From: Deltaproteobacteria bacterium | GTDB lineage: Bacteria > Desulfobacterota > Deferrimicrobia > Deferrimicrobiales > Deferrimicrobiaceae | Direction of reading: 5' to 3' | Length of the DNA: 64,000 nucleotides | Assembly: GCA_021815305.1 (NCBI GenBank) | Contig: JAKAHC010000001.1 | Location: 62,001 to 126,000, forward strand | Part shown: in pieces, positions 1 through 64,000 of the stretch | Numbering within the stretch: the stretch's first letter is position 1 | How the letters are laid out: each line of letters begins with the position of its first letter | Position numbers and translations under genes: made by a program | The notes under the pieces: generated by a model | Told to the model about the DNA's origin: nothing | Databases searched by the model: none | What the model saw: the letters and a program-made list of their open reading frames with translations, nothing else

Positions 1-1712
1 TCCACGGGGGTGCCGGTGTCCGCCTGGTCCAGCCGCTTCCCCTTGTGGTTGACCAACGCGCGGACCCTCCCGTAGTGGATCCCGGTAACGATGGGGTCTC
101 CCACCCTGAGCGTTCCGTCCTCCACGAGGACGGTGGCGACGGGGCCCCGTCCCTTCTCCAGGCGGGATTCGATGACCGTGCCGCGGGCGAACTTGGTGGG
201 ATTGGCGCGCAGTTCGAGGATGTCCGCCTGCAGCAGGATGAGCTCGAGCAGTTCGTTGATGCCGATGCGCCGCTTCGCGGAAACGTTGGCGTAAAGCGTC
301 TGGCCGCCCCACCCTTCGGGAACGAGGCCGTGGTCGGACAGCTGCTGGCGGATCCGGTCCGGCTGGGCGCCCGGCTTGTCGATCTTGTTGACCGCGACGA
401 TGATGGGCACCCCCGCCGCCTTGGCGTGGTCGATCGCCTCGACCGTCTGGGGCATCACGCCGTCGTCGGCGCCGACGACGAGGACGACGATGTCGGTCAC
501 CGACGCGCCGCGGGCGCGCATCGAGGTGAAGGCCTCGTGGCCCGGCGTGTCGAGGATGACCATGCGCCTGCCGGCGTGCTCCACTTCATACGCGCCGATG
601 TGCTGCGTGATCCCTCCCGCCTCCGACTCGGTGACGTTGCTCTCCCGGATGGCGTCGAGAAGCGTGGTCTTGCCGTGGTCCACATGACCCATGATGGTGA
701 CCACGGGCGGCCGCGGCCGAAGATCCTCCTCCCGGTCCGCCTCCTGATCGATCAGGCTCTCCACTTCGGGAGCCACGTTCTCCACGTCGAAGCCGTACTC
801 CTGGGCGAGGAGGCTCGCCGTGTCGGCGTCCAACAGCTGATTCAGCGTGGTGGGGGTCCCCATCTCGATGAGCTTCTTGATGACGTCGGCGGCCTTGATC
901 CCCATCCTGTGGGCCAGGTCGCCCACGGTGATGACCTCTTCGATCTTCAGAAGCCGTTTGCTGGCTTTCGGCGGAATCGTGGAAGGGGCCTTCTTTTCCC
1001 TGACGGGCTTCCCCCGCCTCTTGGCCGTTCGGCTGGGCTGGAACTGTCGGACGACGACCGCCTCGGCCTCCGCGGCGGGAGCGGCCGCGTCGGCTTTTTT
1101 CGCCTCGGCCTCCGGTTCCTCGAGGACTTCCTTGATGATCGTCTGCTTCAGGACCCCTTTCTGGACCTTCTTCTCGTGGGGTCTCGCCTTCTTCCACTTC
1201 TTTTCCTTTTCCTTCCGCGCGTCCTCGGGCTTCACGGCGGGCGCGGGCTTTTCCACGACCCGCACGCTCGCCTCCGGCGTCTGCGGCATCTCGGCCGGCG
1301 GCGCCTCGCCCTCCGCGGGGGGAACCTCCATGGGCGCGGGAGCGGCCTCGACCGGGACCTTCGGCTCCGCATCGGGCGGAGGGGGCTCCCGCTGCGGCTG
1401 GGGTTCGGCGGCAGGGGGCTCGGCGGCAGGCTCGGCTTCCGGGGGCGGCGCGGGCGCCCCTCTCCGGAGGATGACCTTCTGCGAACGGCGTTCGAGCACT
1501 CCGTCGGCACGTGTCAGGGTGGTGGTCTGGGGCGGAGGAGGAGGGGGAGCGGGCTTCTTGAAATGGCCCCTGACCCTTTCGATCAGGTCTCCCTCCAGGT
1601 TGCTCGACGCCGACTTCCCCTTTGCGCCGATCCGTTCCAGGAAGACAAGGAGCTCCTTGCTGGTCTCCATGCCCAGTTCCTTGGCCAGATCGCGTATCCG
1701 AACCTTATCCAT
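1..1712 (-). CDS. infB: Translation initiation factor IF-2 (3' end beyond left edge)
   Basis: IF-2 is the GTPase that places initiator tRNA on the 30S subunit and promotes subunit joining. About 570 codons are visible; the C-terminal initiator-tRNA domains lie outside the window. The product opens with an IF2_N helix-turn domain ([15 protein letters not shown]), then a long Pro/Ala/Glu-rich linker (about residues 55-230), a second IF2_N-like segment (about 250-310) and the G domain with GHVDHGKT (about 340), DTPGH and NKID (about 441). The ATG at 1712 follows a GGGGGGAG Shine-Dalgarno, 12 bases after the ylxR stop. It is the last visible gene of the rimP-nusA-ylxR-infB operon. No internal stop was seen in the translated stretch. 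Confidence 0.97.
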
Positions 1713-1724
1713 CCACTCCCCCCG

Positions 1725-2030
1725 CTATTTTGTAGCCTCGCCCGACGCCATGGCGGCAAGCATCTTCGCCAGATCCGTGCCTCCGGCACCCATCTTCCAT
1801 CGCGCACCGCCTTTTTGCGTGCGGATCCTGGCCGCGAATATCACCATACATCCACCGGACCGGCAGAGATAGATCCCCCGCCCCGGCAGCTTCCCTCCCG
1901 GATCGGGTTTCCACTCCCCCCCCGGCTTTCCCGCAATGCGCAGCAACCGATCCTTGCCGCGGACGGCCCCGCACTGTGCGCAGGTGCGCTGCGGTCCCCC
2001 GGCGTCACTGCTCCGGGGCTTCGTTCCCAC
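1725..2030 (-). CDS. ylxR: YlxR-family (DUF448) nucleic-acid-binding protein
   Basis: A 101-residue YlxR protein, the small family encoded between nusA and infB in many bacteria and implicated in RNA binding and nucleoid or RNase P-related regulation. Visible family features are PQRTCAQCG near the N terminus, GRGIYLCRSGGC in the middle and a basic C-terminal helix. No ATG fits. A GTG at 2030 is preceded seven bases earlier by AAGGAGGAGG, so I place the start there; this puts the first 26 bases inside the 3' end of nusA and suggests translational coupling. The frame stays open further upstream inside nusA, but that extension has no similarity to the family. Confidence 0.85.
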   Translation of the reverse strand: MGTKPRSSDAGGPQRTCAQCGAVRGKDRLLRIAGKPGGEWKPDPGGKLPGRGIYLCRSGGCMVIFAARIRTQKGGARWKMGAGGTDLAKMLAAMASGEATK

Positions 2031-3294
2031 CCGGAGCCTCCTCCTTCGCGCCGGGGGCGCCGCCTTCCGCGGGGGCCGCGCCGGGATCCCGTTCCTGCAA
2101 AGGAGCCGGGGCCTCTCCCGCACCGACGCCGGGGCTCCCCGGGGAAGACGCATCCGGGGGTGCGCCCTCCTCCGGCGTTCCGGGGTCAACCCCCTCCGGA
2201 GGCGCCGGGGACTCCGATTCCGGTTTCTTCGCGAACAACCCCTCCGCCCGCTTGAGGGCATCCTCGACCTGTCCCTCGGCGCGAACCTCGATGTGCCAGC
2301 CCACGAGCTTGGAGGCGAGCTTCACGTTCTGCCCCTTCTTCCCGATCGCGAGAAGAAGCTGCTCCTCCGGAACGATCACCTCCATCGTCTTTCCCGACTC
2401 GTTCACGAGGACCCGAATGATTTCCGCAGGCTGGAGGGCGTTGCAGACGAACTTCGCAGGGTCCTCGTCCCACGCGATGATGTCGATCCGTTCCCCGCGC
2501 AGTTCCTGCACGACGCTCTGCACGCGGGACCCCTTCATCCCCACGCACGCGCCGACGGGATCCACATCGCGGTCCTTGGAGCGGACGGCGATCTTCGTCC
2601 GGAACCCCGGTTCCCGGGCCACGCTCAGGATGGAAACCACCCCCTCGTAGACCTCGGGAACCTCCTGCTCGAACAGCTTGAGGATCATCCGGGGGTCGGA
2701 CCGCGAAAGGAGGATCTCCGGGCCCCTGGAGGTTTTCGCCACGTCCTTGATATAGGCGCGGATCCGGTCGCCCTGCCGGTACCGCTCTCGCGGGATCTGC
2801 TCCGACGGGGGCATGATCGCCTCGGTCTTGCCCATGTCGATGATGATGCAGTCGCGCTCGTACCGCTGCACGATTCCGTTGATGATCTCTCCCTTGCGGC
2901 CGATGAATTCGTTGTAGATGACCTCGCGCTCCGCGTCCTTGACCTTCTGCATGATAATCTGGCGCGCCGTCTGCGCCGCGATCCGGCCCAGGTCCTTCGT
3001 GCTCAGCCTCTCGCCGAGGTTGTCGCCGACCTGCGCTTCGGGGTCCATCGCCTGTGCCTCGGCGAGGTCCATCTGGGTGTCGGGGTCCGTGACGCTCTCC
3101 ACCACCGTGCGGAAGGCCAGGATCTCGAACTCCCCCGTATCGGGGTCGTAGGTGGCTTCGAGGATCTTGTTCATCCCGAACTTCTTCCTCGCAGCGCTCT
3201 CCAGGGCTTCCTTGATCGCGTCGATGATGACGGTTTTGTCGATCCCTTTTTCCTTGCCCAGTTGGGCAATGATCTGCCCCACGTCCAGAATCAT
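2005..3294 (-). CDS. nusA: Transcription termination/antitermination factor NusA
   Basis: NusA binds RNA polymerase and nascent RNA and controls pausing, intrinsic termination and antitermination. The 429-residue product shows the N-terminal polymerase-binding domain (1-125), an S1 domain (about 135-200) and two KH domains with GMKGSR (252) and GKKGQN (318). From about residue 356 a 74-residue Pro/Gly/Ala/Glu-rich, low-complexity tail replaces the acidic repeats found in E. coli. The ATG at 3294 overlaps the rimP stop by four bases (ATGA). Its position directly behind rimP and ahead of ylxR-infB is the standard operon order, so the call is secure; only the function of the tail is unknown. Confidence 0.97.
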   Translation of the reverse strand: MILDVGQIIAQLGKEKGIDKTVIIDAIKEALESAARKKFGMNKILEATYDPDTGEFEILAFRTVVESVTDPDTQMDLAEAQAMDPEAQVGDNLGERLSTKDLGRIAAQTARQIIMQKVKDAEREVIYNEFIGRKGEIINGIVQRYERDCIIIDMGKTEAIMPPSEQIPRERYRQGDRIRAYIKDVAKTSRGPEILLSRSDPRMILKLFEQEVPEVYEGVVSILSVAREPGFRTKIAVRSKDRDVDPVGACVGMKGSRVQSVVQELRGERIDIIAWDEDPAKFVCNALQPAEIIRVLVNESGKTMEVIVPEEQLLLAIGKKGQNVKLASKLVGWHIEVRAEGQVEDALKRAEGLFAKKPESESPAPPEGVDPGTPEEGAPPDASSPGSPGVGAGEAPAPLQERDPGAAPAEGGAPGAKEEAPGGNEAPEQ

Positions 3295-3782
3295 CTTTTT
3301 TTCTTTCCCTTCCCGAAGAGTTCGTCCTGCGGCACGTCGACATTCGCCTTCCGGATCTCCAGATACCTCACGCGGTGATCCGCATCGTCCCCCCGGACGA
3401 CGATTCCCTCGTCGTCCGCCGTCACGAGGGTTCCCTGGAGGTTCCTGCGCCCCTCCCTGGGCTCCGCCAGAGCCACCTTCACCCGGTTCCCCACCGCCGC
3501 GGTGAAGTGCCCGGGGGTGCGGAGCCTGCGGTTCACCCCGGGGGAGGAAACCTCGAGAACGTAATTTCCTTCCAGCGGGTCTTCCACGTCGAGGACGGCG
3601 CCCAACCTGCGACTGCACGTCTCGATCTCGGACAAGGAGACGCCGCCCTCCCGATCCACGTACACGCGAAGGATCGCCCTGTTCCCTTCCCGAACGACCT
3701 CGAGGTCGAACAAGGAGAGGGAGAGGTCTCTGGCGACTTCCCTCGCCAGCACCTCGATCTTTTCGGTGTCCGTTTTCCTCAC
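3291..3782 (-). CDS. rimP: Ribosome maturation factor RimP
   Basis: RimP assists late 30S subunit assembly. The 163-residue sequence has the family's N-terminal alpha/beta domain, including LEVSSPGVNRRLR (the conserved SSPG-x-x-R-x-L signature), and a C-terminal SH3-like barrel ending in a Lys-rich GKGKKKR tail. The start is a GTG at 3782; no convincing Shine-Dalgarno precedes it because the nine-T tract of a hairpin (3789-3814) ends six bases upstream. A second in-frame GTG nine codons downstream is possible but would clip the first helix. rimP is the first gene of the rimP-nusA-ylxR-infB operon and couples to nusA through an ATGA overlap. Confidence 0.93.
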   Translation of the reverse strand: MRKTDTEKIEVLAREVARDLSLSLFDLEVVREGNRAILRVYVDREGGVSLSEIETCSRRLGAVLDVEDPLEGNYVLEVSSPGVNRRLRTPGHFTAAVGNRVKVALAEPREGRRNLQGTLVTADDEGIVVRGDDADHRVRYLEIRKANVDVPQDELFGKGKKKR

Positions 3783-3788
3783 GATAGG

Positions 3789-3814
3789 AAAAAAAAAGTG
3801 GGCCCCCGCCCACT
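3789..3814 (-). terminator. Hairpin plus T-tract between pyrD and rimP (terminator or attenuator)
   Basis: Read on the minus strand, a 7-bp perfect stem (3797-3803 with 3808-3814) closes a GGGG loop and is followed at once by nine T residues. This is a textbook Rho-independent terminator. It can end the long pyrD operon, but it also lies downstream of a TATAAT box (3835-3840) and six bases before rimP, so it may act as an attenuator in the rimP leader. Confidence 0.85.
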
Positions 3815-3834
3815 CATTTCAAGCCCTAAACCCG

Positions 3835-3840
3835 ATTATA
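3835..3840 (-). promoter_or_regulatory. Candidate -10 box for the rimP-nusA-infB operon
   Basis: The minus strand reads TATAAT here, a perfect -10 hexamer in an otherwise GC-rich gap. A start site near 3828 would give a leader of about 45 bases containing the hairpin and T-tract. The -35 is poor: the best match, TTGTGG, is 21 bases upstream, longer than usual. Confidence 0.45.
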
Positions 3841-3887
3841 TTACAGGGAAAGCGCCATCGCCCACAACACATTTCTTTTCCTCCCCC

Positions 3888-4814
3888 TTAGAGGACGAGC
3901 CGCCCACGGTAGTCGTCCACCCGGGCGATCTTCTCGCGGATGAAGAAGTTGCGGATCCCCTCCACGATTTCCACGCACGCGTTCGGGTTGCGGAAGTTCG
4001 CGGTCCCCACCTGCACCGCCGCCGCGCCGACGAGAAGAAACTCGAGCGCGTCCTCCGCGCTCTGGATCCCGCCGATACCAATCACGGGAATCTTCACCGA
4101 ACGGCACGCCTCCCAGACCATCCGCAACGCCACCGGCTTGATGGCCGGTCCGGACAATCCCCCGGTCACGTTGGAGAGCACGGGTTTCCGCTTCCGGTGA
4201 TCCACCGCCATCCCCACGATCGTGTTGATGAGCGTCACCGCGTCCGCCCCCGCCTCCTCCGCTGCGCGGGCTACCGCTCCGATATCCCCGACGTTCGGGG
4301 AAAGCTTCACCCACAGGGGCTTGCCCGTCGCGGCGCGCACCCGGCGCGTCAGGCCGTACAGCCCTTCGGGTGTGGAGCCGAAGGCGATGCCCCCCTCCTT
4401 GACGTTGGGGCAGGAGGCGTTCAGTTCGATGGCGATCAGTGACGGCACCCCGGAGAGGCGGCGGGCGACCGATTCGTACTCCTCGATCGTCCTGCCGTAG
4501 ATGTTCGCCGCGTATGCCGCACCGGCATCCGCCAGCCGGGGCGCCACCTCGGCGACGAAACGTTCGACGCCGATATTCTGCAGCCCGATGGCGTTGAGCA
4601 TGCCTGCGGATGTCTCCACGATCCGCGGGGGAGCGTTCCCGGCGGTGGGTTCCAGGGACAACCCCTTGACGATGATCGCCCCGAGCAGGGAGATGTCGTA
4701 GAACGGCGTAAATTCCAGCCCATACCCGAAGGTTCCCGACGCGCTCATCACCGGGTTCTTGAGAAGGACCTCCCCCACCCTGGCGCGGATATCGGGGACC
4801 GCCGCCTGCGTCAC
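3888..4814 (-). CDS. pyrD: Dihydroorotate dehydrogenase, class 1B catalytic subunit
   Basis: This FMN enzyme oxidises dihydroorotate to orotate in pyrimidine synthesis; the class 1B form passes electrons to NAD through PyrK. The 308-residue TIM-barrel sequence carries NPVMSASGTFGYG near the N terminus, ELNASCPNVKEGG with the catalytic Cys of class 1B, VKLSPNV, the GGLSGPAIKP loop and IGIGGIQSAEDALEFL for FMN phosphate. The GTG start at 4814 overlaps the pyrK stop (GTGA), and no Shine-Dalgarno is needed if translation is coupled. It is the last gene before the terminator at 3789-3814. The Cys instead of Ser at the catalytic base agrees with the neighbouring pyrK and excludes class 2. Confidence 0.95.
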   Translation of the reverse strand: MTQAAVPDIRARVGEVLLKNPVMSASGTFGYGLEFTPFYDISLLGAIIVKGLSLEPTAGNAPPRIVETSAGMLNAIGLQNIGVERFVAEVAPRLADAGAAYAANIYGRTIEEYESVARRLSGVPSLIAIELNASCPNVKEGGIAFGSTPEGLYGLTRRVRAATGKPLWVKLSPNVGDIGAVARAAEEAGADAVTLINTIVGMAVDHRKRKPVLSNVTGGLSGPAIKPVALRMVWEACRSVKIPVIGIGGIQSAEDALEFLLVGAAAVQVGTANFRNPNACVEIVEGIRNFFIREKIARVDDYRGRLVL

Positions 4815-5629
4815 CAGACGACCTCCCTCGCGTCGAACACCGGTCCTTCCTTGCAGACCCGCCGGTACGAGGTCTTCCCCTCCTCGCGCACTTCCGTCAC
4901 GCACCCCCAGCAGACGCCGAAACCGCAAGCCATGTGGTTCTCCAGGGACGCCTGCACCGGGATGCCGAGGGGGAGGGCAAGCGAGGAGACCGACCTGAGC
5001 ATTTCCCGGGGGCCGCAGGCAAGGATCATGAGGCGCCTCCGCTCCGGGGTTTTCAACCTGTCCAGCCGGTCCCGGACGGCATCGGTCACGGTGCCGAAGA
5101 AACCCGCCGTCCCGTCGTCCGTGCACGGATGCACGCGGCCCGGGAGGCCGCCGCCGGGGATCCAGTCCCGCGGGGGGAGCTGGTCGCGCGTGCGGGCGCC
5201 GAGGAACATCTCGAATTCCGACCGTTCCTGTTCCAGAAAAACTGCGGCGGGAAACACCGTGGAGAACCCCACGCCCCCCCCCAGGAGCCAGTACGTGCGC
5301 TCTTCCCCGCCGAATTCGAAACCGCGGCCCAGCGGGAGAGTCGCCGCGATCGGATCGCCTTCGTGGAGCCCGGAAAGAAGCGCGGTTCCCCTGCCGGCCA
5401 CCTTGTAGACGAACTCCACGGTCCCTTTGCCCCTGGCGCCTCTGGCGCGGAAGATCGCCAACGGGCGCGGCAGCAGCGGGTCGTTCCCGGGCCATCCCGA
5501 CACCATGGCGAACTGACCGGGGGCGAACTCGATCCGGTCGGGGAGCGCGACTTCCATCCGGTAGAAGATGCCGCCGCCGGCGTTGTGAAGAATCTTCCCG
5601 TGGACGAACCGCGGCCGGTTAATGGGCAT
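4811..5629 (-). CDS. pyrK: Dihydroorotate dehydrogenase electron-transfer subunit
   Basis: PyrK is the FAD and [2Fe-2S] subunit that takes electrons from the PyrD flavin to NAD+. The 272-residue protein has a ferredoxin-reductase FAD domain (FAPGQFAMVSGW), an NAD-binding domain with LLGGGVGFSTVFPAA and a C-terminal cysteine cluster, ACGFGVCWGCV followed by VCKEGPVF, for the iron-sulfur cluster. The ATG at 5629 lies inside the end of rimI (11-bp overlap, ATGCCCATTAA), and its own stop overlaps pyrD. The two subunits are therefore translated as a coupled pair. The glycine-rich loop and all four cysteines are intact, so an active holoenzyme is expected. Confidence 0.93.
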   Translation of the reverse strand: MPINRPRFVHGKILHNAGGGIFYRMEVALPDRIEFAPGQFAMVSGWPGNDPLLPRPLAIFRARGARGKGTVEFVYKVAGRGTALLSGLHEGDPIAATLPLGRGFEFGGEERTYWLLGGGVGFSTVFPAAVFLEQERSEFEMFLGARTRDQLPPRDWIPGGGLPGRVHPCTDDGTAGFFGTVTDAVRDRLDRLKTPERRRLMILACGPREMLRSVSSLALPLGIPVQASLENHMACGFGVCWGCVTEVREEGKTSYRRVCKEGPVFDAREVVW

Positions 5630-6059
5630 CGCTCTCCCGTATTTCCCTGGCGAGGAGCACGGCGTCCTCTCCCGTGTCGGTGTAGTACCTCTTCCGGATC
5701 CCCAGAAACCGGAAACCCATCGAACCGTACAGCCGCTGCGCCTCCTCGTTCCCCACGCGCACTTCCAGGTGGAGCAGGGAGGATCCCGCACGCGCGCCCC
5801 GCGCGATGCATTCCCGGACCAGCGCCCTCCCGATCCCCCGCCGGCGCCGGGCGGGATGTACGGCGATGTTCAGGAGGTGAGACTCCCCGGCGGCGGTCCA
5901 GCAGACGGCGTAGCCCACGATCTCCCCGCCTTCGCCCACCGCCACGACGGGAGCGGAGAAGTCGCGGCCCAGATCCTCGGCGAACATCCCGCGCGACCAG
6001 GGCGTGAGGAACGAGGACTCCTCGATCGCCATCACCCCGTCGAGATCCGGGGATTCCAT
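5619..6059 (-). CDS. rimI: Ribosomal protein S18 alanine N-acetyltransferase (GNAT)
   Basis: A 146-residue GNAT-fold acetyltransferase of the RimI type, which acetylates the N-terminal alanine of ribosomal protein S18 or similar substrates using acetyl-CoA. The hallmarks are IEESSFLTPWSRGMF at the substrate side, LLNIAVHPARRRRGIGRALV (motif A, the R/Q-x-x-G-x-G/A pyrophosphate loop) and LEVRVGNEEAQRLYGSMGF (motif B). The ATG at 6059 is the only good start. The gene sits between fabH and pyrK and overlaps pyrK by 11 bp. RimI is assigned by motif pattern; another protein N-acetyltransferase cannot be fully excluded. Confidence 0.85.
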   Translation of the reverse strand: MESPDLDGVMAIEESSFLTPWSRGMFAEDLGRDFSAPVVAVGEGGEIVGYAVCWTAAGESHLLNIAVHPARRRRGIGRALVRECIARGARAGSSLLHLEVRVGNEEAQRLYGSMGFRFLGIRKRYYTDTGEDAVLLAREIRESDAH

Positions 6060-6094
6060 GGTCCGGATCCGGAAGTCCAGCCCCTACGCCCTCG

Positions 6095-7087
6095 CTACCA
6101 GCGTATCAGAGCCGACGCCCATGTGAACCCCGAGCCGAACGCCGCAAGGCAAACGAGGTCCCCCTCCCGGAGCCTCCCCCCCTCCACGCACTCGTCGAGG
6201 GCGATGGGGATCGACGCCGCCGTTGTGTTCCCGTACTTTTCGATGTTGGAGAAGACCTTCCCCTCCGGGAGCCCGAGGGCCTCCCCAACCGCCTGGGTGA
6301 TCCGTAGGTTCGCCTGGTGCGGGACCAGGAGGGAGAGATCGGAGAGGGCGAGACCGTTTTTCGCCAGTGCCTCCCGGATCACCTCAGGGAAGCGGCGGAC
6401 TGCGTGGGTGAACACGTACCGCCCGTTCATCCTGGGAAAGTGCCTTCCCGCCTCGAGCATGTCTTTCGTGATCCAGGGGTTCGAAAGGAAGGTGGGCGCC
6501 TCGACGCAGAGTTCCCTGGCGTATTTCCCCTCGGAGTGGAGGTGGGAGGAGAGGATCCCTCTCCCGGAATCCGCAGGACCGACGACCACGGCGCCTGCGC
6601 CGTCTCCGAAGATCACCGCCGTGTCACGGCCCGCCGTGGTGAAGTTGAGGCCGGGGCTGTGGGTCTCCGCCCCGATGACCAGAACGTAGTCGTGGAACCC
6701 TCCCTTGACGTACGCCTCCGCGACGGAGAGACCATAGAGAAAACCCGTGCACTGGTCGCGCACATCCAGCGCCCCCACGGTGGGCATCCCGAGCTGCTGC
6801 TGCACGAGGACGCCGGCGCCCGGAAAGTAGTAGTCGGGCGAGAGGGTGGCGAACACGACCAGTCCGATATCGTCGACGGCGATCCCCGCCTTCCCGATCG
6901 CCTTGCGCGCGGCCGCGGTCCCCAGGTGGGACGCTCCCACGCCGGGTTCCACGAAACGACGCTCCCGCACCCCGGTGCGCTGGACGATCCATTCGTCCGA
7001 GGTGTCCATGAGCATCGTCAACTCCTCGTTCGATACCACCCTGGGCGGAAGTTCCCGCCCCGTGCCGACGATCCTCGCTCCTCGCAT
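6095..7087 (-). CDS. fabH: 3-oxoacyl-[acyl-carrier-protein] synthase III
   Basis: FabH condenses acetyl-CoA (or a branched primer) with malonyl-ACP to start fatty-acid synthesis. The 330-residue thiolase-fold protein has the catalytic triad in place: Cys113 in DQCTGFLYG, His257 in VPHQANLRI and Asn287 in YGNTTAASIP. The DTSDEWIVQRTGVRER stretch that lines the CoA site is also clear. FabH of this length normally belongs to the housekeeping system. No other fab genes are adjacent; instead it lies between pdaD and rimI, in the same transcription direction with short gaps, so it is probably co-transcribed as part of the long minus-strand run. Confidence 0.94.
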   Translation of the reverse strand: MRGARIVGTGRELPPRVVSNEELTMLMDTSDEWIVQRTGVRERRFVEPGVGASHLGTAAARKAIGKAGIAVDDIGLVVFATLSPDYYFPGAGVLVQQQLGMPTVGALDVRDQCTGFLYGLSVAEAYVKGGFHDYVLVIGAETHSPGLNFTTAGRDTAVIFGDGAGAVVVGPADSGRGILSSHLHSEGKYARELCVEAPTFLSNPWITKDMLEAGRHFPRMNGRYVFTHAVRRFPEVIREALAKNGLALSDLSLLVPHQANLRITQAVGEALGLPEGKVFSNIEKYGNTTAASIPIALDECVEGGRLREGDLVCLAAFGSGFTWASALIRW

Positions 7088-7099
7088 CCCGCCCCCCGT

Positions 7100-7639
7100 C
7101 TAAAGGATCAGCACGGCCGCAGCTACGGTCGTGGTGTACTCGTCCTTCACGATGGCAGACTGGCTGATGTTGAAGGACTTGTAGATCTTCCCGCTGATCT
7201 TCCACACTTCCCGCTTCTCGTCCCAGCTCTTGTCCTCGTCGAACTCGACGCCGAGCGTGGAGGCGAGCATCGCCGCCGCCAGATCCTCGGCGTAGTCGCC
7301 GGCGACCTTTTCCGTCTGGCCGAAGGCGTGGTGTTCGCTCAGGTACCCGTACACGGAGCGGTCGGAGGGCAGCGCGCACCCCACCGAGGCCGCCACCAGT
7401 CTCCGGGGCTCGTCGCTGCAGCATCGGCTCATGACCACGAAGACGATCTCCCCGGGGGAGAGGAGCTTGAGCCCCTCGTCCTTCTTCACGATCCTGCACT
7501 TGGGGGGGAATATGCTCGACACCTGCACGAGGTTGAACTTCTCGATCCCGGCATCGCGGAGGGCAAGCTCGAACGAGGTCAGCTGCTCGCGGTGGCGGCC
7601 GACCCCCTTGGTAAAGAAGACCTTCGTCGGTACGGACAT
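7100..7639 (-). CDS. pdaD: Pyruvoyl-dependent arginine decarboxylase
   Basis: This enzyme removes CO2 from arginine to give agmatine using a covalently bound pyruvoyl group rather than PLP. The 179-residue precursor contains VQVSSIFPP: the family cleaves itself between the two serines (41 and 42), leaving a beta chain of about 41 residues and an alpha chain starting with the pyruvoyl group. Further family marks are [21 protein letters not shown] with the catalytic-region Glu, and a C-terminal [13 protein letters not shown] Shine-Dalgarno lies nine bases before the ATG at 7639. speB lies 30 bp upstream in the same direction, so the pair encodes arginine to agmatine to putrescine. Confidence 0.92.
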
Positions 7640-7669
7640 TGGCGGCTTCTCCTTAGATTCGCCGGGATC

Positions 7670-8560
7670 TCACTTCCCCGCCTGGCGGGCGACCAGCCAC
7701 CCCATCAGGCGGTAGCACAATCGCGCCGCCAGGTAGTCCGGCGCGACCATGCCCCCGATCGGGGCGAGTTCCATGATGTCGAAGCCGACCACGTTGCAGT
7801 TCGATCGCATCACGTCCCGCAGCATGTCGATCACCTCGAACCAGGTGAGTCCGCCGGGCTCCGGGGTGACCACGGCGGGCATGATCCCGGGATCGAACAC
7901 GTCGAGGTCGATGGTGATGTACACGTTTCCCCGGATGGAGCTGACGATCCCCTTCGTCACGTCCGCCAGGTTGTCGCGGACCTCGGAGGCATAGAAGGTC
8001 TTCACGTCCTCCGCCTTCTTCAGGTAGCGGTCCTCTTCCTCGGACATGCTCCGGATGCCGACCTGGACGAGCTTCGCGCCCGCCCCGACGATCCTGCGCC
8101 CGACGCAGGCGTGGTTGAGCGGCGTCCCGAGGTACTCGTCCCGAAGATCCGTGTGCGCGTCGAGCTGCAAAACCGTGAGCTCCCCGTGCTTCTTCCTGAG
8201 GGCGGTCACCGCCGCCGCCGTGCCCGTGTGCTCCCCCCCCAGGAGGATGGGAAACTTCCCCGCCTTCGTGATCGCACGGATCCGGCGCTCCGCCTCCTTG
8301 AGAGCGCTGACCGGCCCCGTTGTGGCGACGGGAATCTCGGTCGAAACGAAGATCCCCGCGCGGTACGGCTCGATCTTGTTCTCCTCGTCGAAGAGCTCCA
8401 TGTGGGAAGAGGCGGCCAGGATGGCCCGAGGGCCGTTCCGCGTCCCGGCGAAGTACGTCGTCGTCTGGTCGACCGGGAAGGGAACGACGACGAAGGTCGC
8501 CTCCTTCCACGATGCGTACCTGCCGGAGATTCCTCCGAACGTCACGGAGTATGGGATCAA
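7670..8560 (-). CDS. speB: Agmatinase (ureohydrolase family)
   Basis: Agmatinase hydrolyses agmatine to putrescine and urea with a binuclear manganese centre. The metal ligands appear in the usual three blocks: GGEHT, LQLDAHTDLRDE and TIDLDVFDPG; the GGMVAPDY loop near the C terminus is also typical. No ATG fits. I chose TTG at 8560 because an AAGGAGG Shine-Dalgarno stands six bases before it and the resulting 296 residues match family length. The first metal block has Glu-His where many members have Asp-His, a common variant. Adjacency to pdaD, which makes agmatine, supports agmatinase rather than arginase or another ureohydrolase. Confidence 0.92.
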   Translation of the reverse strand: MIPYSVTFGGISGRYASWKEATFVVVPFPVDQTTTYFAGTRNGPRAILAASSHMELFDEENKIEPYRAGIFVSTEIPVATTGPVSALKEAERRIRAITKAGKFPILLGGEHTGTAAAVTALRKKHGELTVLQLDAHTDLRDEYLGTPLNHACVGRRIVGAGAKLVQVGIRSMSEEEDRYLKKAEDVKTFYASEVRDNLADVTKGIVSSIRGNVYITIDLDVFDPGIMPAVVTPEPGGLTWFEVIDMLRDVMRSNCNVVGFDIMELAPIGGMVAPDYLAARLCYRLMGWLVARQAGK

Positions 8561-8600
8561 GAGAGGCCTCCTTCGTATGGGGCGGACTATCCGGCAGATT

Positions 8601-10364
8601 CTACCCCGGCGGCGCTCCGGCGCACAATACCGCCTCCCCGGCGGGGTTCGCGTCCCTGAGAAGGAGGCGCACCGAACGGGATCCCCGGTACGCGTTCTCC
8701 TGCACGGCGACGACCAGGTCCGATCTTCCGGCGGGGTCCGAGGGAATCTCCACCCGCCGGAACGCCACGCCTTCCACGCGTCGCCCGCCTCCCTCCACCT
8801 CGAACCGAAGGTGCTTCCCTCCCCCCCCCATCCGGGAAGCCCTCGTAAGGCGCACATTGCGCAGAAGAAACAGCGGCTCCTCGTTCCCGACGCCGAAGGG
8901 ACGCAGCAGTTCCAGGTCCGCAAGCATCCCCGGGGTGATCTCGTCGACACGGATCTCGGCGTCGACCTTCCGGAGGGGGACGAAGGGAGCGCTTTCGGCG
9001 TGCGCCGCGGCGACGGAGAGGAGACCCTCGCGGAACGCCCCCAGGTTCCCCACGGACAAGGCCAGGCCCGCCGCCTGCGCATGGCCGCCGTACCGCAACA
9101 ACAGGGGCGACAGCCGGGAAAGGACATCCACGATCGGAAACCCCTCCGTGCTGCGGCACGATCCGGTTGCCACCCCCTGCTCCTCCCGCAACAGAACGAC
9201 GGGACGGCAGTACCGGTCGAGGATCTTCGAGGCGACGATCCCGAGAACGCCGGTATGCCACTCGGGGTCCGAGAACACGATGGCCGCCGGAAGTTCTCCC
9301 TGCGCCCCGATGCGTTTTTCCACCGCGGCGAGGATCCACTCCTCCTCCCGTTGCCGCCTCACATTGTCCTCGTTGAGCTCCCGGGCCAGCCGCATGGCAT
9401 CCTCGAGGCATTCCGTGACGAGGATCCGCGAACTGCGCAACGCCTCTCCGATCCTCCCTGCCGCGTTCAGCCGGGGGCCGACGCGGAATCCCAGGTCCGC
9501 CTCGGTCGCCGAGACGTGGGGAACCCCCGCGGCGGTGAAGAGCGCCTCCACCCCCGGGCGGGGCCCTTTCCGGATCTCGCGGAGGCCTTCCCGCACCATC
9601 AGCCGGTTCCCGTCCCGCAGCGGAGCCATGTCCGCCACCGTCCCCAGCGCGACCAGGTCGAGATACTTCCGCATCGGCGGTTCGGGCCGGCCGCCGAAGA
9701 CCCCCGCTTCCCGGAGCCGCTTCCGGACGGCGCAAAGCAGCAGGAATACGACGCCGACCCCGGCGAGGTCCTTTTCCGGAAAAGCGCAGCCGGGTTGTTT
9801 CGGATTGACCACGGCGAGAGCTCCCGGGATCACCTCCCCGGGCAGATGGTGGTCCGTGACGATCACCTCGGTCCCGCCCGCGGCCGCTCCGTGGACCGGG
9901 CCCACGTCCGAGATCCCGCAATCGACCGTGACGACGAGCCTGTACCCCTCCCGCGCGAATTCCTCGAGGACGCGCGGCTTCAGGCCGTACCCGTCCCGGA
10001 TCCGGTCATTCTGGTGGATCCGCACGGGAAGTCGGGGGAAAACCTCTTTCAGGAGAAGATACAGGCAAGCCGCGCCGGTCGCCCCGTCCGCGTCGTAGTC
10101 GGCGTAGATCAGCAGCGGCTCGCCGCGGAAGCCCGCCGTGACCAGCCGGTCCGCCGCCTTGTCGACATCCTTCAGGAGAGAGGGGTCGGGAAGGTCCGCC
10201 AGGGTTCCCCGCAGGAACCTGTCGATGTCCCCGGGGACCGTGAACCCCCGGTTGACGAGCACCTTCGCCCCGGCCCGCGTCAGTCCGAAGCGGGCGGAGA
10301 GATCGGCGACAAGGGAAGGATCGGGGGAGAGAAGCGTCCACTTCCGCTCGACCGATCCCCTCAA
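8601..10364 (-). CDS. recJ: Single-stranded-DNA-specific 5'-3' exonuclease RecJ
   Basis: RecJ degrades single-stranded DNA from the 5' end in recombination, mismatch and base-excision repair. The 587-residue product contains the DHH-family motifs in order: IYADYDADGATG (motif I), TVDCGISD (II), VTDHHLPG (III), LVALGTVADMAPL (IV), then the DHHA1 region with TGVLGIVASKILDRY and RYGGHAQAAGL, and a C-terminal OB-like domain. In the first motif the common form is DYDVDG, so Ala replaces Val next to the metal-binding Asp. The start is a TTG at 10364 with GGGGGGA upstream, 13 bp after secF ends. secDF next to recJ is a frequent arrangement in proteobacteria. Confidence 0.95.
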   Translation of the reverse strand: MRGSVERKWTLLSPDPSLVADLSARFGLTRAGAKVLVNRGFTVPGDIDRFLRGTLADLPDPSLLKDVDKAADRLVTAGFRGEPLLIYADYDADGATGAACLYLLLKEVFPRLPVRIHQNDRIRDGYGLKPRVLEEFAREGYRLVVTVDCGISDVGPVHGAAAGGTEVIVTDHHLPGEVIPGALAVVNPKQPGCAFPEKDLAGVGVVFLLLCAVRKRLREAGVFGGRPEPPMRKYLDLVALGTVADMAPLRDGNRLMVREGLREIRKGPRPGVEALFTAAGVPHVSATEADLGFRVGPRLNAAGRIGEALRSSRILVTECLEDAMRLARELNEDNVRRQREEEWILAAVEKRIGAQGELPAAIVFSDPEWHTGVLGIVASKILDRYCRPVVLLREEQGVATGSCRSTEGFPIVDVLSRLSPLLLRYGGHAQAAGLALSVGNLGAFREGLLSVAAAHAESAPFVPLRKVDAEIRVDEITPGMLADLELLRPFGVGNEEPLFLLRNVRLTRASRMGGGGKHLRFEVEGGGRRVEGVAFRRVEIPSDPAGRSDLVVAVQENAYRGSRSVRLLLRDANPAGEAVLCAGAPPG

Positions 10365-10377
10365 CCCGTTCCCCCCG

Positions 10378-11295
10378 TCACCTCTTCACTTCGGTCATCT
10401 TCTCGCCACGCCAGATGGCGACCACGGGGCTGGCGACGAAGACCGAGGAGTAGGTTCCCACGAGGATCCCCATCGCCAGCGCCAGCGCAAAGTTGTGCAG
10501 CACCGCCCCTCCGAAGAACAGCAGGGCGAGCACCGCCAGAAACACGGTGAGCGACGTAACGATGGTGCGGCTCAGGACCTCGTTGACGCTCAGGTTGATC
10601 GTTTCGGAAAAGGTCCCTTTCTTCCGGAGCCGGATGTTCTCCCGGATCCGGTCGAAGACGACCACCGTGTCCGTCAGGGAATACCCGCCGATGGTGAGAA
10701 GCGCTGTGATGAAGAGGAGGTCCTTTTCGATGCCCAGGACCCAGAAGATCCCCACGATGGCGAAGATGTCGTGGAAGGTGGCGATCGCCGCCGCCACCCC
10801 GAACTTGAATTCGAACCGCCAGGCGAGGTAGATGATGATCGCCAATGCCGAAACCGCCAGGGCGAGTACCGCGTCTTTCCGAAGCTTGTGCCCGATCGCC
10901 GGCCCGATCTCCGAGACGCTTTGCACCGTGAAGGGGTTCCCCGGCAGGCTGGACCGCAGGAGGGCGATCACCGGCTCCGCGATCATCCTCTCCTCCTGCT
11001 GCCGGTGCGCCCGCAGCTTGATGAGGAGAATGTTCTCTTCCGGCGCCCCTTGCAGGGTTGCCTCGGTGTGCCCCGCCTTGGCCAGCAAAGAGCGGATTTC
11101 GTCCATGGAATAGGGTTTCTGGAACTTGAGCTGGATCTCCGTCCCGCCCGCCAGGTCGATCCCGAGGTTCGCCTTCCCCCGGTAGATCTGGGCGGTACCG
11201 ACGAATCCCAGGAGCACGAGCACCGTGGAAAACGCGAACGCGTATTTTTTCAGACCCATGAAGTCGATCTTGGTGTTCTTGACCAGTTCGATCAT
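10378..11295 (-). CDS. secF: Protein translocase subunit SecF
   Basis: SecF forms with SecD an RND-like, proton-driven inner-membrane complex that helps pull exported proteins out of the Sec channel. The 305-residue sequence has the first membrane span at about residues 15-35, the GIDLAGGTEIQLKF motif just after it, a periplasmic P1-like domain and five further spans with the conserved SLTDTVVVFDRIREN motif. The frame is open further upstream, but MIELVKNTK at 11295 matches the usual start position. It follows secD by 23 bases. Both charged and glycine motifs needed for proton coupling are present. Confidence 0.95.
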   Translation of the reverse strand: MIELVKNTKIDFMGLKKYAFAFSTVLVLLGFVGTAQIYRGKANLGIDLAGGTEIQLKFQKPYSMDEIRSLLAKAGHTEATLQGAPEENILLIKLRAHRQQEERMIAEPVIALLRSSLPGNPFTVQSVSEIGPAIGHKLRKDAVLALAVSALAIIIYLAWRFEFKFGVAAAIATFHDIFAIVGIFWVLGIEKDLLFITALLTIGGYSLTDTVVVFDRIRENIRLRKKGTFSETINLSVNEVLSRTIVTSLTVFLAVLALLFFGGAVLHNFALALAMGILVGTYSSVFVASPVVAIWRGEKMTEVKR

Positions 11296-11318
11296 CGTTT
11301 CCGCCGCCCCCGCATCCC

Positions 11319-12914
11319 TTAAATGCTCAGCGCCTGCAACGGCTTCCTGGCGTTGAGGTAATCGAACACCACCTTGGTGCACACGAGCGCGGTGAAGAGG
11401 TTGATCGCCACACCCATCGAGAGCGACACCGCGAACCCCTTGATCGGCCCCGTGCCGAACTGGAAGAGGATGACCGCCGTGATCAGCGTGGTGACGTGGG
11501 AGTCCACCACCGTCCAGAACGCCTTGTCATACCCCGCGTCGATGGCGGCGCGCACCGACTTCTTCGCCCGGATCTCCTCCCGGATGCGCTCGAAGATCAG
11601 GACGTTGGAGTCCACCGCCATGCCGATCGCCAGGATGATCCCCGCGATGCCGGGAAGGGTCAATGTCGCCGAGAAGGCGGCCATCCCGGAAAGGAGGAAG
11701 AGGATGTTGAAGACCAGGGCGAAATCCGCCACGAGCCCCGCAAACCGGTAATAGAACCCCATGAACACCACCACCAGCAGCGCCCCGATGAGGGCCGCGC
11801 GCACTCCCTTGCGGATGGAGTCCTGTCCCAAAGACGGGCCGATGGAGACGTTCTGGATCACCTTGACCGGCGCAGGCAGCGATCCGGCCCGAAGGACGAT
11901 CGCCAGGTCCGAAGCCTCCTCCGGCGTGAAGTTGCCCGTGATCTGCGCCTGTCCGCCGGAGATCCGCTCCTGGATCACGGGGGCGGAATAGATGGTGTCG
12001 TCGAGAACGATGGCCAGGCGGCGTTTCACGTTTTCCCCCGTCACCCGGTCGAAGATCTTGGCCCCCCGGGAGTCGAAGGAAATGGACACGTAGGCGCCTC
12101 CCCCGCGGCTGTCGAAGTTCACCTTCGCCGTCTTGATCATGTCGCCCGTGAGGACGGCGCGCCTCTTCACCACCATCGGCGTCTTCGTCACCCTGCCGGT
12201 CTGCGGGTCCGTCGACCGCAGATAGAGGATCTGGTCGTCCGGGGAAAGGTTCCCTTTCAGCGCGTCCTCGACGCTCGCCCCCTCGTCCACGAGCTTGAAC
12301 TCGAGGAGCGCCGTCTTCCCGACGAGCTCGATGGCCCTCTGCTGGTCCTTCACGCCGGGGAGCTGGACTACGATCCGGTCCTCGCCCTCCGCGACGATCT
12401 GCGGCTCCCGGACGCCGAACTGGTCGATCCGGTTCCGGATCGTCTCCACGCCCTGGCTCACGGCGTTCGCCCGGATCGCCTGGACCTCGGCGGGCTTCAT
12501 GCGCGCCGTCACCGTCGCCCCGTCGGCCTTCACCTCGCCCAACGACACGTCGAGGGAGGGAAGTTCATCCTTCAGGAGGCTCACCGCACGCTGGGCGAAG
12601 TCGCCCGGGGGGAACTTGAGGGAGAACCCGTCGTCCCCGGCCTTCTGCAGCGCCAGCACCGGAAGCCCCTTTTCGCGGCACACCGCCCGGGCGTCGTCCG
12701 CGTACCGCTGGGCCGTATTTTCGATCGCCTTGTCGATCTCCACCTGGAGACGGAGGAACACGCCCCCCTGCAGGTCGAGTCCGAGGTTGATCTTCGGCAT
12801 CCGGTCCTTCCACCACGCCGGCAGATCCCCGGTCAGGGAAGGGAGCAGGACGACGATGGAGACCGCCGTCAAAACGGCGATCATGGTGATCCTCCAGGTG
12901 ATGCTCTTCGACAT
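11319..12914 (-). CDS. secD: Protein translocase subunit SecD
   Basis: SecD is the larger partner of SecF in the export-assisting complex. At 531 residues it is of normal bacterial length. Visible features are a membrane span at 10-30, GLDLQGGVFLRLQV (the SecD D1 signature), a large periplasmic region with NRIDQFGVREPQI and IVVQLPGV (P1 head), ITGNFTPEEASDLA ahead of the second span, and a five-helix C-terminal bundle with AVDSNVLIFERIREE. The start ATG at 12914 has a rather distant GGAG. yajC precedes it and secF follows, giving the standard yajC-secD-secF order with tgt and queA upstream. Confidence 0.96.
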   Translation of the reverse strand: MSKSITWRITMIAVLTAVSIVVLLPSLTGDLPAWWKDRMPKINLGLDLQGGVFLRLQVEIDKAIENTAQRYADDARAVCREKGLPVLALQKAGDDGFSLKFPPGDFAQRAVSLLKDELPSLDVSLGEVKADGATVTARMKPAEVQAIRANAVSQGVETIRNRIDQFGVREPQIVAEGEDRIVVQLPGVKDQQRAIELVGKTALLEFKLVDEGASVEDALKGNLSPDDQILYLRSTDPQTGRVTKTPMVVKRRAVLTGDMIKTAKVNFDSRGGGAYVSISFDSRGAKIFDRVTGENVKRRLAIVLDDTIYSAPVIQERISGGQAQITGNFTPEEASDLAIVLRAGSLPAPVKVIQNVSIGPSLGQDSIRKGVRAALIGALLVVVFMGFYYRFAGLVADFALVFNILFLLSGMAAFSATLTLPGIAGIILAIGMAVDSNVLIFERIREEIRAKKSVRAAIDAGYDKAFWTVVDSHVTTLITAVILFQFGTGPIKGFAVSLSMGVAINLFTALVCTKVVFDYLNARKPLQALSI

Positions 12915-12958
12915 GGTTCGAGGGTGCTCCTTTCCTTCGAATCCTGCGCGTGCGTTTG

Positions 12959-13309
12959 TCAGGCGGGCTTCTGCGATTCCGGGGCCGCCGCCTCCTGGCT
13001 GGATCCCGAAATCGCGCCCCGGGTCACCTTCACGCGCACCTTGTCGGCGATCTCCAGGGTGATGGTGGTCTCTGTGAGTCCCTTCACCTCCCCGTGCATC
13101 CCGCCGGAGGTCACGACGCGGTCGCCGATCTTGAGATTCTTGACGAATTCCTGGTGTTTTTTCGCCTGCTTCTGCTGTGGCCGGATGAGCAGGAAGTAGA
13201 AGATCACGAACATCAGCAGGATCGGGAGAAGGCCCATGAGGCCCCCGGCTCCGCCGGAACCCCCGCCCGGACTCCCCCCCATTGCGTACGCCATTCCGGT
13301 AAGCACCAT
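12959..13309 (-). CDS. yajC: Preprotein translocase subunit YajC
   Basis: YajC is a small single-span inner-membrane partner of SecDF-YidC. The 116-residue protein begins with a Gly/Ser-rich stretch, followed by one hydrophobic span (about 25-43) that ends in LLIRPQQKQAKKH, the family signature, and a cytoplasmic beta-rich domain with LKIGDRVVTSGGMHGEV. The C terminus is a short Ala/Glu-rich tail. It lies between tgt and secD in the widely conserved queA-tgt-yajC-secD-secF order. The start ATG at 13309 has an AGGAGG about eleven bases upstream. Confidence 0.95.
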   Translation of the reverse strand: MVLTGMAYAMGGSPGGGSGGAGGLMGLLPILLMFVIFYFLLIRPQQKQAKKHQEFVKNLKIGDRVVTSGGMHGEVKGLTETTITLEIADKVRVKVTRGAISGSSQEAAAPESQKPA

Positions 13310-13334
13310 CGGGTCGTCGCCTCCTTGTTTCTTT

Positions 13335-14444
13335 CTATTCGATACCTGAAATCCGCAATTCTTTCACAAGTTCCGGGAAAACTCCACGGGAAATTGCCTC
13401 TCGCGCCCGTTCCATCAGCCGGGCGTACGCATGGAGGTTGTGCACGGTCATCGCCATGGAGGCAAGCATTTCCCGCTGAAGATACAGGTGGCGCAGGTAG
13501 GCTCGGGAGAAGGCGCGGCAGGTGGGGCAATCGCAGCGCTCGTCCGGCGGGAGGGGGTCGTCGGCATACCGCGCCTGCTTGATCGACACCGTGCCCCCGG
13601 AAGTGAACATCATGCCGTTTCTCGCATTGCGGGTCGGAAGAACGCAGTCGAACAGGTCCACCCCGCGGGAAACGGCGAAGAGGATGTCCCCCGGCGTCCC
13701 GACCCCCATGAGGTACCTGGGACGGCATTCCGGAAGCATCGGCACCGTTCTCGCGACCGTCTCGCGCTGGAGTTCCTTCCCTTCCCCCACGCTCACTCCA
13801 CCGACGGCGAATCCCTGGAATGGAAGGGCGCAGATCTCCTCGACGCTGCGGCGCCTCAGTTCGGGGAACATCCCCCCCTGCACGATCCCGAACATGCCTC
13901 CCCCTTCGAGAGTCCGCGCGGCAAGGGACCTGCGCGCCCAGAGGGTGGTGCGTCGGACGGCCTCCTCCGCTTCGGCCCGTTCCGCCGGGTATTCCACGCA
14001 TTCGTCCAGCACCATGCGGAGGTCCGATCCGAGGGCTTCCTGCACCGTGACCGCGAGCTCCGGGGTGAGGATGTGCGCGGAACCGTCGATGTGCGAGCGG
14101 AAGGAAACCGCCTCGTCGGACACTTTCCGCAGGGCGCTGAGGGAGAACACCTGGAACCCGCCGCTGTCGGTGAGGATCAGGCGGTCCCATCCCATGAAGC
14201 GATGGAGCCCCCCCTGTCCGCGGATGCGCTCGTGCCCGGGCCGCAGGTACAGATGATAGGTATTGCCCAGGATGCAGCCGTACCCCATCTCCCGCAGCTG
14301 GGCGGGCCACACGCCCTTCACCGTGGCCGCCGTCCCCACGGGCATGAAGGCGGGCGTAGGAAAGGCGCCGCGCTCGGTGGCGATCACGCCTGCGCGCGCC
14401 GCCGTGCCCGCGTCCCGTGCCTCCAGCGTGAACCGGAGCGTCAT
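13335..14444 (-). CDS. tgt: tRNA-guanine transglycosylase
   Basis: Tgt exchanges guanine-34 of GUN-anticodon tRNAs for preQ1 during queuosine synthesis. The 369-residue TIM barrel has LTDSGGFQVFSL with the catalytic-base Asp, VGGVSVGEGKE, the nucleophile region GVDLFDCVLPTRNARNG, and the zinc site CDCPTCRAF with a downstream His in VHNLHAY. The frame is open further upstream, but MTLRFTLEARD at 14444 matches family length and leaves a 37-bp gap after the queA stop. It stands directly downstream of queA, the next pathway enzyme; queD elsewhere in the window makes the precursor. Confidence 0.96.
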   Translation of the reverse strand: MTLRFTLEARDAGTAARAGVIATERGAFPTPAFMPVGTAATVKGVWPAQLREMGYGCILGNTYHLYLRPGHERIRGQGGLHRFMGWDRLILTDSGGFQVFSLSALRKVSDEAVSFRSHIDGSAHILTPELAVTVQEALGSDLRMVLDECVEYPAERAEAEEAVRRTTLWARRSLAARTLEGGGMFGIVQGGMFPELRRRSVEEICALPFQGFAVGGVSVGEGKELQRETVARTVPMLPECRPRYLMGVGTPGDILFAVSRGVDLFDCVLPTRNARNGMMFTSGGTVSIKQARYADDPLPPDERCDCPTCRAFSRAYLRHLYLQREMLASMAMTVHNLHAYARLMERAREAISRGVFPELVKELRISGIE

Positions 14445-14481
14445 CCCGGTGCCCTGCCCGGTCGCAAGGAGCGCCCCCCCT

Positions 14482-15537
14482 TCACGCGATGAACATCGCG
14501 TCGCCATAGCTGAAGAAACGGTATTCCCGCCCCACCGCCTCGCGGTACGCCTCGCGGACCGGCTCGATCCCGGCGAACGCCATCACCAGGGCAAGCAGGC
14601 TGGAGCGGGGCAGGTGGAAGTTCGTGAGCATCGCGTCGACGGCCAGGAACCGGTGTCCCGGGAAGAGGAACCGCCGGGTGGTCCCCGCGGAGGGGGCTAC
14701 CGTGCCGTCCTCCCGGGCGCAGCTTTCCAGCGTTCGCACGGCGGTGGTCCCGACCGCGATGATCCGGCCGCCGCGCGCCCGCGTCCCGTTGATCGCCTCC
14801 GCGGCCTCCGGCCCCAGGCGGTACTCCTCGGGGTGGATCTCGAACGCCTCCACTTCCTCCGTCCGGATGGGCGAGAACGTCCCGTACCCCACCGACAACG
14901 TCACCCGCGCGAAGGAGACGCCGGACCCGGACAGTTCGCGGAGGAGATCGTCGTCGAAATGGAGTCCCGCGGTGGGGGCGGCCACGGAGCCGGGGGTCGC
15001 GGCGTACACCGTCTGATACCGGTCCGCGTCTTCCGCCGCGGCGGGGTCTCCCGGACGGCGCCGGATGTAAGGCGGCAGCGGCACCTCCCCAACGCGTTCC
15101 AGGGCTTCCGCAACGGGGACATCGCCGGCGGAGAGTTCGACCTCCCACCGCCCCTCTCCCGAACGGCGACGCAGCCGCAACCGCAGGAATCCCCCGACGA
15201 GGAATTCCTCCCCCTCTCCGAGTCTCTTCGACGGCCTGGCCAGCGCGTCCCAACGATCCCCTTCCGTCCCGGATGGGCCAAGCGGCGACAGCAGGAAAAC
15301 CTCCACCGCCCCGCCGCTCCTTCGAACCGCGCGCAGCCGGCAACGGAGGACTTTCGTGTCGTTCACCACAAGGAGGTCCCCCGGCCGCAGAAGGGACGGG
15401 AAATCCGAAAACACCAGGTGCCCGATCTCCCCCGTTCCCCGGGAGAGCGTCAGAAGGCGTGCGTCGCGCCGCCGGGGCGCAGGCCGCTGCGCGATGAGAC
15501 GATCCGGCAGGTGGTACGAGAGGATCTCGGTCTTCAG
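14482..15537 (-). CDS. queA: S-adenosylmethionine:tRNA ribosyltransferase-isomerase QueA
   Basis: QueA transfers the ribosyl group of SAM to preQ1 in tRNA, forming epoxyqueuosine. The 351-residue product matches the family along its length: YHLPDRLIAQRP at the start, GDLLVVNDTKVLRCRL, LPPYI, the signature TPGSVAAPTAGLHF, VTLSVGYGTFSPI and ML-TNFHLPRSSLL near the end. No ATG, GTG or TTG lies at the right place. The aligned first residue is a CTG at 15537 that overlaps the spoIID stop in the form CTGA, with GGAGGGGG seven bases earlier. I therefore call a CTG start; an alternative inside spoIID has no family similarity. tgt follows. Confidence 0.93.
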   Translation of the reverse strand: MKTEILSYHLPDRLIAQRPAPRRRDARLLTLSRGTGEIGHLVFSDFPSLLRPGDLLVVNDTKVLRCRLRAVRRSGGAVEVFLLSPLGPSGTEGDRWDALARPSKRLGEGEEFLVGGFLRLRLRRRSGEGRWEVELSAGDVPVAEALERVGEVPLPPYIRRRPGDPAAAEDADRYQTVYAATPGSVAAPTAGLHFDDDLLRELSGSGVSFARVTLSVGYGTFSPIRTEEVEAFEIHPEEYRLGPEAAEAINGTRARGGRIIAVGTTAVRTLESCAREDGTVAPSAGTTRRFLFPGHRFLAVDAMLTNFHLPRSSLLALVMAFAGIEPVREAYREAVGREYRFFSYGDAMFIA

Positions 15538-16781
15538 GGCGATTCCCCCTCCACCGTGGTCCCCGGGTAGTAATACGCAAGGATCTCCCGGAAACTGCGG
15601 CCCGACTTCGCCAACCCGTTCGCGCCGAACTGGCACATCCCCACGCCGTGGCCGTACCCCTCCCCGGATACGAGCCATCCGCCCGCGGCGGGGACGATCC
15701 CGAATTTCAGGCTGCGGACCCGCGCGTACCCGGCGGCCTTCCGGAACTCCGGTGCGGGCATCTCCCGGGAAACCCCGCCGGAGGCGATCCGGACCCGCTT
15801 CGCCCGCCCTGTCGGCGTCCGGCCCTCGACCGAAAAACGAAGGTCCTTCCCCGGCGGAATCCCCAGCAACCGCCCCAGACGGCGCCCCTCCGCCGCGGAC
15901 ATCCGGTACTCCCACCGGGAAAAGGGGCTATCCCCGCAGGCGCCGCAATCCTTCGATCGCAGGTACGGAACGTCTTTCCCCCACGCATCCGCCGCCGACT
16001 CGGTCCGCCCTCCGCACGTGGAGTGGTAGACCGTCCTCGCGAGCTCCCCGCGGTACCGCACCACCAGCCCGCGCGTCTCCTCCGCCGCCCGCAGGAACAC
16101 GGGGGCCACGTTGTCGGTCCCCTCGAACACCTGGTCCTCCACGCTCCCCGCGACGTCGTAGTCCGTGTCGCGGGGGTTGCGCATCGCGCCGAGCGCGTAC
16201 GTTCGCACCGCGACGGCCTGCGCCGCCAGCGCCTCCGGATGGAACCGCGGCGGCATTTCCCGGCTGACGACGGCGGCCACGTATGTCTCCAGGGGCACGA
16301 CGGCCACGGCGAGGAGCCGCCCCCTTCGCGCCACGATGCGGAGCCGACCGCCCACTCTGCCGCCCGACAGGCGCAGTTCGGGGACTCCCGCCACGTCGAG
16401 GGTGTCGCGAAGCAGCCTCGTTCCGTCGAACCGGATCCGCCCTCCGACGGCGGAGAGCGTCAGGGTCCCCGGGATTTCCGCAACGAGCCGCCCGTCGGGG
16501 CCCCAGGCGCGCATCTCCTCCGCCCGCAGAACGATCGGCCCGGCTCCCTCCGCGAGGAGTACCCGGACAAACCGGGTTCCGGCGATCCGGGGCGGTCCCG
16601 GCGCAGCCGCCCCGCGGGCCGTTCCCGCCGCTTCCGCCGGTGAAGGGGGCGCAAGGACCTTCCGGCCCGCACCTTCCGCGGGTCGCGGCGGGGCCTCCGC
16701 GCACCCGCAGAAGGACACCATCCCGAGGAAGAGCATAAGAAGAAGGAGGGAGGAGATCGTCATCCCGTCCCGTTGCGGCAT
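15534..16781 (-). CDS. SpoIID/LytB-domain protein, probable secreted or lipid-anchored peptidoglycan hydrolase
   Basis: The SpoIID domain is known from the sporulation lytic transglycosylase of Firmicutes, which cleaves denuded glycan strands. Here about 415 residues begin with a hydrophobic export signal ending near two cysteines (25 and 27 from the chosen start), possibly an atypical lipobox, then an Ala/Pro-rich linker. The domain shows SREMPPRFHPEALAAQAVA, the YHSTCGGRTESAADAWG loop and GYGHGVGMCQFGA. The track of in-frame starts is ambiguous: I use ATG 16781, while ATG 16763 and a TTG at 16832 are alternatives. It overlaps queA. In a diderm with no other sporulation genes visible, a wall-remodelling role is more likely than sporulation. 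Confidence 0.82.
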   Translation of the reverse strand: MPQRDGMTISSLLLLMLFLGMVSFCGCAEAPPRPAEGAGRKVLAPPSPAEAAGTARGAAAPGPPRIAGTRFVRVLLAEGAGPIVLRAEEMRAWGPDGRLVAEIPGTLTLSAVGGRIRFDGTRLLRDTLDVAGVPELRLSGGRVGGRLRIVARRGRLLAVAVVPLETYVAAVVSREMPPRFHPEALAAQAVAVRTYALGAMRNPRDTDYDVAGSVEDQVFEGTDNVAPVFLRAAEETRGLVVRYRGELARTVYHSTCGGRTESAADAWGKDVPYLRSKDCGACGDSPFSRWEYRMSAAEGRRLGRLLGIPPGKDLRFSVEGRTPTGRAKRVRIASGGVSREMPAPEFRKAAGYARVRSLKFGIVPAAGGWLVSGEGYGHGVGMCQFGANGLAKSGRSFREILAYYYPGTTVEGESP

Positions 16782-16907
16782 CTCGTTCCCGGGAGGGGGG
16801 CACCCCTTCCTCCGGAATGCCGGCAACTTCAAGGAATGTACCCCGGAAGCGCCCGCACCATCGGATACTTTCTTCCTTCTCGCGGAAAAACCAGGGAATT
16901 CTCCCCC

Positions 16908-17681
16908 TTACCCGGCGGGCGTCCCCTTTCCGGAGAGGCCCTTCGCGAATTGCAAGAAAGGGGTAAGCAGATCGATCGGTACGGGGAAGAGCGTCGTGGA
17001 GTTGTTCTCGGCCGCCACCTCCCGAAGTGTCTGCAGGTACCGCAACTGGAGGGCGATCGGGTTCTCCGCGATGATCCTCGCCGCATCGGAGAGCTTCTGC
17101 GCCGCCTGGAACTCCCCTTCGGCCCCGATGACCTTGGCGCGCCGCTCCCGTTCGGCCTCGGCCTGCCGGGCGATCGCCCGCTGCATCTCCTGCGGCAGGT
17201 CGATGTTCTTGATCTCCACCTTGGCGACCTTGACGCCCCACGGCTCCGTGTCCTTGTCGAGGATCTCCTGGAGGTGCGCGTTGATCTTCTCGCGCTCGGA
17301 GAGAAGTTCGTCGAGCTCCGCCTGCCCGCATACGGACCGCAGCGTCGTCTGCGAGAGTTGCGACGTCGCGTAGAGGTAATTCTCGACGCTTACGATCGCC
17401 TTGTTGGGATCGATGACGCGGAAATAGAGGACGGCGCTCACCTTGATGGTGACGTTGTCCTTCGTGATGACGTCCTGGGGGGGAACGTCCATCGCCACGA
17501 CGCGCAGGTCCACCCTGACCAGCTTGTCGATCACCGGGATGAGGAGGATGAGGCCGGGGCCTTTCGCGCCGATCACGCGCCCCAGCCGGAACACCACGCC
17601 CCGTTCGTATTCGTTCAGGATCCGGACGGCGCTCGAAAGGAAGAGCAGGACCAGTACCAGTGCGGCTGCGTAGAGAAACAT
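16908..17681 (-). CDS. Slipin/stomatin-like SPFH membrane protein
   Basis: A 257-residue prohibitin/stomatin-family protein. One N-terminal hydrophobic span (2-22) is followed by the SPFH domain: [45 protein letters not shown] and [17 protein letters not shown], then a long Glu/Arg-rich helical region (about 175-215) for oligomerisation. The ATG at 17681 follows GGAGG with nine bases spacing. It lies downstream of the nfeD gene; nfeD-slipin pairs are widespread, and the NfeD protease is thought to act on or with its SPFH partner in membrane microdomains. The C terminus is short and lacks the extended flotillin coiled coil. Confidence 0.93.
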
Positions 17682-17722
17682 AAGGACGACCCTCCTTGGG
17701 CTTCCCGGAATATCCTCCGGTG

Positions 17723-19054
17723 TCAGCTGCTCTTCCCGTCTCCCGGATCGGAGCGCTTCGGTTCCACGACGACCGTCATCCCCTCGACACTCTTGACGAC
17801 GACCCGATCCCCCTTGCGGATGGGCCGATCGCACCTTGCGTCCCACAGCTCCCCCACGACGCGGACCTTCCCCTTTCCGTCGATGTCCGTGACCGCCTCT
17901 CCCGTCTCGCCGACCATCCCCTCCGAACCGGAGAACGGCTTCCGGAGCTGGCTGCGCACGGCTAGAGAGATGACCGCAGAGAAGAAGACGACGGACAGCG
18001 CGACCATGGTGATCAGCACGGTCCAGGAGACGCGCAGGAACGGGTCGGCGCTCTCCCGGAAGAGCATCAGGCTCCCCAGGACCATGGCGGCGATCCCCCC
18101 GAGGGTCAGGGCGCCGTACGAATGGATCTTCACCTCGAGGAAGAAGAGGACCAGAGCGAGGAGGATGAGGAGGAACCCCGCGTAGTTCGCCGAAAACGTC
18201 TGGAGCGCGTAGAAACTCAGCAGCAGGCAGATCCCCCCCACCACCCCCGGGAGCACCGCGCCGGGGGAGGCCAGCTCGAAGAAGATCCCGTAGATCCCGA
18301 TCATCATCAGGATGTATGCGACGTTGGGGTCCGCGAGGGCGGCAAGGACGCGATACCGCAATCCCATCGGAATGCGGACCACCGGAGCGTCCTTCGTACG
18401 GATCGTGTAAGTCTCCCCCCCTTTCCCGATCACCCGGCCATCGAGCCGGGCAAGAAGATCGGCGAGGTTCGGCGCGACGAGGTCGACCACGTTATTCTTC
18501 AGCGCTTCCTTCTCGGAGAGGGAGGAACTCTCCCGCACGGCGCTCTCCGCCCACTCGGCGTTTCTCCCCGACCGCTCGGCGAGGGAGCGGGCGTACGCGG
18601 CGGCGTCGTTCTCCACCTTCCTGGCCATCGTGTTGTCCATCGAACCGCCCCCCACGTTGACGGGGTGCGCGGCGCCGATGTTCGTCCCCGGGGCCATGGC
18701 GGCGACGTCCGCGGCAAGGGTGACCAGGACCCCCGCGGAGGCCGCCCGGGCGCCCGGCGGGAAGACGTACACCGCCACGGGAACACGTGCCTTCAGGATC
18801 GCCTGGACCATCTGGCGCATCGCCAGGTCGAGGCCGCCGGGCGTGTCGAGCGTAACCACCAGGAGCGTCGCATTGTCCCTCTCTGCCCGATGGATGGCCG
18901 ACTCGAGATAGTCCGCGATGACGGGACTGATCGGCGCCGCGATGGTAGCCACCATCACCGGTGCCCGCGGTGGGGCGGCGGGCACCGCGGTTCCCCGCCC
19001 GAGGAGCAGGAGGGGAACCAGGAGGAGAAAGGCGCGGCGGTGGAGTGACGTCAC
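17723..19054 (-). CDS. nfeD: NfeD-family membrane serine protease (NfeD1b, ClpP-like domain)
   Basis: A 443-residue long-form NfeD. It has a signal/anchor (about 5-28), a ClpP-fold protease domain with [14 protein letters not shown] and the nucleophile region GARAASAGV, the catalytic-Lys side [13 protein letters not shown], four to five hydrophobic spans (about 235-375) and a C-terminal OB-fold NfeD domain ending near [14 protein letters not shown]. In archaea this class cleaves the hydrophobic C terminus of stomatin-like partners, and the slipin gene lies 41 bp downstream. The GTG start at 19054 overlaps the end of the methyltransferase gene (GTGA). The serine and lysine positions appear intact. 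Confidence 0.92.
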
Positions 19055-20244
19055 GGCACCCGCTTCCTGTAGACGGCGAACTTCAGGTACTCGGTCTCGG
19101 GCACGGAAAGCAACACCGGGTGGTCCGGCGGTTGCCCCCCCCACGCGACCAATTCCAGGTCGGCGCCCGCGTCGGAAGCCGAGTCCCGAAGGGCTTCTTT
19201 CCATTTGGCCACATCGATGAGTTGCGTGCAAGACGAGGTGGCGAGCAGGCCGCCGGGGGCGAGCACGGACAACCCCACACGGTTGATGTCCCGGTAGCCG
19301 CGCAACGCGCCTTCCCTCTCGAGCCGGGACTTGGCGAACGACGGCGGGTCCAAAACCACCATGTCGAACCGGCGTTTCGACGAAGCGAGGTCCCGCAACG
19401 CCTGGAAGAGGTCCGCCGTTTCTCCCTCCCACGCGCCGGCGAAACCATTCAGCCCGGCGTTTTGCCGGGCCGTTTCGACGGCCGTCTTCGAGGCGTCGAT
19501 GGCGAGGACGCTCTTCGCTCCCCCGCGGAGGGCGTAGAGTCCGAACCCTCCGGCGGCGCAGAAGCCGTCGAGGACGGTCCTCCCCGCGGCAAGCCGGCGG
19601 ACGATGTTCCGGTTCCCCCGCTGGTCGAGGAAGAAGCCCGTCTTGGGGCCGCTCGCCACGTCGATGGCGAACCGGACTCCGTCGGTTTCGATCTCCACGC
19701 GGGAAGCCCCCTCCCCGCGGACCGGGCCTTTCCGCTCCGCCAGTCCCTCGTGGCGCCTCGCTCCGCCCTCCGAACGCTCGTAGATCAGCCGCGGCGAGAA
19801 TTGCCGTTCGAGGACATCGAGAAGAAGCTCCCGGGCGGATTCCATCCCCGCCGTGAGGATCTGTACGGAGAGGACCTCTCCGTACCGGTCCACGATGAGA
19901 CCCGGCAGGGAGTCGCCCTCGGAATACACCACACGCAGGGCCTGCTCTCCTCCCATCCCCGACTCGGCCCTCCGCAAGAGGGCCTCCCGGATGCGTCCCC
20001 CGAGAAACCCGGCGGACGGCTCCACCGCGCCGTGCGACACGCGCCGGAGAGCGATCCTGCTCCGCAGGTTCGCCGTCGCCGTCCCCAGCAGATCCCCCGC
20101 CCGCGAGCGCACCCGCACCCACTGCCCCGGCGCGAGGCCCGTCGGGACCTCCCGGAGGTCGTCTCCGAACACCCATGGGTGGCCCGACCGGAGGCGGTCC
20201 TCTCCCTTCCGGCTCACTCGGACCTCCGGCAGGGACACGGTCAT
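19051..20244 (-). CDS. rlmI: PUA-containing SAM-dependent rRNA methyltransferase, RlmI-like
   Basis: A 397-residue class I methyltransferase of the RlmI/YccW family; RlmI makes 5-methylcytosine in 23S rRNA. It has an N-terminal PUA domain (SRKGEDRLRSGHPWVFGDDL), an EEHEE-like linker with VDRYGEVLSVQILT and a Rossmann domain: VLDGFCAAGGFGLYAL (SAM loop), DPPSFAKS and the catalytic-cysteine motif LATSSCTQL. FFLDQRGNR before the SAM loop is a family signature. The ATG at 20244 overlaps the udg stop (ATGA). Substrate assignment rests on family membership; other members methylate different rRNA sites. Confidence 0.88.
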   Translation of the reverse strand: MTVSLPEVRVSRKGEDRLRSGHPWVFGDDLREVPTGLAPGQWVRVRSRAGDLLGTATANLRSRIALRRVSHGAVEPSAGFLGGRIREALLRRAESGMGGEQALRVVYSEGDSLPGLIVDRYGEVLSVQILTAGMESARELLLDVLERQFSPRLIYERSEGGARRHEGLAERKGPVRGEGASRVEIETDGVRFAIDVASGPKTGFFLDQRGNRNIVRRLAAGRTVLDGFCAAGGFGLYALRGGAKSVLAIDASKTAVETARQNAGLNGFAGAWEGETADLFQALRDLASSKRRFDMVVLDPPSFAKSRLEREGALRGYRDINRVGLSVLAPGGLLATSSCTQLIDVAKWKEALRDSASDAGADLELVAWGGQPPDHPVLLSVPETEYLKFAVYRKRVP

Positions 20245-20948
20245 CCGTTCGGGGGCCCGGAGAGTCGCCGTGAAATGGATTCGAAATCGGCGAACACCTC
20301 CGGTTCCCGGGCGGCGTTGCGCAGGATGAAGGCGGGGTGATAGGTGGGGAGGACGGGGATCCCGCCGAGTTCCCTCCATCGCCCCCTTGCCCGGGTAATC
20401 CGCTCCTCGGCACCCAGAAGAAAGTTCAGCGCCGTGGCGCCGAGGGTGCAGAGGATTTCCGGGCGAATCGCCTGGATCTGCCGCATCAGGTAGGGCAGGC
20501 ACGCCTTCGCCTCGTCGGGAAACGGGACGCGGTTCTCCGGAGGGCGGCACTTCACGATGTTGGCGATGTAGACATCCTCGCGCCGCAGCCCGATCCGCGC
20601 GATCCACTGGTCCAGGCGTTTCCCCGCCGCTCCCACGAACGGCTCCCCCCGGCGGTCCTCCTCGGCGCCAGGACCCTCCCCCACGAACATCAGGCGGGCC
20701 CGGGGGTTCCCCACCCCGAACACGATGGTGCTGCGGCCCGAACACAGGGGGCAGCCGCGGCAGCGGGCCAACTCCTCCCGGATGTCCTCAAGGGTTTCGC
20801 TTCCCACGGAGGGCGTCGGACGCCCGTGGGCGGCGCCACCTGGCGCGGACGCCGGAGGAGCCCCCCTCCGCCCCGGGACGTGGATGTAATCCACCCCGAC
20901 CTCCCGGAGCCACGCCGCGAGCATCCTGCGGGATACCGCCCTGTTCAT
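20241..20948 (-). CDS. Uracil-DNA glycosylase, family 4 (iron-sulfur)
   Basis: Family 4 UDGs remove uracil from DNA and carry a [4Fe-4S] cluster. The 235-residue protein has cluster cysteines at about 63 and 66 (RCRGCPLC), 134 (IVKCRPPENR) and 150 (AKACLPYL). Motif 1 is GEGPGAEEDRRGEPFVG and the second active-site motif is PTYHPAFILRN. The first 50 residues are a Pro/Gly-rich extension not needed for the fold. The gene overlaps both neighbours by four bases (coaBC upstream, rlmI downstream), so it is translationally coupled into the long operon. Confidence 0.93.
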   Translation of the reverse strand: MNRAVSRRMLAAWLREVGVDYIHVPGRRGAPPASAPGGAAHGRPTPSVGSETLEDIREELARCRGCPLCSGRSTIVFGVGNPRARLMFVGEGPGAEEDRRGEPFVGAAGKRLDQWIARIGLRREDVYIANIVKCRPPENRVPFPDEAKACLPYLMRQIQAIRPEILCTLGATALNFLLGAEERITRARGRWRELGGIPVLPTYHPAFILRNAAREPEVFADFESISRRLSGPPNG

Positions 20949-22147
20949 GCGGGGAGGAACTTGCGGCAGACCGCCCGCCAGACGGCCGAGGCGATGGCGT
21001 CCTTGGCCGCCATGGCGAGATCGATCGCGGTCCCGTCGGAGAAGTAGACGCGCACCTCGTTGCTGTCGGACCCGAAGCCGATGTCGGAGCGGGAGACATC
21101 GTTGGCGACGATCGCGTCGAGGTTTTTCCTGCGCATCTTCTCGACCGCGTTCTCCTCGAGATCATTCGTCTCGGCCGCGAACCCGACGAGGACCCGTGTT
21201 CCTTTCGTGCGGCCGAGGGAAGAAAGGATGTCGTCCGTGGGGACCAGGGCGAGCGTCCGGTCGAACTTCTCCTTCTTGATCTTTTTCTGGGCCGCGGAGT
21301 CGGGCCGGAAGTCGGCCACCGCCGCCGCCATCACCACCGCGTCCGCCCCTTCCGCAGCCGCCGTGACCTCGCCCATCATCTCCTTTGCGGACCGCACGCG
21401 GACCGTCGTGAGGAACGGGGGGGCCGGGAGAGGTGTCGGTCCGGCCACGAGGGTGACGTCCGCCCCGAAACGCCGCGCGGTCACCGCCATCGCGAACCCC
21501 ATCCTGCCGCTGGAGCGGTTCGTCAGGTACCGGACCGGGTCCATGTCTTCCGCGGTGGGACCGGCGCTCACCACCACCTTCTTGCCCGCGAGGAGCTTCT
21601 CCGAGAGGAGGATGCGGGCCATCTCCACGATCCTCCCCGTGTCCGCCAGCCGCCCGGGTCCCACCGTCCCGCACGCAAGCTCGCCCTCGTCGGGATCGAC
21701 GATGGTGAACCCCCTTTCCCGAAGGACCTCCGCGTTCTCCCGGACCGCCGGCGACGCGTACATCTGGCTGTTCATGGCCGGAGCCAGCAGCACCGGCGCG
21801 GCGGTGGCCATCACCACCGTGGAGAGCAGGTCGTCCGCGATCCCGTTGCGGATCCTGCCCATGGTGTTCGCCGTGGCGGGAACGATCATCAGGAGGTGGG
21901 CCCGCTGCGCAAGGGAGATGTGTCCGATCTCGGACTCGCTGATCAGGTCGAACATGTTCATGTAGACCGGGTTCCTGGAAAGGGTCTGCAGGGTGAGCGG
22001 GGTGATGAAATGCGCGCCCGCGGCCGTCAGGATGACATGGACGTTCGCGCCTTCCCTGCGCAGTTCCCGGATGATCTCGCACGCCTTGTACGCGGCGATC
22101 CCCCCGGTCACCCCGAGGACGATTTCCCTGCCCGCAAGCGTCGTCAT
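20945..22147 (-). CDS. coaBC: Bifunctional phosphopantothenoylcysteine decarboxylase/phosphopantothenate-cysteine ligase
   Basis: CoaBC performs two steps of coenzyme A synthesis: ligation of cysteine to phosphopantothenate and decarboxylation of the product. The 400-residue fusion has the FMN-binding CoaC half (LGVTGGIAAYKACEI, TLQTLSRNPVY, PATANTMGRIRNGIADDLL, APAMNSQMY with the active-site Asn, and LACGTVGPGRL with the active-site Cys) and the CoaB half (VVSAGPTAEDMDPVRYLTNR, SSGRMGFAMA, AAAVADFRP and KIKKEKFD). It overlaps udg and lies three bases after the MBL gene. coaD, the next enzyme but one, is in another operon of this window. Confidence 0.96.
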   Translation of the reverse strand: MTTLAGREIVLGVTGGIAAYKACEIIRELRREGANVHVILTAAGAHFITPLTLQTLSRNPVYMNMFDLISESEIGHISLAQRAHLLMIVPATANTMGRIRNGIADDLLSTVVMATAAPVLLAPAMNSQMYASPAVRENAEVLRERGFTIVDPDEGELACGTVGPGRLADTGRIVEMARILLSEKLLAGKKVVVSAGPTAEDMDPVRYLTNRSSGRMGFAMAVTARRFGADVTLVAGPTPLPAPPFLTTVRVRSAKEMMGEVTAAAEGADAVVMAAAVADFRPDSAAQKKIKKEKFDRTLALVPTDDILSSLGRTKGTRVLVGFAAETNDLEENAVEKMRRKNLDAIVANDVSRSDIGFGSDSNEVRVYFSDGTAIDLAMAAKDAIASAVWRAVCRKFLPA

Positions 22148-22150
22148 CGC

Positions 22151-22798
22151 CTATGCCTCCCCCGTGAAGAATGGGTTGGTCCGCCGCTCCTCCCCCACCG
22201 TCGTCGCGGGACCGTGGCCCGGGAACAGCACGGTGTCGTCGGGGAGGGTGAAGATCTTCTCCCGGACCGACCGGATGAGTTCCTCGTAGGACCCCCCCGG
22301 CAGATCGGTCCTCCCGATCGAACCCGCGAAGACGAGGTCTCCCACGAAAGCCATCCCCGCCGCAAGGAACGCCACATGCCCCGGGGTGTGACCCGGCGTG
22401 TGGACGACGCGGAACGCCTGGTCGCCGAGGAGGACGGTGTCCCCTTCCCTTACGAGCACATCGGGAGGAGGAGGGTCGGGGACGCGCAGCCCGAACATCC
22501 GCCCCTGCCGGCTCGCCGCGCGCATCCCGTCGGCATCCTCGGGGTGGATGAGGATCTCCGCCCCCGTCCGGTCCTTCAACAGGCGCACCCCCCCCACGTG
22601 GTCGAAGTGCCCGTGGGTGAGAAGGATCTTTTCGAGGAGCAGGCCCCGGTTCACAAGCTCCCCGTGGATCCGCCCGGCCTCGTCCCCCGGGTCGACGACG
22701 AAGGCTTTCCGGCTCGCCTCGTGCTCCACGATGTACGTGTTCACCGCGAGCGGCCCCACCTCCATCACGAGCACACGCAGCGCATTTTTCCCCGTCAA
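22151..22798 (-). CDS. MBL-fold metallohydrolase, glyoxalase II-like
   Basis: A 215-residue metallo-beta-lactamase-fold hydrolase of the YcbL/GloB-like group, which hydrolyses small thioesters such as hydroxyacylglutathione analogues. The metal ligands are THGHFDHVGG (HxHxDH), HTPGHTPGHV, GDLVFAGSIGRTD and the final GHGPATTVGEE; VGPLAVNTYIV near the start is the usual glyoxalase II opening. The most upstream plausible start is TTG at 22798, which overlaps the previous stop as TTGA; GTG or ATG codons a few residues later would also work. Substrate unknown. Confidence 0.85.
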   Translation of the reverse strand: MTGKNALRVLVMEVGPLAVNTYIVEHEASRKAFVVDPGDEAGRIHGELVNRGLLLEKILLTHGHFDHVGGVRLLKDRTGAEILIHPEDADGMRAASRQGRMFGLRVPDPPPPDVLVREGDTVLLGDQAFRVVHTPGHTPGHVAFLAAGMAFVGDLVFAGSIGRTDLPGGSYEELIRSVREKIFTLPDDTVLFPGHGPATTVGEERRTNPFFTGEA

Positions 22799-25293
22799 AG
22801 CGTCCTGCCCCAGGACACGAACCGGTCCGCGTACTCGTCGGCCATCCGCTCGGCCACCTGCCTGTCCTCCGCCTCCACCACTAGGTGGAAATACGCCTCG
22901 TCCTGGCTGGGATAGACGAGCGCCCAGTCCTCGCCCTCGAAGACCTTCACACCGTCGATGAACTGGCTCGGCTTCCCCTTGGCGTGGGTGGCCAGCATGC
23001 GCATCAGGGCCCCCTTGTTCTCCCATGCGCACGGCACCTTCCGCTGAAGCACCACGGTGGGCGGGATCTCCCGGAGGACGTCGGACAGGCTGCGCCCTTC
23101 CGCGGCCAGCAACTCCATGATCTTCACGATGGCGAACATCCCGTCGAAGGCCGGCTGGAACCGAGGGAAAACATACCCGCCGGAACCGTCCCCGGCGAAG
23201 GCCACACCCTCGTGCGCCGCCGTCTCCATCAGGGAACGGGGCAGCGTCCGGGTCCGGACCACGTCCATCCCGAAACGCGCCGCGATCTTCTCGATGTTCC
23301 GGGACGCCGTGACCGGGACGCTGACCCGCCCCTTGCGCGCCTGGCGGCAGGCCAGGAGGCAGACAACCTGCAGCGCCGTAGCGTCGGGCAGCGCATCCCC
23401 CTTCTCGTCCACGAGGAAGATCTTCTCGCCGCCCGTGTCCAGCATCACGCCGAAGTCGGCGCTCAGGGACCTGGCGATCGCCCTGAGATGGTGCATCCCC
23501 CTGTCGAATTCCTCCTGCGTCCGCGTGATGCGCGCGGGGTCGAGGATCGGGTTCAGCGCCACCGTCTCGACCTCCATCTGGCCCAGGATCCGGGGGAAGA
23601 TCACGACGGAGGAGCCGTAGGAGTAGTCGATCACGATGTTGAACCTGCGCTCCCGGATCGCCTTCACGTCGACGGACTTCAGGAACCCGTCGACATACAG
23701 GTCGAAACCGCCCATCGGGAAAGTGATCCCGCCGGTATCCTCGATGTCGGCACGGACGAAATCCTCCCGGAAGAAGAGGTTTTCGATGTTCTTCTCCAGT
23801 CCCATCGACAGGTCGAGCCCCGAGTCGTCGAAGAACTTGAGGTCGACGAAGGACGGGTTGAAGGGGCTTTTCCTCGTGTGCACCCCTCCCCGCTCGTCCC
23901 GGTGCGACCGGGACAGGAAACGGACCACCGGCAGCGGGGTGACGCCGTAGTCGTGCACGTCGACACCCACGGAGAGCATCCCCGTCATGATCGCGCGGTT
24001 GACCATCCGGGACACCTTGTGGCTGTCGCGGCTGGTGGAGAGGACCACTTTCCTGCCGAAGGTGGCGGCGTACGCGGCTCCCACCTTCGCGGCGAACTCG
24101 GGGGAGATCTCGATGTTGGCCAACCCTACGATCCCGTAAGCGCCGAAGAGGGAGCGCGCCCACTTCTCCCCCCAGATGAGAGAGGAGGAAAGGACCGCCC
24201 CGTCCTCCACCACCTTGTGAGGCCACACCTTCACGTTCGCCTTGACCACCGCTTCCGTCCCGATGATGCAATGGTCGCTGACGACCGCCCGCTCCGAAAG
24301 GAACGCCCCGTCCATCACCCTGGCATCGGAACCGATGATGTTCTCGAGGATCCGGACGCCCTTCCCGACGGTAACGCGCGGCCACAGGACGCTGGACTGG
24401 ATCACCGTGCCGTCCTCCACCACGCTCCCGTCCCCCATCACGACGTTGTGCATCGTGACGCCCGAACCCACGACGCAGTCCTTCCCCAGGAGAACGTTCT
24501 CCATGTCGGTCGTGTAGTCCACTTTGGAGTTCTCCCCGATCCAGACGTTCCTCGTCCCGGCGCGGCTCCCCCCGAAATCGATCTTGACCTTCCCCGCGAG
24601 GATGTCCAGATGGACGTTCAGGTACTCGTCCAGGTTCCCCACGTCCTTCCAGTACCCCTCCGCCACGTACCCCAGGAGCCGGTCGCCCCGTGCAAGCATC
24701 GCGGGGAAGAGGTTCTTGCTGAAGTCGAAATTCTTCTTCTCCGGGATCAGCGAGAGGACCTCCGGTTCGATGATGTAGATCCCGGTGTTGATCGTGTCGG
24801 AGAATACCTCGCCCCAGGAGGGTTTCTCGAGGAACCGCACGATCCGGCCGTCCTCCTCGGCGATGACGATGCCGTACTGGAGCGGGTTGGGTACGCGGGT
24901 GAGCACGATCGTGACCGACGCCTTGCGTTCCCTGTGGAAATCGATCGCTTTCGACAGGTCGAAGTCCGTGATGATGTCCGCGCTGATGACCATGAAGGTG
25001 TCCGACAGGCGATCCTGCGCGTTCCTGACGGCCCCCGCGGTGCCGTAGTCCGCCTCCGCGGTGGTGTACTCCATCCGGACGCCCCAGGGGGCGCCGTCGC
25101 CGAACCAGGAGCTGATCTTCTCCGGGTAGAAGTAGAGGAGAACCTCCAGATCGCGGATCCCTTCCCGCGCAAGGAGGCGGACGACGTGCTCCATCATGGG
25201 ACGGTTCGCCACGTGCGCCATCGGCTTGGGGAGTTTCTCCGTCAACGGGCGCAGCCTCGTGCCGAACCCTCCCGCCATCACGACCGCCTTCAT
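22795..25293 (-). CDS. Mannose-1-phosphate guanylyltransferase / phosphomannomutase-like fusion
   Basis: An 832-residue fusion. Residues 1-235 are a nucleotidyltransferase (AGGFGTRLRPLTEKLPKPM, then SADIITDFD). Residues 245-370 form left-handed beta-helix hexapeptide repeats. The remainder is phosphohexomutase-like, but its catalytic motifs are degenerate: the phosphoserine loop reads HTRKSPFNP (Ser near 476) instead of TASHNP, the metal loop reads DTGGEK (619) instead of DGDGDR, the sugar loop reads AGDGSGGYVFP instead of GGExSGH, and the phosphate loop reads YPSQDE instead of RPSGTE. The nucleotidyltransferase is intact, so sugar-nucleotide synthesis is likely, while mutase activity is doubtful. 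ATG 25293 has GGAGG eight bases upstream. Confidence 0.88.
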   Translation of the reverse strand: MKAVVMAGGFGTRLRPLTEKLPKPMAHVANRPMMEHVVRLLAREGIRDLEVLLYFYPEKISSWFGDGAPWGVRMEYTTAEADYGTAGAVRNAQDRLSDTFMVISADIITDFDLSKAIDFHRERKASVTIVLTRVPNPLQYGIVIAEEDGRIVRFLEKPSWGEVFSDTINTGIYIIEPEVLSLIPEKKNFDFSKNLFPAMLARGDRLLGYVAEGYWKDVGNLDEYLNVHLDILAGKVKIDFGGSRAGTRNVWIGENSKVDYTTDMENVLLGKDCVVGSGVTMHNVVMGDGSVVEDGTVIQSSVLWPRVTVGKGVRILENIIGSDARVMDGAFLSERAVVSDHCIIGTEAVVKANVKVWPHKVVEDGAVLSSSLIWGEKWARSLFGAYGIVGLANIEISPEFAAKVGAAYAATFGRKVVLSTSRDSHKVSRMVNRAIMTGMLSVGVDVHDYGVTPLPVVRFLSRSHRDERGGVHTRKSPFNPSFVDLKFFDDSGLDLSMGLEKNIENLFFREDFVRADIEDTGGITFPMGGFDLYVDGFLKSVDVKAIRERRFNIVIDYSYGSSVVIFPRILGQMEVETVALNPILDPARITRTQEEFDRGMHHLRAIARSLSADFGVMLDTGGEKIFLVDEKGDALPDATALQVVCLLACRQARKGRVSVPVTASRNIEKIAARFGMDVVRTRTLPRSLMETAAHEGVAFAGDGSGGYVFPRFQPAFDGMFAIVKIMELLAAEGRSLSDVLREIPPTVVLQRKVPCAWENKGALMRMLATHAKGKPSQFIDGVKVFEGEDWALVYPSQDEAYFHLVVEAEDRQVAERMADEYADRFVSWGRTL

Positions 25294-25324
25294 GCCTTTG
25301 GCCTCCGAAGGAGAAGCGTGGGAG

Positions 25325-26005
25325 CTACAGGAAGCGGATGAGATGCGTTATCCCGAAATACCCGAAGGACATGGCGAAGAACACGAGGAACAGGGCGCAG
25401 GCCGAGACGACCCCCCGGTACACCCTGTCGGTGAACCAGCCGCGCCCCGCCGACACGGCGATGCCGACGAAGAGGTACCAGGCGGCGTCGGCCAGGATGT
25501 GCCCGGCGACGAAGGAGAGGATTCCCGTCATCCCGTGGTTGCGGGAGAGGAGCAGGTACCCGAGGCCGATCGTCGCCCACCACAACGACCAATAGGGGTT
25601 CGCCGCCGAGATGACGATTCCGTCTACCACGGGCCGTAGCCAGCCCGAAAACGCGTCGCGTTCCCCCGCGGGGGCGGACTCCTCTTCGCAACCGCCGGCG
25701 AAGCGGAGCGTCCGCACCTCCCTCGCCATTCCGCAGGCCATCCAGAGAAGCATCCCGGACCCGACCAGGGCGATCGCGGTGGTCGCCGCCTCCCCCCGGA
25801 TCCATTCCATCAGCCCGAAAAGGATGAGGCAGAGCAGCGCTCCCTCCAGGATCGCATGACCCAGGACAAGGAGCGGGGCGGCGGGGAACCCCTTCCGGGT
25901 GGTGTGGCGGATCGTCACGGCGAGCAACGGCCCGGGCATCATCGCCCCCGACAGGCCGATGAGGAAGGAAGAGACGAAGATTGCGGCGGGATTCCCGAAA
26001 TTCAT
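25325..26005 (-). CDS. LysE-family amino-acid exporter-like membrane protein
   Basis: A 226-residue inner-membrane protein with about six hydrophobic segments. It carries the LysE/RhtB opening SGAMMPGPLLAVTI in the first span, GHAILEGALL in the second, and ISAANPYWSLWWATIG in the fourth, all characteristic of the family, which exports amino acids or related solutes. A charged cytoplasmic loop lies between spans 3 and 4 (about 100-120). The start ATG at 26005 has no Shine-Dalgarno and sits seven bases after a TATAAA box, so the message may be leaderless. It is the first gene of the long minus-strand run; the substrate cannot be told. Confidence 0.85.
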   Translation of the reverse strand: MNFGNPAAIFVSSFLIGLSGAMMPGPLLAVTIRHTTRKGFPAAPLLVLGHAILEGALLCLILFGLMEWIRGEAATTAIALVGSGMLLWMACGMAREVRTLRFAGGCEEESAPAGERDAFSGWLRPVVDGIVISAANPYWSLWWATIGLGYLLLSRNHGMTGILSFVAGHILADAAWYLFVGIAVSAGRGWFTDRVYRGVVSACALFLVFFAMSFGYFGITHLIRFL

Positions 26006-26030
26006 ATTAGAATTTATAACATAATTCCCC
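26006..26030. promoter_or_regulatory. AT-rich divergent promoter region between lysE-like and Nudix genes
   Basis: This is the only strongly AT-rich patch nearby. On the plus strand TATAAC (26015-26020) and CATAAT (26020-26025) resemble -10 boxes for the Nudix gene; on the minus strand TATAAA ends seven bases before the lysE-like ATG. No convincing -35 was found on either strand. A short G-C hairpin (26031-26047) follows in the Nudix leader. Confidence 0.4.
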
Positions 26031-26072
26031 GTGGGGTTTTGCCCCGCGGATTCGGAGGTTTTCTCTTCCGGG

Positions 26073-26486
26073 ATGACGGGACGCAATCCTCTCCCCACGG
26101 CGGACGTGATCATCGAAGTGGACGGCCGCATCGTCCTCGTCCGGCGGAAGCACCCCCCCGAAGGGTGGGCGATCCCCGGCGGGTTCGTCGAGGTCGGCGA
26201 GACCGTGGAGGCCGCGGCCGTCCGGGAAGCCTTCGAGGAAACGGGCCTTCGCGTCACCCTCACCCTGCTGCTGGGGGTGTACTCCGACCCGGCCCGGGAT
26301 CCGCGGCACCACACCGTTTCCACGGTCTACGTCGGGCGGGCGGAAGGTCGCCCGGAAGGCGGGGACGACGCCGCCGAGGCGCGGCTCTTTTCCGAGGGGG
26401 ATCTCCCCTCCCCTCTCGCCTTCGATCACGGGAAGATCCTGTCGGACTACTTCCGGTTTCAAAGGACGGGAAAGAGGCCGATCTGA
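26073..26486 (+). CDS. Nudix hydrolase
   Basis: A 137-residue Nudix-fold pyrophosphatase. The Nudix box is complete: GGFVEVGETVEAAAVREAFEE followed by TGL, fitting GX5EX7REUXEEXGU. HPPEGWAIPGGFVE before it and the DARLF-like segment with DLPSPLAFDHGKILSDY after it resemble ADP-ribose or 8-oxo-dGTP pyrophosphatases, but substrate cannot be assigned. The frame is open from a GTG at 26031; I prefer the ATG at 26073 because the predicted transcript start is close to 26030 and the first 14 codons look unlike the family. It is transcribed alone, divergent from the lysE-like gene. Confidence 0.88.
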   Translation: MTGRNPLPTADVIIEVDGRIVLVRRKHPPEGWAIPGGFVEVGETVEAAAVREAFEETGLRVTLTLLLGVYSDPARDPRHHTVSTVYVGRAEGRPEGGDDAAEARLFSEGDLPSPLAFDHGKILSDYFRFQRTGKRPI

Positions 26487-26564
26487 CCTCTGCCGGATCC
26501 GGAAGGGGCAAATCTCCGGCAGCCGAACCATCGGCTTCTGTGTATCGATCCGCTTTGAATTGCC

Positions 26565-26598
26565 GGCCCTGCGGGAAGGAGCGCCTCCCCGCAGGGCC
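26565..26598. terminator. Long GC hairpin between convergent Nudix and aspartate aminotransferase genes
   Basis: A perfect 11-bp stem (26565-26575 with 26588-26598) encloses a 12-base loop between two genes that converge. No T-run follows on either side, so it would be a weak intrinsic or a bidirectional terminator. A smaller 6-bp hairpin (26521-26536) followed by a T-rich stretch may serve the Nudix transcript. Confidence 0.55.
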
Positions 26599-26608
26599 GC
26601 CCGAAGGA

Positions 26609-27805
26609 TTACGCGAGGGCCTTGACGGCCTGCTCGATCCGGTCGATCCCTTTTTCGATGTTCTTCATCGACATGGCGTAGGAGAGACGTTGGCACGCGT
26701 CGTCGCCGAACGCGATCCCGGGGACCGCCGCCACCTTGTGATCGTCGAGCAGGTACGCCGACAGGGCGGAAGAGCTGTCGATCACCTGGCCCGCGGGCGT
26801 CTTCTTCCCGTAACACCCGGAGAAGTTCGGGAAGACGTAGAACGCACCCTGCGGAAGAAGGCACGACACGCCCGGCATCTTGTTGAGCCGGTCGGTGATG
26901 AAGCGGCGGCGCCGGTCGAATTCGGCGACCCACGCCTTCTGGAAATCCTGCGGGCCGTTCAGCGCCTCGATGGACGCCTTGTCGCAGAACGACACGGGAT
27001 TGCTCGTGCTCTGGCTCTGGATGTTGTTCATCGCCGCCACGAGGTCTTTCTCCGCGGCCACGTACCCGATCCGCCAACCGGTCATCGAGTGCGACTTGGA
27101 AAGACCGTTCACGAGGATCGTGCGCTTCTTCACCTCTTCGCCCAGGGAGGCGAAGGAGGTGAACTGGAACCCGTCGTACACGAGCTTCTCGTAGATCTCG
27201 TCCGACAGGACGGTGATGTCCTTCTTCACGATCACCTGGGCCAGAGCCTCGAGTTCCCCCTTCGAGTACGCCGCCCCGGTCGGGTTGGAGGGGCTGTTCA
27301 GCACGAAGAGCTTCGTCTTCTTTGTTATCGCCTTTTCCAGCTGCGCGGGGGTGATCTTGAACCCCGTTTCCTGCTTGGCCTCCACGATCACCGGCGTCGC
27401 GTCGGCGAGGAGGGCGATGTCGGGATAGGAAACCCAGTACGGGGCCGGGATGACCACCTCGTCCCCCGCTTCGAGGAAAGCCTGGGCGACGTTGTAGATG
27501 GAGTGCTTCGCCCCCAAGGAGACGATGATGTTCTCCCTCTTGTACTCCAGCCCGTTGTCCCGCTTGAGCTTGGCGATGACGGCATCCTTCAGCTCCGGCG
27601 AGCCGGGGACGGGGGTGTACTTGGTGTATCCGTCGTCGAGCGCCTTCTTGGCGACGGCCTTGATGTGGTCCGGCGTGTCGAAATCCGGCTCCCCCGCGCC
27701 GAAGCCGACCACGTCGATCCCCTGTGCCTTCATCTGCTTGGCCTTGTTGGTGATCGCAAGCGTCGGCGACGGCTGGATCTTCCCCACTCTCTTTGCCAGC
27801 TTCAT
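26609..27805 (-). CDS. Pyridoxal-phosphate aspartate aminotransferase (class I/II)
   Basis: A 398-residue fold-type I aminotransferase of the AspC subgroup Ib, interconverting aspartate and oxaloacetate; some members also accept prephenate. The PLP lysine is in NGLSKSHSMTGWRIGY; NSPSNPTGAAYS holds the pyridine-binding Asn and DEIYEKLVYDG the Asp-Tyr pair. GAGEPDFDTPDHIK near the N terminus and the Arg in CQRLSYAMS for the substrate carboxylate are present. The ATG overlaps the coaD stop (ATGA). It ends the aldolase-rsmD-coaD-aminotransferase operon. Confidence 0.93.
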   Translation of the reverse strand: MKLAKRVGKIQPSPTLAITNKAKQMKAQGIDVVGFGAGEPDFDTPDHIKAVAKKALDDGYTKYTPVPGSPELKDAVIAKLKRDNGLEYKRENIIVSLGAKHSIYNVAQAFLEAGDEVVIPAPYWVSYPDIALLADATPVIVEAKQETGFKITPAQLEKAITKKTKLFVLNSPSNPTGAAYSKGELEALAQVIVKKDITVLSDEIYEKLVYDGFQFTSFASLGEEVKKRTILVNGLSKSHSMTGWRIGYVAAEKDLVAAMNNIQSQSTSNPVSFCDKASIEALNGPQDFQKAWVAEFDRRRRFITDRLNKMPGVSCLLPQGAFYVFPNFSGCYGKKTPAGQVIDSSSALSAYLLDDHKVAAVPGIAFGDDACQRLSYAMSMKNIEKGIDRIEQAVKALA

Positions 27806-28296
27806 TTCCTCTTCGCTCCTTTCAGTTTTATGAAAACGAGGTCACGCACCAGAGGGGGCACGAGGTCGTCGATCTTCCCGCCGAACATCGCGATCTCCTT
27901 GACGATGTTCGAGCTGATGGCGGAATACCGCTCCCCCGTCATCATGATGACCGTGTCGATCTCCGGAGCGAGCTTCGTGTTCATATGGGCCATCTGGTAC
28001 TCGTACTCGAAGTCCGAAATCGCCCGCAGCCCCCGCACGAGGACATGGGCGTCCTTCTTCCGCGCAAATTCCACGAGGAGCCCGCTGAAGGACGTCACCT
28101 CCACGTTTCCCCAGGGGCGCGTCAGTTTCCTGAGCATGCTCTCCCGCTCCCGCGGGGTGAAGCAGACGTTCTTCCGGATGTTCAGCGCCACCGCGACGAT
28201 CACGCGGGAAAACACCCGGGAGGAGCGCTCGATGATGTCGAGATGGCCGTACGTGGGCGGATCGAACGAGCCCGGGTAGACGGCAACGGTCCTCAT
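27802..28296 (-). CDS. coaD: Phosphopantetheine adenylyltransferase
   Basis: CoaD adenylates 4'-phosphopantetheine to dephospho-CoA. The 164-residue protein has the nucleotidyltransferase motif YPGSFDPPTYGHLDII at the N terminus (the TxGH-type adenylate site), VRGLRAISDFEYEYQMA in the centre and SAISSNIVKEIAMFGG, all diagnostic. Length is normal. The ATG overlaps the rsmD stop and the gene overlaps the aminotransferase, the usual rsmD-coaD coupling seen in many bacteria. Confidence 0.96.
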   Translation of the reverse strand: MRTVAVYPGSFDPPTYGHLDIIERSSRVFSRVIVAVALNIRKNVCFTPRERESMLRKLTRPWGNVEVTSFSGLLVEFARKKDAHVLVRGLRAISDFEYEYQMAHMNTKLAPEIDTVIMMTGERYSAISSNIVKEIAMFGGKIDDLVPPLVRDLVFIKLKGAKRK

Positions 28297-28889
28297 CCTG
28301 CCTCCTTCGCGGTCCGCCCGGGCGCCGCCGTGCCGCCGGGTCGGGGGACTTCACAGAGCGTGACGCGCGTGTCGCCGTACCGCCGGTCCGCGATCGTCGA
28401 CCAGCCCGGAGGAAACGTCTCGTCGGGATCGCGGGCGGCCCTCTCGGCCACCACGAGGGCCCCCGCCGCCAGCACCCCGCAACGCTCGATCTCCGCCGCC
28501 GACCGTCCCACGAGCCCCTTGCCGTACGGCGGGTCGAGGAACACGAGCGTGAACCGCATTCCGCCGGCGGCAAGCCGCCGGAGCGCCTTCCGGTAGTCCG
28601 CCGGGACGCAGGTCGGACCCGTCGCGCCCAGGGAGGCAAGGTTCGACTTCAATGCCGCGAATGCGATGGCGGATGGTTCCACGAGGACCGCGCCCGCAGC
28701 TCCCCGGGAGAGCGCCTCGATCGCCATGGCGCCCGTCCCGGCGAAAAGGTCGAGGACCGTCGCCCCTTCCACGCGTTCCCCGAGAATCCCGAAGATCGCC
28801 TCCCGGACCTTGTCGGAGGTGGGACGGACGGAGGTCCCGCGCGGTGCGCGCAGCGCGCGTCCACCCCATTTCCCCCCTACGACACGCAC
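28293..28889 (-). CDS. rsmD: 16S rRNA (guanine(966)-N(2))-methyltransferase
   Basis: RsmD methylates G966 of 16S rRNA during 30S assembly. The 198-residue Rossmann methyltransferase shows VRVVGGKWGGRAL at the N terminus, RPTSDKVREAIFGIL (family signature), VLDLFAGTGAMAIEALSRGA (SAM site) and LVFLDPPYGKG (catalytic DPPY). The GTG at 28889 has AGGGA upstream and gives exactly the usual N terminus; the frame continues upstream without similarity. It overlaps coaD by ATGA and lies 14 bp after the aldolase stop. Confidence 0.94.
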   Translation of the reverse strand: MRVVGGKWGGRALRAPRGTSVRPTSDKVREAIFGILGERVEGATVLDLFAGTGAMAIEALSRGAAGAVLVEPSAIAFAALKSNLASLGATGPTCVPADYRKALRRLAAGGMRFTLVFLDPPYGKGLVGRSAAEIERCGVLAAGALVVAERAARDPDETFPPGWSTIADRRYGDTRVTLCEVPRPGGTAAPGRTAKEAG

Positions 28890-28903
28890 CGGGTCCCTTC
28901 GCG

Positions 28904-29992
28904 TTACGCCCCGGCCGCGAGGGCGTCGGCGACGATCCGCGCCGTACCCTCCGCACGGAACGCCTTGAGGAGCCGCACGGCCTCCTCGTACGCCGCGTCC
29001 TCGATCTTCCCCGCGAACTCCGCGGGGACGGAGTCGATCTCGCGCTTGAACTGCTTCGTCGCGAACTTGATGTCCTTGCCCGACTCCTTCGCCCACTCGC
29101 GCATGCTCCTCAGGAGAGGCGCGGGAAGCCCCGCATGGGCGATGTTCTGCCACTGGGTTCCCACGTTCCCCTTGCGGATGCCGTACTCCGCGAACCTTCC
29201 GACGAGGTGGAGCGGCGTTCCGGTGATCCCGTGCTGGGCGATGGAAACCCCGAAGCGTCCATGGATCGCGCGGTAGATCTCCCCCGTCCGCTCGAGGTCG
29301 ATGGAGATCTTCTCGCCCTCGAGGTAGTTCCCGTGCTTGGACCCGTTGTTGATCGCCAGCAGGTCCGGATCGACCCCCGCCGCCGACAACCGCTCCATCA
29401 GTTCCACCGCCTCCTCGACGGTGGAGAGGCGGGCCTCCGTCCCCGCCGACTTGATCTCCCCCACCTCCACCTCGAGGCCGAGCCTCCTCGCCGCGATGGG
29501 GGCGGAGAGCATCGCCGTGATCCGCGCGTTGTCGGGGATCTCGTTGAAGGAGGCGTCGATGGCGAAGCTGGTGTATCCCGCCTCGATCTCCGCTTCGATC
29601 AGCAGCCGGGCCGCCTCGATCTCCTGCTCCCCGGCGTTCTTCACGGTGATGTGGTCTCCGTGAATGACGAAGGGGTGGCCGAAATCGACTTTGCGCGCCG
29701 CATCGAGGATCGTGGCGACGAATACTTTCGGCGTCATCCCGGTGTAACCCCCCGCGAGATCGCCCTCCGTCTTCGCAAGTTCGAAGGCAACCACGGCGTC
29801 GAGTTCCCGGGCCGCCCGCATGATCCCCGGGAGGACCAGCGGGATGCGGATATTGCACGCCATCACGATGGTTTCGCGGGACGCCAGGATCCGATAGACG
29901 TCCCTGCCGTTTACGGGGCACGCGGGGTGCCCGTGGGGGATCGCCTTCGCCGCGTTTTCCGGTATGAACCGTTTCAGCGCCGGATTGTTCAT
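28904..29992 (-). CDS. Class II fructose-bisphosphate aldolase family protein
   Basis: A 362-residue zinc-dependent class II aldolase, cleaving fructose-1,6-bisphosphate to two trioses in glycolysis or the reverse in gluconeogenesis. Metal and substrate motifs visible are VIHGDHITVK, EVEVGEIKSAG, LLAINNGSKHGNY and SIAQHGITGTP. It resembles the deltaproteobacterial subfamily in which an N-terminal KRFIPENAAKAIPHGHPACPVNGRD segment precedes the barrel (quoted from two overlapping parts: KRFIPENAAKA and GHPACPVNGRD). A GGAGGA Shine-Dalgarno and a strong promoter lie just upstream. Tagatose-bisphosphate activity cannot be ruled out. Confidence 0.88.
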   Translation of the reverse strand: MNNPALKRFIPENAAKAIPHGHPACPVNGRDVYRILASRETIVMACNIRIPLVLPGIMRAARELDAVVAFELAKTEGDLAGGYTGMTPKVFVATILDAARKVDFGHPFVIHGDHITVKNAGEQEIEAARLLIEAEIEAGYTSFAIDASFNEIPDNARITAMLSAPIAARRLGLEVEVGEIKSAGTEARLSTVEEAVELMERLSAAGVDPDLLAINNGSKHGNYLEGEKISIDLERTGEIYRAIHGRFGVSIAQHGITGTPLHLVGRFAEYGIRKGNVGTQWQNIAHAGLPAPLLRSMREWAKESGKDIKFATKQFKREIDSVPAEFAGKIEDAAYEEAVRLLKAFRAEGTARIVADALAAGA

Positions 29993-30021
29993 GAAGATCC
30001 TCCTGCCGGATTCGCCCCACC

Positions 30022-30050
30022 ATTATTGGAATTTCGGCCCTCCGCGTCAA
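30022..30050 (-). promoter_or_regulatory. Sigma-70 promoter of the aldolase-rsmD-coaD operon
   Basis: The minus strand has TTGACG (30045-30050), a 17-bp spacer and AATAAT (30022-30027), each one base from consensus. The start site would be near 30015, giving a leader of about 23 bases with GGAGGA five bases before the aldolase ATG. This is the clearest housekeeping promoter in the window. Confidence 0.8.
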
Positions 30051-30106
30051 GGACGCCCCATCCATGCCCGTCCCGGCACCGGGCCATCCGTGGCCGTCGC
30101 CCCCGC

Positions 30107-30121
30107 GTGGTAGACTACCAC
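30107..30121. repeat. 15-bp inverted repeat upstream of mqnA (possible operator)
   Basis: GTGGTAG-A-CTACCAC is a perfect 7+1+7 inverted repeat about 35 bases before the mqnA start and 60 bases from the divergent aldolase promoter. Its size fits a dimeric regulator site or an early-leader hairpin. No regulator gene is adjacent. Confidence 0.4.
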
Positions 30122-30156
30122 GGTTCCAATCATCCCAACGGGACAACGAGGTCCGC

Positions 30157-31014
30157 ATGGCGGGGAGATCCCCTTTGCGTGTCGGGCGCATTCCGTATGC
30201 CAATCTCGTCCCCATCTTCCACGCACTTGGGAGTTCCGTCGTGCCCGGCGGACTGGACTTCGTCGACGGGCACCCATCCGACCTGAACCGTCGGTTGCGC
30301 GAAGGGGAACTGGACCTTTCCCCCTCCTCCTCCATCGAGTACGCCGTCCGCCCGGAACAGTACCTCCTGTGCCCGGGAGTCTCCGTCGCAAGCCGTTCCC
30401 GCGTCATGAGCGTCCTCCTGCTGTCGAACGGTCCGCTCCGCGCGCTGCCTCCCGAACCGATCGCGGTGACGGGGAATTCCGACACCTCCGTGACGCTGCT
30501 GGAGATCCTCCTCCGGGAAACCCTGGGCCGCGAAAACCTGCTCGTCCGGACGGAACTGCCCCCGGAAGAGGCGCTTTCCCGCTTCCCCGCGTACCTGGCC
30601 ATCGGAGACGAGGCCATCCGCGCCGCGGTCCGGCGGACCGCGGCCCACACCACGGATTTGGGGGAGTGGTGGCGCAAGGAAACGGGCAAGCCGTTCGTCT
30701 TCGCGCTCTGGATCGTCAACAGGAAGGCGTGGGAAACCCGCAGGAGACCTCTGACGCGATTCGCCGCGGCCCTTCTCGATGCCAAGGCTTCCGTCCAGGC
30801 ATCGATCCGGCGGCGCGAATATCCCTGGGGAGGGCCCGACTGGATCCCCACCGGGTTCCGCGAGGAGTACTGGCAATGTCTCTCCTACGACCTCGAGGAG
30901 GAGACGGAAGGTCTGTCCCTCTTTTACCGGCTGGCGGAGAAGATCGGCCGCATCCCGGCGGCGCCTCCCCTCCGATTCCTTGAAATCGCCCACGGGGGCC
31001 CCGTGGTAAAATAG
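30157..31014 (+). CDS. mqnA: Chorismate dehydratase MqnA
   Basis: MqnA removes water from chorismate to give 3-enolpyruvylbenzoate, the first step of the futalosine route to menaquinone. The 285-residue protein has the periplasmic-binding-protein-like fold used by MqnA/MqnD: RVGRIPYANLVPIF at the start, LREGELDLSPSSSIEYA (the conserved Ser-rich loop), SRVMSVLLLSN, and LAIGDEAIRAA ahead of DLGEWWRKETGKPFVFALW. ATG 30157 follows GAGG with five bases spacing. The gene runs opposite to both flanking operons and is followed by a DUF1858 gene. The rest of the mqn pathway is not in the window. Confidence 0.9.
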   Translation: MAGRSPLRVGRIPYANLVPIFHALGSSVVPGGLDFVDGHPSDLNRRLREGELDLSPSSSIEYAVRPEQYLLCPGVSVASRSRVMSVLLLSNGPLRALPPEPIAVTGNSDTSVTLLEILLRETLGRENLLVRTELPPEEALSRFPAYLAIGDEAIRAAVRRTAAHTTDLGEWWRKETGKPFVFALWIVNRKAWETRRRPLTRFAAALLDAKASVQASIRRREYPWGGPDWIPTGFREEYWQCLSYDLEEETEGLSLFYRLAEKIGRIPAAPPLRFLEIAHGGPVVK

Positions 31015-31040
31015 GTCAACCCCCCCGGGAGGACGCCGAG

Positions 31041-31241
31041 ATGATCCACAAGGACATGAAGATCGAAGAGGTCCTCCGGCGGTTCCCGCAGACGATCCCG
31101 GTCTTCGAGAGGTTCGGCATCGATTGCGCCCAGTGCCAGCTCTCCGAGTACGAGAACCTGGCGCATGGCGCGAAGGTCCACGGGATCGATCTGGAGGTGC
31201 TGCTCAAAGGCCTGAACGATTCGGTGGCGGCAAGGGAGTGA
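31041..31241 (+). CDS. DUF1858-domain small protein
   Basis: A 66-residue acidic protein matching the DUF1858 domain: MIHKDMKIEEVLRRFPQTIP, VFERFGIDCAQC, then LAHGAKVHGIDLEVLLKGLN. Members often carry a C-x-x-C pair, here Cys29 and Cys32 (DCAQC), and occur alone or fused to DUF438/hemerythrin or hybrid-cluster proteins, which has led to suggestions of a redox or metal role; none is shown here. GGGAGG precedes the ATG. It lies 26 bp after mqnA and converges on queD. Confidence 0.85.
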   Translation: MIHKDMKIEEVLRRFPQTIPVFERFGIDCAQCQLSEYENLAHGAKVHGIDLEVLLKGLNDSVAARE

Positions 31242-31259
31242 CGCGCCGAAGACCCGCTT

Positions 31260-31640
31260 TCAGGACGGGCGGGAATACTCGGCGCGGGCATCCTCGGACT
31301 CCCACACCGTGACGCGGGATACGCGCGCCGGCGCGGAGACCGATTTCTCCATCTCCTCGAACAGGTAGCGGGCGAGGTTTTCCGACGACGGGTTCATCCG
31401 GTCGAAGGGGGGCTCCTCGTTCAGATATCGGTGGTCGAAGCGGGAAAGAAGGTCCTGGATCTCCGACTTGATCGTGCGGAAATCGAGGGCGATCCCGCGG
31501 GCGTCCAGGACCGCGGACTCGACGGTCACCTCCACCCGCCAATTGTGTCCGTGCAGCCGTTCGCAGTTTCCCTCGTACTCCAGCAGCCGGTGGGCCGCCG
31601 CAAAGGAGGTCCGCACCGTGAGGGCGTAGATCCCGCTCAT
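31260..31640 (-). CDS. queD: 6-carboxy-5,6,7,8-tetrahydropterin synthase (QueD/PTPS family)
   Basis: QueD makes carboxytetrahydropterin from dihydroneopterin triphosphate, the first committed queuosine step. The 126-residue protein has the zinc histidines in FAAAHRLLEYEGNCERLHGHNW (His in AAHR and the HGH pair; Cys in GNCERL is the catalytic thiol), the DFRTIK substrate segment, DHRYLNE, and PSSENLARYLF. The C terminus VTVWESEDARAEY holds the pterin-anchoring Glu. Its ATG overlaps the upstream gene (ATGA). queA and tgt of the same pathway are 17 kb away in this window. Confidence 0.92.
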   Translation of the reverse strand: MSGIYALTVRTSFAAAHRLLEYEGNCERLHGHNWRVEVTVESAVLDARGIALDFRTIKSEIQDLLSRFDHRYLNEEPPFDRMNPSSENLARYLFEEMEKSVSAPARVSRVTVWESEDARAEYSRPS

Positions 31641-32269
31641 TGCCCCTCCAGGGGAGAAAGGATGATCCTGGCTTTCGATGCGGAGCGGGCGAACCAGTTT
31701 CGCACCTCCTGGGCCACCTTCTCCTTCAGAAGCTCCCGTGCGACCGCATCCCCGGACGTGGCGGCGTTGTCTCCCCCAGCCGCCTTCCTCCTTCGGATCT
31801 CTTTCTGGATGTCCTCCTCGTTGACCTCGACGAATACGGCAACGCGCCGCTTGAGGAACTCCCTGATGAGAAGCTCGCGCTCCACCCACGCCCGGGTCTG
31901 CTCCGGGGTGATCCCCCGCCGGCAGGGGGAAGCGCACGCATCCATCCGGGCGAGAGCTTCCTTCACGGCGTCCGCAAGCGCCGCGTTGTCCACCTGGCCC
32001 AACTGGAGCTTGCGCTGCTCCTGCAGGGCCAGCGTGTCCGCGATCAGACGGTCCCGCGCCTCTCCTAGGGTGAGACTCTCCGCCCTCTCCCCCGGCAAGG
32101 CCCCGCAACGGAAGAAGCACGCCTCCCGGGCCACATCGGAGCGGAAGAGAACCTCCCCGTTGACCGAAGCCGCCGTGGATTCGACGAGCGAATACCCGTC
32201 GAGGGCGCGCGCATCTGCGGCGGCAAGAAGCAGCAGGACGGGGAACAGGACGAGGGGGAACCGTCTCAC
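31637..32269 (-). CDS. Exported SurA-N-like protein with two CX3C motifs
   Basis: A 210-residue protein with a clear signal peptide (basic start, hydrophobic 5-19, cleavage likely after ADA or ARA near residue 20-22). The mature part resembles the N-terminal helical domain of SurA/PpiD-type chaperones (AASVNGEVLFRSDVA, then LIADTLALQEQRKLQLG), but no PPIase domain follows. Four cysteines form two CX3C pairs: 51/55 and 112/116. The GTG start overlaps the nadC stop (GTGA) and the stop overlaps queD. It is probably a periplasmic chaperone or envelope factor; function unproven. Confidence 0.7.
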   Translation of the reverse strand: MRRFPLVLFPVLLLLAAADARALDGYSLVESTAASVNGEVLFRSDVAREACFFRCGALPGERAESLTLGEARDRLIADTLALQEQRKLQLGQVDNAALADAVKEALARMDACASPCRRGITPEQTRAWVERELLIREFLKRRVAVFVEVNEEDIQKEIRRRKAAGGDNAATSGDAVARELLKEKVAQEVRNWFARSASKARIILSPLEGQ

Positions 32270-33090
32270 GTCGACAGTTCGAAGGAGATGTCCAGCGCCG
32301 GCGCCGAGTGGGTGATCGCGCCCACCGAGACGGCGGCGACCCCCGCGCGGGCGTACTCCTCGACGTTCCCCAGGTGGATTCCGCCGGAAGCTTCGAGGAA
32401 CACCTCCCCGCCGAAACGCTCCACCGCCTGGCGGACCATCTCCGGGGGCATGTTGTCCAGCAGGATCGCGTCGGCCCCCGCCCGGGTCGCCGTCTCGACA
32501 TCGGCCAGCGTCTCCGCCTCGACCTCGACACGCAGAAGGTGGTGCGCCGCGCTCCGGGCGACGGCCACCGCCTCGGCGATTCCTCCCGCGGCCCGGATGC
32601 CGTTCTCCTTGATGAGGATCCCGTCCGACAGGGAGAAACGATGGTTCGCTCCACCCCCCACCCGGACGGCGTACTTTTCCAGCGCGCGCATCGTGGGTGT
32701 CGTCTTCCGGGTGTCGAGGAGACGGGTGCCGTACCCCGCGATCCGCTCGACGTACCGGGAGGTGGCGGTGGCCACCCCGGAGAGGCGCTGCAGGAAATTG
32801 AGGGCCACGCGCTCCGCCCGGAGGATGGATCCGACCGGGCCGGCCGCCTCCCCCAGCCGATCCCCGGGCGAGACGCGGCGCCCCTCCGGAACGAAGGCCA
32901 CGACGACGGAGGGGTCCACCTGGCGGAAAACCTCCTCCGCGACGGCGCCGCCGCAGAAGACCCCTTCGGCGCGCGCAAGGAACGCTCCCGAAGCCCCTCC
33001 CCGAAGGGCCTCCCCGAACGGGTCGCCGGAGGGGGCGTCCTCGCGCAGCGCCTCCCGGACGATCCCCTTGTACTCCGACCGGGGAATCAC
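32266..33090 (-). CDS. nadC: Nicotinate-nucleotide pyrophosphorylase (carboxylating)
   Basis: NadC converts quinolinate and PRPP to nicotinate mononucleotide, the entry to NAD synthesis. The 274-residue protein has the N-terminal sandwich domain and the barrel motifs ERVALNFLQRLSGVATAT, LLDTRKTTPTMRALEKYAV, GGGANHRFSLSDGILIKENG, VEVEAETL, ILLDNMPPE, LEASGGIHLGNV and VGAITHSAPALDISF, covering every catalytic block. The GTG start at 33090 overlaps the valS stop. nadA and nadB are not here. Confidence 0.96.
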   Translation of the reverse strand: MIPRSEYKGIVREALREDAPSGDPFGEALRGGASGAFLARAEGVFCGGAVAEEVFRQVDPSVVVAFVPEGRRVSPGDRLGEAAGPVGSILRAERVALNFLQRLSGVATATSRYVERIAGYGTRLLDTRKTTPTMRALEKYAVRVGGGANHRFSLSDGILIKENGIRAAGGIAEAVAVARSAAHHLLRVEVEAETLADVETATRAGADAILLDNMPPEMVRQAVERFGGEVFLEASGGIHLGNVEEYARAGVAAVSVGAITHSAPALDISFELST

Positions 33091-35759
33091 GAGAGGTAAC
33101 GGCTCACCAGCTCGTGGTTCTTCCCGAGCTTGGCGAGCTTCTGCTCCAGGGCGGCCTCGCGTTCGCGCAGGGCGTCGACGATGTCCTGCGGCGCGTTCGC
33201 CATGAACTTCTCGTTGGCAAGCCGCCCCGCCACGCGGACACGCTCCGCGTTCCCTTTTTCGATCTCCTTCTTGAGCCGCCGGGACTCCTGGTCGAAATCG
33301 ATGAGACCCGAAAGCGGCAGGCACACCTCGATGTCGTTCACGACGGCGGTCGCGTCCTGTACCGGGATGTAGTCCGGATCCACGTACGCGACGGCCTCGG
33401 CACGCGCCAACCGCCGCAAGATCTCCTCGTGATCGCGGAGGAACGCGATCTCTTCCGCCTCCCCCTTCAGCCGGACCTCCACTTTCTTCGCGGGCGGGAT
33501 GTTGAGCTCGCTGCGGATGTTGCGGACGGCGCGGATGACCTCCATCAGATGCGCCATGTCCTCCTCGACGTTCACGTCGTTCACGGCGGCGTCGGCAACG
33601 GGGTACGGCCTGTCGTACAGCAGCCCCCGCCCCCCGGGCAAGGCGTGCCACAGCTCCTCGGTCAGGAAGGGGATGAACGGTTGTCCGAGCGCGAGGAGCG
33701 TCTCGTAGACGTGCAGGAGGGTCGCCCGCTGGGCCTTTCGTTCCTCTTCACCGGCCGACGGGAGGAGGGCGGGCTTGATCATCTCGAGGTACCAATCGCA
33801 GAACTCGTGCCAGACGAACTGGTAATAGGCGGATCCGGCCTCGTTGAACCGGTACTCTTCGATCCCCCCGCGGACCTCGTCGATCACGCGCTGGAGGCGG
33901 GAGAGGATCCATCGGTCCACCACGGGAAGCTCCCCCGGGAGTTTGCGCGGGGTCTCCTCGTCCACGTGCATCCGGACGAATCTCCCCGCCTGGTACAGCT
34001 TGTTCATGAAGTTCCGGTACCCCTCGACCCGGTCGTCCGACATCCGGATGTCCCGCCCCTGCGCCGCCAGCGCCACCAGGGTGAAGCGAAAGGCGTCCGT
34101 GCCGAACCGGTCGATCACCTCGAGGGGGTCGATGACGTTCCCGCGCGTCTTGCTCATCTTCTCGCCCCTTGCGTCCCGGACCAGGGCGTGGATCACCACG
34201 TCGCGGAAGGGGGCCTTCCCGGTGAACTCGATCCCCATCATCATCATCCGGGCGACCCAGAAGAAGAGGATGTCGAAGCCCGTCACCAGGACGGAGGTCG
34301 GGTAGTACCGTTCCAGGTCCGCCGTGTTCTCCGGCCACCCCAGCGTGGAGAAGGGCCACAGGGCGGAGGAGAACCACGTATCGAGGACGTCCTCCTCCTG
34401 CAGGATCTCCTCCGCTCCGCAGGCCGCGCACTTCGAAGGGGGATCCGGTTCCACCATCGTCTTCCCGCAGGAACGGCAGTGGAACGCGGGGATCCTGTGC
34501 CCCCACCAGATCTGCCGGGAGATGCACCAGTCGCGGATGTTCTCCATCCACTCGAAGTACGTCTTCTCCCATTGCGAAGGGATGATCCGGGTCTCCCCTC
34601 CGCGCACGGCGCGTATGGCGGGCTCCGCCAGGGGCTTCGCCTTCACGAACCACTGCATGCTCTCCGACGGCTCCACCGCCGTTCCGCACCGGTAGCAGTG
34701 GCCGACGTTGTGCAGGTACGGCTCCTCCCGGACCAGAAGGCCTTCCTCTTTCAGCTTCGCCACCACGGCGTCGCGGCAGGCGAAGCGATCCAGGCCCGCG
34801 AAGACCCCCGCGTCGGCCGTCATCCTTCCGGACTCGTCGATGACCCGCACGGACGGCAGCTCGTGGCGCCTGGCCACCTCGAAATCGTTCACGTCATGGG
34901 CCGGCGTGATCTTCACCGCCCCCGTGCCGAACTCCCGGTCCACCATCGCATCCGCAAGCAGCGGGATGGGGCGGTTCATCAGCGGGAGGCGAAGCGTCGT
35001 CCCGACCCGCTCCGCGTACCGCTCGTCCTTCGGATTGACCGCGACGGCGGTGTCCCCCAGCATCGTCTCCGGCCGGGTGGTGGCCACGACGACCCCTTGC
35101 CCCCCCGACTGCCCGGGATATCGTATGTACCAGAGCGCGCCCTTTTCCTCCGCGTAGGAAACCTCGAGGTCGGAGAGCGCCGTGTGGCAGCGGGGGCACC
35201 AGTTGATGATATAGCGCCCCCGGTAGATGAGCCCTTTCCTGTAGAGGCGCACGAAGGCCTCGCGGACCGCGCGGGAAAGCCCATCGTCCATGGTGAACCG
35301 TTCCCTGTCCCAGTCGCAGGCGGCCCCGAGGCGCTTCAGCTGGCGCAGGATCGTTCCTCCGCTCTGCTCCTTCCACTTCCACACGCGGGCAACGAACGCA
35401 TCGCGCCCGAGTTCCTGGCGCGAAACTCCTTCCCCACGCAATTCCCTCTCCACGACGTTCTGCGTGGCGATGCCGGCGTGATCCGTCCCCGGAACCCAGA
35501 GCGCATTCCGGCCGTTCATGCGCGCATATCGCAGGAGGACGTCCTGCAGCGTGATGTTGAGCGCGTGCCCCATGTGGAGGGAACCCGTGACGTTGGGGGG
35601 CGGAATCACGATCGAATACGGCTCGCCGGGCCGGGCGGGGTCGGCGTGGAAGGCCCCTGCCTCGAGCCAGGCGGCATACCACCTCTCCTCCGCGGCTTTC
35701 GGGTCGTACGCCTTTTCCTTCACCGGTTCCTTCTCTTTCATCGTCTTTGGCGGCTCCAT
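33087..35759 (-). CDS. valS: Valyl-tRNA synthetase
   Basis: ValRS charges tRNA-Val and edits mischarged threonine. The 890-residue class Ia enzyme contains PPPNVTGSLHMGHAL (HIGH motif), the CP1 editing domain with TTRPETMLGDTAV and HDVNDFEVA, zinc-knuckle cysteines (WCPRCHT, HCYRCGT, HCRSCGKTM and KCAACGA), WFSSALWPFSTLGWP, EKMSKTRGNV (KMSKS) and a C-terminal anticodon domain plus the coiled-coil arm (about 825-885). The ATG at 35759 lacks a clear Shine-Dalgarno; MKEKEPV six codons later is the alternative. It follows the receiver-protein gene and is coupled to nadC. Confidence 0.97.
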   Translation of the reverse strand: MEPPKTMKEKEPVKEKAYDPKAAEERWYAAWLEAGAFHADPARPGEPYSIVIPPPNVTGSLHMGHALNITLQDVLLRYARMNGRNALWVPGTDHAGIATQNVVERELRGEGVSRQELGRDAFVARVWKWKEQSGGTILRQLKRLGAACDWDRERFTMDDGLSRAVREAFVRLYRKGLIYRGRYIINWCPRCHTALSDLEVSYAEEKGALWYIRYPGQSGGQGVVVATTRPETMLGDTAVAVNPKDERYAERVGTTLRLPLMNRPIPLLADAMVDREFGTGAVKITPAHDVNDFEVARRHELPSVRVIDESGRMTADAGVFAGLDRFACRDAVVAKLKEEGLLVREEPYLHNVGHCYRCGTAVEPSESMQWFVKAKPLAEPAIRAVRGGETRIIPSQWEKTYFEWMENIRDWCISRQIWWGHRIPAFHCRSCGKTMVEPDPPSKCAACGAEEILQEEDVLDTWFSSALWPFSTLGWPENTADLERYYPTSVLVTGFDILFFWVARMMMMGIEFTGKAPFRDVVIHALVRDARGEKMSKTRGNVIDPLEVIDRFGTDAFRFTLVALAAQGRDIRMSDDRVEGYRNFMNKLYQAGRFVRMHVDEETPRKLPGELPVVDRWILSRLQRVIDEVRGGIEEYRFNEAGSAYYQFVWHEFCDWYLEMIKPALLPSAGEEERKAQRATLLHVYETLLALGQPFIPFLTEELWHALPGGRGLLYDRPYPVADAAVNDVNVEEDMAHLMEVIRAVRNIRSELNIPPAKKVEVRLKGEAEEIAFLRDHEEILRRLARAEAVAYVDPDYIPVQDATAVVNDIEVCLPLSGLIDFDQESRRLKKEIEKGNAERVRVAGRLANEKFMANAPQDIVDALREREAALEQKLAKLGKNHELVSRYLS

Positions 35760-35839
35760 GGGGGAAAATGCGGCATGAGCGGCATGAGCGGCGTTCGGGC
35801 ACGGACGCCCGGCCGATCCCGCCGTGCCGAGTTACCGGT

Positions 35840-36943
35840 TCAGTGGGAAAGCTTCCCGGACTGCGCGCGGATCCGTGCGATCTCTTCGCGGATGAGCGCC
35901 TCCGCGGTGGCGGGGATCACCTCCCACGCCACGGCCTCGACCGACTCCCGGATCTTCGCGGAGAATTCCGCCGTGAGACGGTCCATCATTTCCCACATCA
36001 CCTTCTCCACGGCTTCGGAAGCCACGGCACGGAAGATCTCTTCCGCCCGGCCGGAGAACTGCCCCTTCACGGCCGCATCGAGAAGGGCGGCTTCCTCCTG
36101 CGCGGCAGGGACCGGCGAGGCCTCTCCCGCGGCGGCGGCCTCTTCCGGCGATGCGGAAGGCTCCGGCGCCATCGGGATCTCCACATCCTCCATGTCTTCG
36201 ATGTCCTCGATCTCCTCCATGCCTTCCATCGCCGGGGAAAGGTCGGTCACCGCCGCAGGGGCATCCTCCGTGGCGCCGCCTTCGATGTGCGCCACGGGAG
36301 GGGCGGGCGAAGCGACGGGCCTGGGCGGAGGAGAAGGCGGACCGCCCCCGTCGATCTCGTCGAGGGACACGTCGAACTCGTTGAAAACGGTTTCGGGAGT
36401 TCTCACGCCCCCGGGGAGCAGCGCTCCGGGGGGCATCCCCTCCCGGCCGGCCGAGGGCGCGGCAGCCAGCGGTTGTCCACCCTCTTCCTCGACCTCGTCC
36501 AGAACATCGCTGAAATCCCAGGGCTCCTCCCCCTGCGGAGTTTCTCCCGGTTTCCCCGCGGGAACGGGTTCGCCGGGCTCCCTGAGGAGGTTCTCCACTT
36601 TTTCCACCAGGTCCTGGGACTCGAACGGCTTGAAGAGGACCCCCTTCGCGCCGCTGGCCCGGAATCTCGCCTCGTCAAGGGGCACCAGGGTCCCGGAGAG
36701 GATCAGCACGGGAATCCGGCGGGTCGTCTCCATGCCGCGCAGCTCCGCGGCGACGGCGTATCCGTCCCTGCCGGGAAGGGTGACGTCGGCAACCACCAGG
36801 TCGGGGGCGATCTCCCCCGCAAGGCGCACGGCGTCATCGCCGTTGTCGACGGCCGTGATGGTGACGTCGGACTTGGCGAAGGTAAGCGAGAAGACTTTCT
36901 GGATGGTGAGGCTGTCTTCGGCGAGAAGAAGTTTTTTCGGCAT
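35840..36943 (-). CDS. Receiver-domain response regulator with Pro/Glu-rich linker and helical tail
   Basis: A 367-residue protein. Residues 1-120 are a complete CheY-like receiver: acidic pair Glu9-Asp10, phosphoacceptor Asp53 (VVADVTLPG), Thr/Ser in LILSGTL and Lys in VLFKPFE. Residues 125-305 are a low-complexity Pro/Glu/Ala linker with an IEDIEDMEDVE acidic run. The last 57 residues carry two related 22-residue helical units, each with VExVxWE, ending in AEALIREEIARI. There is no DNA-binding or enzymatic output. Similar receivers with this tail occur in deltaproteobacteria, and it suggests a protein-protein or localisation output. It lies between rnr and valS, with no kinase adjacent. Confidence 0.85.
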   Translation of the reverse strand: MPKKLLLAEDSLTIQKVFSLTFAKSDVTITAVDNGDDAVRLAGEIAPDLVVADVTLPGRDGYAVAAELRGMETTRRIPVLILSGTLVPLDEARFRASGAKGVLFKPFESQDLVEKVENLLREPGEPVPAGKPGETPQGEEPWDFSDVLDEVEEEGGQPLAAAPSAGREGMPPGALLPGGVRTPETVFNEFDVSLDEIDGGGPPSPPPRPVASPAPPVAHIEGGATEDAPAAVTDLSPAMEGMEEIEDIEDMEDVEIPMAPEPSASPEEAAAAGEASPVPAAQEEAALLDAAVKGQFSGRAEEIFRAVASEAVEKVMWEMMDRLTAEFSAKIRESVEAVAWEVIPATAEALIREEIARIRAQSGKLSH

Positions 36944-36968
36944 CGCCCCCCCCGATTTGCCCTTCATT

Positions 36969-39221
36969 CTATGGAGATTCCGGCAGCTTTTCAACAAATA
37001 GCAGATCCACCTCGCCCCGGTCGGGATCCGCCCGCCGGACCCGCACCCGCAACCGGTCCCCCAGGGCGATCCGGCGTCTCCTGTAGGCGCCCACCCACTC
37101 CAGCCGTTCCGGGGAAAGCGCGTACTCGTCATCCCGGAGGGTGGACACGTGGACGAACCCCTCCACCATCCAATCGGCCAGTTCGACGAAAAATCCGGAG
37201 GGCACGACGGAGGACACCGCACCCTCGAAGGTCTGCCCCACCCTCCCCGACATGAAAAGCGCCTTCGCCCTCTGTTCGACGGTTCGTTCCGCCTCCATCG
37301 CCGCCCGCTCCCTTCCGGACAGATGGGAACCGACTTCCGGCCACTTCGACACGAGGGCCCGCAGGTACGGCTCCATACCGCCGTCCCCGAGGGCCGCCTT
37401 GAGCACCCTGTGGACCACAAGGTCCGGATAGCGGCGGATGGGGGAGGTGAAATGAGTGTACCTCGACAGGGCCAGACCGAAGTGTCCCCGCGTCTCCGGA
37501 CCGTACCGCGCGAGCATCAGGCTGCGCAGGAGCATCATGTGGACCGGCCGCTCGTACTTTCCCCCCCGGGCAAGATCCGCCCACGCCTGCAGGCGGGAAG
37601 CGACGTCGCGGCGATCGGTGGACCGCTGGCGGCGCAGGAGACGGCCCGCCATCGCTTCGAATTCCTCGATCTTCTCGGGCGCGGGCTCCTCGTGGATGCG
37701 GAAGAGGAACGGGTCGCCCCGCATCGACAGGAACTCGGCCACCGAAGTGTTCGCCAGGAGCATGAACTCCTCGATGATCCGGTGGGACTCCCAACGGGGG
37801 GCCGCCCGCACCGATACGGGCATCCCCCCCTCCACACCGATTTTGGCTTCCGGCAGGTCGAAGTCGAGACCTCCCCGTCCGGCTCTTGCCAGGGTAAGCC
37901 AACCCGCGGCCGTGGCCATGGCCCGCAGCATGTCCCCGATTCCGGCGGTGATCCTCCCCCCCGGCGGTTCGCCCGCCGTCCCCCCGTTTCCGCCCGAGAG
38001 GAAGGCATGGACCTCGTCGTAGGTGAGGCGGGCCCGGCTCCGGATGACGGAAGGATAGAAGGCGGGCTTTCCCGGGTTGCCGCCGGGACGGATCGGCACT
38101 TCCACGGTCATCGTGAGGCGATTGACCCCGGCTCTCAGGCTGCACACGCCCTCGGAGAGCTCGGGGGGAAGCATGGGGATGCATCGGTCGGGAAAATAGA
38201 CGCTGGTTCCCCTTGCGTACGCCTCGCGGTCCAGGACCGACCGGGGCGCCACATAGTGCGCCACGTCCGCGATGGCGACGAAGAGACGATACCCGTCCCC
38301 GTCGGGGACCAGGCATACAGCGTCGTCGAAATCCCGGGCGTCCTCCCCGTCGATGGTGACGTAGGTCATTCCCCTCTGGTCGATGCGGGAGACGGACTCC
38401 GCACCGCGGATCGCGCCGGTTTCGCACGAGGAGAGACGGACGGCCTGCGGGATCCGCGCAGCCTCTTCCGCCACCGGATCGGGAAACGCCACGGGCAGGT
38501 CCATCGTTGAGATTACGGCAAGGAAAAGCGTCTCCATCGTGTGCGATCTGCCCATGAGACGCACGACCTTGGCTCTCCCCTCCTCGCGGGCCGACGGATA
38601 TCGCGTGACCTCCGCCAGAACCAGGTCCCCCGGTTCCGCAACCGGGCCTTCCGGAAGATCCACTTCGACGAGCAGGTCGGACTCCCGGTCACGGAAGCGC
38701 ACGAAGTGACGGTTCCCCGCGGGGACGTACCGGCCGACGAAGGTCCGGATCCCCCGCTCGAGAATCCGCTCGATCCGGCCATACCGCGGCGCCCCTCCGC
38801 GAAGCCGTTCGAGATGCACCAAAACCCGGTCTTTCGGCCAGGCGCCGGAAAGGGAATGCCCGGGAATGCGCACGACGGGGATCTCCGGGTCCGCCGGCAC
38901 AACAAGCGGCCGTCCCTCCCGGGTGAACCGCAACCGCCCCTCGACGCTCCGCTCTTCTCCCCCCTGCCTGCGGGGCACCGACGCGCCGCGGGGCTTCCCA
39001 TCTCCGAAGGAACCCCGGGTTTTCATGCGCCTCGGCGGCTTTCCCCCCGCCTTGCCCGCCATCCCGTCCGGAAGCAGCGCTTTCAGCGCCGCCTTGAAAG
39101 CCCTACGTTCGCCCTTTTCCACTCCGGCCTCGAGGTACCACTCCTTCACGGATGCGCGCCGGTCCCTCAGGTGGTCCAGGCGTTGCCGAAGCCACCTTTC
39201 CCAATATTCCTGGTCGCGCAT
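36969..39221 (-). CDS. rnr: Ribonuclease R (RNB-family 3'-5' exoribonuclease)
   Basis: RNase R degrades structured RNA from the 3' end. The product of about 750 residues has an N-terminal winged-helix-like basic region, cold-shock domains (GRLRFTREGRPLVV, YGRIERIL), the RNB catalytic domain with TIDGEDARDFDDAV (the Asp cluster), FVAIADVAHYV and FPDRCIPMLP, and YTHFTSPIRRYPDLVVHR, followed by an S1 domain (VGQTFEGAVSSVVPSGFFVEL). I start at ATG 39221, with AAGGGGAGGGG just upstream and a matching promoter at 39256-39284; longer starts are possible. Its linker between CSD and N terminus is Arg/Gly-rich. Tail Lys-rich region of E. coli RNase R is absent. Confidence 0.95.
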   Translation of the reverse strand: MRDQEYWERWLRQRLDHLRDRRASVKEWYLEAGVEKGERRAFKAALKALLPDGMAGKAGGKPPRRMKTRGSFGDGKPRGASVPRRQGGEERSVEGRLRFTREGRPLVVPADPEIPVVRIPGHSLSGAWPKDRVLVHLERLRGGAPRYGRIERILERGIRTFVGRYVPAGNRHFVRFRDRESDLLVEVDLPEGPVAEPGDLVLAEVTRYPSAREEGRAKVVRLMGRSHTMETLFLAVISTMDLPVAFPDPVAEEAARIPQAVRLSSCETGAIRGAESVSRIDQRGMTYVTIDGEDARDFDDAVCLVPDGDGYRLFVAIADVAHYVAPRSVLDREAYARGTSVYFPDRCIPMLPPELSEGVCSLRAGVNRLTMTVEVPIRPGGNPGKPAFYPSVIRSRARLTYDEVHAFLSGGNGGTAGEPPGGRITAGIGDMLRAMATAAGWLTLARAGRGGLDFDLPEAKIGVEGGMPVSVRAAPRWESHRIIEEFMLLANTSVAEFLSMRGDPFLFRIHEEPAPEKIEEFEAMAGRLLRRQRSTDRRDVASRLQAWADLARGGKYERPVHMMLLRSLMLARYGPETRGHFGLALSRYTHFTSPIRRYPDLVVHRVLKAALGDGGMEPYLRALVSKWPEVGSHLSGRERAAMEAERTVEQRAKALFMSGRVGQTFEGAVSSVVPSGFFVELADWMVEGFVHVSTLRDDEYALSPERLEWVGAYRRRRIALGDRLRVRVRRADPDRGEVDLLFVEKLPESP

Positions 39222-39255
39222 CCCCTCCCCTTTCCCCGCCAAGCGCATTTCCTCC

Positions 39256-39284
39256 ATCATACTTGGACACGCGGGGTTTGCCAC
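39256..39284 (-). promoter_or_regulatory. Candidate sigma-70 promoter for rnr
   Basis: The minus strand has GTGGCA, a 17-bp spacer and TATGAT (39256-39261). The -10 is one base off consensus and the -35 two bases off. A start site near 39249 leaves a leader of about 28 bases that contains a strong Shine-Dalgarno. Confidence 0.5.
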
Positions 39285-39331
39285 GGGTGTCGGCCGGGGA
39301 GTGCCGGACGAGGAGCGATTCCCGGAGGTGA

Positions 39332-39383
39332 TGATCGGGGTGACGTAATCGGGGAGTGTAATCGGGGGGTCGTAATTGGGGTT
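39332..39383. repeat. Four imperfect 13-bp tandem repeats upstream of the tRNA-Leu promoter
   Basis: Units beginning at about 39332, 39345, 39358 and 39372 share the core (G)TAATCGGGG, with TGATCGGGG in the first and TAATTGGGG in the last; spacing is 13-14 bases. The array ends at the -35 hexamer of the tRNA promoter. It is not coding on either strand as far as I can see. Confidence 0.6.
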
Positions 39384-39409
39384 GCCGCCGCGGGCGGTTT
39401 TGCTATAAT
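39382..39409 (+). promoter_or_regulatory. Promoter of tRNA-Leu(CAG)
   Basis: TTGCCG (39382-39387), a 16-bp spacer and a perfect TATAAT (39404-39409) lie 24 bases before the tRNA. The start site would be near 39416, so a short 5' leader is removed by RNase P. Confidence 0.75.
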
Positions 39410-39432
39410 TTCATTTTTCCGCATCCGGTGTG

Positions 39433-39519
39433 CCGAAGTGGCGGAACTGGCAGACGCGCCAGATTCAGGGTCTGGTGTGGGCAACCACGTGGGGGTTCAA
39501 ATCCCCCCTTCGGCACCAG
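39433..39519 (+). tRNA. tRNA-Leu, anticodon CAG
   Basis: An 87-base type II tRNA. The acceptor stem pairs GCCGAAG with CTTCGGC, followed by discriminator A and an encoded CCA. The anticodon arm CCAGA-TTCAGGG-TCTGG gives anticodon CAG, reading CUG, the leucine codon favoured by this GC-rich genome. A long variable arm (GTGGGC...CCAC) and a T arm of GGGGG-TTCAAAT-CCCCC are clear. It stands alone, with its own promoter, between rnr and a transporter gene. No repeat of its 3' end was noticed nearby, so no integrated element is indicated. Confidence 0.97.
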
Positions 39520-39819
39520 TACTTGCGCACTTTTCTCCAAAATCCATTTCCCCCGACATGGCGGTTTTGCGGCCGGCCCCATGCACCAGATCTCGTCATA
39601 CGGTTTGCGAGTTTCGATCTCCGAAGGATTCAGCATGAAATACGTAAGGATATCCTTGAGTTCTTTCGCCATGAGGCGAAGGGGGTCCGCCATCGGGAAA
39701 ACGTCGGCTATGCCCCCGGCCCGGAGGCGATCCCTTTCCCCACGGACGCTTCGGGATCCCGGGCGGCGATTCCCGGCGTCGCGCTTCCGGCCGGATACAC
39801 GGGGAGGTACAATGACGCG
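39520..39819. other. 300-bp gap between tRNA-Leu and the BASS transporter; no supported gene
   Basis: No protein or RNA gene can be supported here. The minus strand holds an open segment with a few non-repetitive codons (about 39540-39690), but it continues through the antisense of the tRNA and has no ribosome-binding site, so it may be a gene remnant at most. A GGGGAGG lies just before the transporter start region. Confidence 0.5.
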
Positions 39820-40728
39820 ATGCGCATGCGCGACGTCATGCTGGTGGTCCTGGCGCTCGGCGGCCTGGCCACGGGGGTGGTCTTCCCGAAGTTCGGGCTC
39901 CTCTTTTCGCCCTGGACCGTGCACGTGCTCATGGCCCAGCTCTTCTTCAGTTTCCTCGGGGTAGACTTCCGTTCACTGGCCCGGGTGCGCCCGGCCGATG
40001 CCGTCGAAGTGGGGGTGATCAGCGCGGCGAAGCTCTTCTTCGTTCCGATCCTGTTCTGGACGATCGCAGCTTGGCTGGCCCCGGGATGGGCGCTGCCGGT
40101 CCTTTTGATGAGCGGGGTTTCCACCGGGGTCACCGCTCCCTTCATCGCGAACCTCCTGGGGAGCAGCCCGCACCGCATGCTGCAGGTGTCGGCACTGACC
40201 TCGGCCCTGGTCCCCTTCACCCTTCCCGCCCTGGTCACCCTGCTGCTGGGGCAGCGCCTGGATATCCCCTATTCCTACATGGCCCGGATGCTGGCCCTCG
40301 TCCTGCTTCCTCCCGGGATCGTCGTATTCCTGCTGAAGCGGTTCTCCCCCGGGCTGGCGGACCGTTTGAACCGGCTCTCGGTGCCTTTGGGGATCGTCCT
40401 TTTCTTTTTCGTCGACATGGCGATCATCGCGCCCTTCGCCGGGCAGGTCACCGGCCGGATCGACCGGGTGCTGGCGGCGCTCGGCATGGCCACCCTGCTG
40501 AACGTGGCCTTCGTTTCCTTCGGGCTGGGGATGTCCCGCCTGCGGCGCTTCCGGCTCGACGGGCTGACCGGAGCTCTCGGGCTCACCTGCATCAACAACA
40601 CGCTGGTGGCGGTGTTCGCTGCCCGCTTCTTCGGGTCCGATCCCACGCTGCTGGCCGTGCTCTACATGTTCCCCTACTTCCTGATCCTGTTTCCCATGCG
40701 GTGGGTGGCGGAGCGGATGCATTTCTGA
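39820..40728 (+). CDS. BASS-family (bile acid:sodium symporter-like) transporter
   Basis: A 302-residue inner-membrane protein with nine or ten hydrophobic segments and the BASS pattern: MAQLFFSFLGVDFRSL in the second span, GVSTGVTAPFIANLLG at the first core crossing, and LGLTCINNTLVAVFAARFF (GLxxxNN-type) at the second. Bacterial members move bile acids, pyruvate, pantoate or other organic anions with sodium. The ATG at 39820 is chosen from two close ATGs; GGGGAGG is 12 bases upstream. It converges on the E2 gene of the sigma-54 operon and might serve the same metabolism, but nothing in sequence shows that. Confidence 0.82.
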   Translation: MRMRDVMLVVLALGGLATGVVFPKFGLLFSPWTVHVLMAQLFFSFLGVDFRSLARVRPADAVEVGVISAAKLFFVPILFWTIAAWLAPGWALPVLLMSGVSTGVTAPFIANLLGSSPHRMLQVSALTSALVPFTLPALVTLLLGQRLDIPYSYMARMLALVLLPPGIVVFLLKRFSPGLADRLNRLSVPLGIVLFFFVDMAIIAPFAGQVTGRIDRVLAALGMATLLNVAFVSFGLGMSRLRRFRLDGLTGALGLTCINNTLVAVFAARFFGSDPTLLAVLYMFPYFLILFPMRWVAERMHF

Positions 40729-40734
40729 CCGTTC

Positions 40735-40766
40735 CGCCGGGAAGGGGCGGAAACGCCCGCCCGCGG
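40735..40766. terminator. Possible bidirectional terminator between BASS and E2 genes
   Basis: A bulged stem (GTTCCGCC with GGCGGAAAC) and an alternative compact hairpin GGGCG-GAAA-CGCCC lie in the 52-bp convergent gap. Neither has a good T-tract. Confidence 0.35.
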
Positions 40767-40780
40767 GAAATCTCCTGCCG

Positions 40781-41986
40781 TTACAGCGATAGCCGGTAAG
40801 GCTCCTCCAGGATCCGCCTGATCGCGTCCAGGAAAGCCGCCGCGGGTGCGCCGTCGATGGCGCGATGATCGAAGACGAGGCTCAGCGGCAACACGGGAAG
40901 GACCTCCACCTTCCCGTCCCGCGCCACGGGTTTCCGGACCGCCCGGCCGACGCCCAGTATGGCTACCTGCGGCGCGTTGATCACCGGCATGAAGAAAGCG
41001 ATGTTGTGGCCCCCGAGGTTCGAGACGGTGAAGGTCGCCCCTTCCAGGTCCGTAAGCGCCAGGGAGCCGCTGCGGGCCCTGGACGCGAGCGCGCCGACCC
41101 CGGACGCGATCTCGATCAGGCCCATCCGGTCGGCATGTTTGAGCACCGGGACCGCCAGGCCCTCTTCCAGCGAGACCGCCACGCCGATATGGATCTCCCC
41201 TTCGAAGCGCCGGATCACGCCTCCCAGCCAGTGGGCGTTCACCCCCGGATGCGCCCTCAACGCGATCCCGGCGGCCTTGATGATGAGCGGCAGGTAGCCG
41301 GTCTTCCCTTCGGCATTCTTCCGGAATTCCGGATCGAGTTGCGCCAGCAGTTCCTCGGCGCGCTCCATGACGGCTTCCGTCGTGAGCAGCACGGGCACCG
41401 TGCCGTGGAAGCTTTGCGACATGCGATCGGCGATCACCTTCCGGATCCCCGTCACGGGCACGTCGCGGAACGCGGCGACCGGCGCTGCAGCCGCGGGGGC
41501 CGGGGGAACCTCCCGCGCGGCTTCCACGTCGCGGGCATGGATCCGACCGCTCGCCCCGGTCCCCCGCAGGGAAGCCAGGTCGATTCCGTAGGCGCGGGCG
41601 CGGGAGCGCGCCGCAGGGGTGGCCCGGACCCTCCCTGCGGGCCCGTTGGAGATCCCGGGCGCGGTCGGTGCCGGGGCCGGACCGGAAGCGTCCGCAACGC
41701 CGGAAGAGGCGAAAGCCGCGGAGGTCCCGGCAACGGGCACCTTCTCGCCGGCACGCCCCACCCAGGCCAGTGGGGTCCCCACCGGAACCTGTTTCCCCTC
41801 GGGAACGACGACGGACAGCAACACCCCTTCCGCGTCGCTTGGGACCACTACGGTCACCTTGTCGGTTTCGATCTCGACGATCGGTTCCTCCCTGGCGACC
41901 GGATCTCCGACGCGCTTCAGCCACTTGAGGACCGTGCCCTCTTCCATGGTCACGCCCATCCGGGGCATTGCGATTTCGAACGCCAT
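40781..41986 (-). CDS. Dihydrolipoamide acyltransferase (E2) of a 2-oxoacid/acetoin dehydrogenase
   Basis: E2 carries acyl groups on lipoyl-lysine and hands them to CoA. The 401-residue protein has one lipoyl domain (IVEIETDKVTVVV, Lys near 43), an Ala/Pro linker, a peripheral-subunit-binding domain (ATPAARSRARAYGIDLAS with GTGASGRI) and the catalytic domain with VSNLGGHNIAFFMPVINAP and FDHRAIDGAPAAAFL (HxxxDG). It is the last gene of the operon after E1-alpha and E1-beta. A single lipoyl domain is usual for acetoin and branched-chain complexes. No E3 gene accompanies it. Confidence 0.9.
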   Translation of the reverse strand: MAFEIAMPRMGVTMEEGTVLKWLKRVGDPVAREEPIVEIETDKVTVVVPSDAEGVLLSVVVPEGKQVPVGTPLAWVGRAGEKVPVAGTSAAFASSGVADASGPAPAPTAPGISNGPAGRVRATPAARSRARAYGIDLASLRGTGASGRIHARDVEAAREVPPAPAAAAPVAAFRDVPVTGIRKVIADRMSQSFHGTVPVLLTTEAVMERAEELLAQLDPEFRKNAEGKTGYLPLIIKAAGIALRAHPGVNAHWLGGVIRRFEGEIHIGVAVSLEEGLAVPVLKHADRMGLIEIASGVGALASRARSGSLALTDLEGATFTVSNLGGHNIAFFMPVINAPQVAILGVGRAVRKPVARDGKVEVLPVLPLSLVFDHRAIDGAPAAAFLDAIRRILEEPYRLSL

Positions 41987-42000
41987 GCCGATCCCTCCCC

Positions 42001-42978
42001 CTACGCGAGGACCGCCTTGCAGGCGGCGATGATCTTCTGTTCGTCGGGCAGAAAGAGGTCCTCGAGGAACTTGCTGAAGGGGACGGGGACCTCGGCGCCC
42101 GCCACCCGCCGTATGGGAGCGTCCAGGTAGTCGAAGGCTTCGCTCTCCGCGACGATCGCCGCGACCTCGGCTCCGAACCCGAACCGCTTGACCGCTTCGT
42201 GGACGGTCACGAGACGCCCGGTCTTCTTGACGGAGGCGATGATGGCCTCCCTGTCCAGCGGCCAGAGCGTCCGGGGATCGAGCACCTCCGCGTCGATCCC
42301 CTCCTTCGACAGCTTCTCCGCCGCGCCCAGGGCGATGGTGACCTGCCTGCCGGTGGCCACCACCGTGACGTCCCCGCCCGCGCGCTTGATCTCCGCCGCT
42401 CCGAGCGGGATGGTGTACTCTCCCTCGGGGACGGGACCTTTCTGGGAGTACAGGTGCTTGTTCTCCAGGAAGATGATCAGGTTGTCTTCCCGGATCGCGC
42501 TCTTCAGCAGCCCCTTGGCGTCCGCGGGCGTCGAGGGCATGACCACCTTCAGACCCGGCACATGGCAGAGCCAGGCCTCCAGGCTTTGGGAATGCTGCCC
42601 GGCGTTCGCGCGCCCCGCCCCGAAAGGCATCCGGAGGACCATGGGCACCCTGGCCTTCCCGCCGAACATGTATTTGACCTTGGCCCCCTGGTTCACCACC
42701 TGGTCCATGGCGATGGTGATGAAATCCGTATACATGAGCTCGGCCACGGGGCGCGCCCCCACCAGGGCGGCTCCGACAGCCGCGCCGGCGATGGCCGCTT
42801 CCGAGATCGGGGTGTTGCGCACGCGTTCCGGCCCGAAGCGCTGGAATATCCCCTTGGTCACCGCGAATGCGCCCCCGTGGAGACCGATATCCTCTCCGAT
42901 CAGGAAGACCCGCGGGTCGCGCTCCATTTCCTCCACCAACGCCTCGTTGACCGCCTGCGACAACGTCAGTTCCTTCAT
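42001..42978 (-). CDS. Thiamine-diphosphate-dependent dehydrogenase E1 beta subunit
   Basis: The beta subunit completes the E1 active site that decarboxylates a 2-oxoacid or cleaves acetoin. The 325-residue sequence has [16 protein letters not shown] near the N terminus, [38 protein letters not shown], and the C-terminal transketolase domain with [13 protein letters not shown] and [18 protein letters not shown]. It matches the AcoB/PdhB-type heterotetramer E1 family throughout. It lies 14 bp after E1-alpha and 14 bp before E2, so the three are co-transcribed. Sequence alone does not separate acetoin, pyruvate and branched-chain substrates. Confidence 0.92.
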
Positions 42979-42992
42979 GGAAGGATTCCCCC

Positions 42993-43955
42993 CTACTCTG
43001 AATACACGTCGGTGAAGAGTTCGGAAGGATCGGGGTCCGGCGAAGACTGGGCGAAGGCGACCCCCTCGTCCAGCTTGCGGGCGATCTCCCCGTGGATCCC
43101 GTCCAGTTCCGCCTCCGTGGCGAGTCCCTCCCCGACCATCTGCTTCCGCAGGCGGAGGATCGGATCCTTCGCTTTCCAGTCCTCGACCTCCTCCCTGGTG
43201 CGGTAGACGACCGGATCGCCGATGTAGTGGCCCTCGAAACGGTAGGTATCCATCACGAGAAGCGACGGCCCCTTTCCGGCGCGGGCGCGCCCGACCGCGT
43301 CCGAGGTTACCCGGAAGACCTCGCGCGCATCCATTCCGTCGACCCTTGTGCCGGGCATGTCGTAGGCGATCGCCCGTTTCGCCAGATCGGGTTGCGACGA
43401 AGCCTCGGACAAGGGGGTCGTCATGCCGAACTGGTTGTTCTCGCACACAAAGACCACCGGGAGTTTCCACAGGGCCGCCAGGTTCAACGTCTCGTGGAAC
43501 ACCCCCTGGTTGGCGGCCCCGTCCCCGAAAAACGCGGCGACCACGTTTTGCAACCCGAGTTGACGTATCCCCAGGGCGGCCCCGGCGGCGATGGGAATGC
43601 CGCCGCCGACGATCCCGTTCGCCCCGAGATGCCCCAGGTCGAGGTCCGCGATGTGCATGGAACCGCCCTTGCCCTTGCAGTAGCCGGTCGCCTTGCCCAG
43701 CAACTCGGCGATCATCAGGTCCATGCGGGCGCCCTTGGCGATCGCGTGGCCGTGTCCCCGGTGCGTGCTGGTTATGTAATCGCCGGGCGAAAGCGCGGCG
43801 CAGACGCCCGCCGCCACCGCCTCCTGCCCGATGCAGAAGTGGACGGACCCCCGCAACACGCCCTTCCTCGAAAGTTCCTGGAGCTTCGTTTCGAAGGAAC
43901 GGATGGAAACCATGGTTTCGTAGATCCTGCGATCCGGCGCACCCGCTGTTTTCAT
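42993..43955 (-). CDS. Thiamine-diphosphate-dependent dehydrogenase E1 alpha subunit
   Basis: E1 alpha binds ThDP and the substrate. The 320-residue protein shows [57 protein letters not shown], and the ThDP motif [20 protein letters not shown] to ENNQFGMTT, typical of the AcoA/PdhA heterotetramer class. The phosphorylation-loop region ([14 protein letters not shown]) is of the bacterial type. The ATG at 43955 is preceded by a purine-rich GGGGGATGAGGG. It follows the SDR gene by 29 bp. Near an AcoR-like activator it is most likely acetoin dehydrogenase, but a 2-oxoacid substrate is equally possible in principle. Confidence 0.9.
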
Positions 43956-43984
43956 TCCCTCATCCCCCGCGGTTCGTGTTGGAG

Positions 43985-44737
43985 CTAAACCAGCAACCTC
44001 CCGCCGTCGACGTCCAGGATCGCGCCGGTCATGTACCGGGAACCTTCCGAAGCGACGAACAGGACGACGTCGGCTATATCCTCCGGCGCGCCGTAGCGCC
44101 CCATCGGGATAAGCCGGACGGCATCGTCCCGGACCTTCTCCGGAAGGTGCAGCATGAACTCCGTCTCGGTCGATCCCGGGCAGACCGCGTTGACCGTGAT
44201 CCCCTCGGGAGCGAGTTCCCGCGCCAGGTGCCGGGTAAGCCCCAGCAGACCTGCCTTGGAGGCGGTGTAATCCGGTCCCATGAAGACGCTGGTGGACCGC
44301 CCCGCCAGGGAGGAGATGTTGATGATACGGCCGCCCGGCGCCCTCCGGCGCATGTGCGGAAGCACGGCCCTGGCGAGGAGGAAGGGCCCTTTCAGGTTCA
44401 CGGCGAGCACCTTGTCCCACTGCGCCTCCGTCACGTCGAGCACGGAGGAGGACGCCTTGGCGTGCCCGGCGTTGTTCACCAGGATGTCGATCCCGCCCAA
44501 GGCCTCCGCGGCCGCACCCACCGCCTTCTCCACCTGGGCCGCATCCGCCACGTCGGCGGTCACGGCGACGGCTCGTCGCCCCAGGGCCCGCGCCTCGTCC
44601 GCCACCGCGGCCGCCGACAGACGGGAGAGATCCAGCACCGCCACGTCGGCCCCCGCCCCTGCGAACGCGAGCGCGACGGCCCGGCCGATCCCCGCTCCGC
44701 CGCCCGTTACGAGGCCGATCTTTCCGTTCAGTTCCAT
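43985..44737 (-). CDS. SDR-family NAD(P)-dependent oxidoreductase
   Basis: A 250-residue classical short-chain dehydrogenase. TGGGAGIGRAVA is the nucleotide loop, NNAGHAK the NNAG motif, ISSLAGRS the catalytic Ser, and YTASKAG the YxxxK pair; VNAVCPGSTETEF follows as usual. Asp at the end of the second strand (VLDLSR) favours NAD(H) over NADP(H). In this operon it may act as a diacetyl/acetoin reductase or oxidise another hydroxy-ketone made by the zinc dehydrogenase upstream; the family is too broad to say more. GGGGGAGG stands before the ATG. Confidence 0.88.
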   Translation of the reverse strand: MELNGKIGLVTGGGAGIGRAVALAFAGAGADVAVLDLSRLSAAAVADEARALGRRAVAVTADVADAAQVEKAVGAAAEALGGIDILVNNAGHAKASSSVLDVTEAQWDKVLAVNLKGPFLLARAVLPHMRRRAPGGRIINISSLAGRSTSVFMGPDYTASKAGLLGLTRHLARELAPEGITVNAVCPGSTETEFMLHLPEKVRDDAVRLIPMGRYGAPEDIADVVLFVASEGSRYMTGAILDVDGGRLLV

Positions 44738-44741
44738 CGCC

Positions 44742-45782
44742 TCAGCCTCCCCCGGGAAGCAGAAGCACCTTCCCGGCGTCCCCGCCGCGCGACAACGCGA
44801 ATCCGCGTTCGAATTCCGAAAGCGGCAGCCGATGCGTCAGCACGGGTCCGAAATCCGCCCTTCCGGAGGCCACCAACCCCTCCAGCATCGCCCACGTCCG
44901 CCACATGTGCCGTCCGTGAATCCCCAGGATCGTCGCTTCCTTGAAGACGATGTCCCGCGTCACGTCCAGGGAGACTTCGGCGCCGGGAAGACCCAGCAAC
45001 ACCACCCGCCCCCCCTTGCGCAGGTAACCGAACGAGGACCGGAGCGCCTCGCCCGCGCCGGACACCTCGAGGATCACGTCGACGCCGCGGGCATGCGTCG
45101 CATCCGAAATGGCCTTGACCGGGTCGACCTCTCCGGGCCGGATCAGGATCGTGGCTCCGACGTTCTCCGCCAGCGCGAGGCGTCCCGGGGCGACATCCAG
45201 GGCGAAGATGCGCGCGGCCCCGAAGATGCGGGCGAACAGGACCGCGAACAGGCCGATCGGACCGCAGCCGACCACGGCCACGTCCGCTCCCGCCACACCG
45301 CCGCGCTCCACACCGTGCAACGCCACCCCCGCCGGCTCGAACGCCGCTGCGGTTTCCAGCGGAATCTCCCCGGGGATGCGACGGGCCACGGCCGCGGGCA
45401 CCGCGGCGTACTCGGCGAAGCACCCGTCCGTGTGCAGCCCGAAGATCCTGAGATCCGCGCAGATATGCTGGTCGCCCGTCCTGCACTGGTAGCACCTGCC
45501 GCAGGGGATGTGGGTCTCCACCGAGACGTGGTCGCCCACCGCCAGGTCGGTCACTCCGGCTCCCAGCGCGACGATTTCGCCGCTGCACTCGTGCCCGATG
45601 ACGCCCGGGACCTTCAGGCCGGCTCCCTGCGCCCAGGCGTTCCATTCGTGGATATGGCTGTCGGTCCCGCAGATCGCGGCGGCGGCGACCCGGACCAGGA
45701 CCTCCCTGCGTCCCGGTTCGGGGCGTTCGGTCGTGCACAGGGAGGCCCCCGGTCCCCGTTGGAGTTTCATTACCGCCAGCAT
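44742..45782 (-). CDS. Zinc-dependent medium-chain alcohol dehydrogenase (Tdh/butanediol-dehydrogenase-like)
   Basis: A 346-residue MDR-superfamily enzyme. Catalytic zinc ligands are Cys in AAICGTDSH and His-Glu in IGHECSGE; the structural-zinc cysteines form CGRCYQCRTGDQHIC. The Rossmann loop is VVGCGPIGLFAV, with Asp in ALDVAPGR pointing to NAD. It resembles threonine 3-dehydrogenase and (R,R)-butanediol or sorbitol dehydrogenases. The ATG at 45782 has GGAGACGGC upstream. It follows the TRAP permease gene and precedes the SDR gene with a 4-bp gap. 2,3-Butanediol oxidation to acetoin would fit the downstream dehydrogenase, but this is inference. Confidence 0.88.
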   Translation of the reverse strand: MLAVMKLQRGPGASLCTTERPEPGRREVLVRVAAAAICGTDSHIHEWNAWAQGAGLKVPGVIGHECSGEIVALGAGVTDLAVGDHVSVETHIPCGRCYQCRTGDQHICADLRIFGLHTDGCFAEYAAVPAAVARRIPGEIPLETAAAFEPAGVALHGVERGGVAGADVAVVGCGPIGLFAVLFARIFGAARIFALDVAPGRLALAENVGATILIRPGEVDPVKAISDATHARGVDVILEVSGAGEALRSSFGYLRKGGRVVLLGLPGAEVSLDVTRDIVFKEATILGIHGRHMWRTWAMLEGLVASGRADFGPVLTHRLPLSEFERGFALSRGGDAGKVLLLPGGG

Positions 45783-45808
45783 GCCGTCTCCGTCCTTTCC
45801 CGGCAGGG

Positions 45809-47113
45809 CTATGCCCCCCGCATCTTCGCGGCGAGACGGGGGATGAACAGCGACATGTCCGGCCACGCGCTGATCAGGATCAGGGCGACGACCGCGGCGA
45901 TGATGAAGGGAACCACGTACCTGAGGATGTTTTTCAAGGGAACTCCCGCGAGGTTGCAGGCGACATACAGGTTGACGCCCACCGGCGGCGTGAAGAGGCC
46001 GATGGCCAGGTTGACGGACATGATGACGCCGAAGTGGACGAGGTTGACCCCCATTTCCTTGGCCACGGGCAGGAAGATCGGGAGGGAGATGTAGAAGATC
46101 GAGATCGCATCGAGGAAGCAGCCGGCGATCAGGAGCAGGACGTTGACGGAAACGAGGAACGCCAGCTTCGTTTTCGAGATCGAAAGGAGCAGCGTGCTGG
46201 CCTTCATGGCGATCCCCTTGGCGATGACGACCCAGGCGAAGAGGCCCGCCGCCCCCACTACGAACATGACCACGGCGGAGGACGTTCCCGCGTCGATGGC
46301 GATCTCCCAAACCCGCTTCAGGGTGACCGTCTTGTATACGAAGATGCCCACGAGGAGGCCGTATACGCAGATCACTCCGGCCGCCTCCTCCGGCGTGAAG
46401 AAACCTCCGTAGATGCCCACCAGGAGGACAACGGGCGCCATGAGGCCCCAGACCGCCTCCTTGAAAGCCGCCCAGATCTCTCCGGGAGTGCCGCGCCGCT
46501 CCCCCTTGTGGCCGTGCTTCTTGCCGTACATCCAGGCATAGACCCCCATCACCAGGCCCAGCATCAGGCCCGGAACGATGCCGGCCAGGAACATGTCGGC
46601 GATGGAAACCTCCGCCAGCACACCGTAGACGATGAACGCGATCGACGGGGGGATGATGATCGCGATGGAGCCGGCGCTGGCGATGATGCCGGCGGCGAAA
46701 TTCCTGTCGTATCCCCGTCGTGCCATGGCCGGGATCAGGATGGCGCCAAGAGCCGCGACGTCGGCGGGACCGGACCCGGAGATGCCTGCGAAGATGACTC
46801 CCACGACCACGGTGACCAGCGCGAGGCTGCCGTACACCGGGCCGATGACCAGGCTGGAGAGACGGATCAGCCGGTCCGATATGCCGCACCGGTCCAGCGT
46901 GATCCCCGCAAAGACGAAAAGAGGGATGGACAGCAGGCTGAACTTCTCCGTTGCGGCGTACATCATGGTGGAGATCATGCCCAGGGGCATTCCGGTGAGC
47001 AGGAGAGTGATGATCGCCGAGGCGCCGAGCGAGACGGCGATGGGGACGTTCAGGAACAGGAGGACGAAGAAGACGAGAAACAGGAAAGCGGCCGCCATGC
47101 CGGTCGTGATCAT
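45809..47113 (-). CDS. dctM: TRAP transporter large permease subunit (DctM)
   Basis: DctM is the 12-span subunit of tripartite ATP-independent periplasmic transporters and carries the sodium-coupled substrate path. The 434-residue product has LNVPIAVSLGASAI, SLLSIPLFVFAG, GISGSGPADVAALGAILIP (signature loop), AGIIASAGSIAIIIPPSIAF and the C-terminal NLAIGLFTPPVGVNLYVAC, all family marks. It overlaps dctQ by four bases (ATGA). With dctP and dctQ it makes a complete uptake system for a small organic acid or related substrate. Confidence 0.95.
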   Translation of the reverse strand: MITTGMAAAFLFLVFFVLLFLNVPIAVSLGASAIITLLLTGMPLGMISTMMYAATEKFSLLSIPLFVFAGITLDRCGISDRLIRLSSLVIGPVYGSLALVTVVVGVIFAGISGSGPADVAALGAILIPAMARRGYDRNFAAGIIASAGSIAIIIPPSIAFIVYGVLAEVSIADMFLAGIVPGLMLGLVMGVYAWMYGKKHGHKGERRGTPGEIWAAFKEAVWGLMAPVVLLVGIYGGFFTPEEAAGVICVYGLLVGIFVYKTVTLKRVWEIAIDAGTSSAVVMFVVGAAGLFAWVVIAKGIAMKASTLLLSISKTKLAFLVSVNVLLLIAGCFLDAISIFYISLPIFLPVAKEMGVNLVHFGVIMSVNLAIGLFTPPVGVNLYVACNLAGVPLKNILRYVVPFIIAAVVALILISAWPDMSLFIPRLAAKMRGA

Positions 47114-47598
47114 GCCGTTTTCTCCTCTGCCTTGTCTCCGAAAAAGTCATCGTAGGCGTTCTCGAGGAAACGGATGAGGGTCAGCAGGACGGAAAGGGGC
47201 ACGACCGCGCTGAAAGGCCACGCGGGAAGACCCAGGGAAGGCGTTGTCTGGCCGGTGTTGTACTCCTGGAGGGCCATCTTGACGCCGAAGTAACCGAGAA
47301 ATCCAAGAAAGAAGAGTACGGCGGCGAGCGCCGCCAGGGAGACGTAACGACGGCCTTTCGCCGGCAAGACATCCACCAGGAGGGAGAGACCCAGGTGCGC
47401 CCTGCGCTTGGTGGCCATCGGGATGCCCAGGAACGTGATCCAGACGAACATCAGCAGCATGACCTCTTCCGCCTCGCCCGTCCGTACGCCGATCCCGCGC
47501 GTAACGATGGACACGAAGTCGATGAGGACCACGACGAGGATCGCCGAAGCCACCAGCGCCTCTTCAAGGTAGTCGAGTGCGTTGAGAATCTTTCGCAT
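47110..47598 (-). CDS. dctQ: TRAP transporter small permease subunit (DctQ)
   Basis: DctQ is the four-span partner of DctM. The 162-residue protein has spans near 13-33, 48-65, 88-108 and 128-148, the GEAEEVMLLMFVWITFLG segment and RRAHLGLSLLVDVLP, both typical of the family. GGGAGG stands three bases before the ATG at 47598. A 42-bp perfect palindrome lies 61 bp upstream in the gap after dctP, so dctQ expression is probably lower than that of dctP. Confidence 0.93.
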   Translation of the reverse strand: MRKILNALDYLEEALVASAILVVVLIDFVSIVTRGIGVRTGEAEEVMLLMFVWITFLGIPMATKRRAHLGLSLLVDVLPAKGRRYVSLAALAAVLFFLGFLGYFGVKMALQEYNTGQTTPSLGLPAWPFSAVVPLSVLLTLIRFLENAYDDFFGDKAEEKTA

Positions 47599-47658
47599 GA
47601 ACCTCCCCTCGCGGAACAACGGGGGTTTCCGCCCCGGAAGGCGGTCGGGCGCGACAGA

Positions 47659-47700
47659 CCGCGGTTCCCGGGCGGCGGATCCGCCGCCCGGGAACCGCGG
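47659..47700. repeat. Perfect 42-bp palindrome between dctP and dctQ
   Basis: Bases 47659-47700 are identical to their reverse complement (two 21-base arms centred on GGATCC between 47679 and 47680). In RNA it would form a 19-bp, very GC-rich hairpin with a GAUC loop ending ten bases after the dctP stop. It has no T-tract. It is likely to protect the dctP mRNA 3' end and/or reduce read-through into dctQM. Confidence 0.9.
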
Positions 47701-47710
47701 GAACGCCATG

Positions 47711-48724
47711 TCACTTCGATAGGTTCTGGAACTTCTGGAGGAGGTCGGCGCCGAGGATCGGCCTGTACTCATTGTAGACCGGGGCCACCGCGGCCTTGAA
47801 CTTCGCCAGGTCCGCCTTGGTGGGGGTGTAGACCGCCACTCCGTTGTCCTTGATGATCTTGAGGTTCGAAACGTCCCTGTCACGGTTCAGCTTGACCTGG
47901 AACGCCGCCGCTTCCCTGATGGACTTGACGACGATATCCCGCAGTTCCGGTTCCCAGCTCTGGAAGTTGGCGGTATTGACGCCGTAGATCAGGGCGTCAT
48001 ACGAGTAGTTCCAGAGGGTCATGTATTTCTGGACCTCGTAGAGCTTGGAGGAGGCGATGATGTCCAGCGGGTTCTCCTGGCCGTCCACGACCTTCTGCTG
48101 CAGGGCGCCGAAAACCTCGCCGAAGTTCATGGACAGGGGGTTCGCTCCCAGCGCCTTCCAGGCCGAGATGTACATCTTGATTCCCGGGATACGGATCTTC
48201 AGGCCCCTGATATCCTCCGGCGTACGGATCTCCCGCTTGGAGTTGGTCACCTGGCGGAAACCGTTCTCGCCCAGGGCCAGGCCGGTGATGCCCTTCGGCT
48301 TGGCCAGGGACAGGATCTCCTCTCCCAGGGGGCCGTTGCGGAACTTGTCCACCTGCGCGTAGCTGGAGAACAGGAACGGCATGGAGACGACGGTGAACTT
48401 CTGCTCCAGGCCGGTGTAAAAAATCGTCGAGGTGACGGTGAAGTCGATGGCGCCGTTCTGGAGCATCTCCAGTTCCTTGATCTGGTTGCCCGAGGCGAGC
48501 TGGCTGTTCGGGAAGACGGAGACCTTGACCGCGCCCCCGGTCCGCTGCGCGACGAGCTCCGCGAACTTCCTGGCGGAGATCGTCCATGTGGAGGTGTCGG
48601 AGGAGGTCACGCCCATCCGGAGTTCACGGGGCTTGAACCTCTGAGGAGCTGCAGCGGAGACCGAGACGGTCAGGCAGATCATGAGCAGTGCGGCGGCCAC
48701 GACGGAAAAGAGAGACTTTTTCAC
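47711..48724 (-). CDS. dctP: TRAP transporter substrate-binding protein (DctP)
   Basis: DctP is the periplasmic ligand-binding subunit. The 337-residue precursor has a signal peptide (two Lys, hydrophobic core, SVSAAAP cleavage region) and the DctP-fold motifs VFPNSQLASGNQIKELEMLQNG, split across the ligand lobe, and LRGLKIRIPG, whose Arg normally holds the substrate carboxylate, then ALGANPLSMNFGEVFGALQQKVVDGQENP. The GTG start at 48724 has AGGAGG eight bases upstream. Conservation of the Arg suggests an acidic ligand. A TATAAT-like box overlaps the preceding stop and could add an internal promoter. Confidence 0.93.
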   Translation of the reverse strand: MKKSLFSVVAAALLMICLTVSVSAAAPQRFKPRELRMGVTSSDTSTWTISARKFAELVAQRTGGAVKVSVFPNSQLASGNQIKELEMLQNGAIDFTVTSTIFYTGLEQKFTVVSMPFLFSSYAQVDKFRNGPLGEEILSLAKPKGITGLALGENGFRQVTNSKREIRTPEDIRGLKIRIPGIKMYISAWKALGANPLSMNFGEVFGALQQKVVDGQENPLDIIASSKLYEVQKYMTLWNYSYDALIYGVNTANFQSWEPELRDIVVKSIREAAAFQVKLNRDRDVSNLKIIKDNGVAVYTPTKADLAKFKAAVAPVYNEYRPILGADLLQKFQNLSK

Positions 48725-48763
48725 GGACCCAACCTCCTGTGGAGTGAACGGCGACTTCAGGCA

Positions 48764-48769
48764 ATTATA
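48764..48769 (-). promoter_or_regulatory. Possible internal -10 box ahead of dctP
   Basis: TATAAT on the minus strand overlaps the stop codon of the second PCC gene and lies 40 bases before the dctP start. No good -35 is present at the right distance, so this is weak. Confidence 0.25.
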
Positions 48770-49205
48770 AGTGCAATCCCCCGGTTCGGGCACGGGATGA
48801 TCCGGTGTCCTCGGCGGGTTCCGGCAGCCACTCTTCGAGCGTCACCTCGAAGGTAACGCAGATCGGGTTCAGGCCCGACACGAACGGACCGCCGTACACG
48901 TTTCCTTCCGGGTCGGCGACCACGCCGGAGAGCGAGGCGCTCGGCGTCCCGTTCGCGTCGGAACGCACCTCGCCCGCAAGGCTCACGATTTCGACTGCGG
49001 GGCCCTTGACTTCGATCACGCCCCCGTCGCTTGCCTCCAGGCTCGCATCGACGAGGCTTCCCAGTGCCCCCCGCACGAACGCGTTGTTGAACCCCTTGGC
49101 CAGGCAGAGTTTTTCGATTCCGATCACGAGGTCTTCATTGGGGGCGATGCGCGCATAGGCGACGCGCCCCATCCTCCCGTTTTCCACGTACCGGAAATCA
49201 CCCAT
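48765..49205 (-). CDS. PCC/DUF296-domain protein B (histidine motif lost)
   Basis: A 146-residue protein matching the PPC/PCC (DUF296) fold, known from plant AT-hook proteins and free-standing bacterial trimers whose role is unclear. The order ARIAPNEDLVIGIEKLCLAK, FVRGALGSLVDASLE, GPAVEIVSLAGEV and VVADPEGNVYGGPF fits the domain. Where the family has HxH before and GGH after this last segment, this copy has SASLSG and GGP, so the presumed metal histidines are missing. The ATG at 49205 lies within the end of the upstream PCC gene (8-bp overlap). Both are in the sigma-54 operon; they may form a hetero-oligomer. Confidence 0.82.
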   Translation of the reverse strand: MGDFRYVENGRMGRVAYARIAPNEDLVIGIEKLCLAKGFNNAFVRGALGSLVDASLEASDGGVIEVKGPAVEIVSLAGEVRSDANGTPSASLSGVVADPEGNVYGGPFVSGLNPICVTFEVTLEEWLPEPAEDTGSSRARTGGLHL

Positions 49206-49734
49206 GGGATTCCTCCCCGTAAGGCTGCAGCAGCGAGACGTGGGTTTCCTCGTCGTAGGCCTGGCGCAGCTCGATCCCCACGATGGAGGTGACCAGCACG
49301 GAAATCGGCTTGCTGCCCACAATGGATTGTTCGGTGATGATGTGCCCTCCCTTCACTTCCCCGCGCTCCGTCCGGATCACCGCATGGCAGTGGACCAGGG
49401 GCTCTCCCTCGACGGTCCTCCCCAGCGTCGCATTGCCGAAAATCATGTAGGCGCGACCTGCATCGATCGGTTTGGAATAGGCGATCACGGCGCGCTTCTC
49501 CGGATCCGGAGGCGCCACGCAATAATACATTTTCTCGAAAGCCCCGCGGAGGATGGTCGTGGAGGCATCGCGGATATTGCGCTCCGCCAGGGGTTTGACC
49601 ATCGCGTCGAACAAGGTTTCCCCCGGCTTGAGGGACAAACGGATATGGATCCCGTAAGTGGCCGACCCGGCCTTGATCCGTACCGGGTTGAACGGCCCCG
49701 GGTGGCGAAGCAGGCGAGGTCTTTTCGTCGTCAT
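49198..49734 (-). CDS. PCC/DUF296-domain protein A (histidine motif intact)
   Basis: The first gene of the sigma-54 operon encodes a 178-residue PCC/DUF296 protein. The core reads LSLKPGETLFDAMVKPLAE, ILRGAFEKMYY, then PLVHCHAVIRTERG and KGGHIITEQSIVG; the HxH and GGH histidines form the family's likely metal or ligand site. The N-terminal Arg-rich stretch (TTKRPRLLRHPG) precedes it. I use ATG 49734, 28 bases after the predicted transcript start; frames further upstream lie before the promoter. Function of free-standing PCC proteins is unknown; position at the head of a catabolic operon suggests an enzymatic or ligand-sensing role rather than general DNA binding. Confidence 0.82.
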   Translation of the reverse strand: MTTKRPRLLRHPGPFNPVRIKAGSATYGIHIRLSLKPGETLFDAMVKPLAERNIRDASTTILRGAFEKMYYCVAPPDPEKRAVIAYSKPIDAGRAYMIFGNATLGRTVEGEPLVHCHAVIRTERGEVKGGHIITEQSIVGSKPISVLVTSIVGIELRQAYDEETHVSLLQPYGEESHG

Positions 49735-49772
49735 CGGACATGCCCCGTGAAGCCGATTTGCCCCCCGTAAAC

Positions 49773-49789
49773 AGCAAGTGCCATGCCGG
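49773..49789 (-). promoter_or_regulatory. Sigma-54 (-24/-12) promoter of the PCC-TRAP-dehydrogenase operon
   Basis: The minus strand reads CCGGCATGGCACTTGCT, matching 15 of 17 positions of YTGGCACGRNNNTTGCW, including the invariant GG and GC ten bases apart. The start site would be near 49762, 28 bases before the first PCC gene. The neighbouring regulator has the GAFTGA loop that contacts sigma-54. Confidence 0.75.
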
Positions 49790-49894
49790 ATTTTTCTTTC
49801 GTCACCTGCCGTTGCCATAAAGGGAAACAGGAAGGGAGTACGCCTCGTTACCCTTTCCGCCCCTTCCGGGACCGACGTTTTTCGCTCAAAAACA

Positions 49895-49929
49895 GGACAC
49901 ATCGTCCCGAACAGGAACGTCCTGAACAG
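49895..49929. promoter_or_regulatory. Putative enhancer (activator-binding) sites upstream of the sigma-54 promoter
   Basis: Two dyads sit 17 bases apart: GGAC-ACATC-GTCC (49895-49907) and CAGGA-ACG-TCCTG (49912-49924). Superimposed on them is a direct repeat CGTCCYGAACAG (49903-49914 and 49918-49929). They lie about 110-140 bp upstream of the -24 box, the usual distance for enhancers of Fis-type activators. A GTTTTT...AAAAAC inverted repeat (49877-49893) lies between. Confidence 0.55.
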
Positions 49930-49963
49930 TGACACCCCCGAAGCGAGGCGAAACAGGATCGAT

Positions 49964-51931
49964 CTACAGTCCGAACCTGCGGATCTTGCCGTACAGGGTG
50001 TTTCGGCTTATCTTCAGGACCCTCGCCGCCCTGGTGATGTTTCCTCCGGCCGCCTCCATGGCTTTGGCGACGGCCATCTTCTCGATTTCCTTCAGCGACG
50101 CTTTGCCCTGGCCCAGGGCCACTTGCGTCTCCCCGGGTTTCCAGAGCGTCTTGGGCAGGTACTCCACGTCGATGAAATCCCCATGGCTGACGTTCAACGC
50201 GCGCTCCAAAACGTTTTCCAATTCGCGGACATTGCCGGGCCAGGAATGCACCCGAAACCGCTCCATCACCGCAGAGGTCACTCCCAGGGCCGCCTTGCCC
50301 AACTTGCGGTTGAGCTTGTCGATGATATGGCTCACCAGGAGGGGAAGGTCGTCCAGCCATTCCCGCAGGGGGACCATCGTTATCCATAAAACGTTCAACC
50401 GGTAGTAAAGGTCCCGGCGGAAATGCCCTTCTTCCACCTCGAACTGCAGATCCCTGTGGGTCGCCGCAAGCACCCGCACATTGACATCGATGTAATTCGA
50501 TCCTCCCACTCTCAAGACCTTCCGGTCCTGAAGCACCCTCAACAGCTTGACCTGCATGTCGGGAGGCATATCCCCGATCTCGTCCAGGAAGATCGTGCCC
50601 CCGTTGGCCAGCTCGAACTTCCCCGGTCGTCCTCCACGCCGGGCACCCGTGAACGCACCCTCCTCATGGCCGAACAGGTCGCTCTCGATCAGTTCCCTGG
50701 GGATGGCGCCGCAATTGACGGCGACGAACGGGCCTTCCCGCCGGTTGCTCCCGTTGTGGATCGCCTGGGCCAGGATCTCCTTGCCGGTTCCGCTCTCCCC
50801 CTGGATCAGAACGGTGGAAGAACTGGCGGCGGCGGCCCTGGCCAGGCGCAGGACGTCCTGGATCTTGGGGTTCCGGCCGACGAAGTCGTCGAAGGTGAAG
50901 TTGGCCTGGGACCCGATCATCTGGTTGACCATCTGCCGCACCCGTTTCGCCTCGCGGAACGCGTCCACCACGCCCACGATCTCCCCGTTTTCCTCCCGGA
51001 TGGGCACCGCGGTCTGGATGAAATGCAGGACTCCCCTGCCGCTCTTGTGGAAAAACTCCTTGTCCGCATACCCCTTTCCGCTGGCAAGGACATCGGTAAT
51101 CGTGGCGCGGTAGTCCACCACATCCTGGATGTGACGGCCGATCACATCCCTGTGGTCGATCCCGATCATGCGGGCACCGGCCGCGTTCAGGTAAGTGATG
51201 CATCCCCGCTTGTCGATGGTGAGCAATCCGTCGGATATGGATTCCACGATCGCCGCCTGGTACTTGTACGCGGTCTTCAACTCCCGGGCAGCCCGGTTCA
51301 TCGCCATCTGGTTTTCTATGGCGGTGACCGCCGCCACGACCATCCCGAGGGTGTGGCAATGGACGAGATCCGTGCTCCCGGACATGTCGAGCACGCCCGC
51401 GACCCTTCCGTCCGGATCCCGGATCGGGGCCGCGGAGCATGTCCAGGCGAGGAGATCCTTGCAGTAATGCTCCAGCGCATGGATCTGGAGGGGCGTTCCC
51501 TCCGCGAGAGCCGTCCCGATCGCGGTGTTCCCGGCGTATTCCTCTTTCCAGATCGCCCCCGGCGCATGGTATGCGGCGGCCCGCTCGTCGGCGTTCTCCG
51601 TGCCGATCACCTTCAGGATGCAGGTGTCCGGATCCGCCAGCAACACGACGAAGCCCGAGTCCCGCACGAATCCGTAAAGGCTTTCCATGAACGGAGCGGC
51701 GGCCTTCAGGAGGAAATCGTATCTTTCGAGACGGGCCTTGAGTTCGTCGCCGGAAACCCTGTCGGGACACTGGCCGGAGCGGGGATCCACCCCCAGTTTC
51801 CTGCACCGTTCCCACGAACGGGCGATCACCGGGCGGAGCTTTCCGGACGGAACCGTTCCGGACCGGAGGAGAATCTCGTGGGCCTGGCGCAGGTTCTGGT
51901 CCGCCGTCGGGAAAAACAGGGAAGAATCCAT
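49964..51931 (-). CDS. Sigma-54-dependent transcriptional activator, AcoR-like (GAF-PAS-AAA+-Fis)
   Basis: A 655-residue enhancer-binding protein. The N terminus (VIARSWERCRKLGVDP, 35-50) and the GAF-like region to about 205 are those of AcoR/YfaA-type sensors; a PAS domain follows (about 225-330). The AAA+ domain has Walker A GESGTGKE (378), GAFTGA (425-430, sigma-54 contact) and Walker B GTIFLDEIGD (445), with the R-fingers in FRRDLYYRLNVL. A Fis-type HTH ends the protein (GGNITRAARVLKISRNTLYG). AcoR of other bacteria responds to acetoin. It lies immediately upstream of the operon it probably controls. A weak AGAGGT precedes the ATG. Confidence 0.93.
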   Translation of the reverse strand: MDSSLFFPTADQNLRQAHEILLRSGTVPSGKLRPVIARSWERCRKLGVDPRSGQCPDRVSGDELKARLERYDFLLKAAAPFMESLYGFVRDSGFVVLLADPDTCILKVIGTENADERAAAYHAPGAIWKEEYAGNTAIGTALAEGTPLQIHALEHYCKDLLAWTCSAAPIRDPDGRVAGVLDMSGSTDLVHCHTLGMVVAAVTAIENQMAMNRAARELKTAYKYQAAIVESISDGLLTIDKRGCITYLNAAGARMIGIDHRDVIGRHIQDVVDYRATITDVLASGKGYADKEFFHKSGRGVLHFIQTAVPIREENGEIVGVVDAFREAKRVRQMVNQMIGSQANFTFDDFVGRNPKIQDVLRLARAAAASSSTVLIQGESGTGKEILAQAIHNGSNRREGPFVAVNCGAIPRELIESDLFGHEEGAFTGARRGGRPGKFELANGGTIFLDEIGDMPPDMQVKLLRVLQDRKVLRVGGSNYIDVNVRVLAATHRDLQFEVEEGHFRRDLYYRLNVLWITMVPLREWLDDLPLLVSHIIDKLNRKLGKAALGVTSAVMERFRVHSWPGNVRELENVLERALNVSHGDFIDVEYLPKTLWKPGETQVALGQGKASLKEIEKMAVAKAMEAAGGNITRAARVLKISRNTLYGKIRRFGL

Positions 51932-52314
51932 TTCGCACCTCTTGCGGGAACCGGCCCTGTCGGGAGGGAATCGATCTTGCCGGATGTCCGCCCGAAATCA
52001 ATGCATCGGGACCAGGTGCCGGAGACCGCCGAAACGCTTCCGGTCCGCACGCCATGCCCCGCTTGCGCCGAGGCGGGCGAAGGGATCGTGGCCCGGCCGA
52101 CGGAATGCCGATGCGGGGGGGGAGAGGCGGAGCGACAGGCACCGGACGCCCCGCCACGTCCCTCCCCGGGATACAGTCGGCGTTGCGGGCTCCGACCGGT
52201 ACGCCGTGTTGCGCCCTCCGCGGAAGCGGGAGACGGGGACGGCATGCGCCGGTCCCGGCCGGCGGCGTCATCGCCGTCCCGGGAACGGGCCGGCGGGAGA
52301 CCGGGGGTTGCCGC
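51932..52314. other. 383-bp GC-rich gap between DUF3467 and activator genes
   Basis: No gene or RNA can be supported. Minus-strand frames here are open but Arg/Ser/Pro-rich with no ribosome-binding site. A long imperfect hairpin (about 52240-52300, arms CCGGTC...CCGGC) could end the DUF3467 transcript. The activator's promoter must lie here, but no consensus hexamers stand out beyond a TTGATT about 50 bases upstream of its ATG. Confidence 0.5.
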
Positions 52315-52602
52315 CTAATTGAACGACTGGTCTTTCGGCTCCATCGGCCGCACGCCGCCGAACTTGCTTTCATACTTCTGCAAATTGTTCCCCAACGCCT
52401 CGATGATGCGTTGCATGTGTCCGGGACTCACGATGATGCGGGAGACCATGTGCGTGCCGGTCGGCGAATTGAGGAACCAGTCGATCATGAACTCCTCGCC
52501 GCTGTGGCTCACGAGCATGTTGTTGCTGTAGCGCCCCCTCGAAATCTCATCCCCGGCGATGACCTGGATCTGCTGCGCTTCCTTCGGCTTCTCGCTCGAC
52601 AT
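52315..52602 (-). CDS. DUF3467-family small protein
   Basis: A 95-residue protein of the DUF3467 family: IQVIAGDEISRGRYSNNMLVSHS, then EEFMIDWFLNSPTGTHMVSRII and VSPGHMQRIIEALGNNLQKYE close to a C-terminal FGG. (The pieces are contiguous apart from the breaks.) The family is widespread in bacteria, about 100 residues, and of unknown function. I begin at ATG 52602 (SSEKPKEAQQ); an upstream ATG at 52635 adds eleven unlike residues. It lies between the MaoC gene and the activator, in the same direction. Confidence 0.8.
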   Translation of the reverse strand: MSSEKPKEAQQIQVIAGDEISRGRYSNNMLVSHSGEEFMIDWFLNSPTGTHMVSRIIVSPGHMQRIIEALGNNLQKYESKFGGVRPMEPKDQSFN

Positions 52603-52656
52603 GGCGATCGGCGCTCCCTCTCCGCAAAGGTTCATTGGGACTCGGGACGATGCCCG

Positions 52657-53139
52657 TTATGCCGGCATCTCCCGGCACCGATACATGCCCATCGCGAGAA
52701 GGGTCATGACGGTCTCCCGGCGCTGGTTCATCGCCTCGATGAAAAATACCACGACTCCCCGGTCCGGCTTGGTTCGGGAACGCCTGGCCTCCCGGACGGT
52801 TACCCGGATCGAGAGCTCGTCCCCCGGCCTCACCGGTTTGATCCACCGCAATTCATCCACGCCCGGAGACCCCATGCTCGCCACGCTCGATATGACGTTG
52901 TCCACCAGGAGACGCATCATCAGGGCGGCGGTGTGCCAGCCGCTCGCGACGAGACCTCCGAAGTGGCTCTTTTTCGCCGCTTCCGGATCGATGTGGAAGG
53001 TCTGCGGATCGTAAAGCTTCGCGAAAGCGATCACACTCTGTTCCGTGACCGCGATCGAGCCGAACTCATGGACCGATCCGGTAACATAATCCTCGAAATA
53101 CCGGTCCTCTCGCGATAGGGCAAACGGGGATGGTTCCAT
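52657..53139 (-). CDS. MaoC-like hot-dog dehydratase
   Basis: A 160-residue single hot-dog-fold protein of the MaoC/enoyl-CoA hydratase 2 type. It has YFEDYVTGSVHEFGSIAVTE at the start, AKLYDPQTFHIDPEAAKKS (the catalytic D-x-x-x-x-H region) and FGGLVASGWHTAALMMRL, the hydratase signature. It probably hydrates a 2-enoyl-CoA or related thioester. It is 28 bp after arfB and before DUF3467. Whether it belongs functionally with the sigma-54 operon further downstream is unknown. Confidence 0.88.
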   Translation of the reverse strand: MEPSPFALSREDRYFEDYVTGSVHEFGSIAVTEQSVIAFAKLYDPQTFHIDPEAAKKSHFGGLVASGWHTAALMMRLLVDNVISSVASMGSPGVDELRWIKPVRPGDELSIRVTVREARRSRTKPDRGVVVFFIEAMNQRRETVMTLLAMGMYRCREMPA

Positions 53140-53168
53140 GCGGTTTCCCTTCCTCTCCGGAGGACCCG

Positions 53169-53615
53169 TCAGGACTCTGAAACGGCCACCGGCCTGCGTT
53201 CCCGCTTCATCTCGCCCCGCCGATGCTTGCTCTCCAGCCGCCGCTCCCTCGATACCGCGGTCGGGCGCGTTTTCCTCCGGCGCTTCACGGGCTCAGCGGC
53301 CTTTTCGATCCACCGGACCAGTCGGTCCCTCGCGTCCCGCCGGTTTCGCTCCAGGGTGCGGAACCGTCCGGCCTCGATGATCAGTACGCCCTCCCGCGTC
53401 AGGCGTCTGCCGGCCAGCCGCATCAGGCGTTCGCGCACATCCTCCGGCAGGGATCCGCAGTTGCGGACGTCGAACCGGAGCTGGACGGTCGTGGCGACCT
53501 TGTTGACGTTTTGTCCGCCGGGCCCCGAAGACCGGATGAACCTTTCCCGGATCCCGGATTCGTCGACAAGTATCCCCGCCCCGATTTTCAGAACATCCTC
53601 CGAAGCGGAATCCAC
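53169..53615 (-). CDS. arfB: Alternative ribosome-rescue factor ArfB (peptidyl-tRNA hydrolase YaeJ)
   Basis: ArfB frees ribosomes stalled at the 3' end of mRNAs lacking a stop codon. The 148-residue protein has the class I release factor catalytic motif in RSSGPGGQNVNKVATTV (GGQ) and no codon-recognition domain. The C terminus is a Lys/Arg-rich tail (RRRKTRPTAVSRERRLESK) that, in this family, enters the empty mRNA channel. The GTG start at 53615 has GGGAG ten bases upstream. No ssrA or smpB is seen here. Confidence 0.93.
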   Translation of the reverse strand: MDSASEDVLKIGAGILVDESGIRERFIRSSGPGGQNVNKVATTVQLRFDVRNCGSLPEDVRERLMRLAGRRLTREGVLIIEAGRFRTLERNRRDARDRLVRWIEKAAEPVKRRRKTRPTAVSRERRLESKHRRGEMKRERRPVAVSES

Positions 53616-53678
53616 GGAAGCACCGCTCCCGCGATCACGCGAAGGGATCGCCGCACCCGCAGCCCACCCCTGGAAGTG

Positions 53679-54194
53679 TCACACGAGTTTTGCTGCCGCC
53701 CCGAGCACCTCGTCGTAATCGGGCTCCTGCGCGATCTCGGGGACATGGCGTACATAGCGTACCACGTCGTCCGCGCCGACGATGAAGATCGAACGGGACA
53801 GGAGCTTCAGTTCCTTGATGAGCACGCCGTAGGCCTGTGCGAAGGAGCGGTCCTGGTAGTCGGAGAGGACCTTCACGCGATCCACCCCCGCCGCTGCGCA
53901 CCACCGCTTCTGGGCGAACGGAAGATCCATGCTGATCGCGATCACGACCACCTTGTCGGACAGCTTCGCCGCCTCCTGGTTGAAACGGCGAGTTTCCGTA
54001 TCGCACACCGGGGTGTCGAGGGAAGGAACGCAACTGATGACCTTGATCTTCCCCCCGAAGTCCGCAAGGGCGACGGGTGCGAGGCCGGCGTCCACCGCCC
54101 GGAAATCGGGAGCCTTGTCCCCGACGCGGATCTCGGGCCCCAGCAGGGTCATGGCATTCCCCTTGAAGGTGACGATCCCCTTTCTCTCCTGCAT
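53679..54194 (-). CDS. tpx: Thiol peroxidase, atypical 2-Cys peroxiredoxin
   Basis: Tpx reduces hydrogen and lipid peroxides with thioredoxin. The 171-residue protein has the peroxidatic Cys64 in SLDTPVCDTETRRF and the resolving Cys99 in AQKRWCAAAG, the two positions that define Tpx. VTFKGNAMTLLGP near the N terminus is also typical. GGAGA precedes the ATG at 54194. It stands between the histidine-kinase gene and arfB after a 161-bp gap, so it may have its own promoter, which I could not identify. Confidence 0.94.
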   Translation of the reverse strand: MQERKGIVTFKGNAMTLLGPEIRVGDKAPDFRAVDAGLAPVALADFGGKIKVISCVPSLDTPVCDTETRRFNQEAAKLSDKVVVIAISMDLPFAQKRWCAAAGVDRVKVLSDYQDRSFAQAYGVLIKELKLLSRSIFIVGADDVVRYVRHVPEIAQEPDYDEVLGAAAKLV

Positions 54195-54355
54195 GTCTCT
54201 CTCCTTTTCGCCGGGAAAGTGGTGATCCTTTCTATCGATGTCCGGGATCGGCGTTTCGTTGCGGATTCCCGTCCGCATCCCGCGGCCTGACCGCCGTCCG
54301 TGTCCCGGCCGCCTATCGGGGGAAGGGACGAGGACGGCGGCGCCTGCGCATCGGT

Positions 54356-55054
54356 TTACACGCCCCTCGGCGATATGGGAATCCGCACCGTTGCCACGCA
54401 GCCGCCTCCGGGGGCGTCCCCCAGCTTGAGGGTTCCCCCGGCCTCGGCGACCAGGGTGCGAGCCACCGGTAACCCCATGCCGGCATGGTGCGGCTCGGGG
54501 CGCGTGGTGAACCCTTCCTCGAAGATCTTTCCCGAGATCCCCGCGGGAATTCCCGTGCCCTGGTCGGTCACGGTGATTGCCCATCCCTGGGCCTCCAGGG
54601 ACACGTCGATCGAAAGCTCCCCGCCCTTCTCCGCCATCGCCTCCGACCCGTTGAACATCAGGGCGAGCAGTGCGAGTCCCAGGTCGCGGCGATCGCCACG
54701 GAGGAGATCCGGGGGGCCGGAAGGCGCGCCGACGACGACGTTGTTGCGTCCCAGGTCGTAGCGTGCGAAAACCATCATTTCCGAAAGCATCTTCACGGGG
54801 GAATAGGGCTCCACGACGGGAGGGTGGGGGCGGGCGTATTGCGAATACGCCTTGATGATCGAGCCGGTCCGTTCCCCCGCCGACAGCACCTTGCCTGCGT
54901 TCTCCCGCACCTTCTGCGCCTTGTCCGGCGCCATCTGGATGAGTTCGGAGAATCCGAGGACCACGCTCAGGTGGTTGTCCACCTCGTGCGCGACGCCCAT
55001 CACCATCCTTCCGAACAGAGCCAGGCGGTACAGTTCGATGTCTCTCCGTTCCAT
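54356..55054 (-). CDS. Small soluble histidine kinase without sensor domain
   Basis: A 232-residue kinase core. The dimerisation helix has the phosphoacceptor His23 in GVAHEVDNHLSVVLGF, and the ATPase domain has an N-box-like ALMFNGSEAM, G1 DQGTGIPAG, F-box KIFEEGFTT and G2 GMGLPVA. No membrane span or PAS/GAF domain precedes it. GGAGG lies six bases before the ATG. It follows a GGDEF gene by 24 bp, so a sensory input could come from another protein. No response regulator is adjacent. Confidence 0.87.
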   Translation of the reverse strand: MERRDIELYRLALFGRMVMGVAHEVDNHLSVVLGFSELIQMAPDKAQKVRENAGKVLSAGERTGSIIKAYSQYARPHPPVVEPYSPVKMLSEMMVFARYDLGRNNVVVGAPSGPPDLLRGDRRDLGLALLALMFNGSEAMAEKGGELSIDVSLEAQGWAITVTDQGTGIPAGISGKIFEEGFTTRPEPHHAGMGLPVARTLVAEAGGTLKLGDAPGGGCVATVRIPISPRGV

Positions 55055-55078
55055 CCGCGCCCTCCGGCCGAACCGTCT

Positions 55079-56335
55079 TCATCCCTGCCCCGAGACCACC
55101 ACGCGGTTCTTTCCCTTGCGTTTCGCGTCGTACATCGCCTCGTCCGCGGTCCGTATCAGCGTTTCCACATCCTTCCCGTGCTCCGGGTAAGAGGAAACCC
55201 CGATGCTCACCGTGACCGTCCGGCCCTCCAACGGGGTCGACTCGATCCTATGGCGGATCCTTTCCGCAACGATGGTCGCCCCGCGGGTCTCGATGCTTGT
55301 CCGCAGACGTTCCGCCACCTTTTCCCCCTGGACCTGGGCCGCCTCGGGAAGGATGACGGCAAACTCCTCTCCGCCGTAGCGGCAGGCGATATCCACCTCG
55401 TAGGAAGGCTTTGCGTCGCTCCGGCGGATGGCCCCCCGGATGACGTCGGACAACCCCTTCAGCAAGGCATCCCCTCCGAGGTGCCCGTACTTGTCGTTGA
55501 ACGACTTGAAATCGTCCACGTCCAGGATGAGAAGGGAGAAGGTGCGGCCGTACCGGTGCGCCCGCTGGATCTCCGAGTTCAGACGGTGGAAGAAATACCT
55601 GCGGTTGTAGAAGGAAGTCAGACTGTCCTTCGTGACCAGATCCAGCATCTCCGCTTCCCGCCGCCGCACGATGTTCATCATGTGCGCGCCGACGAAGGCA
55701 ACGCAGAAGTTCACGATGGAAACCCAGGCCCACTTGATCATCTCGTAGGAGTAGTTTTGCTGCAGTTCGTTCTTCTCGAAGGGCATCGGGACCGACGGGA
55801 TGAGTCTATAGTACTCGACGGTGAGCACCCCCCCGTAGGCCAGCATCCCCGCCAAGGCGATCGCGTACGTGTCCGACGCCTTGTCCATTATGAGGGCCGA
55901 CTCGAGAGTAAGGATCAGGTACATCGCCCAGAACCAGGAAACGGCCCCGCCGCTGAAATGGACCAGGATGGTGACGAATACAAGATCGAACAGGATCTGC
56001 GCCTTGTTCAGGTCCCGGATGCGGCCGAACAACTCGTAGGTGTACTGGTACCAGGCGTTGTACGCGACGGCGAAGAGGAAGGCCCCCACGGACACGGCCT
56101 GGTGGAGCCGCGTAACGCCCAACGCCTCCGCCGCCCCATGACGAAAAAAGAAATAGGCGTAGACGGCGTAAATCGCCAGGATGGCGAGGATTACCCACCG
56201 GGCGTGGATGACCATACCCACCCGGTTGCGCGCTTCCTTTCGCCATTCCAGTTCTTCGGTGGCCGGAACCTCCGGGGAACCCCATCCGCATTTCGTCAAC
56301 AGGTCGTCTAAGGTTTTCAATATCCTCCCTTCCAT
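55079..56335 (-). CDS. Membrane diguanylate cyclase (GGEEF) with displaced I-site
   Basis: A 418-residue c-di-GMP synthase. After a cytoplasmic N terminus, about six membrane spans (roughly 45-225) form a MASE-like sensor. The GGDEF domain has DSLTSFYNRRYF, LDVDDFKSFND and the active-site GGEEF at 321-325. The inhibitory-site RxxD (304-307) is 13 residues before GGEEF instead of five, because of an eight-residue insert. A second insert of about 16 residues near 345-360 repeats an AER-R-type helix. The active-site loop itself is intact, so synthesis is likely. Confidence 0.9.
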   Translation of the reverse strand: MEGRILKTLDDLLTKCGWGSPEVPATEELEWRKEARNRVGMVIHARWVILAILAIYAVYAYFFFRHGAAEALGVTRLHQAVSVGAFLFAVAYNAWYQYTYELFGRIRDLNKAQILFDLVFVTILVHFSGGAVSWFWAMYLILTLESALIMDKASDTYAIALAGMLAYGGVLTVEYYRLIPSVPMPFEKNELQQNYSYEMIKWAWVSIVNFCVAFVGAHMMNIVRRREAEMLDLVTKDSLTSFYNRRYFFHRLNSEIQRAHRYGRTFSLLILDVDDFKSFNDKYGHLGGDALLKGLSDVIRGAIRRSDAKPSYEVDIACRYGGEEFAVILPEAAQVQGEKVAERLRTSIETRGATIVAERIRHRIESTPLEGRTVTVSIGVSSYPEHGKDVETLIRTADEAMYDAKRKGKNRVVVSGQG

Positions 56336-56348
56336 CCTCGTGCGCTCC

Positions 56349-57782
56349 TCAGATCCGCATCCCGATGACGCCTCCGCGGCCCCGGCGCTTCGATTCGTAC
56401 ATCAGGCGGTCGGCGATGTTGAGAATCTGCCCGCGGTCCGGAGAGTCGGGCGCGCATGCCGCGTACCCTACGCTGGCGGTGAAAGAGATCACGCTCTCCT
56501 TGTCGGCGTCCAGCCGCACGTTCGAAATCCCTTCCGCGATGCGACCCGCGATCACCGCGGCCGCGGACAGGTCGGTCTCCGGCAGGATCACGGAGAACTC
56601 GTCTCCCCCGTAGCGCGCGGCGATGTCGGTCTTCCGGAGGTGCGCGCCCAGCGCGCCGGCCACGAGCGTAAGGACGCGATCCCCCGTCGTGTGTCCGTAG
56701 GTGTCGTTGATCTCCTTGAAATCATCCAGGTCCAGCATGATGACGGACATCGGGCGTCCATACCGGATCGCCCGCTCCAGCTCGATCCCGAGCTTTTCGT
56801 GGAACGCCCCGTGGTTGTACAGCAGCGTCAGCGAGTCCTTCTCCGACAGGGATTTGACGAAACCGAACAACTCGGCGTTTTCGATGGCGATGGCGATGTA
56901 GGACGCCAGCACCCGCATGGTGGGCAGCAACTCCGGCTCGAACGCGTTGGGATCCGGGTGGTTGAGCAGCAGGACCCCGATGTTTTTCCCCTTGGACACC
57001 AGGGGCACGCACAGAAACGACCGCACATCCTTGCGGCGGCCGCCGTAGAACTGGAAATCGGGGGAAGTCTTCACGTCGGGGATCCATGCCGGCTCCCCCG
57101 TGGCGAAGACTTTCCCGGCGATTCCTTCGCCCGGAGACAGCATGAAGGGGACGGCATCTTCTCCCGGGCTCCCCGAGGCGGTCCTTGCGACCAACATCTT
57201 CTTCTCGCGGGAATAGAGCATGATGCAGAAGTCGTGCAATCCCAGTTTCCGCATCACCCGCTCGGGAAGAATGCTGTACAGCTCGTCGGGATCCAGGGTG
57301 CCGGTGAGGACGGTCGCCACCTCGGCGATCGTGCGCAGGTACTGCACGCTGGATTCCAGGTTCGATCTCGTCTCCTCGAGGGCGCGCCGGAGACGCTCCA
57401 CCTGGTCGAGCCGCTCTTCCCTGTCCCTCACCGCCTCCCGAAGCGTTGCGACGGTGCGATCCATCCTTTCGGAGATCGCCTCCGCCAGCGGGGCGAGCGG
57501 CCCGGCGGCAGGGGGGAGACTTCCCGCGTCTTCCTCCGCCACGGCCTCCCTCAGTCGGGCGATGGGACGAAATACCTTTCTCTCCAGAAGCAGGTAGCCT
57601 GCGGCCGCCAGCACGGTCTCCCCCGCCGCCGCGCCGGCCAGCGCCGCCTGCAGGGTACCGCCGGCGAGAAAGGAGGAGCCCAGCGTGACTGCGAAAAGGG
57701 CGCCCCAGGCGAAGACAAGGGCCGCGCGCCATCCGGGCCCATCCGGCTTCGTCCCTACGGGTTTGCGGAGATCCTCATGCAT
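56349..57782 (-). CDS. GAF-GGDEF diguanylate cyclase, membrane-anchored
   Basis: A 477-residue c-di-GMP synthase. Two N-terminal spans (about 18-40 and 45-66) are followed by a short HAMP-like/coiled-coil segment (about 72-148), a GAF domain (about 155-305, LSPGEGIAGKVFATGEPAWI) and a GGDEF domain with DSLTLLYNHGAFH, LDLDDFKEIND, I-site RKTD (383-386) and GGDEF (392-396) at the standard spacing. It should be an active, product-inhibited cyclase. The ATG at 57782 has no clear Shine-Dalgarno. It stands directly upstream of the other GGDEF gene. Confidence 0.92.
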   Translation of the reverse strand: MHEDLRKPVGTKPDGPGWRAALVFAWGALFAVTLGSSFLAGGTLQAALAGAAAGETVLAAAGYLLLERKVFRPIARLREAVAEEDAGSLPPAAGPLAPLAEAISERMDRTVATLREAVRDREERLDQVERLRRALEETRSNLESSVQYLRTIAEVATVLTGTLDPDELYSILPERVMRKLGLHDFCIMLYSREKKMLVARTASGSPGEDAVPFMLSPGEGIAGKVFATGEPAWIPDVKTSPDFQFYGGRRKDVRSFLCVPLVSKGKNIGVLLLNHPDPNAFEPELLPTMRVLASYIAIAIENAELFGFVKSLSEKDSLTLLYNHGAFHEKLGIELERAIRYGRPMSVIMLDLDDFKEINDTYGHTTGDRVLTLVAGALGAHLRKTDIAARYGGDEFSVILPETDLSAAAVIAGRIAEGISNVRLDADKESVISFTASVGYAACAPDSPDRGQILNIADRLMYESKRRGRGGVIGMRI

Positions 57783-57803
57783 GAGGGGAAGTTACCATGA
57801 ATC

Positions 57804-57830
57804 CCGGTTTCCGGATATTGCGGAAACCGG
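57804..57830. terminator. 10-bp perfect hairpin after the Omp85 gene
   Basis: CCGGTTTCCG pairs with CGGAAACCGG across a seven-base AT-rich loop, in the gap between the Omp85 stop and the GGDEF start. No T-tract follows on the minus strand, so it may be a weak terminator or an mRNA-stabilising end. Confidence 0.5.
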
Positions 57831-57856
57831 AGGAAAGGTCCCGGCGGTTTTCATGG

Positions 57857-60628
57857 TCAGAACACCGCTCCGATGGTGAAATGCCACTCTCCGGGGGATT
57901 CTCCCGGGCGGCGGTTCAGCTTCCACCCGTAATCGAGGCCGATGGGCCCCACCGGCGTGATGTACCGCAGCCCCGCCCCGGCGCTTTCCCGCATGTCGAA
58001 GCCGTACGCGGGGTCCCGAAGGAACCAGACGCTCCCCGAGTCCACGAAGACCGCGCCGATGAATCCGTACAGCAGCGGAATGCGCAGTTCGGTGTTGAAG
58101 TTCACCATCACATCCCCCCCGATGGGAGTGCCATCGGGGGCCTTCGGCCCAAGCGATTCCTCGGCGAACCCGCGGACGGTGGTCCGCCCGCCGAGGAAGA
58201 ACCGTTTCTGGATCGGGACCTCGCTGGACCGTCCGAAGGGCTGGATGATCCCGGCGCGTGCCGAAACGACGAAGGTGTTGCGCCGGAAAACGGGGAAGTA
58301 GATGCTGCCCTGGCCCGTGAATCTGTAGTAATCCACCTCCGATCCGAGGGGGAGGGTGGCCAGCTCCGCGGTCCCGGAAAGGAAGGTCCCCCTTTTCGGG
58401 TTGAACGGGTCGTCGCGGAAATCGAGGACCGTCAACGCACGGACCGCCCCGATGGTCGCATACCCCTGGTCTTCCGGGGAAAGGACGGCCTCGGGCGCAA
58501 CGTTGAACACGTCGTCCCGGGAAAGCTCGTACTGAAGCGAAAGGGAGGATCGCTCGTACAGCTTCCGGTTGATCCCCGCCACGATGCCGGTCTTCCGCAG
58601 GCTGAAGCTCCTGCGCTCCGCCTTCTGGTAGGATCCGGTGAGCTGCCCCTCCCACTTCCACCGGTTTCCGAGGATGTAGGGCTCCCGCAGGTCCCCCAGC
58701 AGCTTCTCTTCCTTCTGGCTCAGCAGGACCTGTCCCGAGAGGCTCCGCCCCAGCCCGTCGAGGTTTCTCTCCTTCGCGCCCACGAAACCGCGCACGCCCG
58801 TGTCGGTTCCGTACCCGCCCCCGAACTCGACATCGAAGAAAAGCGCCTCCTCGACTTCCACCACGAGATCCAGGATCCCCTCGGACGGGCGCCGGATCCT
58901 TATGAAGCGCACGCTCTTGTACAGCCCCGTCGCGTAAACGGACTGCTGAAACGACAACAGCGCCTTTTCCCCTGCGGCGCCTCCGGCAGGGATCGGATTC
59001 TCGCGGAGGATCACGGCGGCCCGCGTCAGGAGCGTTCCCCGGACCACGATGTTCCCCAAGCGGTACTTCGGCCCCTCCCGGATGTCGAAATGGAGTGCGA
59101 CGGAGTCTTTCCCCGTATCGAAATCCACCTTCGATTCCACCTGCGCGTCGAGATAGCCTGCGTTCCGGTAGTGGGCGGCGAGGACCTCCTGGTCGCGCTC
59201 CACGCCCGAATAATCGACGTAGCCGCCCTCGTGGTTTCTGATCGACGCCAGAAGCTCCGGACGCAAGATGTGATCGTTCCCGCGGAAGACGATCTTCCGG
59301 AGAAGGTACCGGGGGCCCTCCTCGATCCGGATCGTCTTGACGATCCCTCCGTCGGGGGCCACCTTCGTGTCCACGCCCAGGATCTTCATCCGGGCGTACC
59401 CCAATTTCTGGTACAACCCGACAATGGCGTTCCGGTCGTCGTTCCACTCCTCCTCGCGGTAGGTTCCGGAACCCGTGACCCAGTGGAAGAATCCGCGCGG
59501 CCTCGAAGTCATCTGGCGGCGCAGCGTGTCGCCGCTCAGCGCGTGGTTCCCCTCGAATCGGATTCCCGCGAGGTACCCGGGCTTCCCCTCGTCGACGGAT
59601 ACGGTGATCGGTACGCGGCCGGAAACTTCCTCTCCCACCTTGACGGACACCGTCGCCTCCAGGTAGTCCCGCCCACGGTAGAAAGCGAGAACCCGTTCCC
59701 GAAGGTCGTGCAGGAGGGCGCTCTCCGAGGTCTCCTCGTCCCCGTAGAGGCCGGACGCCTCGGCGATCTTGCCGGAGGGAAAGGCGCGAACCCCGACCCA
59801 GCGCAGTTCATACCACGGCCCCTCCTCGACATCCACGCGCAGGCACAGCCGGTCCGGATCCCGCCCGCACCGGGAAACCGATTCGGCCAGGCGCACCGTG
59901 AGGAACCCTTCCTTCTTGTATTCCCGCCGGAGACGGGTCAGCCCCTCCTCCCATCTCCGGAAATCGTGCGGTTCCCCGGGCTTCGCGCCCATGATCTCCA
60001 TGAGGCGCCCGGGAGGAACGTGCCGGGCCCCCGGGAAGAGGACCTCGCCGACCTTCGCGGGAGGGCCTTCCTCGATCGAAACGGTGACCTTTCCCGATCC
60101 GTTCTCCACGTTGCAGGTCGACGTGACGGAAACCGAAGCTTTCAGGAATCCCTTTCCGGCAAGAAAGGATCGCAACGCCGCCTCCGCGTCTCTCAGGTCC
60201 TTCCCTTCCACCGCGCTCCCCCGCCGAAGGTGTGTGGCTGCGATCAACCGCGCCTGCGTCAGCCGTTTCGCTCCCCGGATCTCGATCTCCGAGACCAGCG
60301 GGATCGGGCGGAGGAAGAAGAGCAGATCCGCCTCCCCCTCCCGGGAGCGGACGTAGGCGGAGACCTGCCGGAAAACGGATTTTTCGTACAGCCCCCGGAT
60401 CGAGGCGCGCACCCCTTCGTCGGTGAGCCGGTCTCCCGGGCGAAGGGGGATCAGGCCCGTGAGTTCCTCGTAGGAAATCCGGTAGGGAGACGACACCTGG
60501 AAAGAGATCGACGCGATGAGGGGGTTGCCGGCCGGGGAAGGACCGGATTCGGCGGCCGACACGGCGCAGGGCAGGAGAAGAAGAAACGACACGGCCAGGA
60601 GAAGCCGGGACCGTCTACTCCTTTCCAC
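57857..60628 (-). CDS. Omp85-superfamily outer-membrane protein, TamA-like with about seven POTRA domains
   Basis: TamA-type proteins form an outer-membrane barrel that works with TamB to insert proteins or move lipid. The 923-residue precursor has a signal peptide (AVSA cleavage). Residues 35-590 divide into about seven POTRA repeats, each ending in a VSIEEGP/VDVEEGP-like strand. The barrel occupies the last 330 residues, with the L6 loop motif GGRTTVRGFAEESLGP and a C-terminal beta strand ending in Phe. TamA usually has three POTRAs and BamA five. The GTG start overlaps the tamB stop by 14 bp. The pairing with tamB favours TamA over BamA. Confidence 0.9.
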   Translation of the reverse strand: MERSRRSRLLLAVSFLLLLPCAVSAAESGPSPAGNPLIASISFQVSSPYRISYEELTGLIPLRPGDRLTDEGVRASIRGLYEKSVFRQVSAYVRSREGEADLLFFLRPIPLVSEIEIRGAKRLTQARLIAATHLRRGSAVEGKDLRDAEAALRSFLAGKGFLKASVSVTSTCNVENGSGKVTVSIEEGPPAKVGEVLFPGARHVPPGRLMEIMGAKPGEPHDFRRWEEGLTRLRREYKKEGFLTVRLAESVSRCGRDPDRLCLRVDVEEGPWYELRWVGVRAFPSGKIAEASGLYGDEETSESALLHDLRERVLAFYRGRDYLEATVSVKVGEEVSGRVPITVSVDEGKPGYLAGIRFEGNHALSGDTLRRQMTSRPRGFFHWVTGSGTYREEEWNDDRNAIVGLYQKLGYARMKILGVDTKVAPDGGIVKTIRIEEGPRYLLRKIVFRGNDHILRPELLASIRNHEGGYVDYSGVERDQEVLAAHYRNAGYLDAQVESKVDFDTGKDSVALHFDIREGPKYRLGNIVVRGTLLTRAAVILRENPIPAGGAAGEKALLSFQQSVYATGLYKSVRFIRIRRPSEGILDLVVEVEEALFFDVEFGGGYGTDTGVRGFVGAKERNLDGLGRSLSGQVLLSQKEEKLLGDLREPYILGNRWKWEGQLTGSYQKAERRSFSLRKTGIVAGINRKLYERSSLSLQYELSRDDVFNVAPEAVLSPEDQGYATIGAVRALTVLDFRDDPFNPKRGTFLSGTAELATLPLGSEVDYYRFTGQGSIYFPVFRRNTFVVSARAGIIQPFGRSSEVPIQKRFFLGGRTTVRGFAEESLGPKAPDGTPIGGDVMVNFNTELRIPLLYGFIGAVFVDSGSVWFLRDPAYGFDMRESAGAGLRYITPVGPIGLDYGWKLNRRPGESPGEWHFTIGAVF

Positions 60629-63600
60629 GCAGGAAATCCTTCCACTGTCGATACCGGTACCGGAACTTCAGGTCGGCCCCGAGGTCCCCCTCCTGGGTCG
60701 TCGTGGTGCTCTGCCAATCCCCCTGGAGGAAGATGTGTTCCCGGAGCTTGACCTCCGCGGTCGCGGAGCTGTCCGCCGCAGTCCCGACGCTCGTGGCCAC
60801 GGACACGGAAGCCCGGTCGCCGAAAGACTTCCCGACGATGAACCGGGGTTCGAAGGTCTTCGTGGTCGAGGAGAACCCCGGCTCGATGGAGAACCGGTCG
60901 AGGCCGACGGCGTTCCGGATCCCCTCCTCGACGCCCCCCGTGTACGGGGCGAGCGCGAGAGACGCCGCGGCGGCCGATCCCACGGTACCTTCCTGCCCCG
61001 CCAGCCCCTGCGTCGTGACGCCCAGCGAGAGCAGGGCGACGATGTCGTTCTTGCCCATGGGAGGATCGGAGAAGAAATCCACCTCGTATTTGTCCAGCGT
61101 CCCCGTCACCGTGACCGTGACGGTGACATTCCCCTTCGTGGTCTCTGCGCGTGCGTCGATCTGCGGGTTGTTCCTCCGGGGGTCCTGGAAATCCACCGTC
61201 GCGCGCTTCAGTTCGTACTTGTTCCCCCGGAACTCCACAACCCCTTCCGTGACGTCGAAAGAACCGAGGACGATCACCCGGCTGCTGTCGCCGACGACCT
61301 TGAACTCTCCTTTCGCCGTGGCGTTCGCAAGGTTGTTCCGGATCCGGATCGTGCCGTCGGCGATGGCGTCGATGTCGAGACGGACGCGGAACTCGGGCTT
61401 TTCCCTGCGCGCCGTCACGTCGGCCAGCCGTTTGCCGAAATCGCCCAGGACCTTCTCCGGCCGGAACGATTTCGTGTATTTCGCGGACTGGACCTCGACG
61501 TCGCCGGTGACGAGGAGGTTATCGACGGGGCCGAACAGTTCCGCGTGCCCCTGGATCACCGGGCGGAGCTCCTCGGGATATGGATATCTCATGTCGAGGA
61601 AATCCACCGAGAAGTAGAGCCGCTGGCCGGCATCCACCTTGAGGGGAACCTCCCCCCAGCCGTCGATGTATCCCCCGCCGCTTCTCCCCTCGAAATGTTC
61701 GAACACGATCTTCTCCCGGCTGATGACCGCGTCGACCTTCATCCCCTCGAACCGTTGGGCGTAGCCGAGGAAGGAAAGGTTGCCCCCTTCGAGGTGCCCC
61801 TTCCCCACGATCGACGGGTCGTCCACCTTTCCGGTCACCCGGACCTCGAGCGCCATGGTCCCGTCCAGGCGATCGAAGACACCCGGGACGACGAGCCGCA
61901 CCGTGCCGGCGGGCAGCTTCCCCTCGACTCGAAGATCCATATCCCCTTTCCACGAGATCTTTCCGGCAACCTGCACGGGGTTCCCGGCTCCCAGAAGCGT
62001 CCCCCCGGTCCAGCGCACCCCGTCCGGATCCATCCTGGCGGAGAGATCCTTCCCCGTCAGTTCCAGTCCCCCTTCCCCGAGGGAAAGGGACCCGATGCGA
62101 ACGGTTCCGGTGGTCCTGCCAACCGCCGTCAACGCCCCCTGGATCTCCGCACGACCCTGGATGGAGAATCGCCGCTTTTCGTCTTTCGGAGCCCCGTCGA
62201 CCGCCTCGCCGAGGGAAAACGGTCCTTCCACGCGGAAGGCGAAAGGCTCCCGCAGGGAGACCGACCATGCCAGTTTCGTTTCCGGAGACCGCGTGAGGAT
62301 CTCTCCCGCAAGGGTATCTCCCTGCCGCCTCCCGGAGGCCTGGATCTCCTGGAATCGGATTTCCTCCACGGAGGCTCCCCTTCCCCGCACCGAGGCGCGA
62401 AACGCGGGGAACATGTCCGGCTCGAACCGCTTCCCGTCCGCGATGTCGCCAAGCAGGAGGACTCCGTCCGCCTCTCCGCTCCACGAACCGCCTGAAGGAA
62501 TCTCCGGTCGCCCCGCCGCGGCAAGGAGGAACGAAGTGGGCAATCCCGTGGCGGACAGGGAGACCTTCGTAGGCCATCCCGCGCCCCGCCGGATTTCCGC
62601 CGAGAGGTCGAGGTGCGGGGCATCGGCCGTGACGGAAAACGTTCCGCCGGCGGATCCGAGGGAACCTTCCGCGCGCACCCCGGCAACCCGCACCGCGCCG
62701 GCGGTGATCTCTTTCGCGCCTGCCGCGAACCGGGGGACCTCCCAGCCGCGGGACCCTTCCTTTGCAGCGAATTTCGCGTCCAGGGACCCCCGGATGCCCG
62801 AAAGGTTTTCCCGCTTGAGGAGGGAAAGCGCCTGCGCGATCTCCAGGCGGTCCACTTCCCCGGCGACCTCGGCTCCCTCTCCCGGGGCGCCTCTCGCCGA
62901 AACGCGGACGGTCCCGTCGCCGAATCTCCCGCTCCCGCGCACGTTCCAGCGCGCCCCTCCCCATTCGCCGCCGTATTCCCCTTCCGCCTCCACGAAAGCC
63001 AGGCGGACCCCGCGGATCCCCATCCCGGCGGCGTGGACCGTTCCGGACAGCCCGAGAGACTTCGTGTCCGCATGGATTCTGGCATCCGCCTCCGCCATGC
63101 CCTCGACTCCTTCCAGGTACCCACGGATTTTCGCAGGCTCCTCCCCCAGGGAGGAGGCGACCGCGGACACCAGGCGACCGCTTTCCGAGAGATCGATCTC
63201 GCGGGCGGTCACGGTGAGGTCCGCCCGCGCCCCGGACGGTTGCAGAAGGCCCGCGACCGTCCCGACGGCCCTGACCTTCAAAGAGGGCGCCGGCACGTCC
63301 GCCACGAAGTGGAGCGATCCTGCGAGATCACCGTCGATCTTCAGGAGGATGGGAAGCGGGGGCAGCGCCCGGGCGGCAACGGAATCCGCCGTGAGGGAAG
63401 CGGCCGTCCGGAGACGGGAAACCGGCCCCGAGATTTCCCACTCCGACCCGATCTTCTCCCAGGAGAGCGGATAGTTCCACCCGTAGTCCGCCGCACTTCC
63501 GGCGGGCAGATGGACCGAACCTCGAAACCGGACGTTCCGGTCCGGCAGGGATCCTTCGCCGGAAGCCCGGATCTCCGCCTTCCCCGCGAGGAGGCGGAAG

Positions 63601-64000
63601 GAATCGACATGGACCGTGCCTCTTCCCGAAAGATCCCCGGAAACCTCCGCGGTGACGGGGAACCGAAGCCGCAACCGGTCCCGGTCCGACGAGGGAAGCT
63701 GTTCCACACCGTTTTGAAACGAAAGGGAAAGGCTCCCTTGAAGGCGGGCCGGCGTCCCTTCCAGACACGCGCTCGCATCCCCCGTTCCCCCGAAACGGGC
63801 GGGAACCCCGAGGCTTTTCCACGGAACCGCCGCGAGAGACAAGCGTCGCAGGGAGGCCTTGCCCTCCACCCGGCCCGAATCGAATGCGTACGACCCCGAC
63901 GCCTCGAGCGTTCCGCCCCAGAGCGTCGTCCGGGCGCCGTCGACCCTCACGATCCGGCCACCGAAAGAAGTTTCCGCTTCACCGTCCACCGGGGGTCCCT
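60615..64000 (-). CDS. tamB: TamB-like translocation/assembly module protein (5' end beyond right edge)
   Basis: TamB is a very long inner-membrane-anchored, periplasm-spanning beta-taco protein that works with TamA and in lipid transport to the outer membrane. About 1128 C-terminal residues are visible. They are a repetitive succession of beta strands, and the last 350 residues are the DUF490/TamB domain: VVEFRGNKYELKRATVDF, NNPQIDARAETTKGNVTVTV, then SDPPMGKNDIVALLSLGVTT. The C terminus is YRYRQWKDFL. The N-terminal anchor is outside. No frameshift was noticed in the visible part. Confidence 0.92.
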   Translation of the reverse strand, partial: GPPVDGEAETSFGGRIVRVDGARTTLWGGTLEASGSYAFDSGRVEGKASLRRLSLAAVPWKSLGVPARFGGTGDASACLEGTPARLQGSLSLSFQNGVEQLPSSDRDRLRLRFPVTAEVSGDLSGRGTVHVDSFRLLAGKAEIRASGEGSLPDRNVRFRGSVHLPAGSAADYGWNYPLSWEKIGSEWEISGPVSRLRTAASLTADSVAARALPPLPILLKIDGDLAGSLHFVADVPAPSLKVRAVGTVAGLLQPSGARADLTVTAREIDLSESGRLVSAVASSLGEEPAKIRGYLEGVEGMAEADARIHADTKSLGLSGTVHAAGMGIRGVRLAFVEAEGEYGGEWGGARWNVRGSGRFGDGTVRVSARGAPGEGAEVAGEVDRLEIAQALSLLKRENLSGIRGSLDAKFAAKEGSRGWEVPRFAAGAKEITAGAVRVAGVRAEGSLGSAGGTFSVTADAPHLDLSAEIRRGAGWPTKVSLSATGLPTSFLLAAAGRPEIPSGGSWSGEADGVLLLGDIADGKRFEPDMFPAFRASVRGRGASVEEIRFQEIQASGRRQGDTLAGEILTRSPETKLAWSVSLREPFAFRVEGPFSLGEAVDGAPKDEKRRFSIQGRAEIQGALTAVGRTTGTVRIGSLSLGEGGLELTGKDLSARMDPDGVRWTGGTLLGAGNPVQVAGKISWKGDMDLRVEGKLPAGTVRLVVPGVFDRLDGTMALEVRVTGKVDDPSIVGKGHLEGGNLSFLGYAQRFEGMKVDAVISREKIVFEHFEGRSGGGYIDGWGEVPLKVDAGQRLYFSVDFLDMRYPYPEELRPVIQGHAELFGPVDNLLVTGDVEVQSAKYTKSFRPEKVLGDFGKRLADVTARREKPEFRVRLDIDAIADGTIRIRNNLANATAKGEFKVVGDSSRVIVLGSFDVTEGVVEFRGNKYELKRATVDFQDPRRNNPQIDARAETTKGNVTVTVTVTGTLDKYEVDFFSDPPMGKNDIVALLSLGVTTQGLAGQEGTVGSAAAASLALAPYTGGVEEGIRNAVGLDRFSIEPGFSSTTKTFEPRFIVGKSFGDRASVSVATSVGTAADSSATAEVKLREHIFLQGDWQSTTTTQEGDLGADLKFRYRYRQWKDFLRGKE

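Follow-up and report, generated by a model that had tools for sequence, protein, structure and literature searches.

Layout of the locus

The window analysed here is a 64,000-nucleotide stretch of contig JAKAHC010000001.1 from a Deltaproteobacteria bacterium. It contains, on the minus strand, ten consecutive genes running from 49734 down to 40781 behind an activator gene, in the order PCC-A, PCC-B, dctP, dctQ, dctM, Zn-dehydrogenase, SDR, E1-alpha, E1-beta and E2. Intergenic gaps are between -8 and 40 bp, except for 112 bp ahead of dctQ, and Pfam assigned the products, activator side first, to PCC, PCC, DctP, DctQ, DctM, ADH_N/ADH_zinc_N, SDR, E1_dh, Transket_pyr/C, and lipoyl plus E3-binding plus 2-oxoacid_dh. 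Gene order, gaps and Pfam domains bear out the ten consecutive minus-strand genes of the original prediction, and we conclude that these genes are real and belong together. The system had been taken to span 40781-53139, which holds for the activator and the ten genes but probably not for the last part (52315-53139), where DUF3467 and MaoC genes lie. Since neither has a counterpart on the AcoR-PCC contigs of two family relatives, this stretch is probably outside the system, and both genes were rejected as parts of it.

The activator (49964..51931, minus strand, 655 aa) has the GAF, PAS, sigma-54 AAA+, lid and Fis-HTH domains of the AcoR/DhaR type. Its best NCBIfam score was for DhaR (NF008485), at 442.6 bits, below the equivalog cut-off of 551, and its orthologues in two family relatives are 87% and 80% identical, the latter being that of G015. 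A sigma-54 promoter-like site (-24/-12), CGGCATGGCACTTGCT, lies at 49773..49788 on the minus strand. It is the sole match to YGGCAYN5TTGCW in the 64 kb; shuffled sequences gave 0.08 matches on average, and at least one match in 7 of 100 shuffles. The site is kept in the two family relatives G013 and G015, where CGGCATGACCCTTGCT and CGGCATGGCCCTTGCT occupy the equivalent intergenic gap. The sequences extracted upstream in two further genomes, L048 and L081, contained no sigma-54 site of comparable quality. Together with the activator's Pfam domains, the promoter-like site kept in G013 and G015 supports the predicted AcoR-like, sigma-54-type control. A hairpin scan also returned CGGGACGATGTGTCCTG followed by T5 (49893..49909, minus strand), which may be the terminator of the activator gene or a portion of the activator's upstream binding site. 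Hairpins of this kind numbered 7 in 9.5 kb for 5.9 expected, and this one is kept just partly in one relative.

The PCC pair

PCC-A (49198..49734, minus strand, 178 aa) and PCC-B (48765..49205, minus strand, 146 aa), whose genes overlap by 8 bp, both belong to the PCC/DUF296 family (PF03479) of AF0104 and PH0802, with 33.2 and 56.0 bits respectively for a gathering cut-off of 25. PCC-A carries HCH-x11-GGH and is a putative metal-binding catalytic subunit; PCC-B, without HxH...GGH, would be its partner. The window differs from AF0104/PH0802-type PCC proteins in having an A+B pair within a catabolic operon, with a B protein devoid of the His motif. Among 71 PCC-A sequences, HxH-x11-GGH was present in 70, the remaining one being truncated, and HxH...GGH was found in none of 69 PCC-B sequences. 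Fusions of A and B occur in other genomes. When viral contigs were scanned for PCC-A, none of 37 candidate stretches was confirmed.

The AlphaFold model of PCC-A (pLDDT 83) showed the PCC fold, matching seven PCC entries at Z 15.0-16.1 (2h6l at Z 16.1, rmsd 2.3, 139 residues). It also matched nine acetolactate decarboxylase or decarboxylase-like entries at Z 6.7-9.8 (4bt2 at Z 9.8, rmsd 3.4, 115 residues); five exceeded 8, below which Z would be weak by itself. Among the matches listed, PTD012 came after the decarboxylases at Z 4.7, and all others were at 3.8 or less. With Foldseek, acetolactate decarboxylases ranked right after PCC proteins, at E values of only 2.5e-3 to 1.1e-2. As modelled, PCC-A shares the acetolactate-decarboxylase fold, that of the metal-bearing domain, and because of this fold and the conserved His motif the PCC pair likely has an enzymatic job.

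At the sequence level, the PF03306 profile gave no match to PCC-A at an E limit of 10, which counts against the acetolactate reading, as does the absence of a link by hhalign (4% probability) between PCC-A and acetolactate decarboxylases. The spacing counts against it too: eleven residues precede GGH in PCC-A and eight in 17 of 17 decarboxylases, an alignment drawn from 20 loci after omission of two read in the wrong frame and of one that nearly duplicated another. By pattern alone, HxH-x13-H of PCC-A would correspond to HxH-x10-H of these 17 decarboxylases, whose three His we take to be the metal ligands. PCC-A resembles acetolactate decarboxylase (PF03306) in fold and in HxH...GGH, and differs from it as a short single-domain protein with a partner and three extra residues before GGH; an activity of this type is suggested by the fold. 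No PF03306 decarboxylase was found in the window's own genome.

TRAP transporter, dehydrogenases and E1/E2 complex

All three components of a TRAP transporter are present on the minus strand: the solute-binding protein DctP (47711..48724, PF03480), DctQ (47110..47598, PF04290) and DctM (45809..47113, PF06808, TIGR00786). The nearest solved sequence to DctP is 4p8b (E 1.9e-62), and in other Proteobacteria the binding protein linked to PCC closely resembles 4oan (508 and 561 bits). We take both entries to be acetolactate complexes. The window DctP shares just 36% identity with 4p8b and 31% with 4oan, which counts against this ligand, and its model (pLDDT 90.6) matches many TRAP proteins about equally, which counts against acetolactate specificity. 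The DctP alignment comprised 19 sequences. Likewise close to DctP are 4xeq, 4pak and 4nq8, presumably pantoate binders, and ketoacid-binding and lactate-binding proteins are among the closest solved relatives of the DctP of L048. A search by entry and locus names for 4p8b and 4oan returned no paper, and in the literature searched no downstream pathway was found for acetolactate-binding TRAP proteins. A review places 2-acetolactate among new TRAP ligands, the entries not being named there (PMC5812351). The expectation that the TRAP system points to an organic acid is supported.

Against an archaeal threonine 3-dehydrogenase, the Zn-dependent dehydrogenase (44742..45782, minus strand) scored 323 bits, and against (R,R)-butanediol dehydrogenase 115 bits. 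It came near to but stayed below the cut-offs of the L-threonine 3-dehydrogenase equivalogs (PRK05396, 371.7 for 380; TIGR00692, 373.1 for 458.35). Butanediol dehydrogenase was rejected as its identity, and the butanediol-dehydrogenase-like enzyme that had been predicted falls, leaving 2,3-butanediol unsupported as the likely substrate. Threonine catabolism was also rejected, no 2-amino-3-ketobutyrate ligase (KBL) in the genome passing the cut-off (best 293 for 493). The SDR dehydrogenase (43985..44737, minus strand), assigned by Pfam, was below the BudC (196.8 for 270) and 23BDH (184.8 for 304.35) NCBIfam cut-offs.

The last three genes, also on the minus strand, encode a ThDP/lipoate complex: E1-alpha (ThDP; 42993..43955, PF00676), E1-beta (42001..42978, PF02779/PF02780) and E2 (40781..41986) with lipoyl (PF00364), E3-binding (PF02817) and catalytic acyltransferase (PF00198) domains. 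One E3 above cut-off is encoded elsewhere in the genome. E1-alpha has pyruvate dehydrogenase E1-alpha as its best NCBIfam profile (373.8 bits, cut-off 393.85). E2 reached 90.8 bits for a cut-off of 307 on the AcoC equivalog NF011457, a model that leaves other AcoC types uncovered. The acetoin dehydrogenase operon is acoR-acoABC, and the window is like it in having an AcoR-type sigma-54 activator ahead of the E1-alpha, E1-beta and E2 genes. It differs by the added PCC pair, TRAP importer and two dehydrogenases, by the lack of E3 within the operon, and by an E1-alpha that forms a clade of its own with those of G015 and L048 (support 100/100). E1 annotations in plasmid records, among the matches listed, were mostly generic.

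Gene neighbourhoods in other genomes

In L048, all ten components lie within 10.5 kb in a different order. Because the gene set recurs there, the neighbourhood test does not refute the predicted import-oxidise-cleave unit. In L081 the order is dctM, E1-alpha, E1-beta, E2, an E3-like gene and PCC-A. As in the window, the G015 operon follows an AcoR-type activator, which is separated from E1-alpha, E1-beta and E2 by one ordinary PCC gene; the contig stops inside E2, and the nearest TRAP genes are on another contig. Plasmid relatives of this single PCC gene were few (5 records). In G013, AcoR and PCC-A sit at a contig end, and the best E1-alpha is 45% identical. The PCC-A tree (37 of the 71 loci) and the E1 tree disagree, which suggests that the union of components formed more than once. 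Near other E1 genes, 0 of 29 loci had a PCC gene within 1.5 kb, which counts against the acetolactate reading, although at this distance the arrangement in the window would not be picked up either.

PCC-B was adjacent to PCC-A in 69 of 71 loci. An acyl-CoA synthetase and a thiolase were present in 61, of which 57 also had a TRAP binding protein; regulators were IclR (50), LysR (23) and Lrp (14). Window PCC-A was 45-66% identical to those of thiolase-type loci; the PCC-A alignment took in 28 homologues out of the 71 loci. A reverse test with the binding protein found homologues at E≤1e-90 in 5 of 289 genomes of the class to which a Microvirga genome belongs (Microvirga included), in 9 places. 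The three places with at least 70% identity (query included) had a PCC gene within 6.5 kb, and the six at 52-63% identity had none on the same contig. In a survey of PF03306 decarboxylases, 46 of 297 genomes had a match, and 20 loci were opened. Within 1.5 kb or less on each side of these 20 true decarboxylase genes there was no E1, AcoR, PCC or other homologue of the operon or thiolase-type module; a swap of decarboxylase for PCC was therefore not seen there, which counts against the acetolactate reading.

A possible pathway and its alternatives

The predicted import-oxidise-cleave scheme is supported as one unit behind AcoR-like, sigma-54-type control, and we tentatively read the operon as serving the breakdown of a small, branched, acetolactate-type hydroxy(keto)acid. 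DctPQM, a TRAP importer by family, would bring in the acid. The threonine-dehydrogenase-like enzyme and/or the SDR would turn a reduced form such as 2,3-dihydroxy-2-methylbutanoate into the 3-keto acid by oxidising its 3-hydroxyl, in analogy to threonine dehydrogenase acting on threonine. The fold, the His motif and the neighbouring genes suggest that PCC-A, with the metal site, and its partner PCC-B may then carry out a metal-dependent step, for which we favour an acetolactate-decarboxylase-like decarboxylation releasing an acetoin-type hydroxyketone. E1/E2, by family a ThDP/lipoate complex, would cleave the hydroxyketone with the E3 encoded elsewhere into acetyl-CoA and an aldehyde, like acetoin dehydrogenase. 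The activator would sense an intermediate and turn the operon on via sigma-54.

The acyl-CoA synthetase and thiolase of the 61 loci count against decarboxylation, since it would be pointless beforehand if they act on the same acid. A rather unlikely alternative would spare the carboxylate: PCC-A/B would be a metal-dependent ketol-acid isomerase or racemase, E1/E2 cleaving acetolactate into pyruvate and acetyl-CoA (a reversed acetolactate synthase with lipoate), and acyl-CoA synthetase and thiolase elsewhere cleaving the CoA ester into acetyl-CoA and lactyl-CoA. A single PCC job would suit both endings, and the identity between their PCC-A proteins makes it probable that PCC in the window and in thiolase-type loci catalyses one and the same reaction; acetolactate decarboxylase itself rearranges the wrong enantiomer. 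Against this, AcoR-type control points to an acetoin-like signal, and we know of no E1/E2 complex acting on acetolactate. It is unlikely that the operon handles a pantoate-like or branched 2-oxo acid, the dehydrogenases yielding a 2-oxo acid for E1/E2 to oxidise as a pyruvate or branched-chain 2-oxoacid dehydrogenase would, with PCC doing other chemistry. The best E1-alpha profile, the normal, non-AcoC-type (NF011457) acyltransferase E2 and the presumed pantoate binders near DctP speak for it; against it, E1-alpha stays under the pyruvate dehydrogenase cut-off, and in both the window and G015 the operon lies behind an AcoR-type activator.

Breakdown of acetoin or 2,3-butanediol, as originally proposed, accords with the AcoR-like activator and E1/E2; the Zn-dehydrogenase would then act as a butanediol dehydrogenase, and PCC would be accessory. 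We consider it very unlikely, as the Zn-dehydrogenase is threonine-dehydrogenase-like, the SDR falls under both butanediol cut-offs, and neutral acetoin should need no TRAP importer. A DNA-binding or regulatory role of the PCC proteins as partners would accord with the records, which call them 'PPC domain-containing DNA-binding protein'; it is highly improbable in view of the decarboxylase-like metalloprotein fold and fully kept His motif of PCC-A, the occurrence of A and B as a pair or fusion mostly beside catabolic genes, and the loci's own regulators. It is quite possible that prokaryotic PCC pairs in general have an enzymatic function, as a metal-dependent relative of acetolactate decarboxylase, split over two proteins, by which acids of the acetolactate type are decarboxylated or rearranged. 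They would define a widespread, undescribed catabolic module of TRAP, dehydrogenases and PCC-A/B that ends interchangeably in the E1/E2 lipoate complex or in acyl-CoA synthetase and thiolase.

Meaning of the finding

Our results suggest that the operon is an undescribed route for the catabolism of an acetolactate-like acid in which the widespread PCC (DUF296) proteins act as enzymes. These span bacteria, archaea and plants, bacterial ones being often annotated as DNA-binding, and the literature searched contained no paper tying them to acetolactate, acetoin or TRAP. If true, a catalytic PCC role would correct the DNA-binding naming across many genomes. Acetolactate-type acids, reported TRAP ligands for which no uptake-and-use pathway was found in the literature searched, would gain a metabolic fate, and environmental bacteria a branched hydroxyacid as a further food source.

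Operon layout and promoter

Ten closely spaced consecutive genes occupy the minus strand from 49734 to 40781, as the original prediction held: PCC-A and PCC-B (tandem PCC/DUF296 proteins), dctP, dctQ and dctM (a TRAP transporter), Zn-dehydrogenase, SDR, and E1-alpha, E1-beta and E2 (a ThDP/lipoate dehydrogenase complex). Intergenic gaps range from -8 to 40 bp, with the sole exception of 112 bp before dctQ. The activator gene lies on the same strand, 229 bp upstream of the operon, and encodes GAF, PAS, sigma-54 AAA+ and Fis-type HTH domains; its best-scoring model is DhaR, yet below the DhaR cut-off. Upstream of the activator, DUF3467 and MaoC-like genes 21 bp apart (52315-53139) had no match on the AcoR-PCC contigs of two relatives. 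At 39432-40728 lie a tRNA-Leu(cag) and a hydrophobic plus-strand ORF that converges with the operon end and has no Pfam match.

Upstream of PCC-A, CGGCATGGCACTTGCT (49773-49788) is the sole match of YGGCAYN5TTGCW in the window, where shuffles average 0.08. A near-copy of this sigma-54-type site is found in the same gap of two same-family genomes, though its spacer is largely changed, and in the family genome G013 a second stretch equals its score by crude count. No good sigma-54-type site was seen upstream of PCC-A in loci L048 and L081 (see below), and no sigma-70-type site was found within 40600-50100 (0.7 expected). At 49893-49909 the same gap holds a hairpin followed by a run of T, which may be the end of the activator transcript or the activator's binding site; it has little weight alone, because seven such hairpins were found for 5.9 expected.

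Conservation of the gene set

Within the window's family, PCC-A was found in 2 of 24 genomes, namely its own and G013 (82%). A weak match in a third, G015, is a different, ordinary PCC protein, whose gene lies between the activator (80%) and E1-alpha (79%), E1-beta (88%) and E2 (68%). In locus L085, the match to the G015 activator gene (4099-6238) spans two frames of the assembly, and the PCC gene after it contains a run of unread bases.

A scan of 84,980 species (one genome each) with the PCC-A alignment yielded 71 loci, mostly from Alpha- and Betaproteobacteria. PCC-B directly follows PCC-A in 69 of them, the remaining two being cut by contig ends. Relatives with an A-B fusion were found in other genomes; two-domain PCC proteins resembling such a fusion occur at L008:12988-13869 (adjoining an unfused pair), L011:9992-10849, L012:10070-10849 and L013:10037-10801.

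An E1 gene was present in three loci only. The first, L048, from a MAG, carries PCC-A (61%), PCC-B (72%), E1-alpha (77%), E1-beta (85%) and E2 (63%), followed by DctP, DctQ, DctM, SDR and Zn-dehydrogenase (48%). All ten components thus lie within 10.5 kb, so the set recurs outside the window and the neighbourhood test first set for it does not refute it; this stretch showed no gene for an activator like the window's. Between its E2 and dctP is a second, partial E1-beta-like stretch (14782-15194), where two ORFs tested had no Pfam match. In L081 (Desulfobulbaceae) the order is dctM, E1-alpha, E1-beta, E2, an E3-like gene (pyridine-nucleotide disulphide oxidoreductase), PCC-A and the contig end. 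In L037, weakly similar E1 genes are on the opposite strand, and thiolase and synthetase are also present.

The E1-alpha tree grouped the window with G015 and L048 (100/100) and left L081 outside on a long branch, whereas the PCC-A tree, in which bootstrap was not settled and L081 was half covered, grouped it with G013 and L081 (100/99), L048 standing apart. This disagreement suggests that PCC and E1/E2 were united more than once.

In 61 of the 71 loci, a thiolase of the SCP2 type (PRK07516) occurs together with an acyl-CoA synthetase (PRK07470), and 57 of these also have a TRAP binding protein. Overall, SDR was scored in 63 loci, TRAP binding protein in 58 and IclR regulator in 50. All these neighbour counts, that of E1 included, were obtained by tblastn with reference proteins rather than from annotation, several loci being short. 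The thiolase shares the PCC-A strand in 42 of its 61 loci, and therefore not all thiolase-type modules are single operons. On a plasmid of Roseomonas mucosa (L007:14748-16289), and also in L046, the PCC pair has as its neighbour a ThDP enzyme whose annotation is acetolactate synthase.

Fold of the PCC proteins

The PCC-A model (pLDDT 83) matched solved PCC proteins at Z 15.0-16.1. Next came acetolactate decarboxylases (nine entries, Z 6.7-9.8), then human PTD012 (Z 4.7), the remaining rows among the matches listed being at most 3.8. Foldseek gave the same order, with decarboxylase E-values of only 2.5e-3 to 1.1e-2. One of the matches, 4bt3, is a decarboxylase with 2,3-dihydroxy-2-methylbutanoate. 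PCC-A retains HxH-x11-GGH in 70 of 71 loci, and in the one that lacks it, L081, the sequence is truncated; HxH-x8-GGH is present in 17 of 17 aligned decarboxylases from the phylum. PCC-B has the HxH...GGH motif in 0 of 69 loci, and many of its charged residues are nearly invariant. Profile-level comparisons gave no connection by sequence between PCC-A and the acetolactate decarboxylases, and PCC-A is not a member of their family, PF03306. It is fair to say that PCC-A, as modelled, is built like acetolactate decarboxylases, its enzymatic reaction being putative.

Proposed substrate and reaction

The Zn-dehydrogenase, initially called butanediol-dehydrogenase-like, scored 323 bits to archaeal L-threonine 3-dehydrogenase versus 115 bits to (R,R)-butanediol dehydrogenase, so that this assignment does not hold. 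It also falls short of the threonine-dehydrogenase cut-offs, in one case narrowly, and no threonine-dehydrogenase partner ligase exceeded its cut-off in the same genome. The SDR is below the cut-offs of both butanediol/acetoin dehydrogenase models listed.

The nearest solved sequence to DctP is 4p8b. Its model matched 4p47, 8t9t, 4p8b and many further TRAP proteins near-equally; structure alone therefore does not choose the ligand. In 47 of 71 loci, the adjoining binding protein is at least 50% identical to that of L008 and belongs to the 4oan group. We take 4oan and 4p8b to be acetolactate complexes. The DctP of L048 is of a different type, with 4pet, ketoacid-binding 7ug8 and lactate-binding 7e9y among its nearest solved relatives. 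A review counts 2-acetolactate among newly found TRAP ligands, with entries unnamed (PMC5812351). Taken together, these kinships and the review's ligand favour a small 2-hydroxy or 2-hydroxy-3-keto acid as substrate.

A literature search, mostly of journals without subscription, found no paper joining DUF296 to a TRAP transporter or acetoin, acetolactate decarboxylase to the PPC domain/DUF296, or acetoin dehydrogenase, TRAP transporter and acetolactate together. Titles and abstract starts of the bacterial DUF296 literature, among the matches listed, describe no such pathway.

The main difficulty for a decarboxylation by PCC-A/B is the acyl-CoA synthetase and thiolase ending, which suits an acid keeping its carboxylate. 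If the PCC step were the same in both endings, an isomerisation or racemisation, with the carboxylate kept, would be the better guess. As a mechanism, we favour import, oxidation, decarboxylation and cleavage: the acid would be imported, its 3-hydroxyl oxidised should it arrive reduced, PCC-A/B would decarboxylate it to an acetoin-like ketol, and E1/E2 would cleave this ketol. Across the 71 loci, PCC-A/B forms the stable core, mostly accompanied by a TRAP importer and dehydrogenases, and the ending varies.

Follow-up and report, generated by a model that had tools for sequence, protein, structure and literature searches.

Overlapping genes for two diverged PCC/DUF296 proteins, only one of which carries the three-histidine site, in a TRAP-transporter operon

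The closest described relatives of the gene pair reported here are free-standing bacterial and archaeal proteins of Pfam family PF03479 (AF0104, 2h6l; PH0802, 2dt4; 3hwu; 3htn; 2hx0; 2p6y), which are encoded by single genes and were reported to form trimers (PMC4209074). The same work, a study of plant AHL proteins, described one single-domain PPC gene per prokaryote and proposed that AHL proteins, which combine an AT-hook with a PPC domain, form homo- or hetero-trimers via the latter (PMC4209074). In the literature searched we found no report of an enzyme activity or any other function for a prokaryotic PCC/DUF296 protein. The PCC proteins presumably belong to the same structural superfamily (SCOP d.290) as acetolactate decarboxylase and PTD012. 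Alpha-acetolactate decarboxylase (4bt2, 6inc, 5xne) has a histidine metal site, and we know of no site-less partner subunit for it. PTD012/C11orf54 (DUF1907), whose Pfam family differs from PCC, offers a three-histidine metal site together with a plausible chemistry: it binds Zn on three His, is structurally related to acetolactate decarboxylase and, after a long time under an ester hydrolase annotation, has lately been assigned the function of a 3-dehydro-L-gulonate decarboxylase (PMC12435205). PTD012 itself gave no direct match to the proteins studied here.

The locus studied here lies in a window of 64,000 nucleotides, the whole stretch of DNA that was analysed and to which all coordinates refer. 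It comprises PCC-A (49198-49734, minus strand), a subunit of 178 aa with a three-histidine site and a C-terminal D-x-E-T strand, and PCC-B (48765-49205, minus strand), a histidine-less subunit of 146 aa. The stop codon of A and the start codon of B share 8 bp (ATGGGTGA, 49198-49205, minus strand), and the same 8 bp are found at 43 of 80 related loci. Both proteins pass the PF03479 gathering cut-off of 25 bits (PCC-A 33.2, PCC-B 56), and the family was matched by all 58 A rows and all 58 B rows (E ≤ 0.01); the two overlapping PCC/DUF296 genes of the initial annotation are therefore real members of the family. They share fold and Pfam family with the free-standing proteins, but constitute two diverged subunits, one of them site-less, that are coupled or fused instead of a single trimer-forming gene product. 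No SSU rRNA was detected in the assembly; the rpoB of the window genome shares 55-57% identity with alpha-, beta- and gammaproteobacterial sequences, which share 59-67% with one another, and this points to a lineage outside Pseudomonadota or branching deeply next to them. No PCC proteins other than PCC-A and PCC-B were found in the 2.77-Mb genome of the window. Most matching relatives in the same family possess a single, higher-scoring PCC gene, and no other adjacent pair of PCC hits was listed among 158 sampled relatives. This free-standing gene is absent from the window genome, which has the A/B pair only. The PCC-B of the window also has a C-terminal tail of ∼15 residues (48765-48820) that is missing in most homologues.

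The two subunits differ at the positions of the putative metal site. In PCC-A, H115-C116-H117 (49384-49392, minus strand) forms the HxH part, with both histidines present in 81/81 split A proteins and 21/21 fused proteins, and G129-G130-H131 (49342-49350, minus strand) provides the third histidine, conserved in 81/81 and aligned with the GGH of 2dt4, 2h6l, 2p6y and 2hx0. Profile alignments place the motifs of the solved PCC proteins on those of A (VHAH..GGH in 2dt4, CHIH..GGH in 2h6l, CHLH..GGH in 2p6y, HLH..GGH in 2hx0). By profile alignment to PCC proteins in the PDB, PCC-B has S91-L92-S93 (48927-48935, minus strand) at the HxH positions, where none of 81 homologues has a histidine, and G105-G106-P107 (48885-48893, minus strand) at the GGH position, where P is found in 64/81 and otherwise A, L, V, T or F, but never H. 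The complete HxH...GGH triad is thus present in 81/81 A homologues and 0/81 B homologues, so that the initial annotation was right in setting HCH and GGH in PCC-A against serines and a proline in PCC-B. The alignment by which it would have been refuted, with histidines not conserved in free-standing bacterial PCC proteins, was not obtained: 29 of 30 such proteins from the phylum of the window, taken as the best-scoring family hits and not as a random sample, have HxH...GH, the remaining one retains HxH, and the solved bacterial and archaeal PCC structures keep HxH...GGH. Besides the triad, H11, H30, C72, D161 and E163 are invariant among the 81 A proteins. The alignment further reveals that the C-terminal D-x-E-T strand, common to PCC-A and ordinary PCC proteins, is missing from PCC-B.

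Scanning the B alignment over 84,980 genomes yielded 80 loci, which, where named, belong to Alpha-, Beta- and Gammaproteobacteria. PCC-A is located immediately upstream of PCC-B at all 80, and with mechanically chosen start codons the genes overlap at 67 loci, by exactly 8 bp at 43. A sequence artefact or a chance overlap is excluded by this 80/80 adjacency. Since the loci had been retrieved via B, co-occurrence was also checked in the converse direction, over 201 genomes belonging to one family: split A had strong matches in five, and split B had them in the same five, adjacent every time. Three weaker A matches in these 201 genomes sit in open frames of 295-344 codons, which is the length of fused proteins. 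Among plasmids, close A and close B matches came from the same organisms (19 records each). The distances of A and B are correlated (r 0.71; maximum of 500 shuffles, 0.18), with a contribution from shared genome ancestry. Shared regulation can be another cause of adjacency that is kept within operons.

Natural fusions connect the two subunits directly. Single proteins of 260-290 aa spanning A and B occur in Sinorhizobium, Phyllobacterium, Skermanella, Alloyangia, Terrarubrum and Chelatococcus, and fusions are also located on several plasmids. Their N-terminal half aligns with split A and has the three histidines in 21/21, while the C-terminal half aligns with split B and is without any conserved histidine. 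In a quick maximum-likelihood tree, in which several branches are long and deeper relations are not to be trusted, A grouped with the N-terminal halves (99) and B with the C-terminal halves (98), both apart from the free-standing proteins. At 21 of the 80 loci a fused protein is encoded in addition to the split pair; both forms lie within a few kb at L033, L034, L035, L040, L056, L078, L099, L104 and 13 other loci. Their presence in one cluster suggests two related steps or isozymes of one pathway. The genome of Acidocella facilis (G166, which contains locus L058) has five PCC matches, namely one separate gene, an A/B pair and a fused pair seen as two neighbouring matches within a single open frame, in contrast to the one PCC gene per prokaryote of the literature.

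The initial annotation regarded the pair as an intact and a degenerate copy, and this view has to be abandoned. PCC-B is an ancient subfamily. At a mean pairwise identity of 73%, against 57% for A, it is the better conserved of the two, and it has invariant residues of its own, many of them charged (R14, R19, E24, D25, R45, D53, E72, E79, R81, N113, E120, W126). BLASTP found no significant similarity between PCC-A and PCC-B, which together with the deep split in the tree rules out a recent duplication, while a pseudogene or decay of B is ruled out by its higher conservation. The histidine loss in B is not local decay. Because of its own invariant charged residues and its conservation above that of A, PCC-B may well have a share in ligand binding or in the active site, as judged from sequence.

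Structure prediction gave a model of PCC-A with pLDDT 88 (>90 over the core) and pTM 0.81, for which Foldseek ranked the solved PCC proteins first without exception (E 7e-10 to 4e-7, prob 1.0). The best match was 2h6l (7e-10), titled a metal-containing protein. For PCC-B the fold is given by profile matches to 2hx0, 2dt4 and 2h6l. A natural A-B fusion was modelled with pLDDT 94.9 and pTM 0.92, so a definite packing of the two halves is predicted; with this model Foldseek returned single-domain PCC matches only (E ≤ 1e-3), and therefore no solved two-domain template for the packing was found. The next family after the PCC proteins for A was acetolactate decarboxylase, at a remote level (E about 2e-3 to 1.4e-2, prob 0.9-1.0, TM 0.3-0.4). 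This enzyme is a larger single-chain protein, its histidine metal site has a putative counterpart in A, and no sequence match to it was obtained for A or B in Pfam, NCBIfam and PDB profile searches.

The gene pair opens a minus-strand run. A and B are followed by a TRAP transporter with solute-binding protein DctP (47711-48724), small permease DctQ (47110-47598) and large permease DctM (45809-47113), a Zn-dependent alcohol dehydrogenase (44742-45782) that is threonine-3-dehydrogenase-like (373 bits, below the equivalog cut-off), a short-chain dehydrogenase (SDR, 43985-44737) and a TPP-dependent dehydrogenase with E1 alpha (42993-43970), E1 beta (42001-42990) and the E2 dihydrolipoyl acyltransferase (40781-41986), all on the minus strand. 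The E1/E2 genes resemble acyloin-cleaving complexes. Upstream of A, on the same strand, lie a sigma-54-dependent activator (49964-51931; GAF-PAS-AAA-Fis, DhaR-like but under the cut-off of that model) and a sigma-54 (-24/-12)-like site (CGGCATGGCACTTGC, 49774-49788, 2 mismatches). The element is retained in a related genome (G013) within a largely diverged spacer, but such matches occur across the whole window at chance frequency, which makes the site weak evidence. A scan for sigma-70 promoters found nothing. Genes for a DUF3467 protein and a MaoC-like hydratase (52315-53139) are situated just upstream of the activator on the same strand, and two successive GGDEF (diguanylate cyclase) genes, of which the second also encodes a GAF domain, occupy 55079-57782.

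In a second bacterium (L052, 7463-16029), a single run comprises A, B, E1 alpha, E1 beta, E2, DctP, DctQ, DctM and an SDR; it matches the window operon, with E1 77-85% identical. Most proteobacterial clusters instead contain an acyl-CoA ligase (PRK07470-type, 69/80) and an SCP-x-type thiolase (PRK07516-type, 70/80), along with TRAP genes, SDRs and IclR. An uncharacterised carboxylate pathway is likely common to the ligase/thiolase clusters. For arylmalonate decarboxylase clusters, which also come with TRAP genes, no link was found in the text searched.

Pairing, fusion, residue pattern, fold and operon are computational observations, and on balance we consider them best explained if PCC-A and PCC-B are obligate partners, coupled in translation, that together form one hetero-oligomeric metalloenzyme of organic-acid catabolism. 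That A and B form a heteromer is very probable, and the restriction of the metal to A only slightly less so; an obligate heteromer with the metal ligands in A alone is an inference well supported by the 80/80 pairing, the histidine counts (81/81 vs 0/81) and the fusions. Hence, the initial proposal of a hetero-oligomer with one metal-liganding subunit is strongly favoured by the pairing, the 5/5 reciprocal occurrence, the fusions and the pTM of the fusion model, and only the word degenerate for B has to be dropped from it. PCC-A would provide the three-histidine metal site typical of ordinary PCC proteins, while PCC-B, an ancient sister domain from which the histidines and the C-terminal D-x-E-T strand would have disappeared, would complete the assembly and probably shape the substrate pocket, giving an A/B complex in place of the ordinary PCC homotrimer.

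The chemistry is a more tentative matter. A beta-keto acid could be decarboxylated or enolised with the help of the metal, much as in acetolactate decarboxylase and PTD012; since PTD012 is 3-dehydro-L-gulonate decarboxylase, both characterised groups act on beta-keto acids. In the window, a hydroxy acid taken up by the TRAP system would be oxidised by the Zn-dependent alcohol dehydrogenase and/or the SDR to a beta-keto acid (2-hydroxy-3-keto acid), which A/B would decarboxylate; the resulting alpha-hydroxyketone (acyloin) would be split by the E1/E2 complex to give an acyl-CoA. The operon contents and the remote fold likeness to acetolactate decarboxylase suggest a metal-dependent enzyme of the beta-keto-acid decarboxylase type. 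However, most clusters have the CoA ligase and the thiolase and not E1/E2, and a decarboxylation ending in an acyloin therefore does not explain all contexts. Because it fits the ligase/thiolase clusters less well than the window operon, a decarboxylase-type activity is a possibility that we hold with reserve. Slightly more doubtful still is the broader idea that PCC-A/PCC-B and the fusions form a family of heteromeric metal-dependent beta-keto-acid decarboxylases in which the site-less sister subunit is required.

The hetero-oligomer could also be an enzyme of another type, a hydrolase or lactonase, an isomerase or the catalyst of a CoA-ester-linked step. The long-standing label of PTD012 as an ester hydrolase (PMC12435205) and the predominance of CoA ligase and SCP-x-type thiolase among the neighbours (69-70/80 loci) speak for it, whereas both characterised fold relatives are beta-keto-acid decarboxylases; we regard it as a serious possibility, short of an even chance. 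It is improbable that A and B are two separate homo-oligomers acting in sequence in one pathway. Both are indeed conserved and co-transcription alone does not prove contact, but fusions of constant A-B order, the high-confidence model of the two fused halves and the strict co-occurrence are hardly reconciled with independent assemblies.

A role of A/B as DNA-binding regulator of their own operon would agree with the name 'PPC domain-containing DNA-binding protein' of homologues and with the function of PCC as oligomerisation domain in plant AHL transcription factors (PMC4209074). DNA binding by AHL proteins is, however, done by the AT-hook (PMC4209074), and neither A nor B matches any family other than PCC, both being without an AT-hook or second domain. 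No DNA-binding element is visible in B, and its public name (homologues at L018-L021) was probably inherited from the plant proteins. Moreover, unlike AHL proteins, A/B belong to a catabolic operon and have metal-site histidines in one subunit (HCH...GGH in A), and the clusters already contain regulators of sigma-54, IclR, LysR or AsnC type, which makes a regulatory function quite unlikely. Least credible of all is that B is a decaying duplicate kept by operon structure alone, with A as a lone homotrimer: the absence of the three histidines and of the C-terminal strand from B would fit, but B is better conserved than A, occurs in all loci, forms fusions with A in many lineages and is deeply split from it.

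In the literature searched, which covered few subscription papers, we found no two-subunit, half-sited PCC system that also occurs as natural fusions; the A/B pair is a novel form within a known fold family. Its two subunits have clearly specialised, whereas other members of the family are described as homotrimers. While databases label prokaryotic PCC/DUF296 proteins as DNA-binding, a strictly paired form in defined catabolic operons, in which one subunit has the metal site and the other does not and which also occurs as natural fusions, ties the family to metabolism; its function becomes testable through the TRAP-linked substrate, the metal and the A-B complex. If true, the decarboxylase reading would mean that bacterial DUF296 proteins have a role as enzymes.
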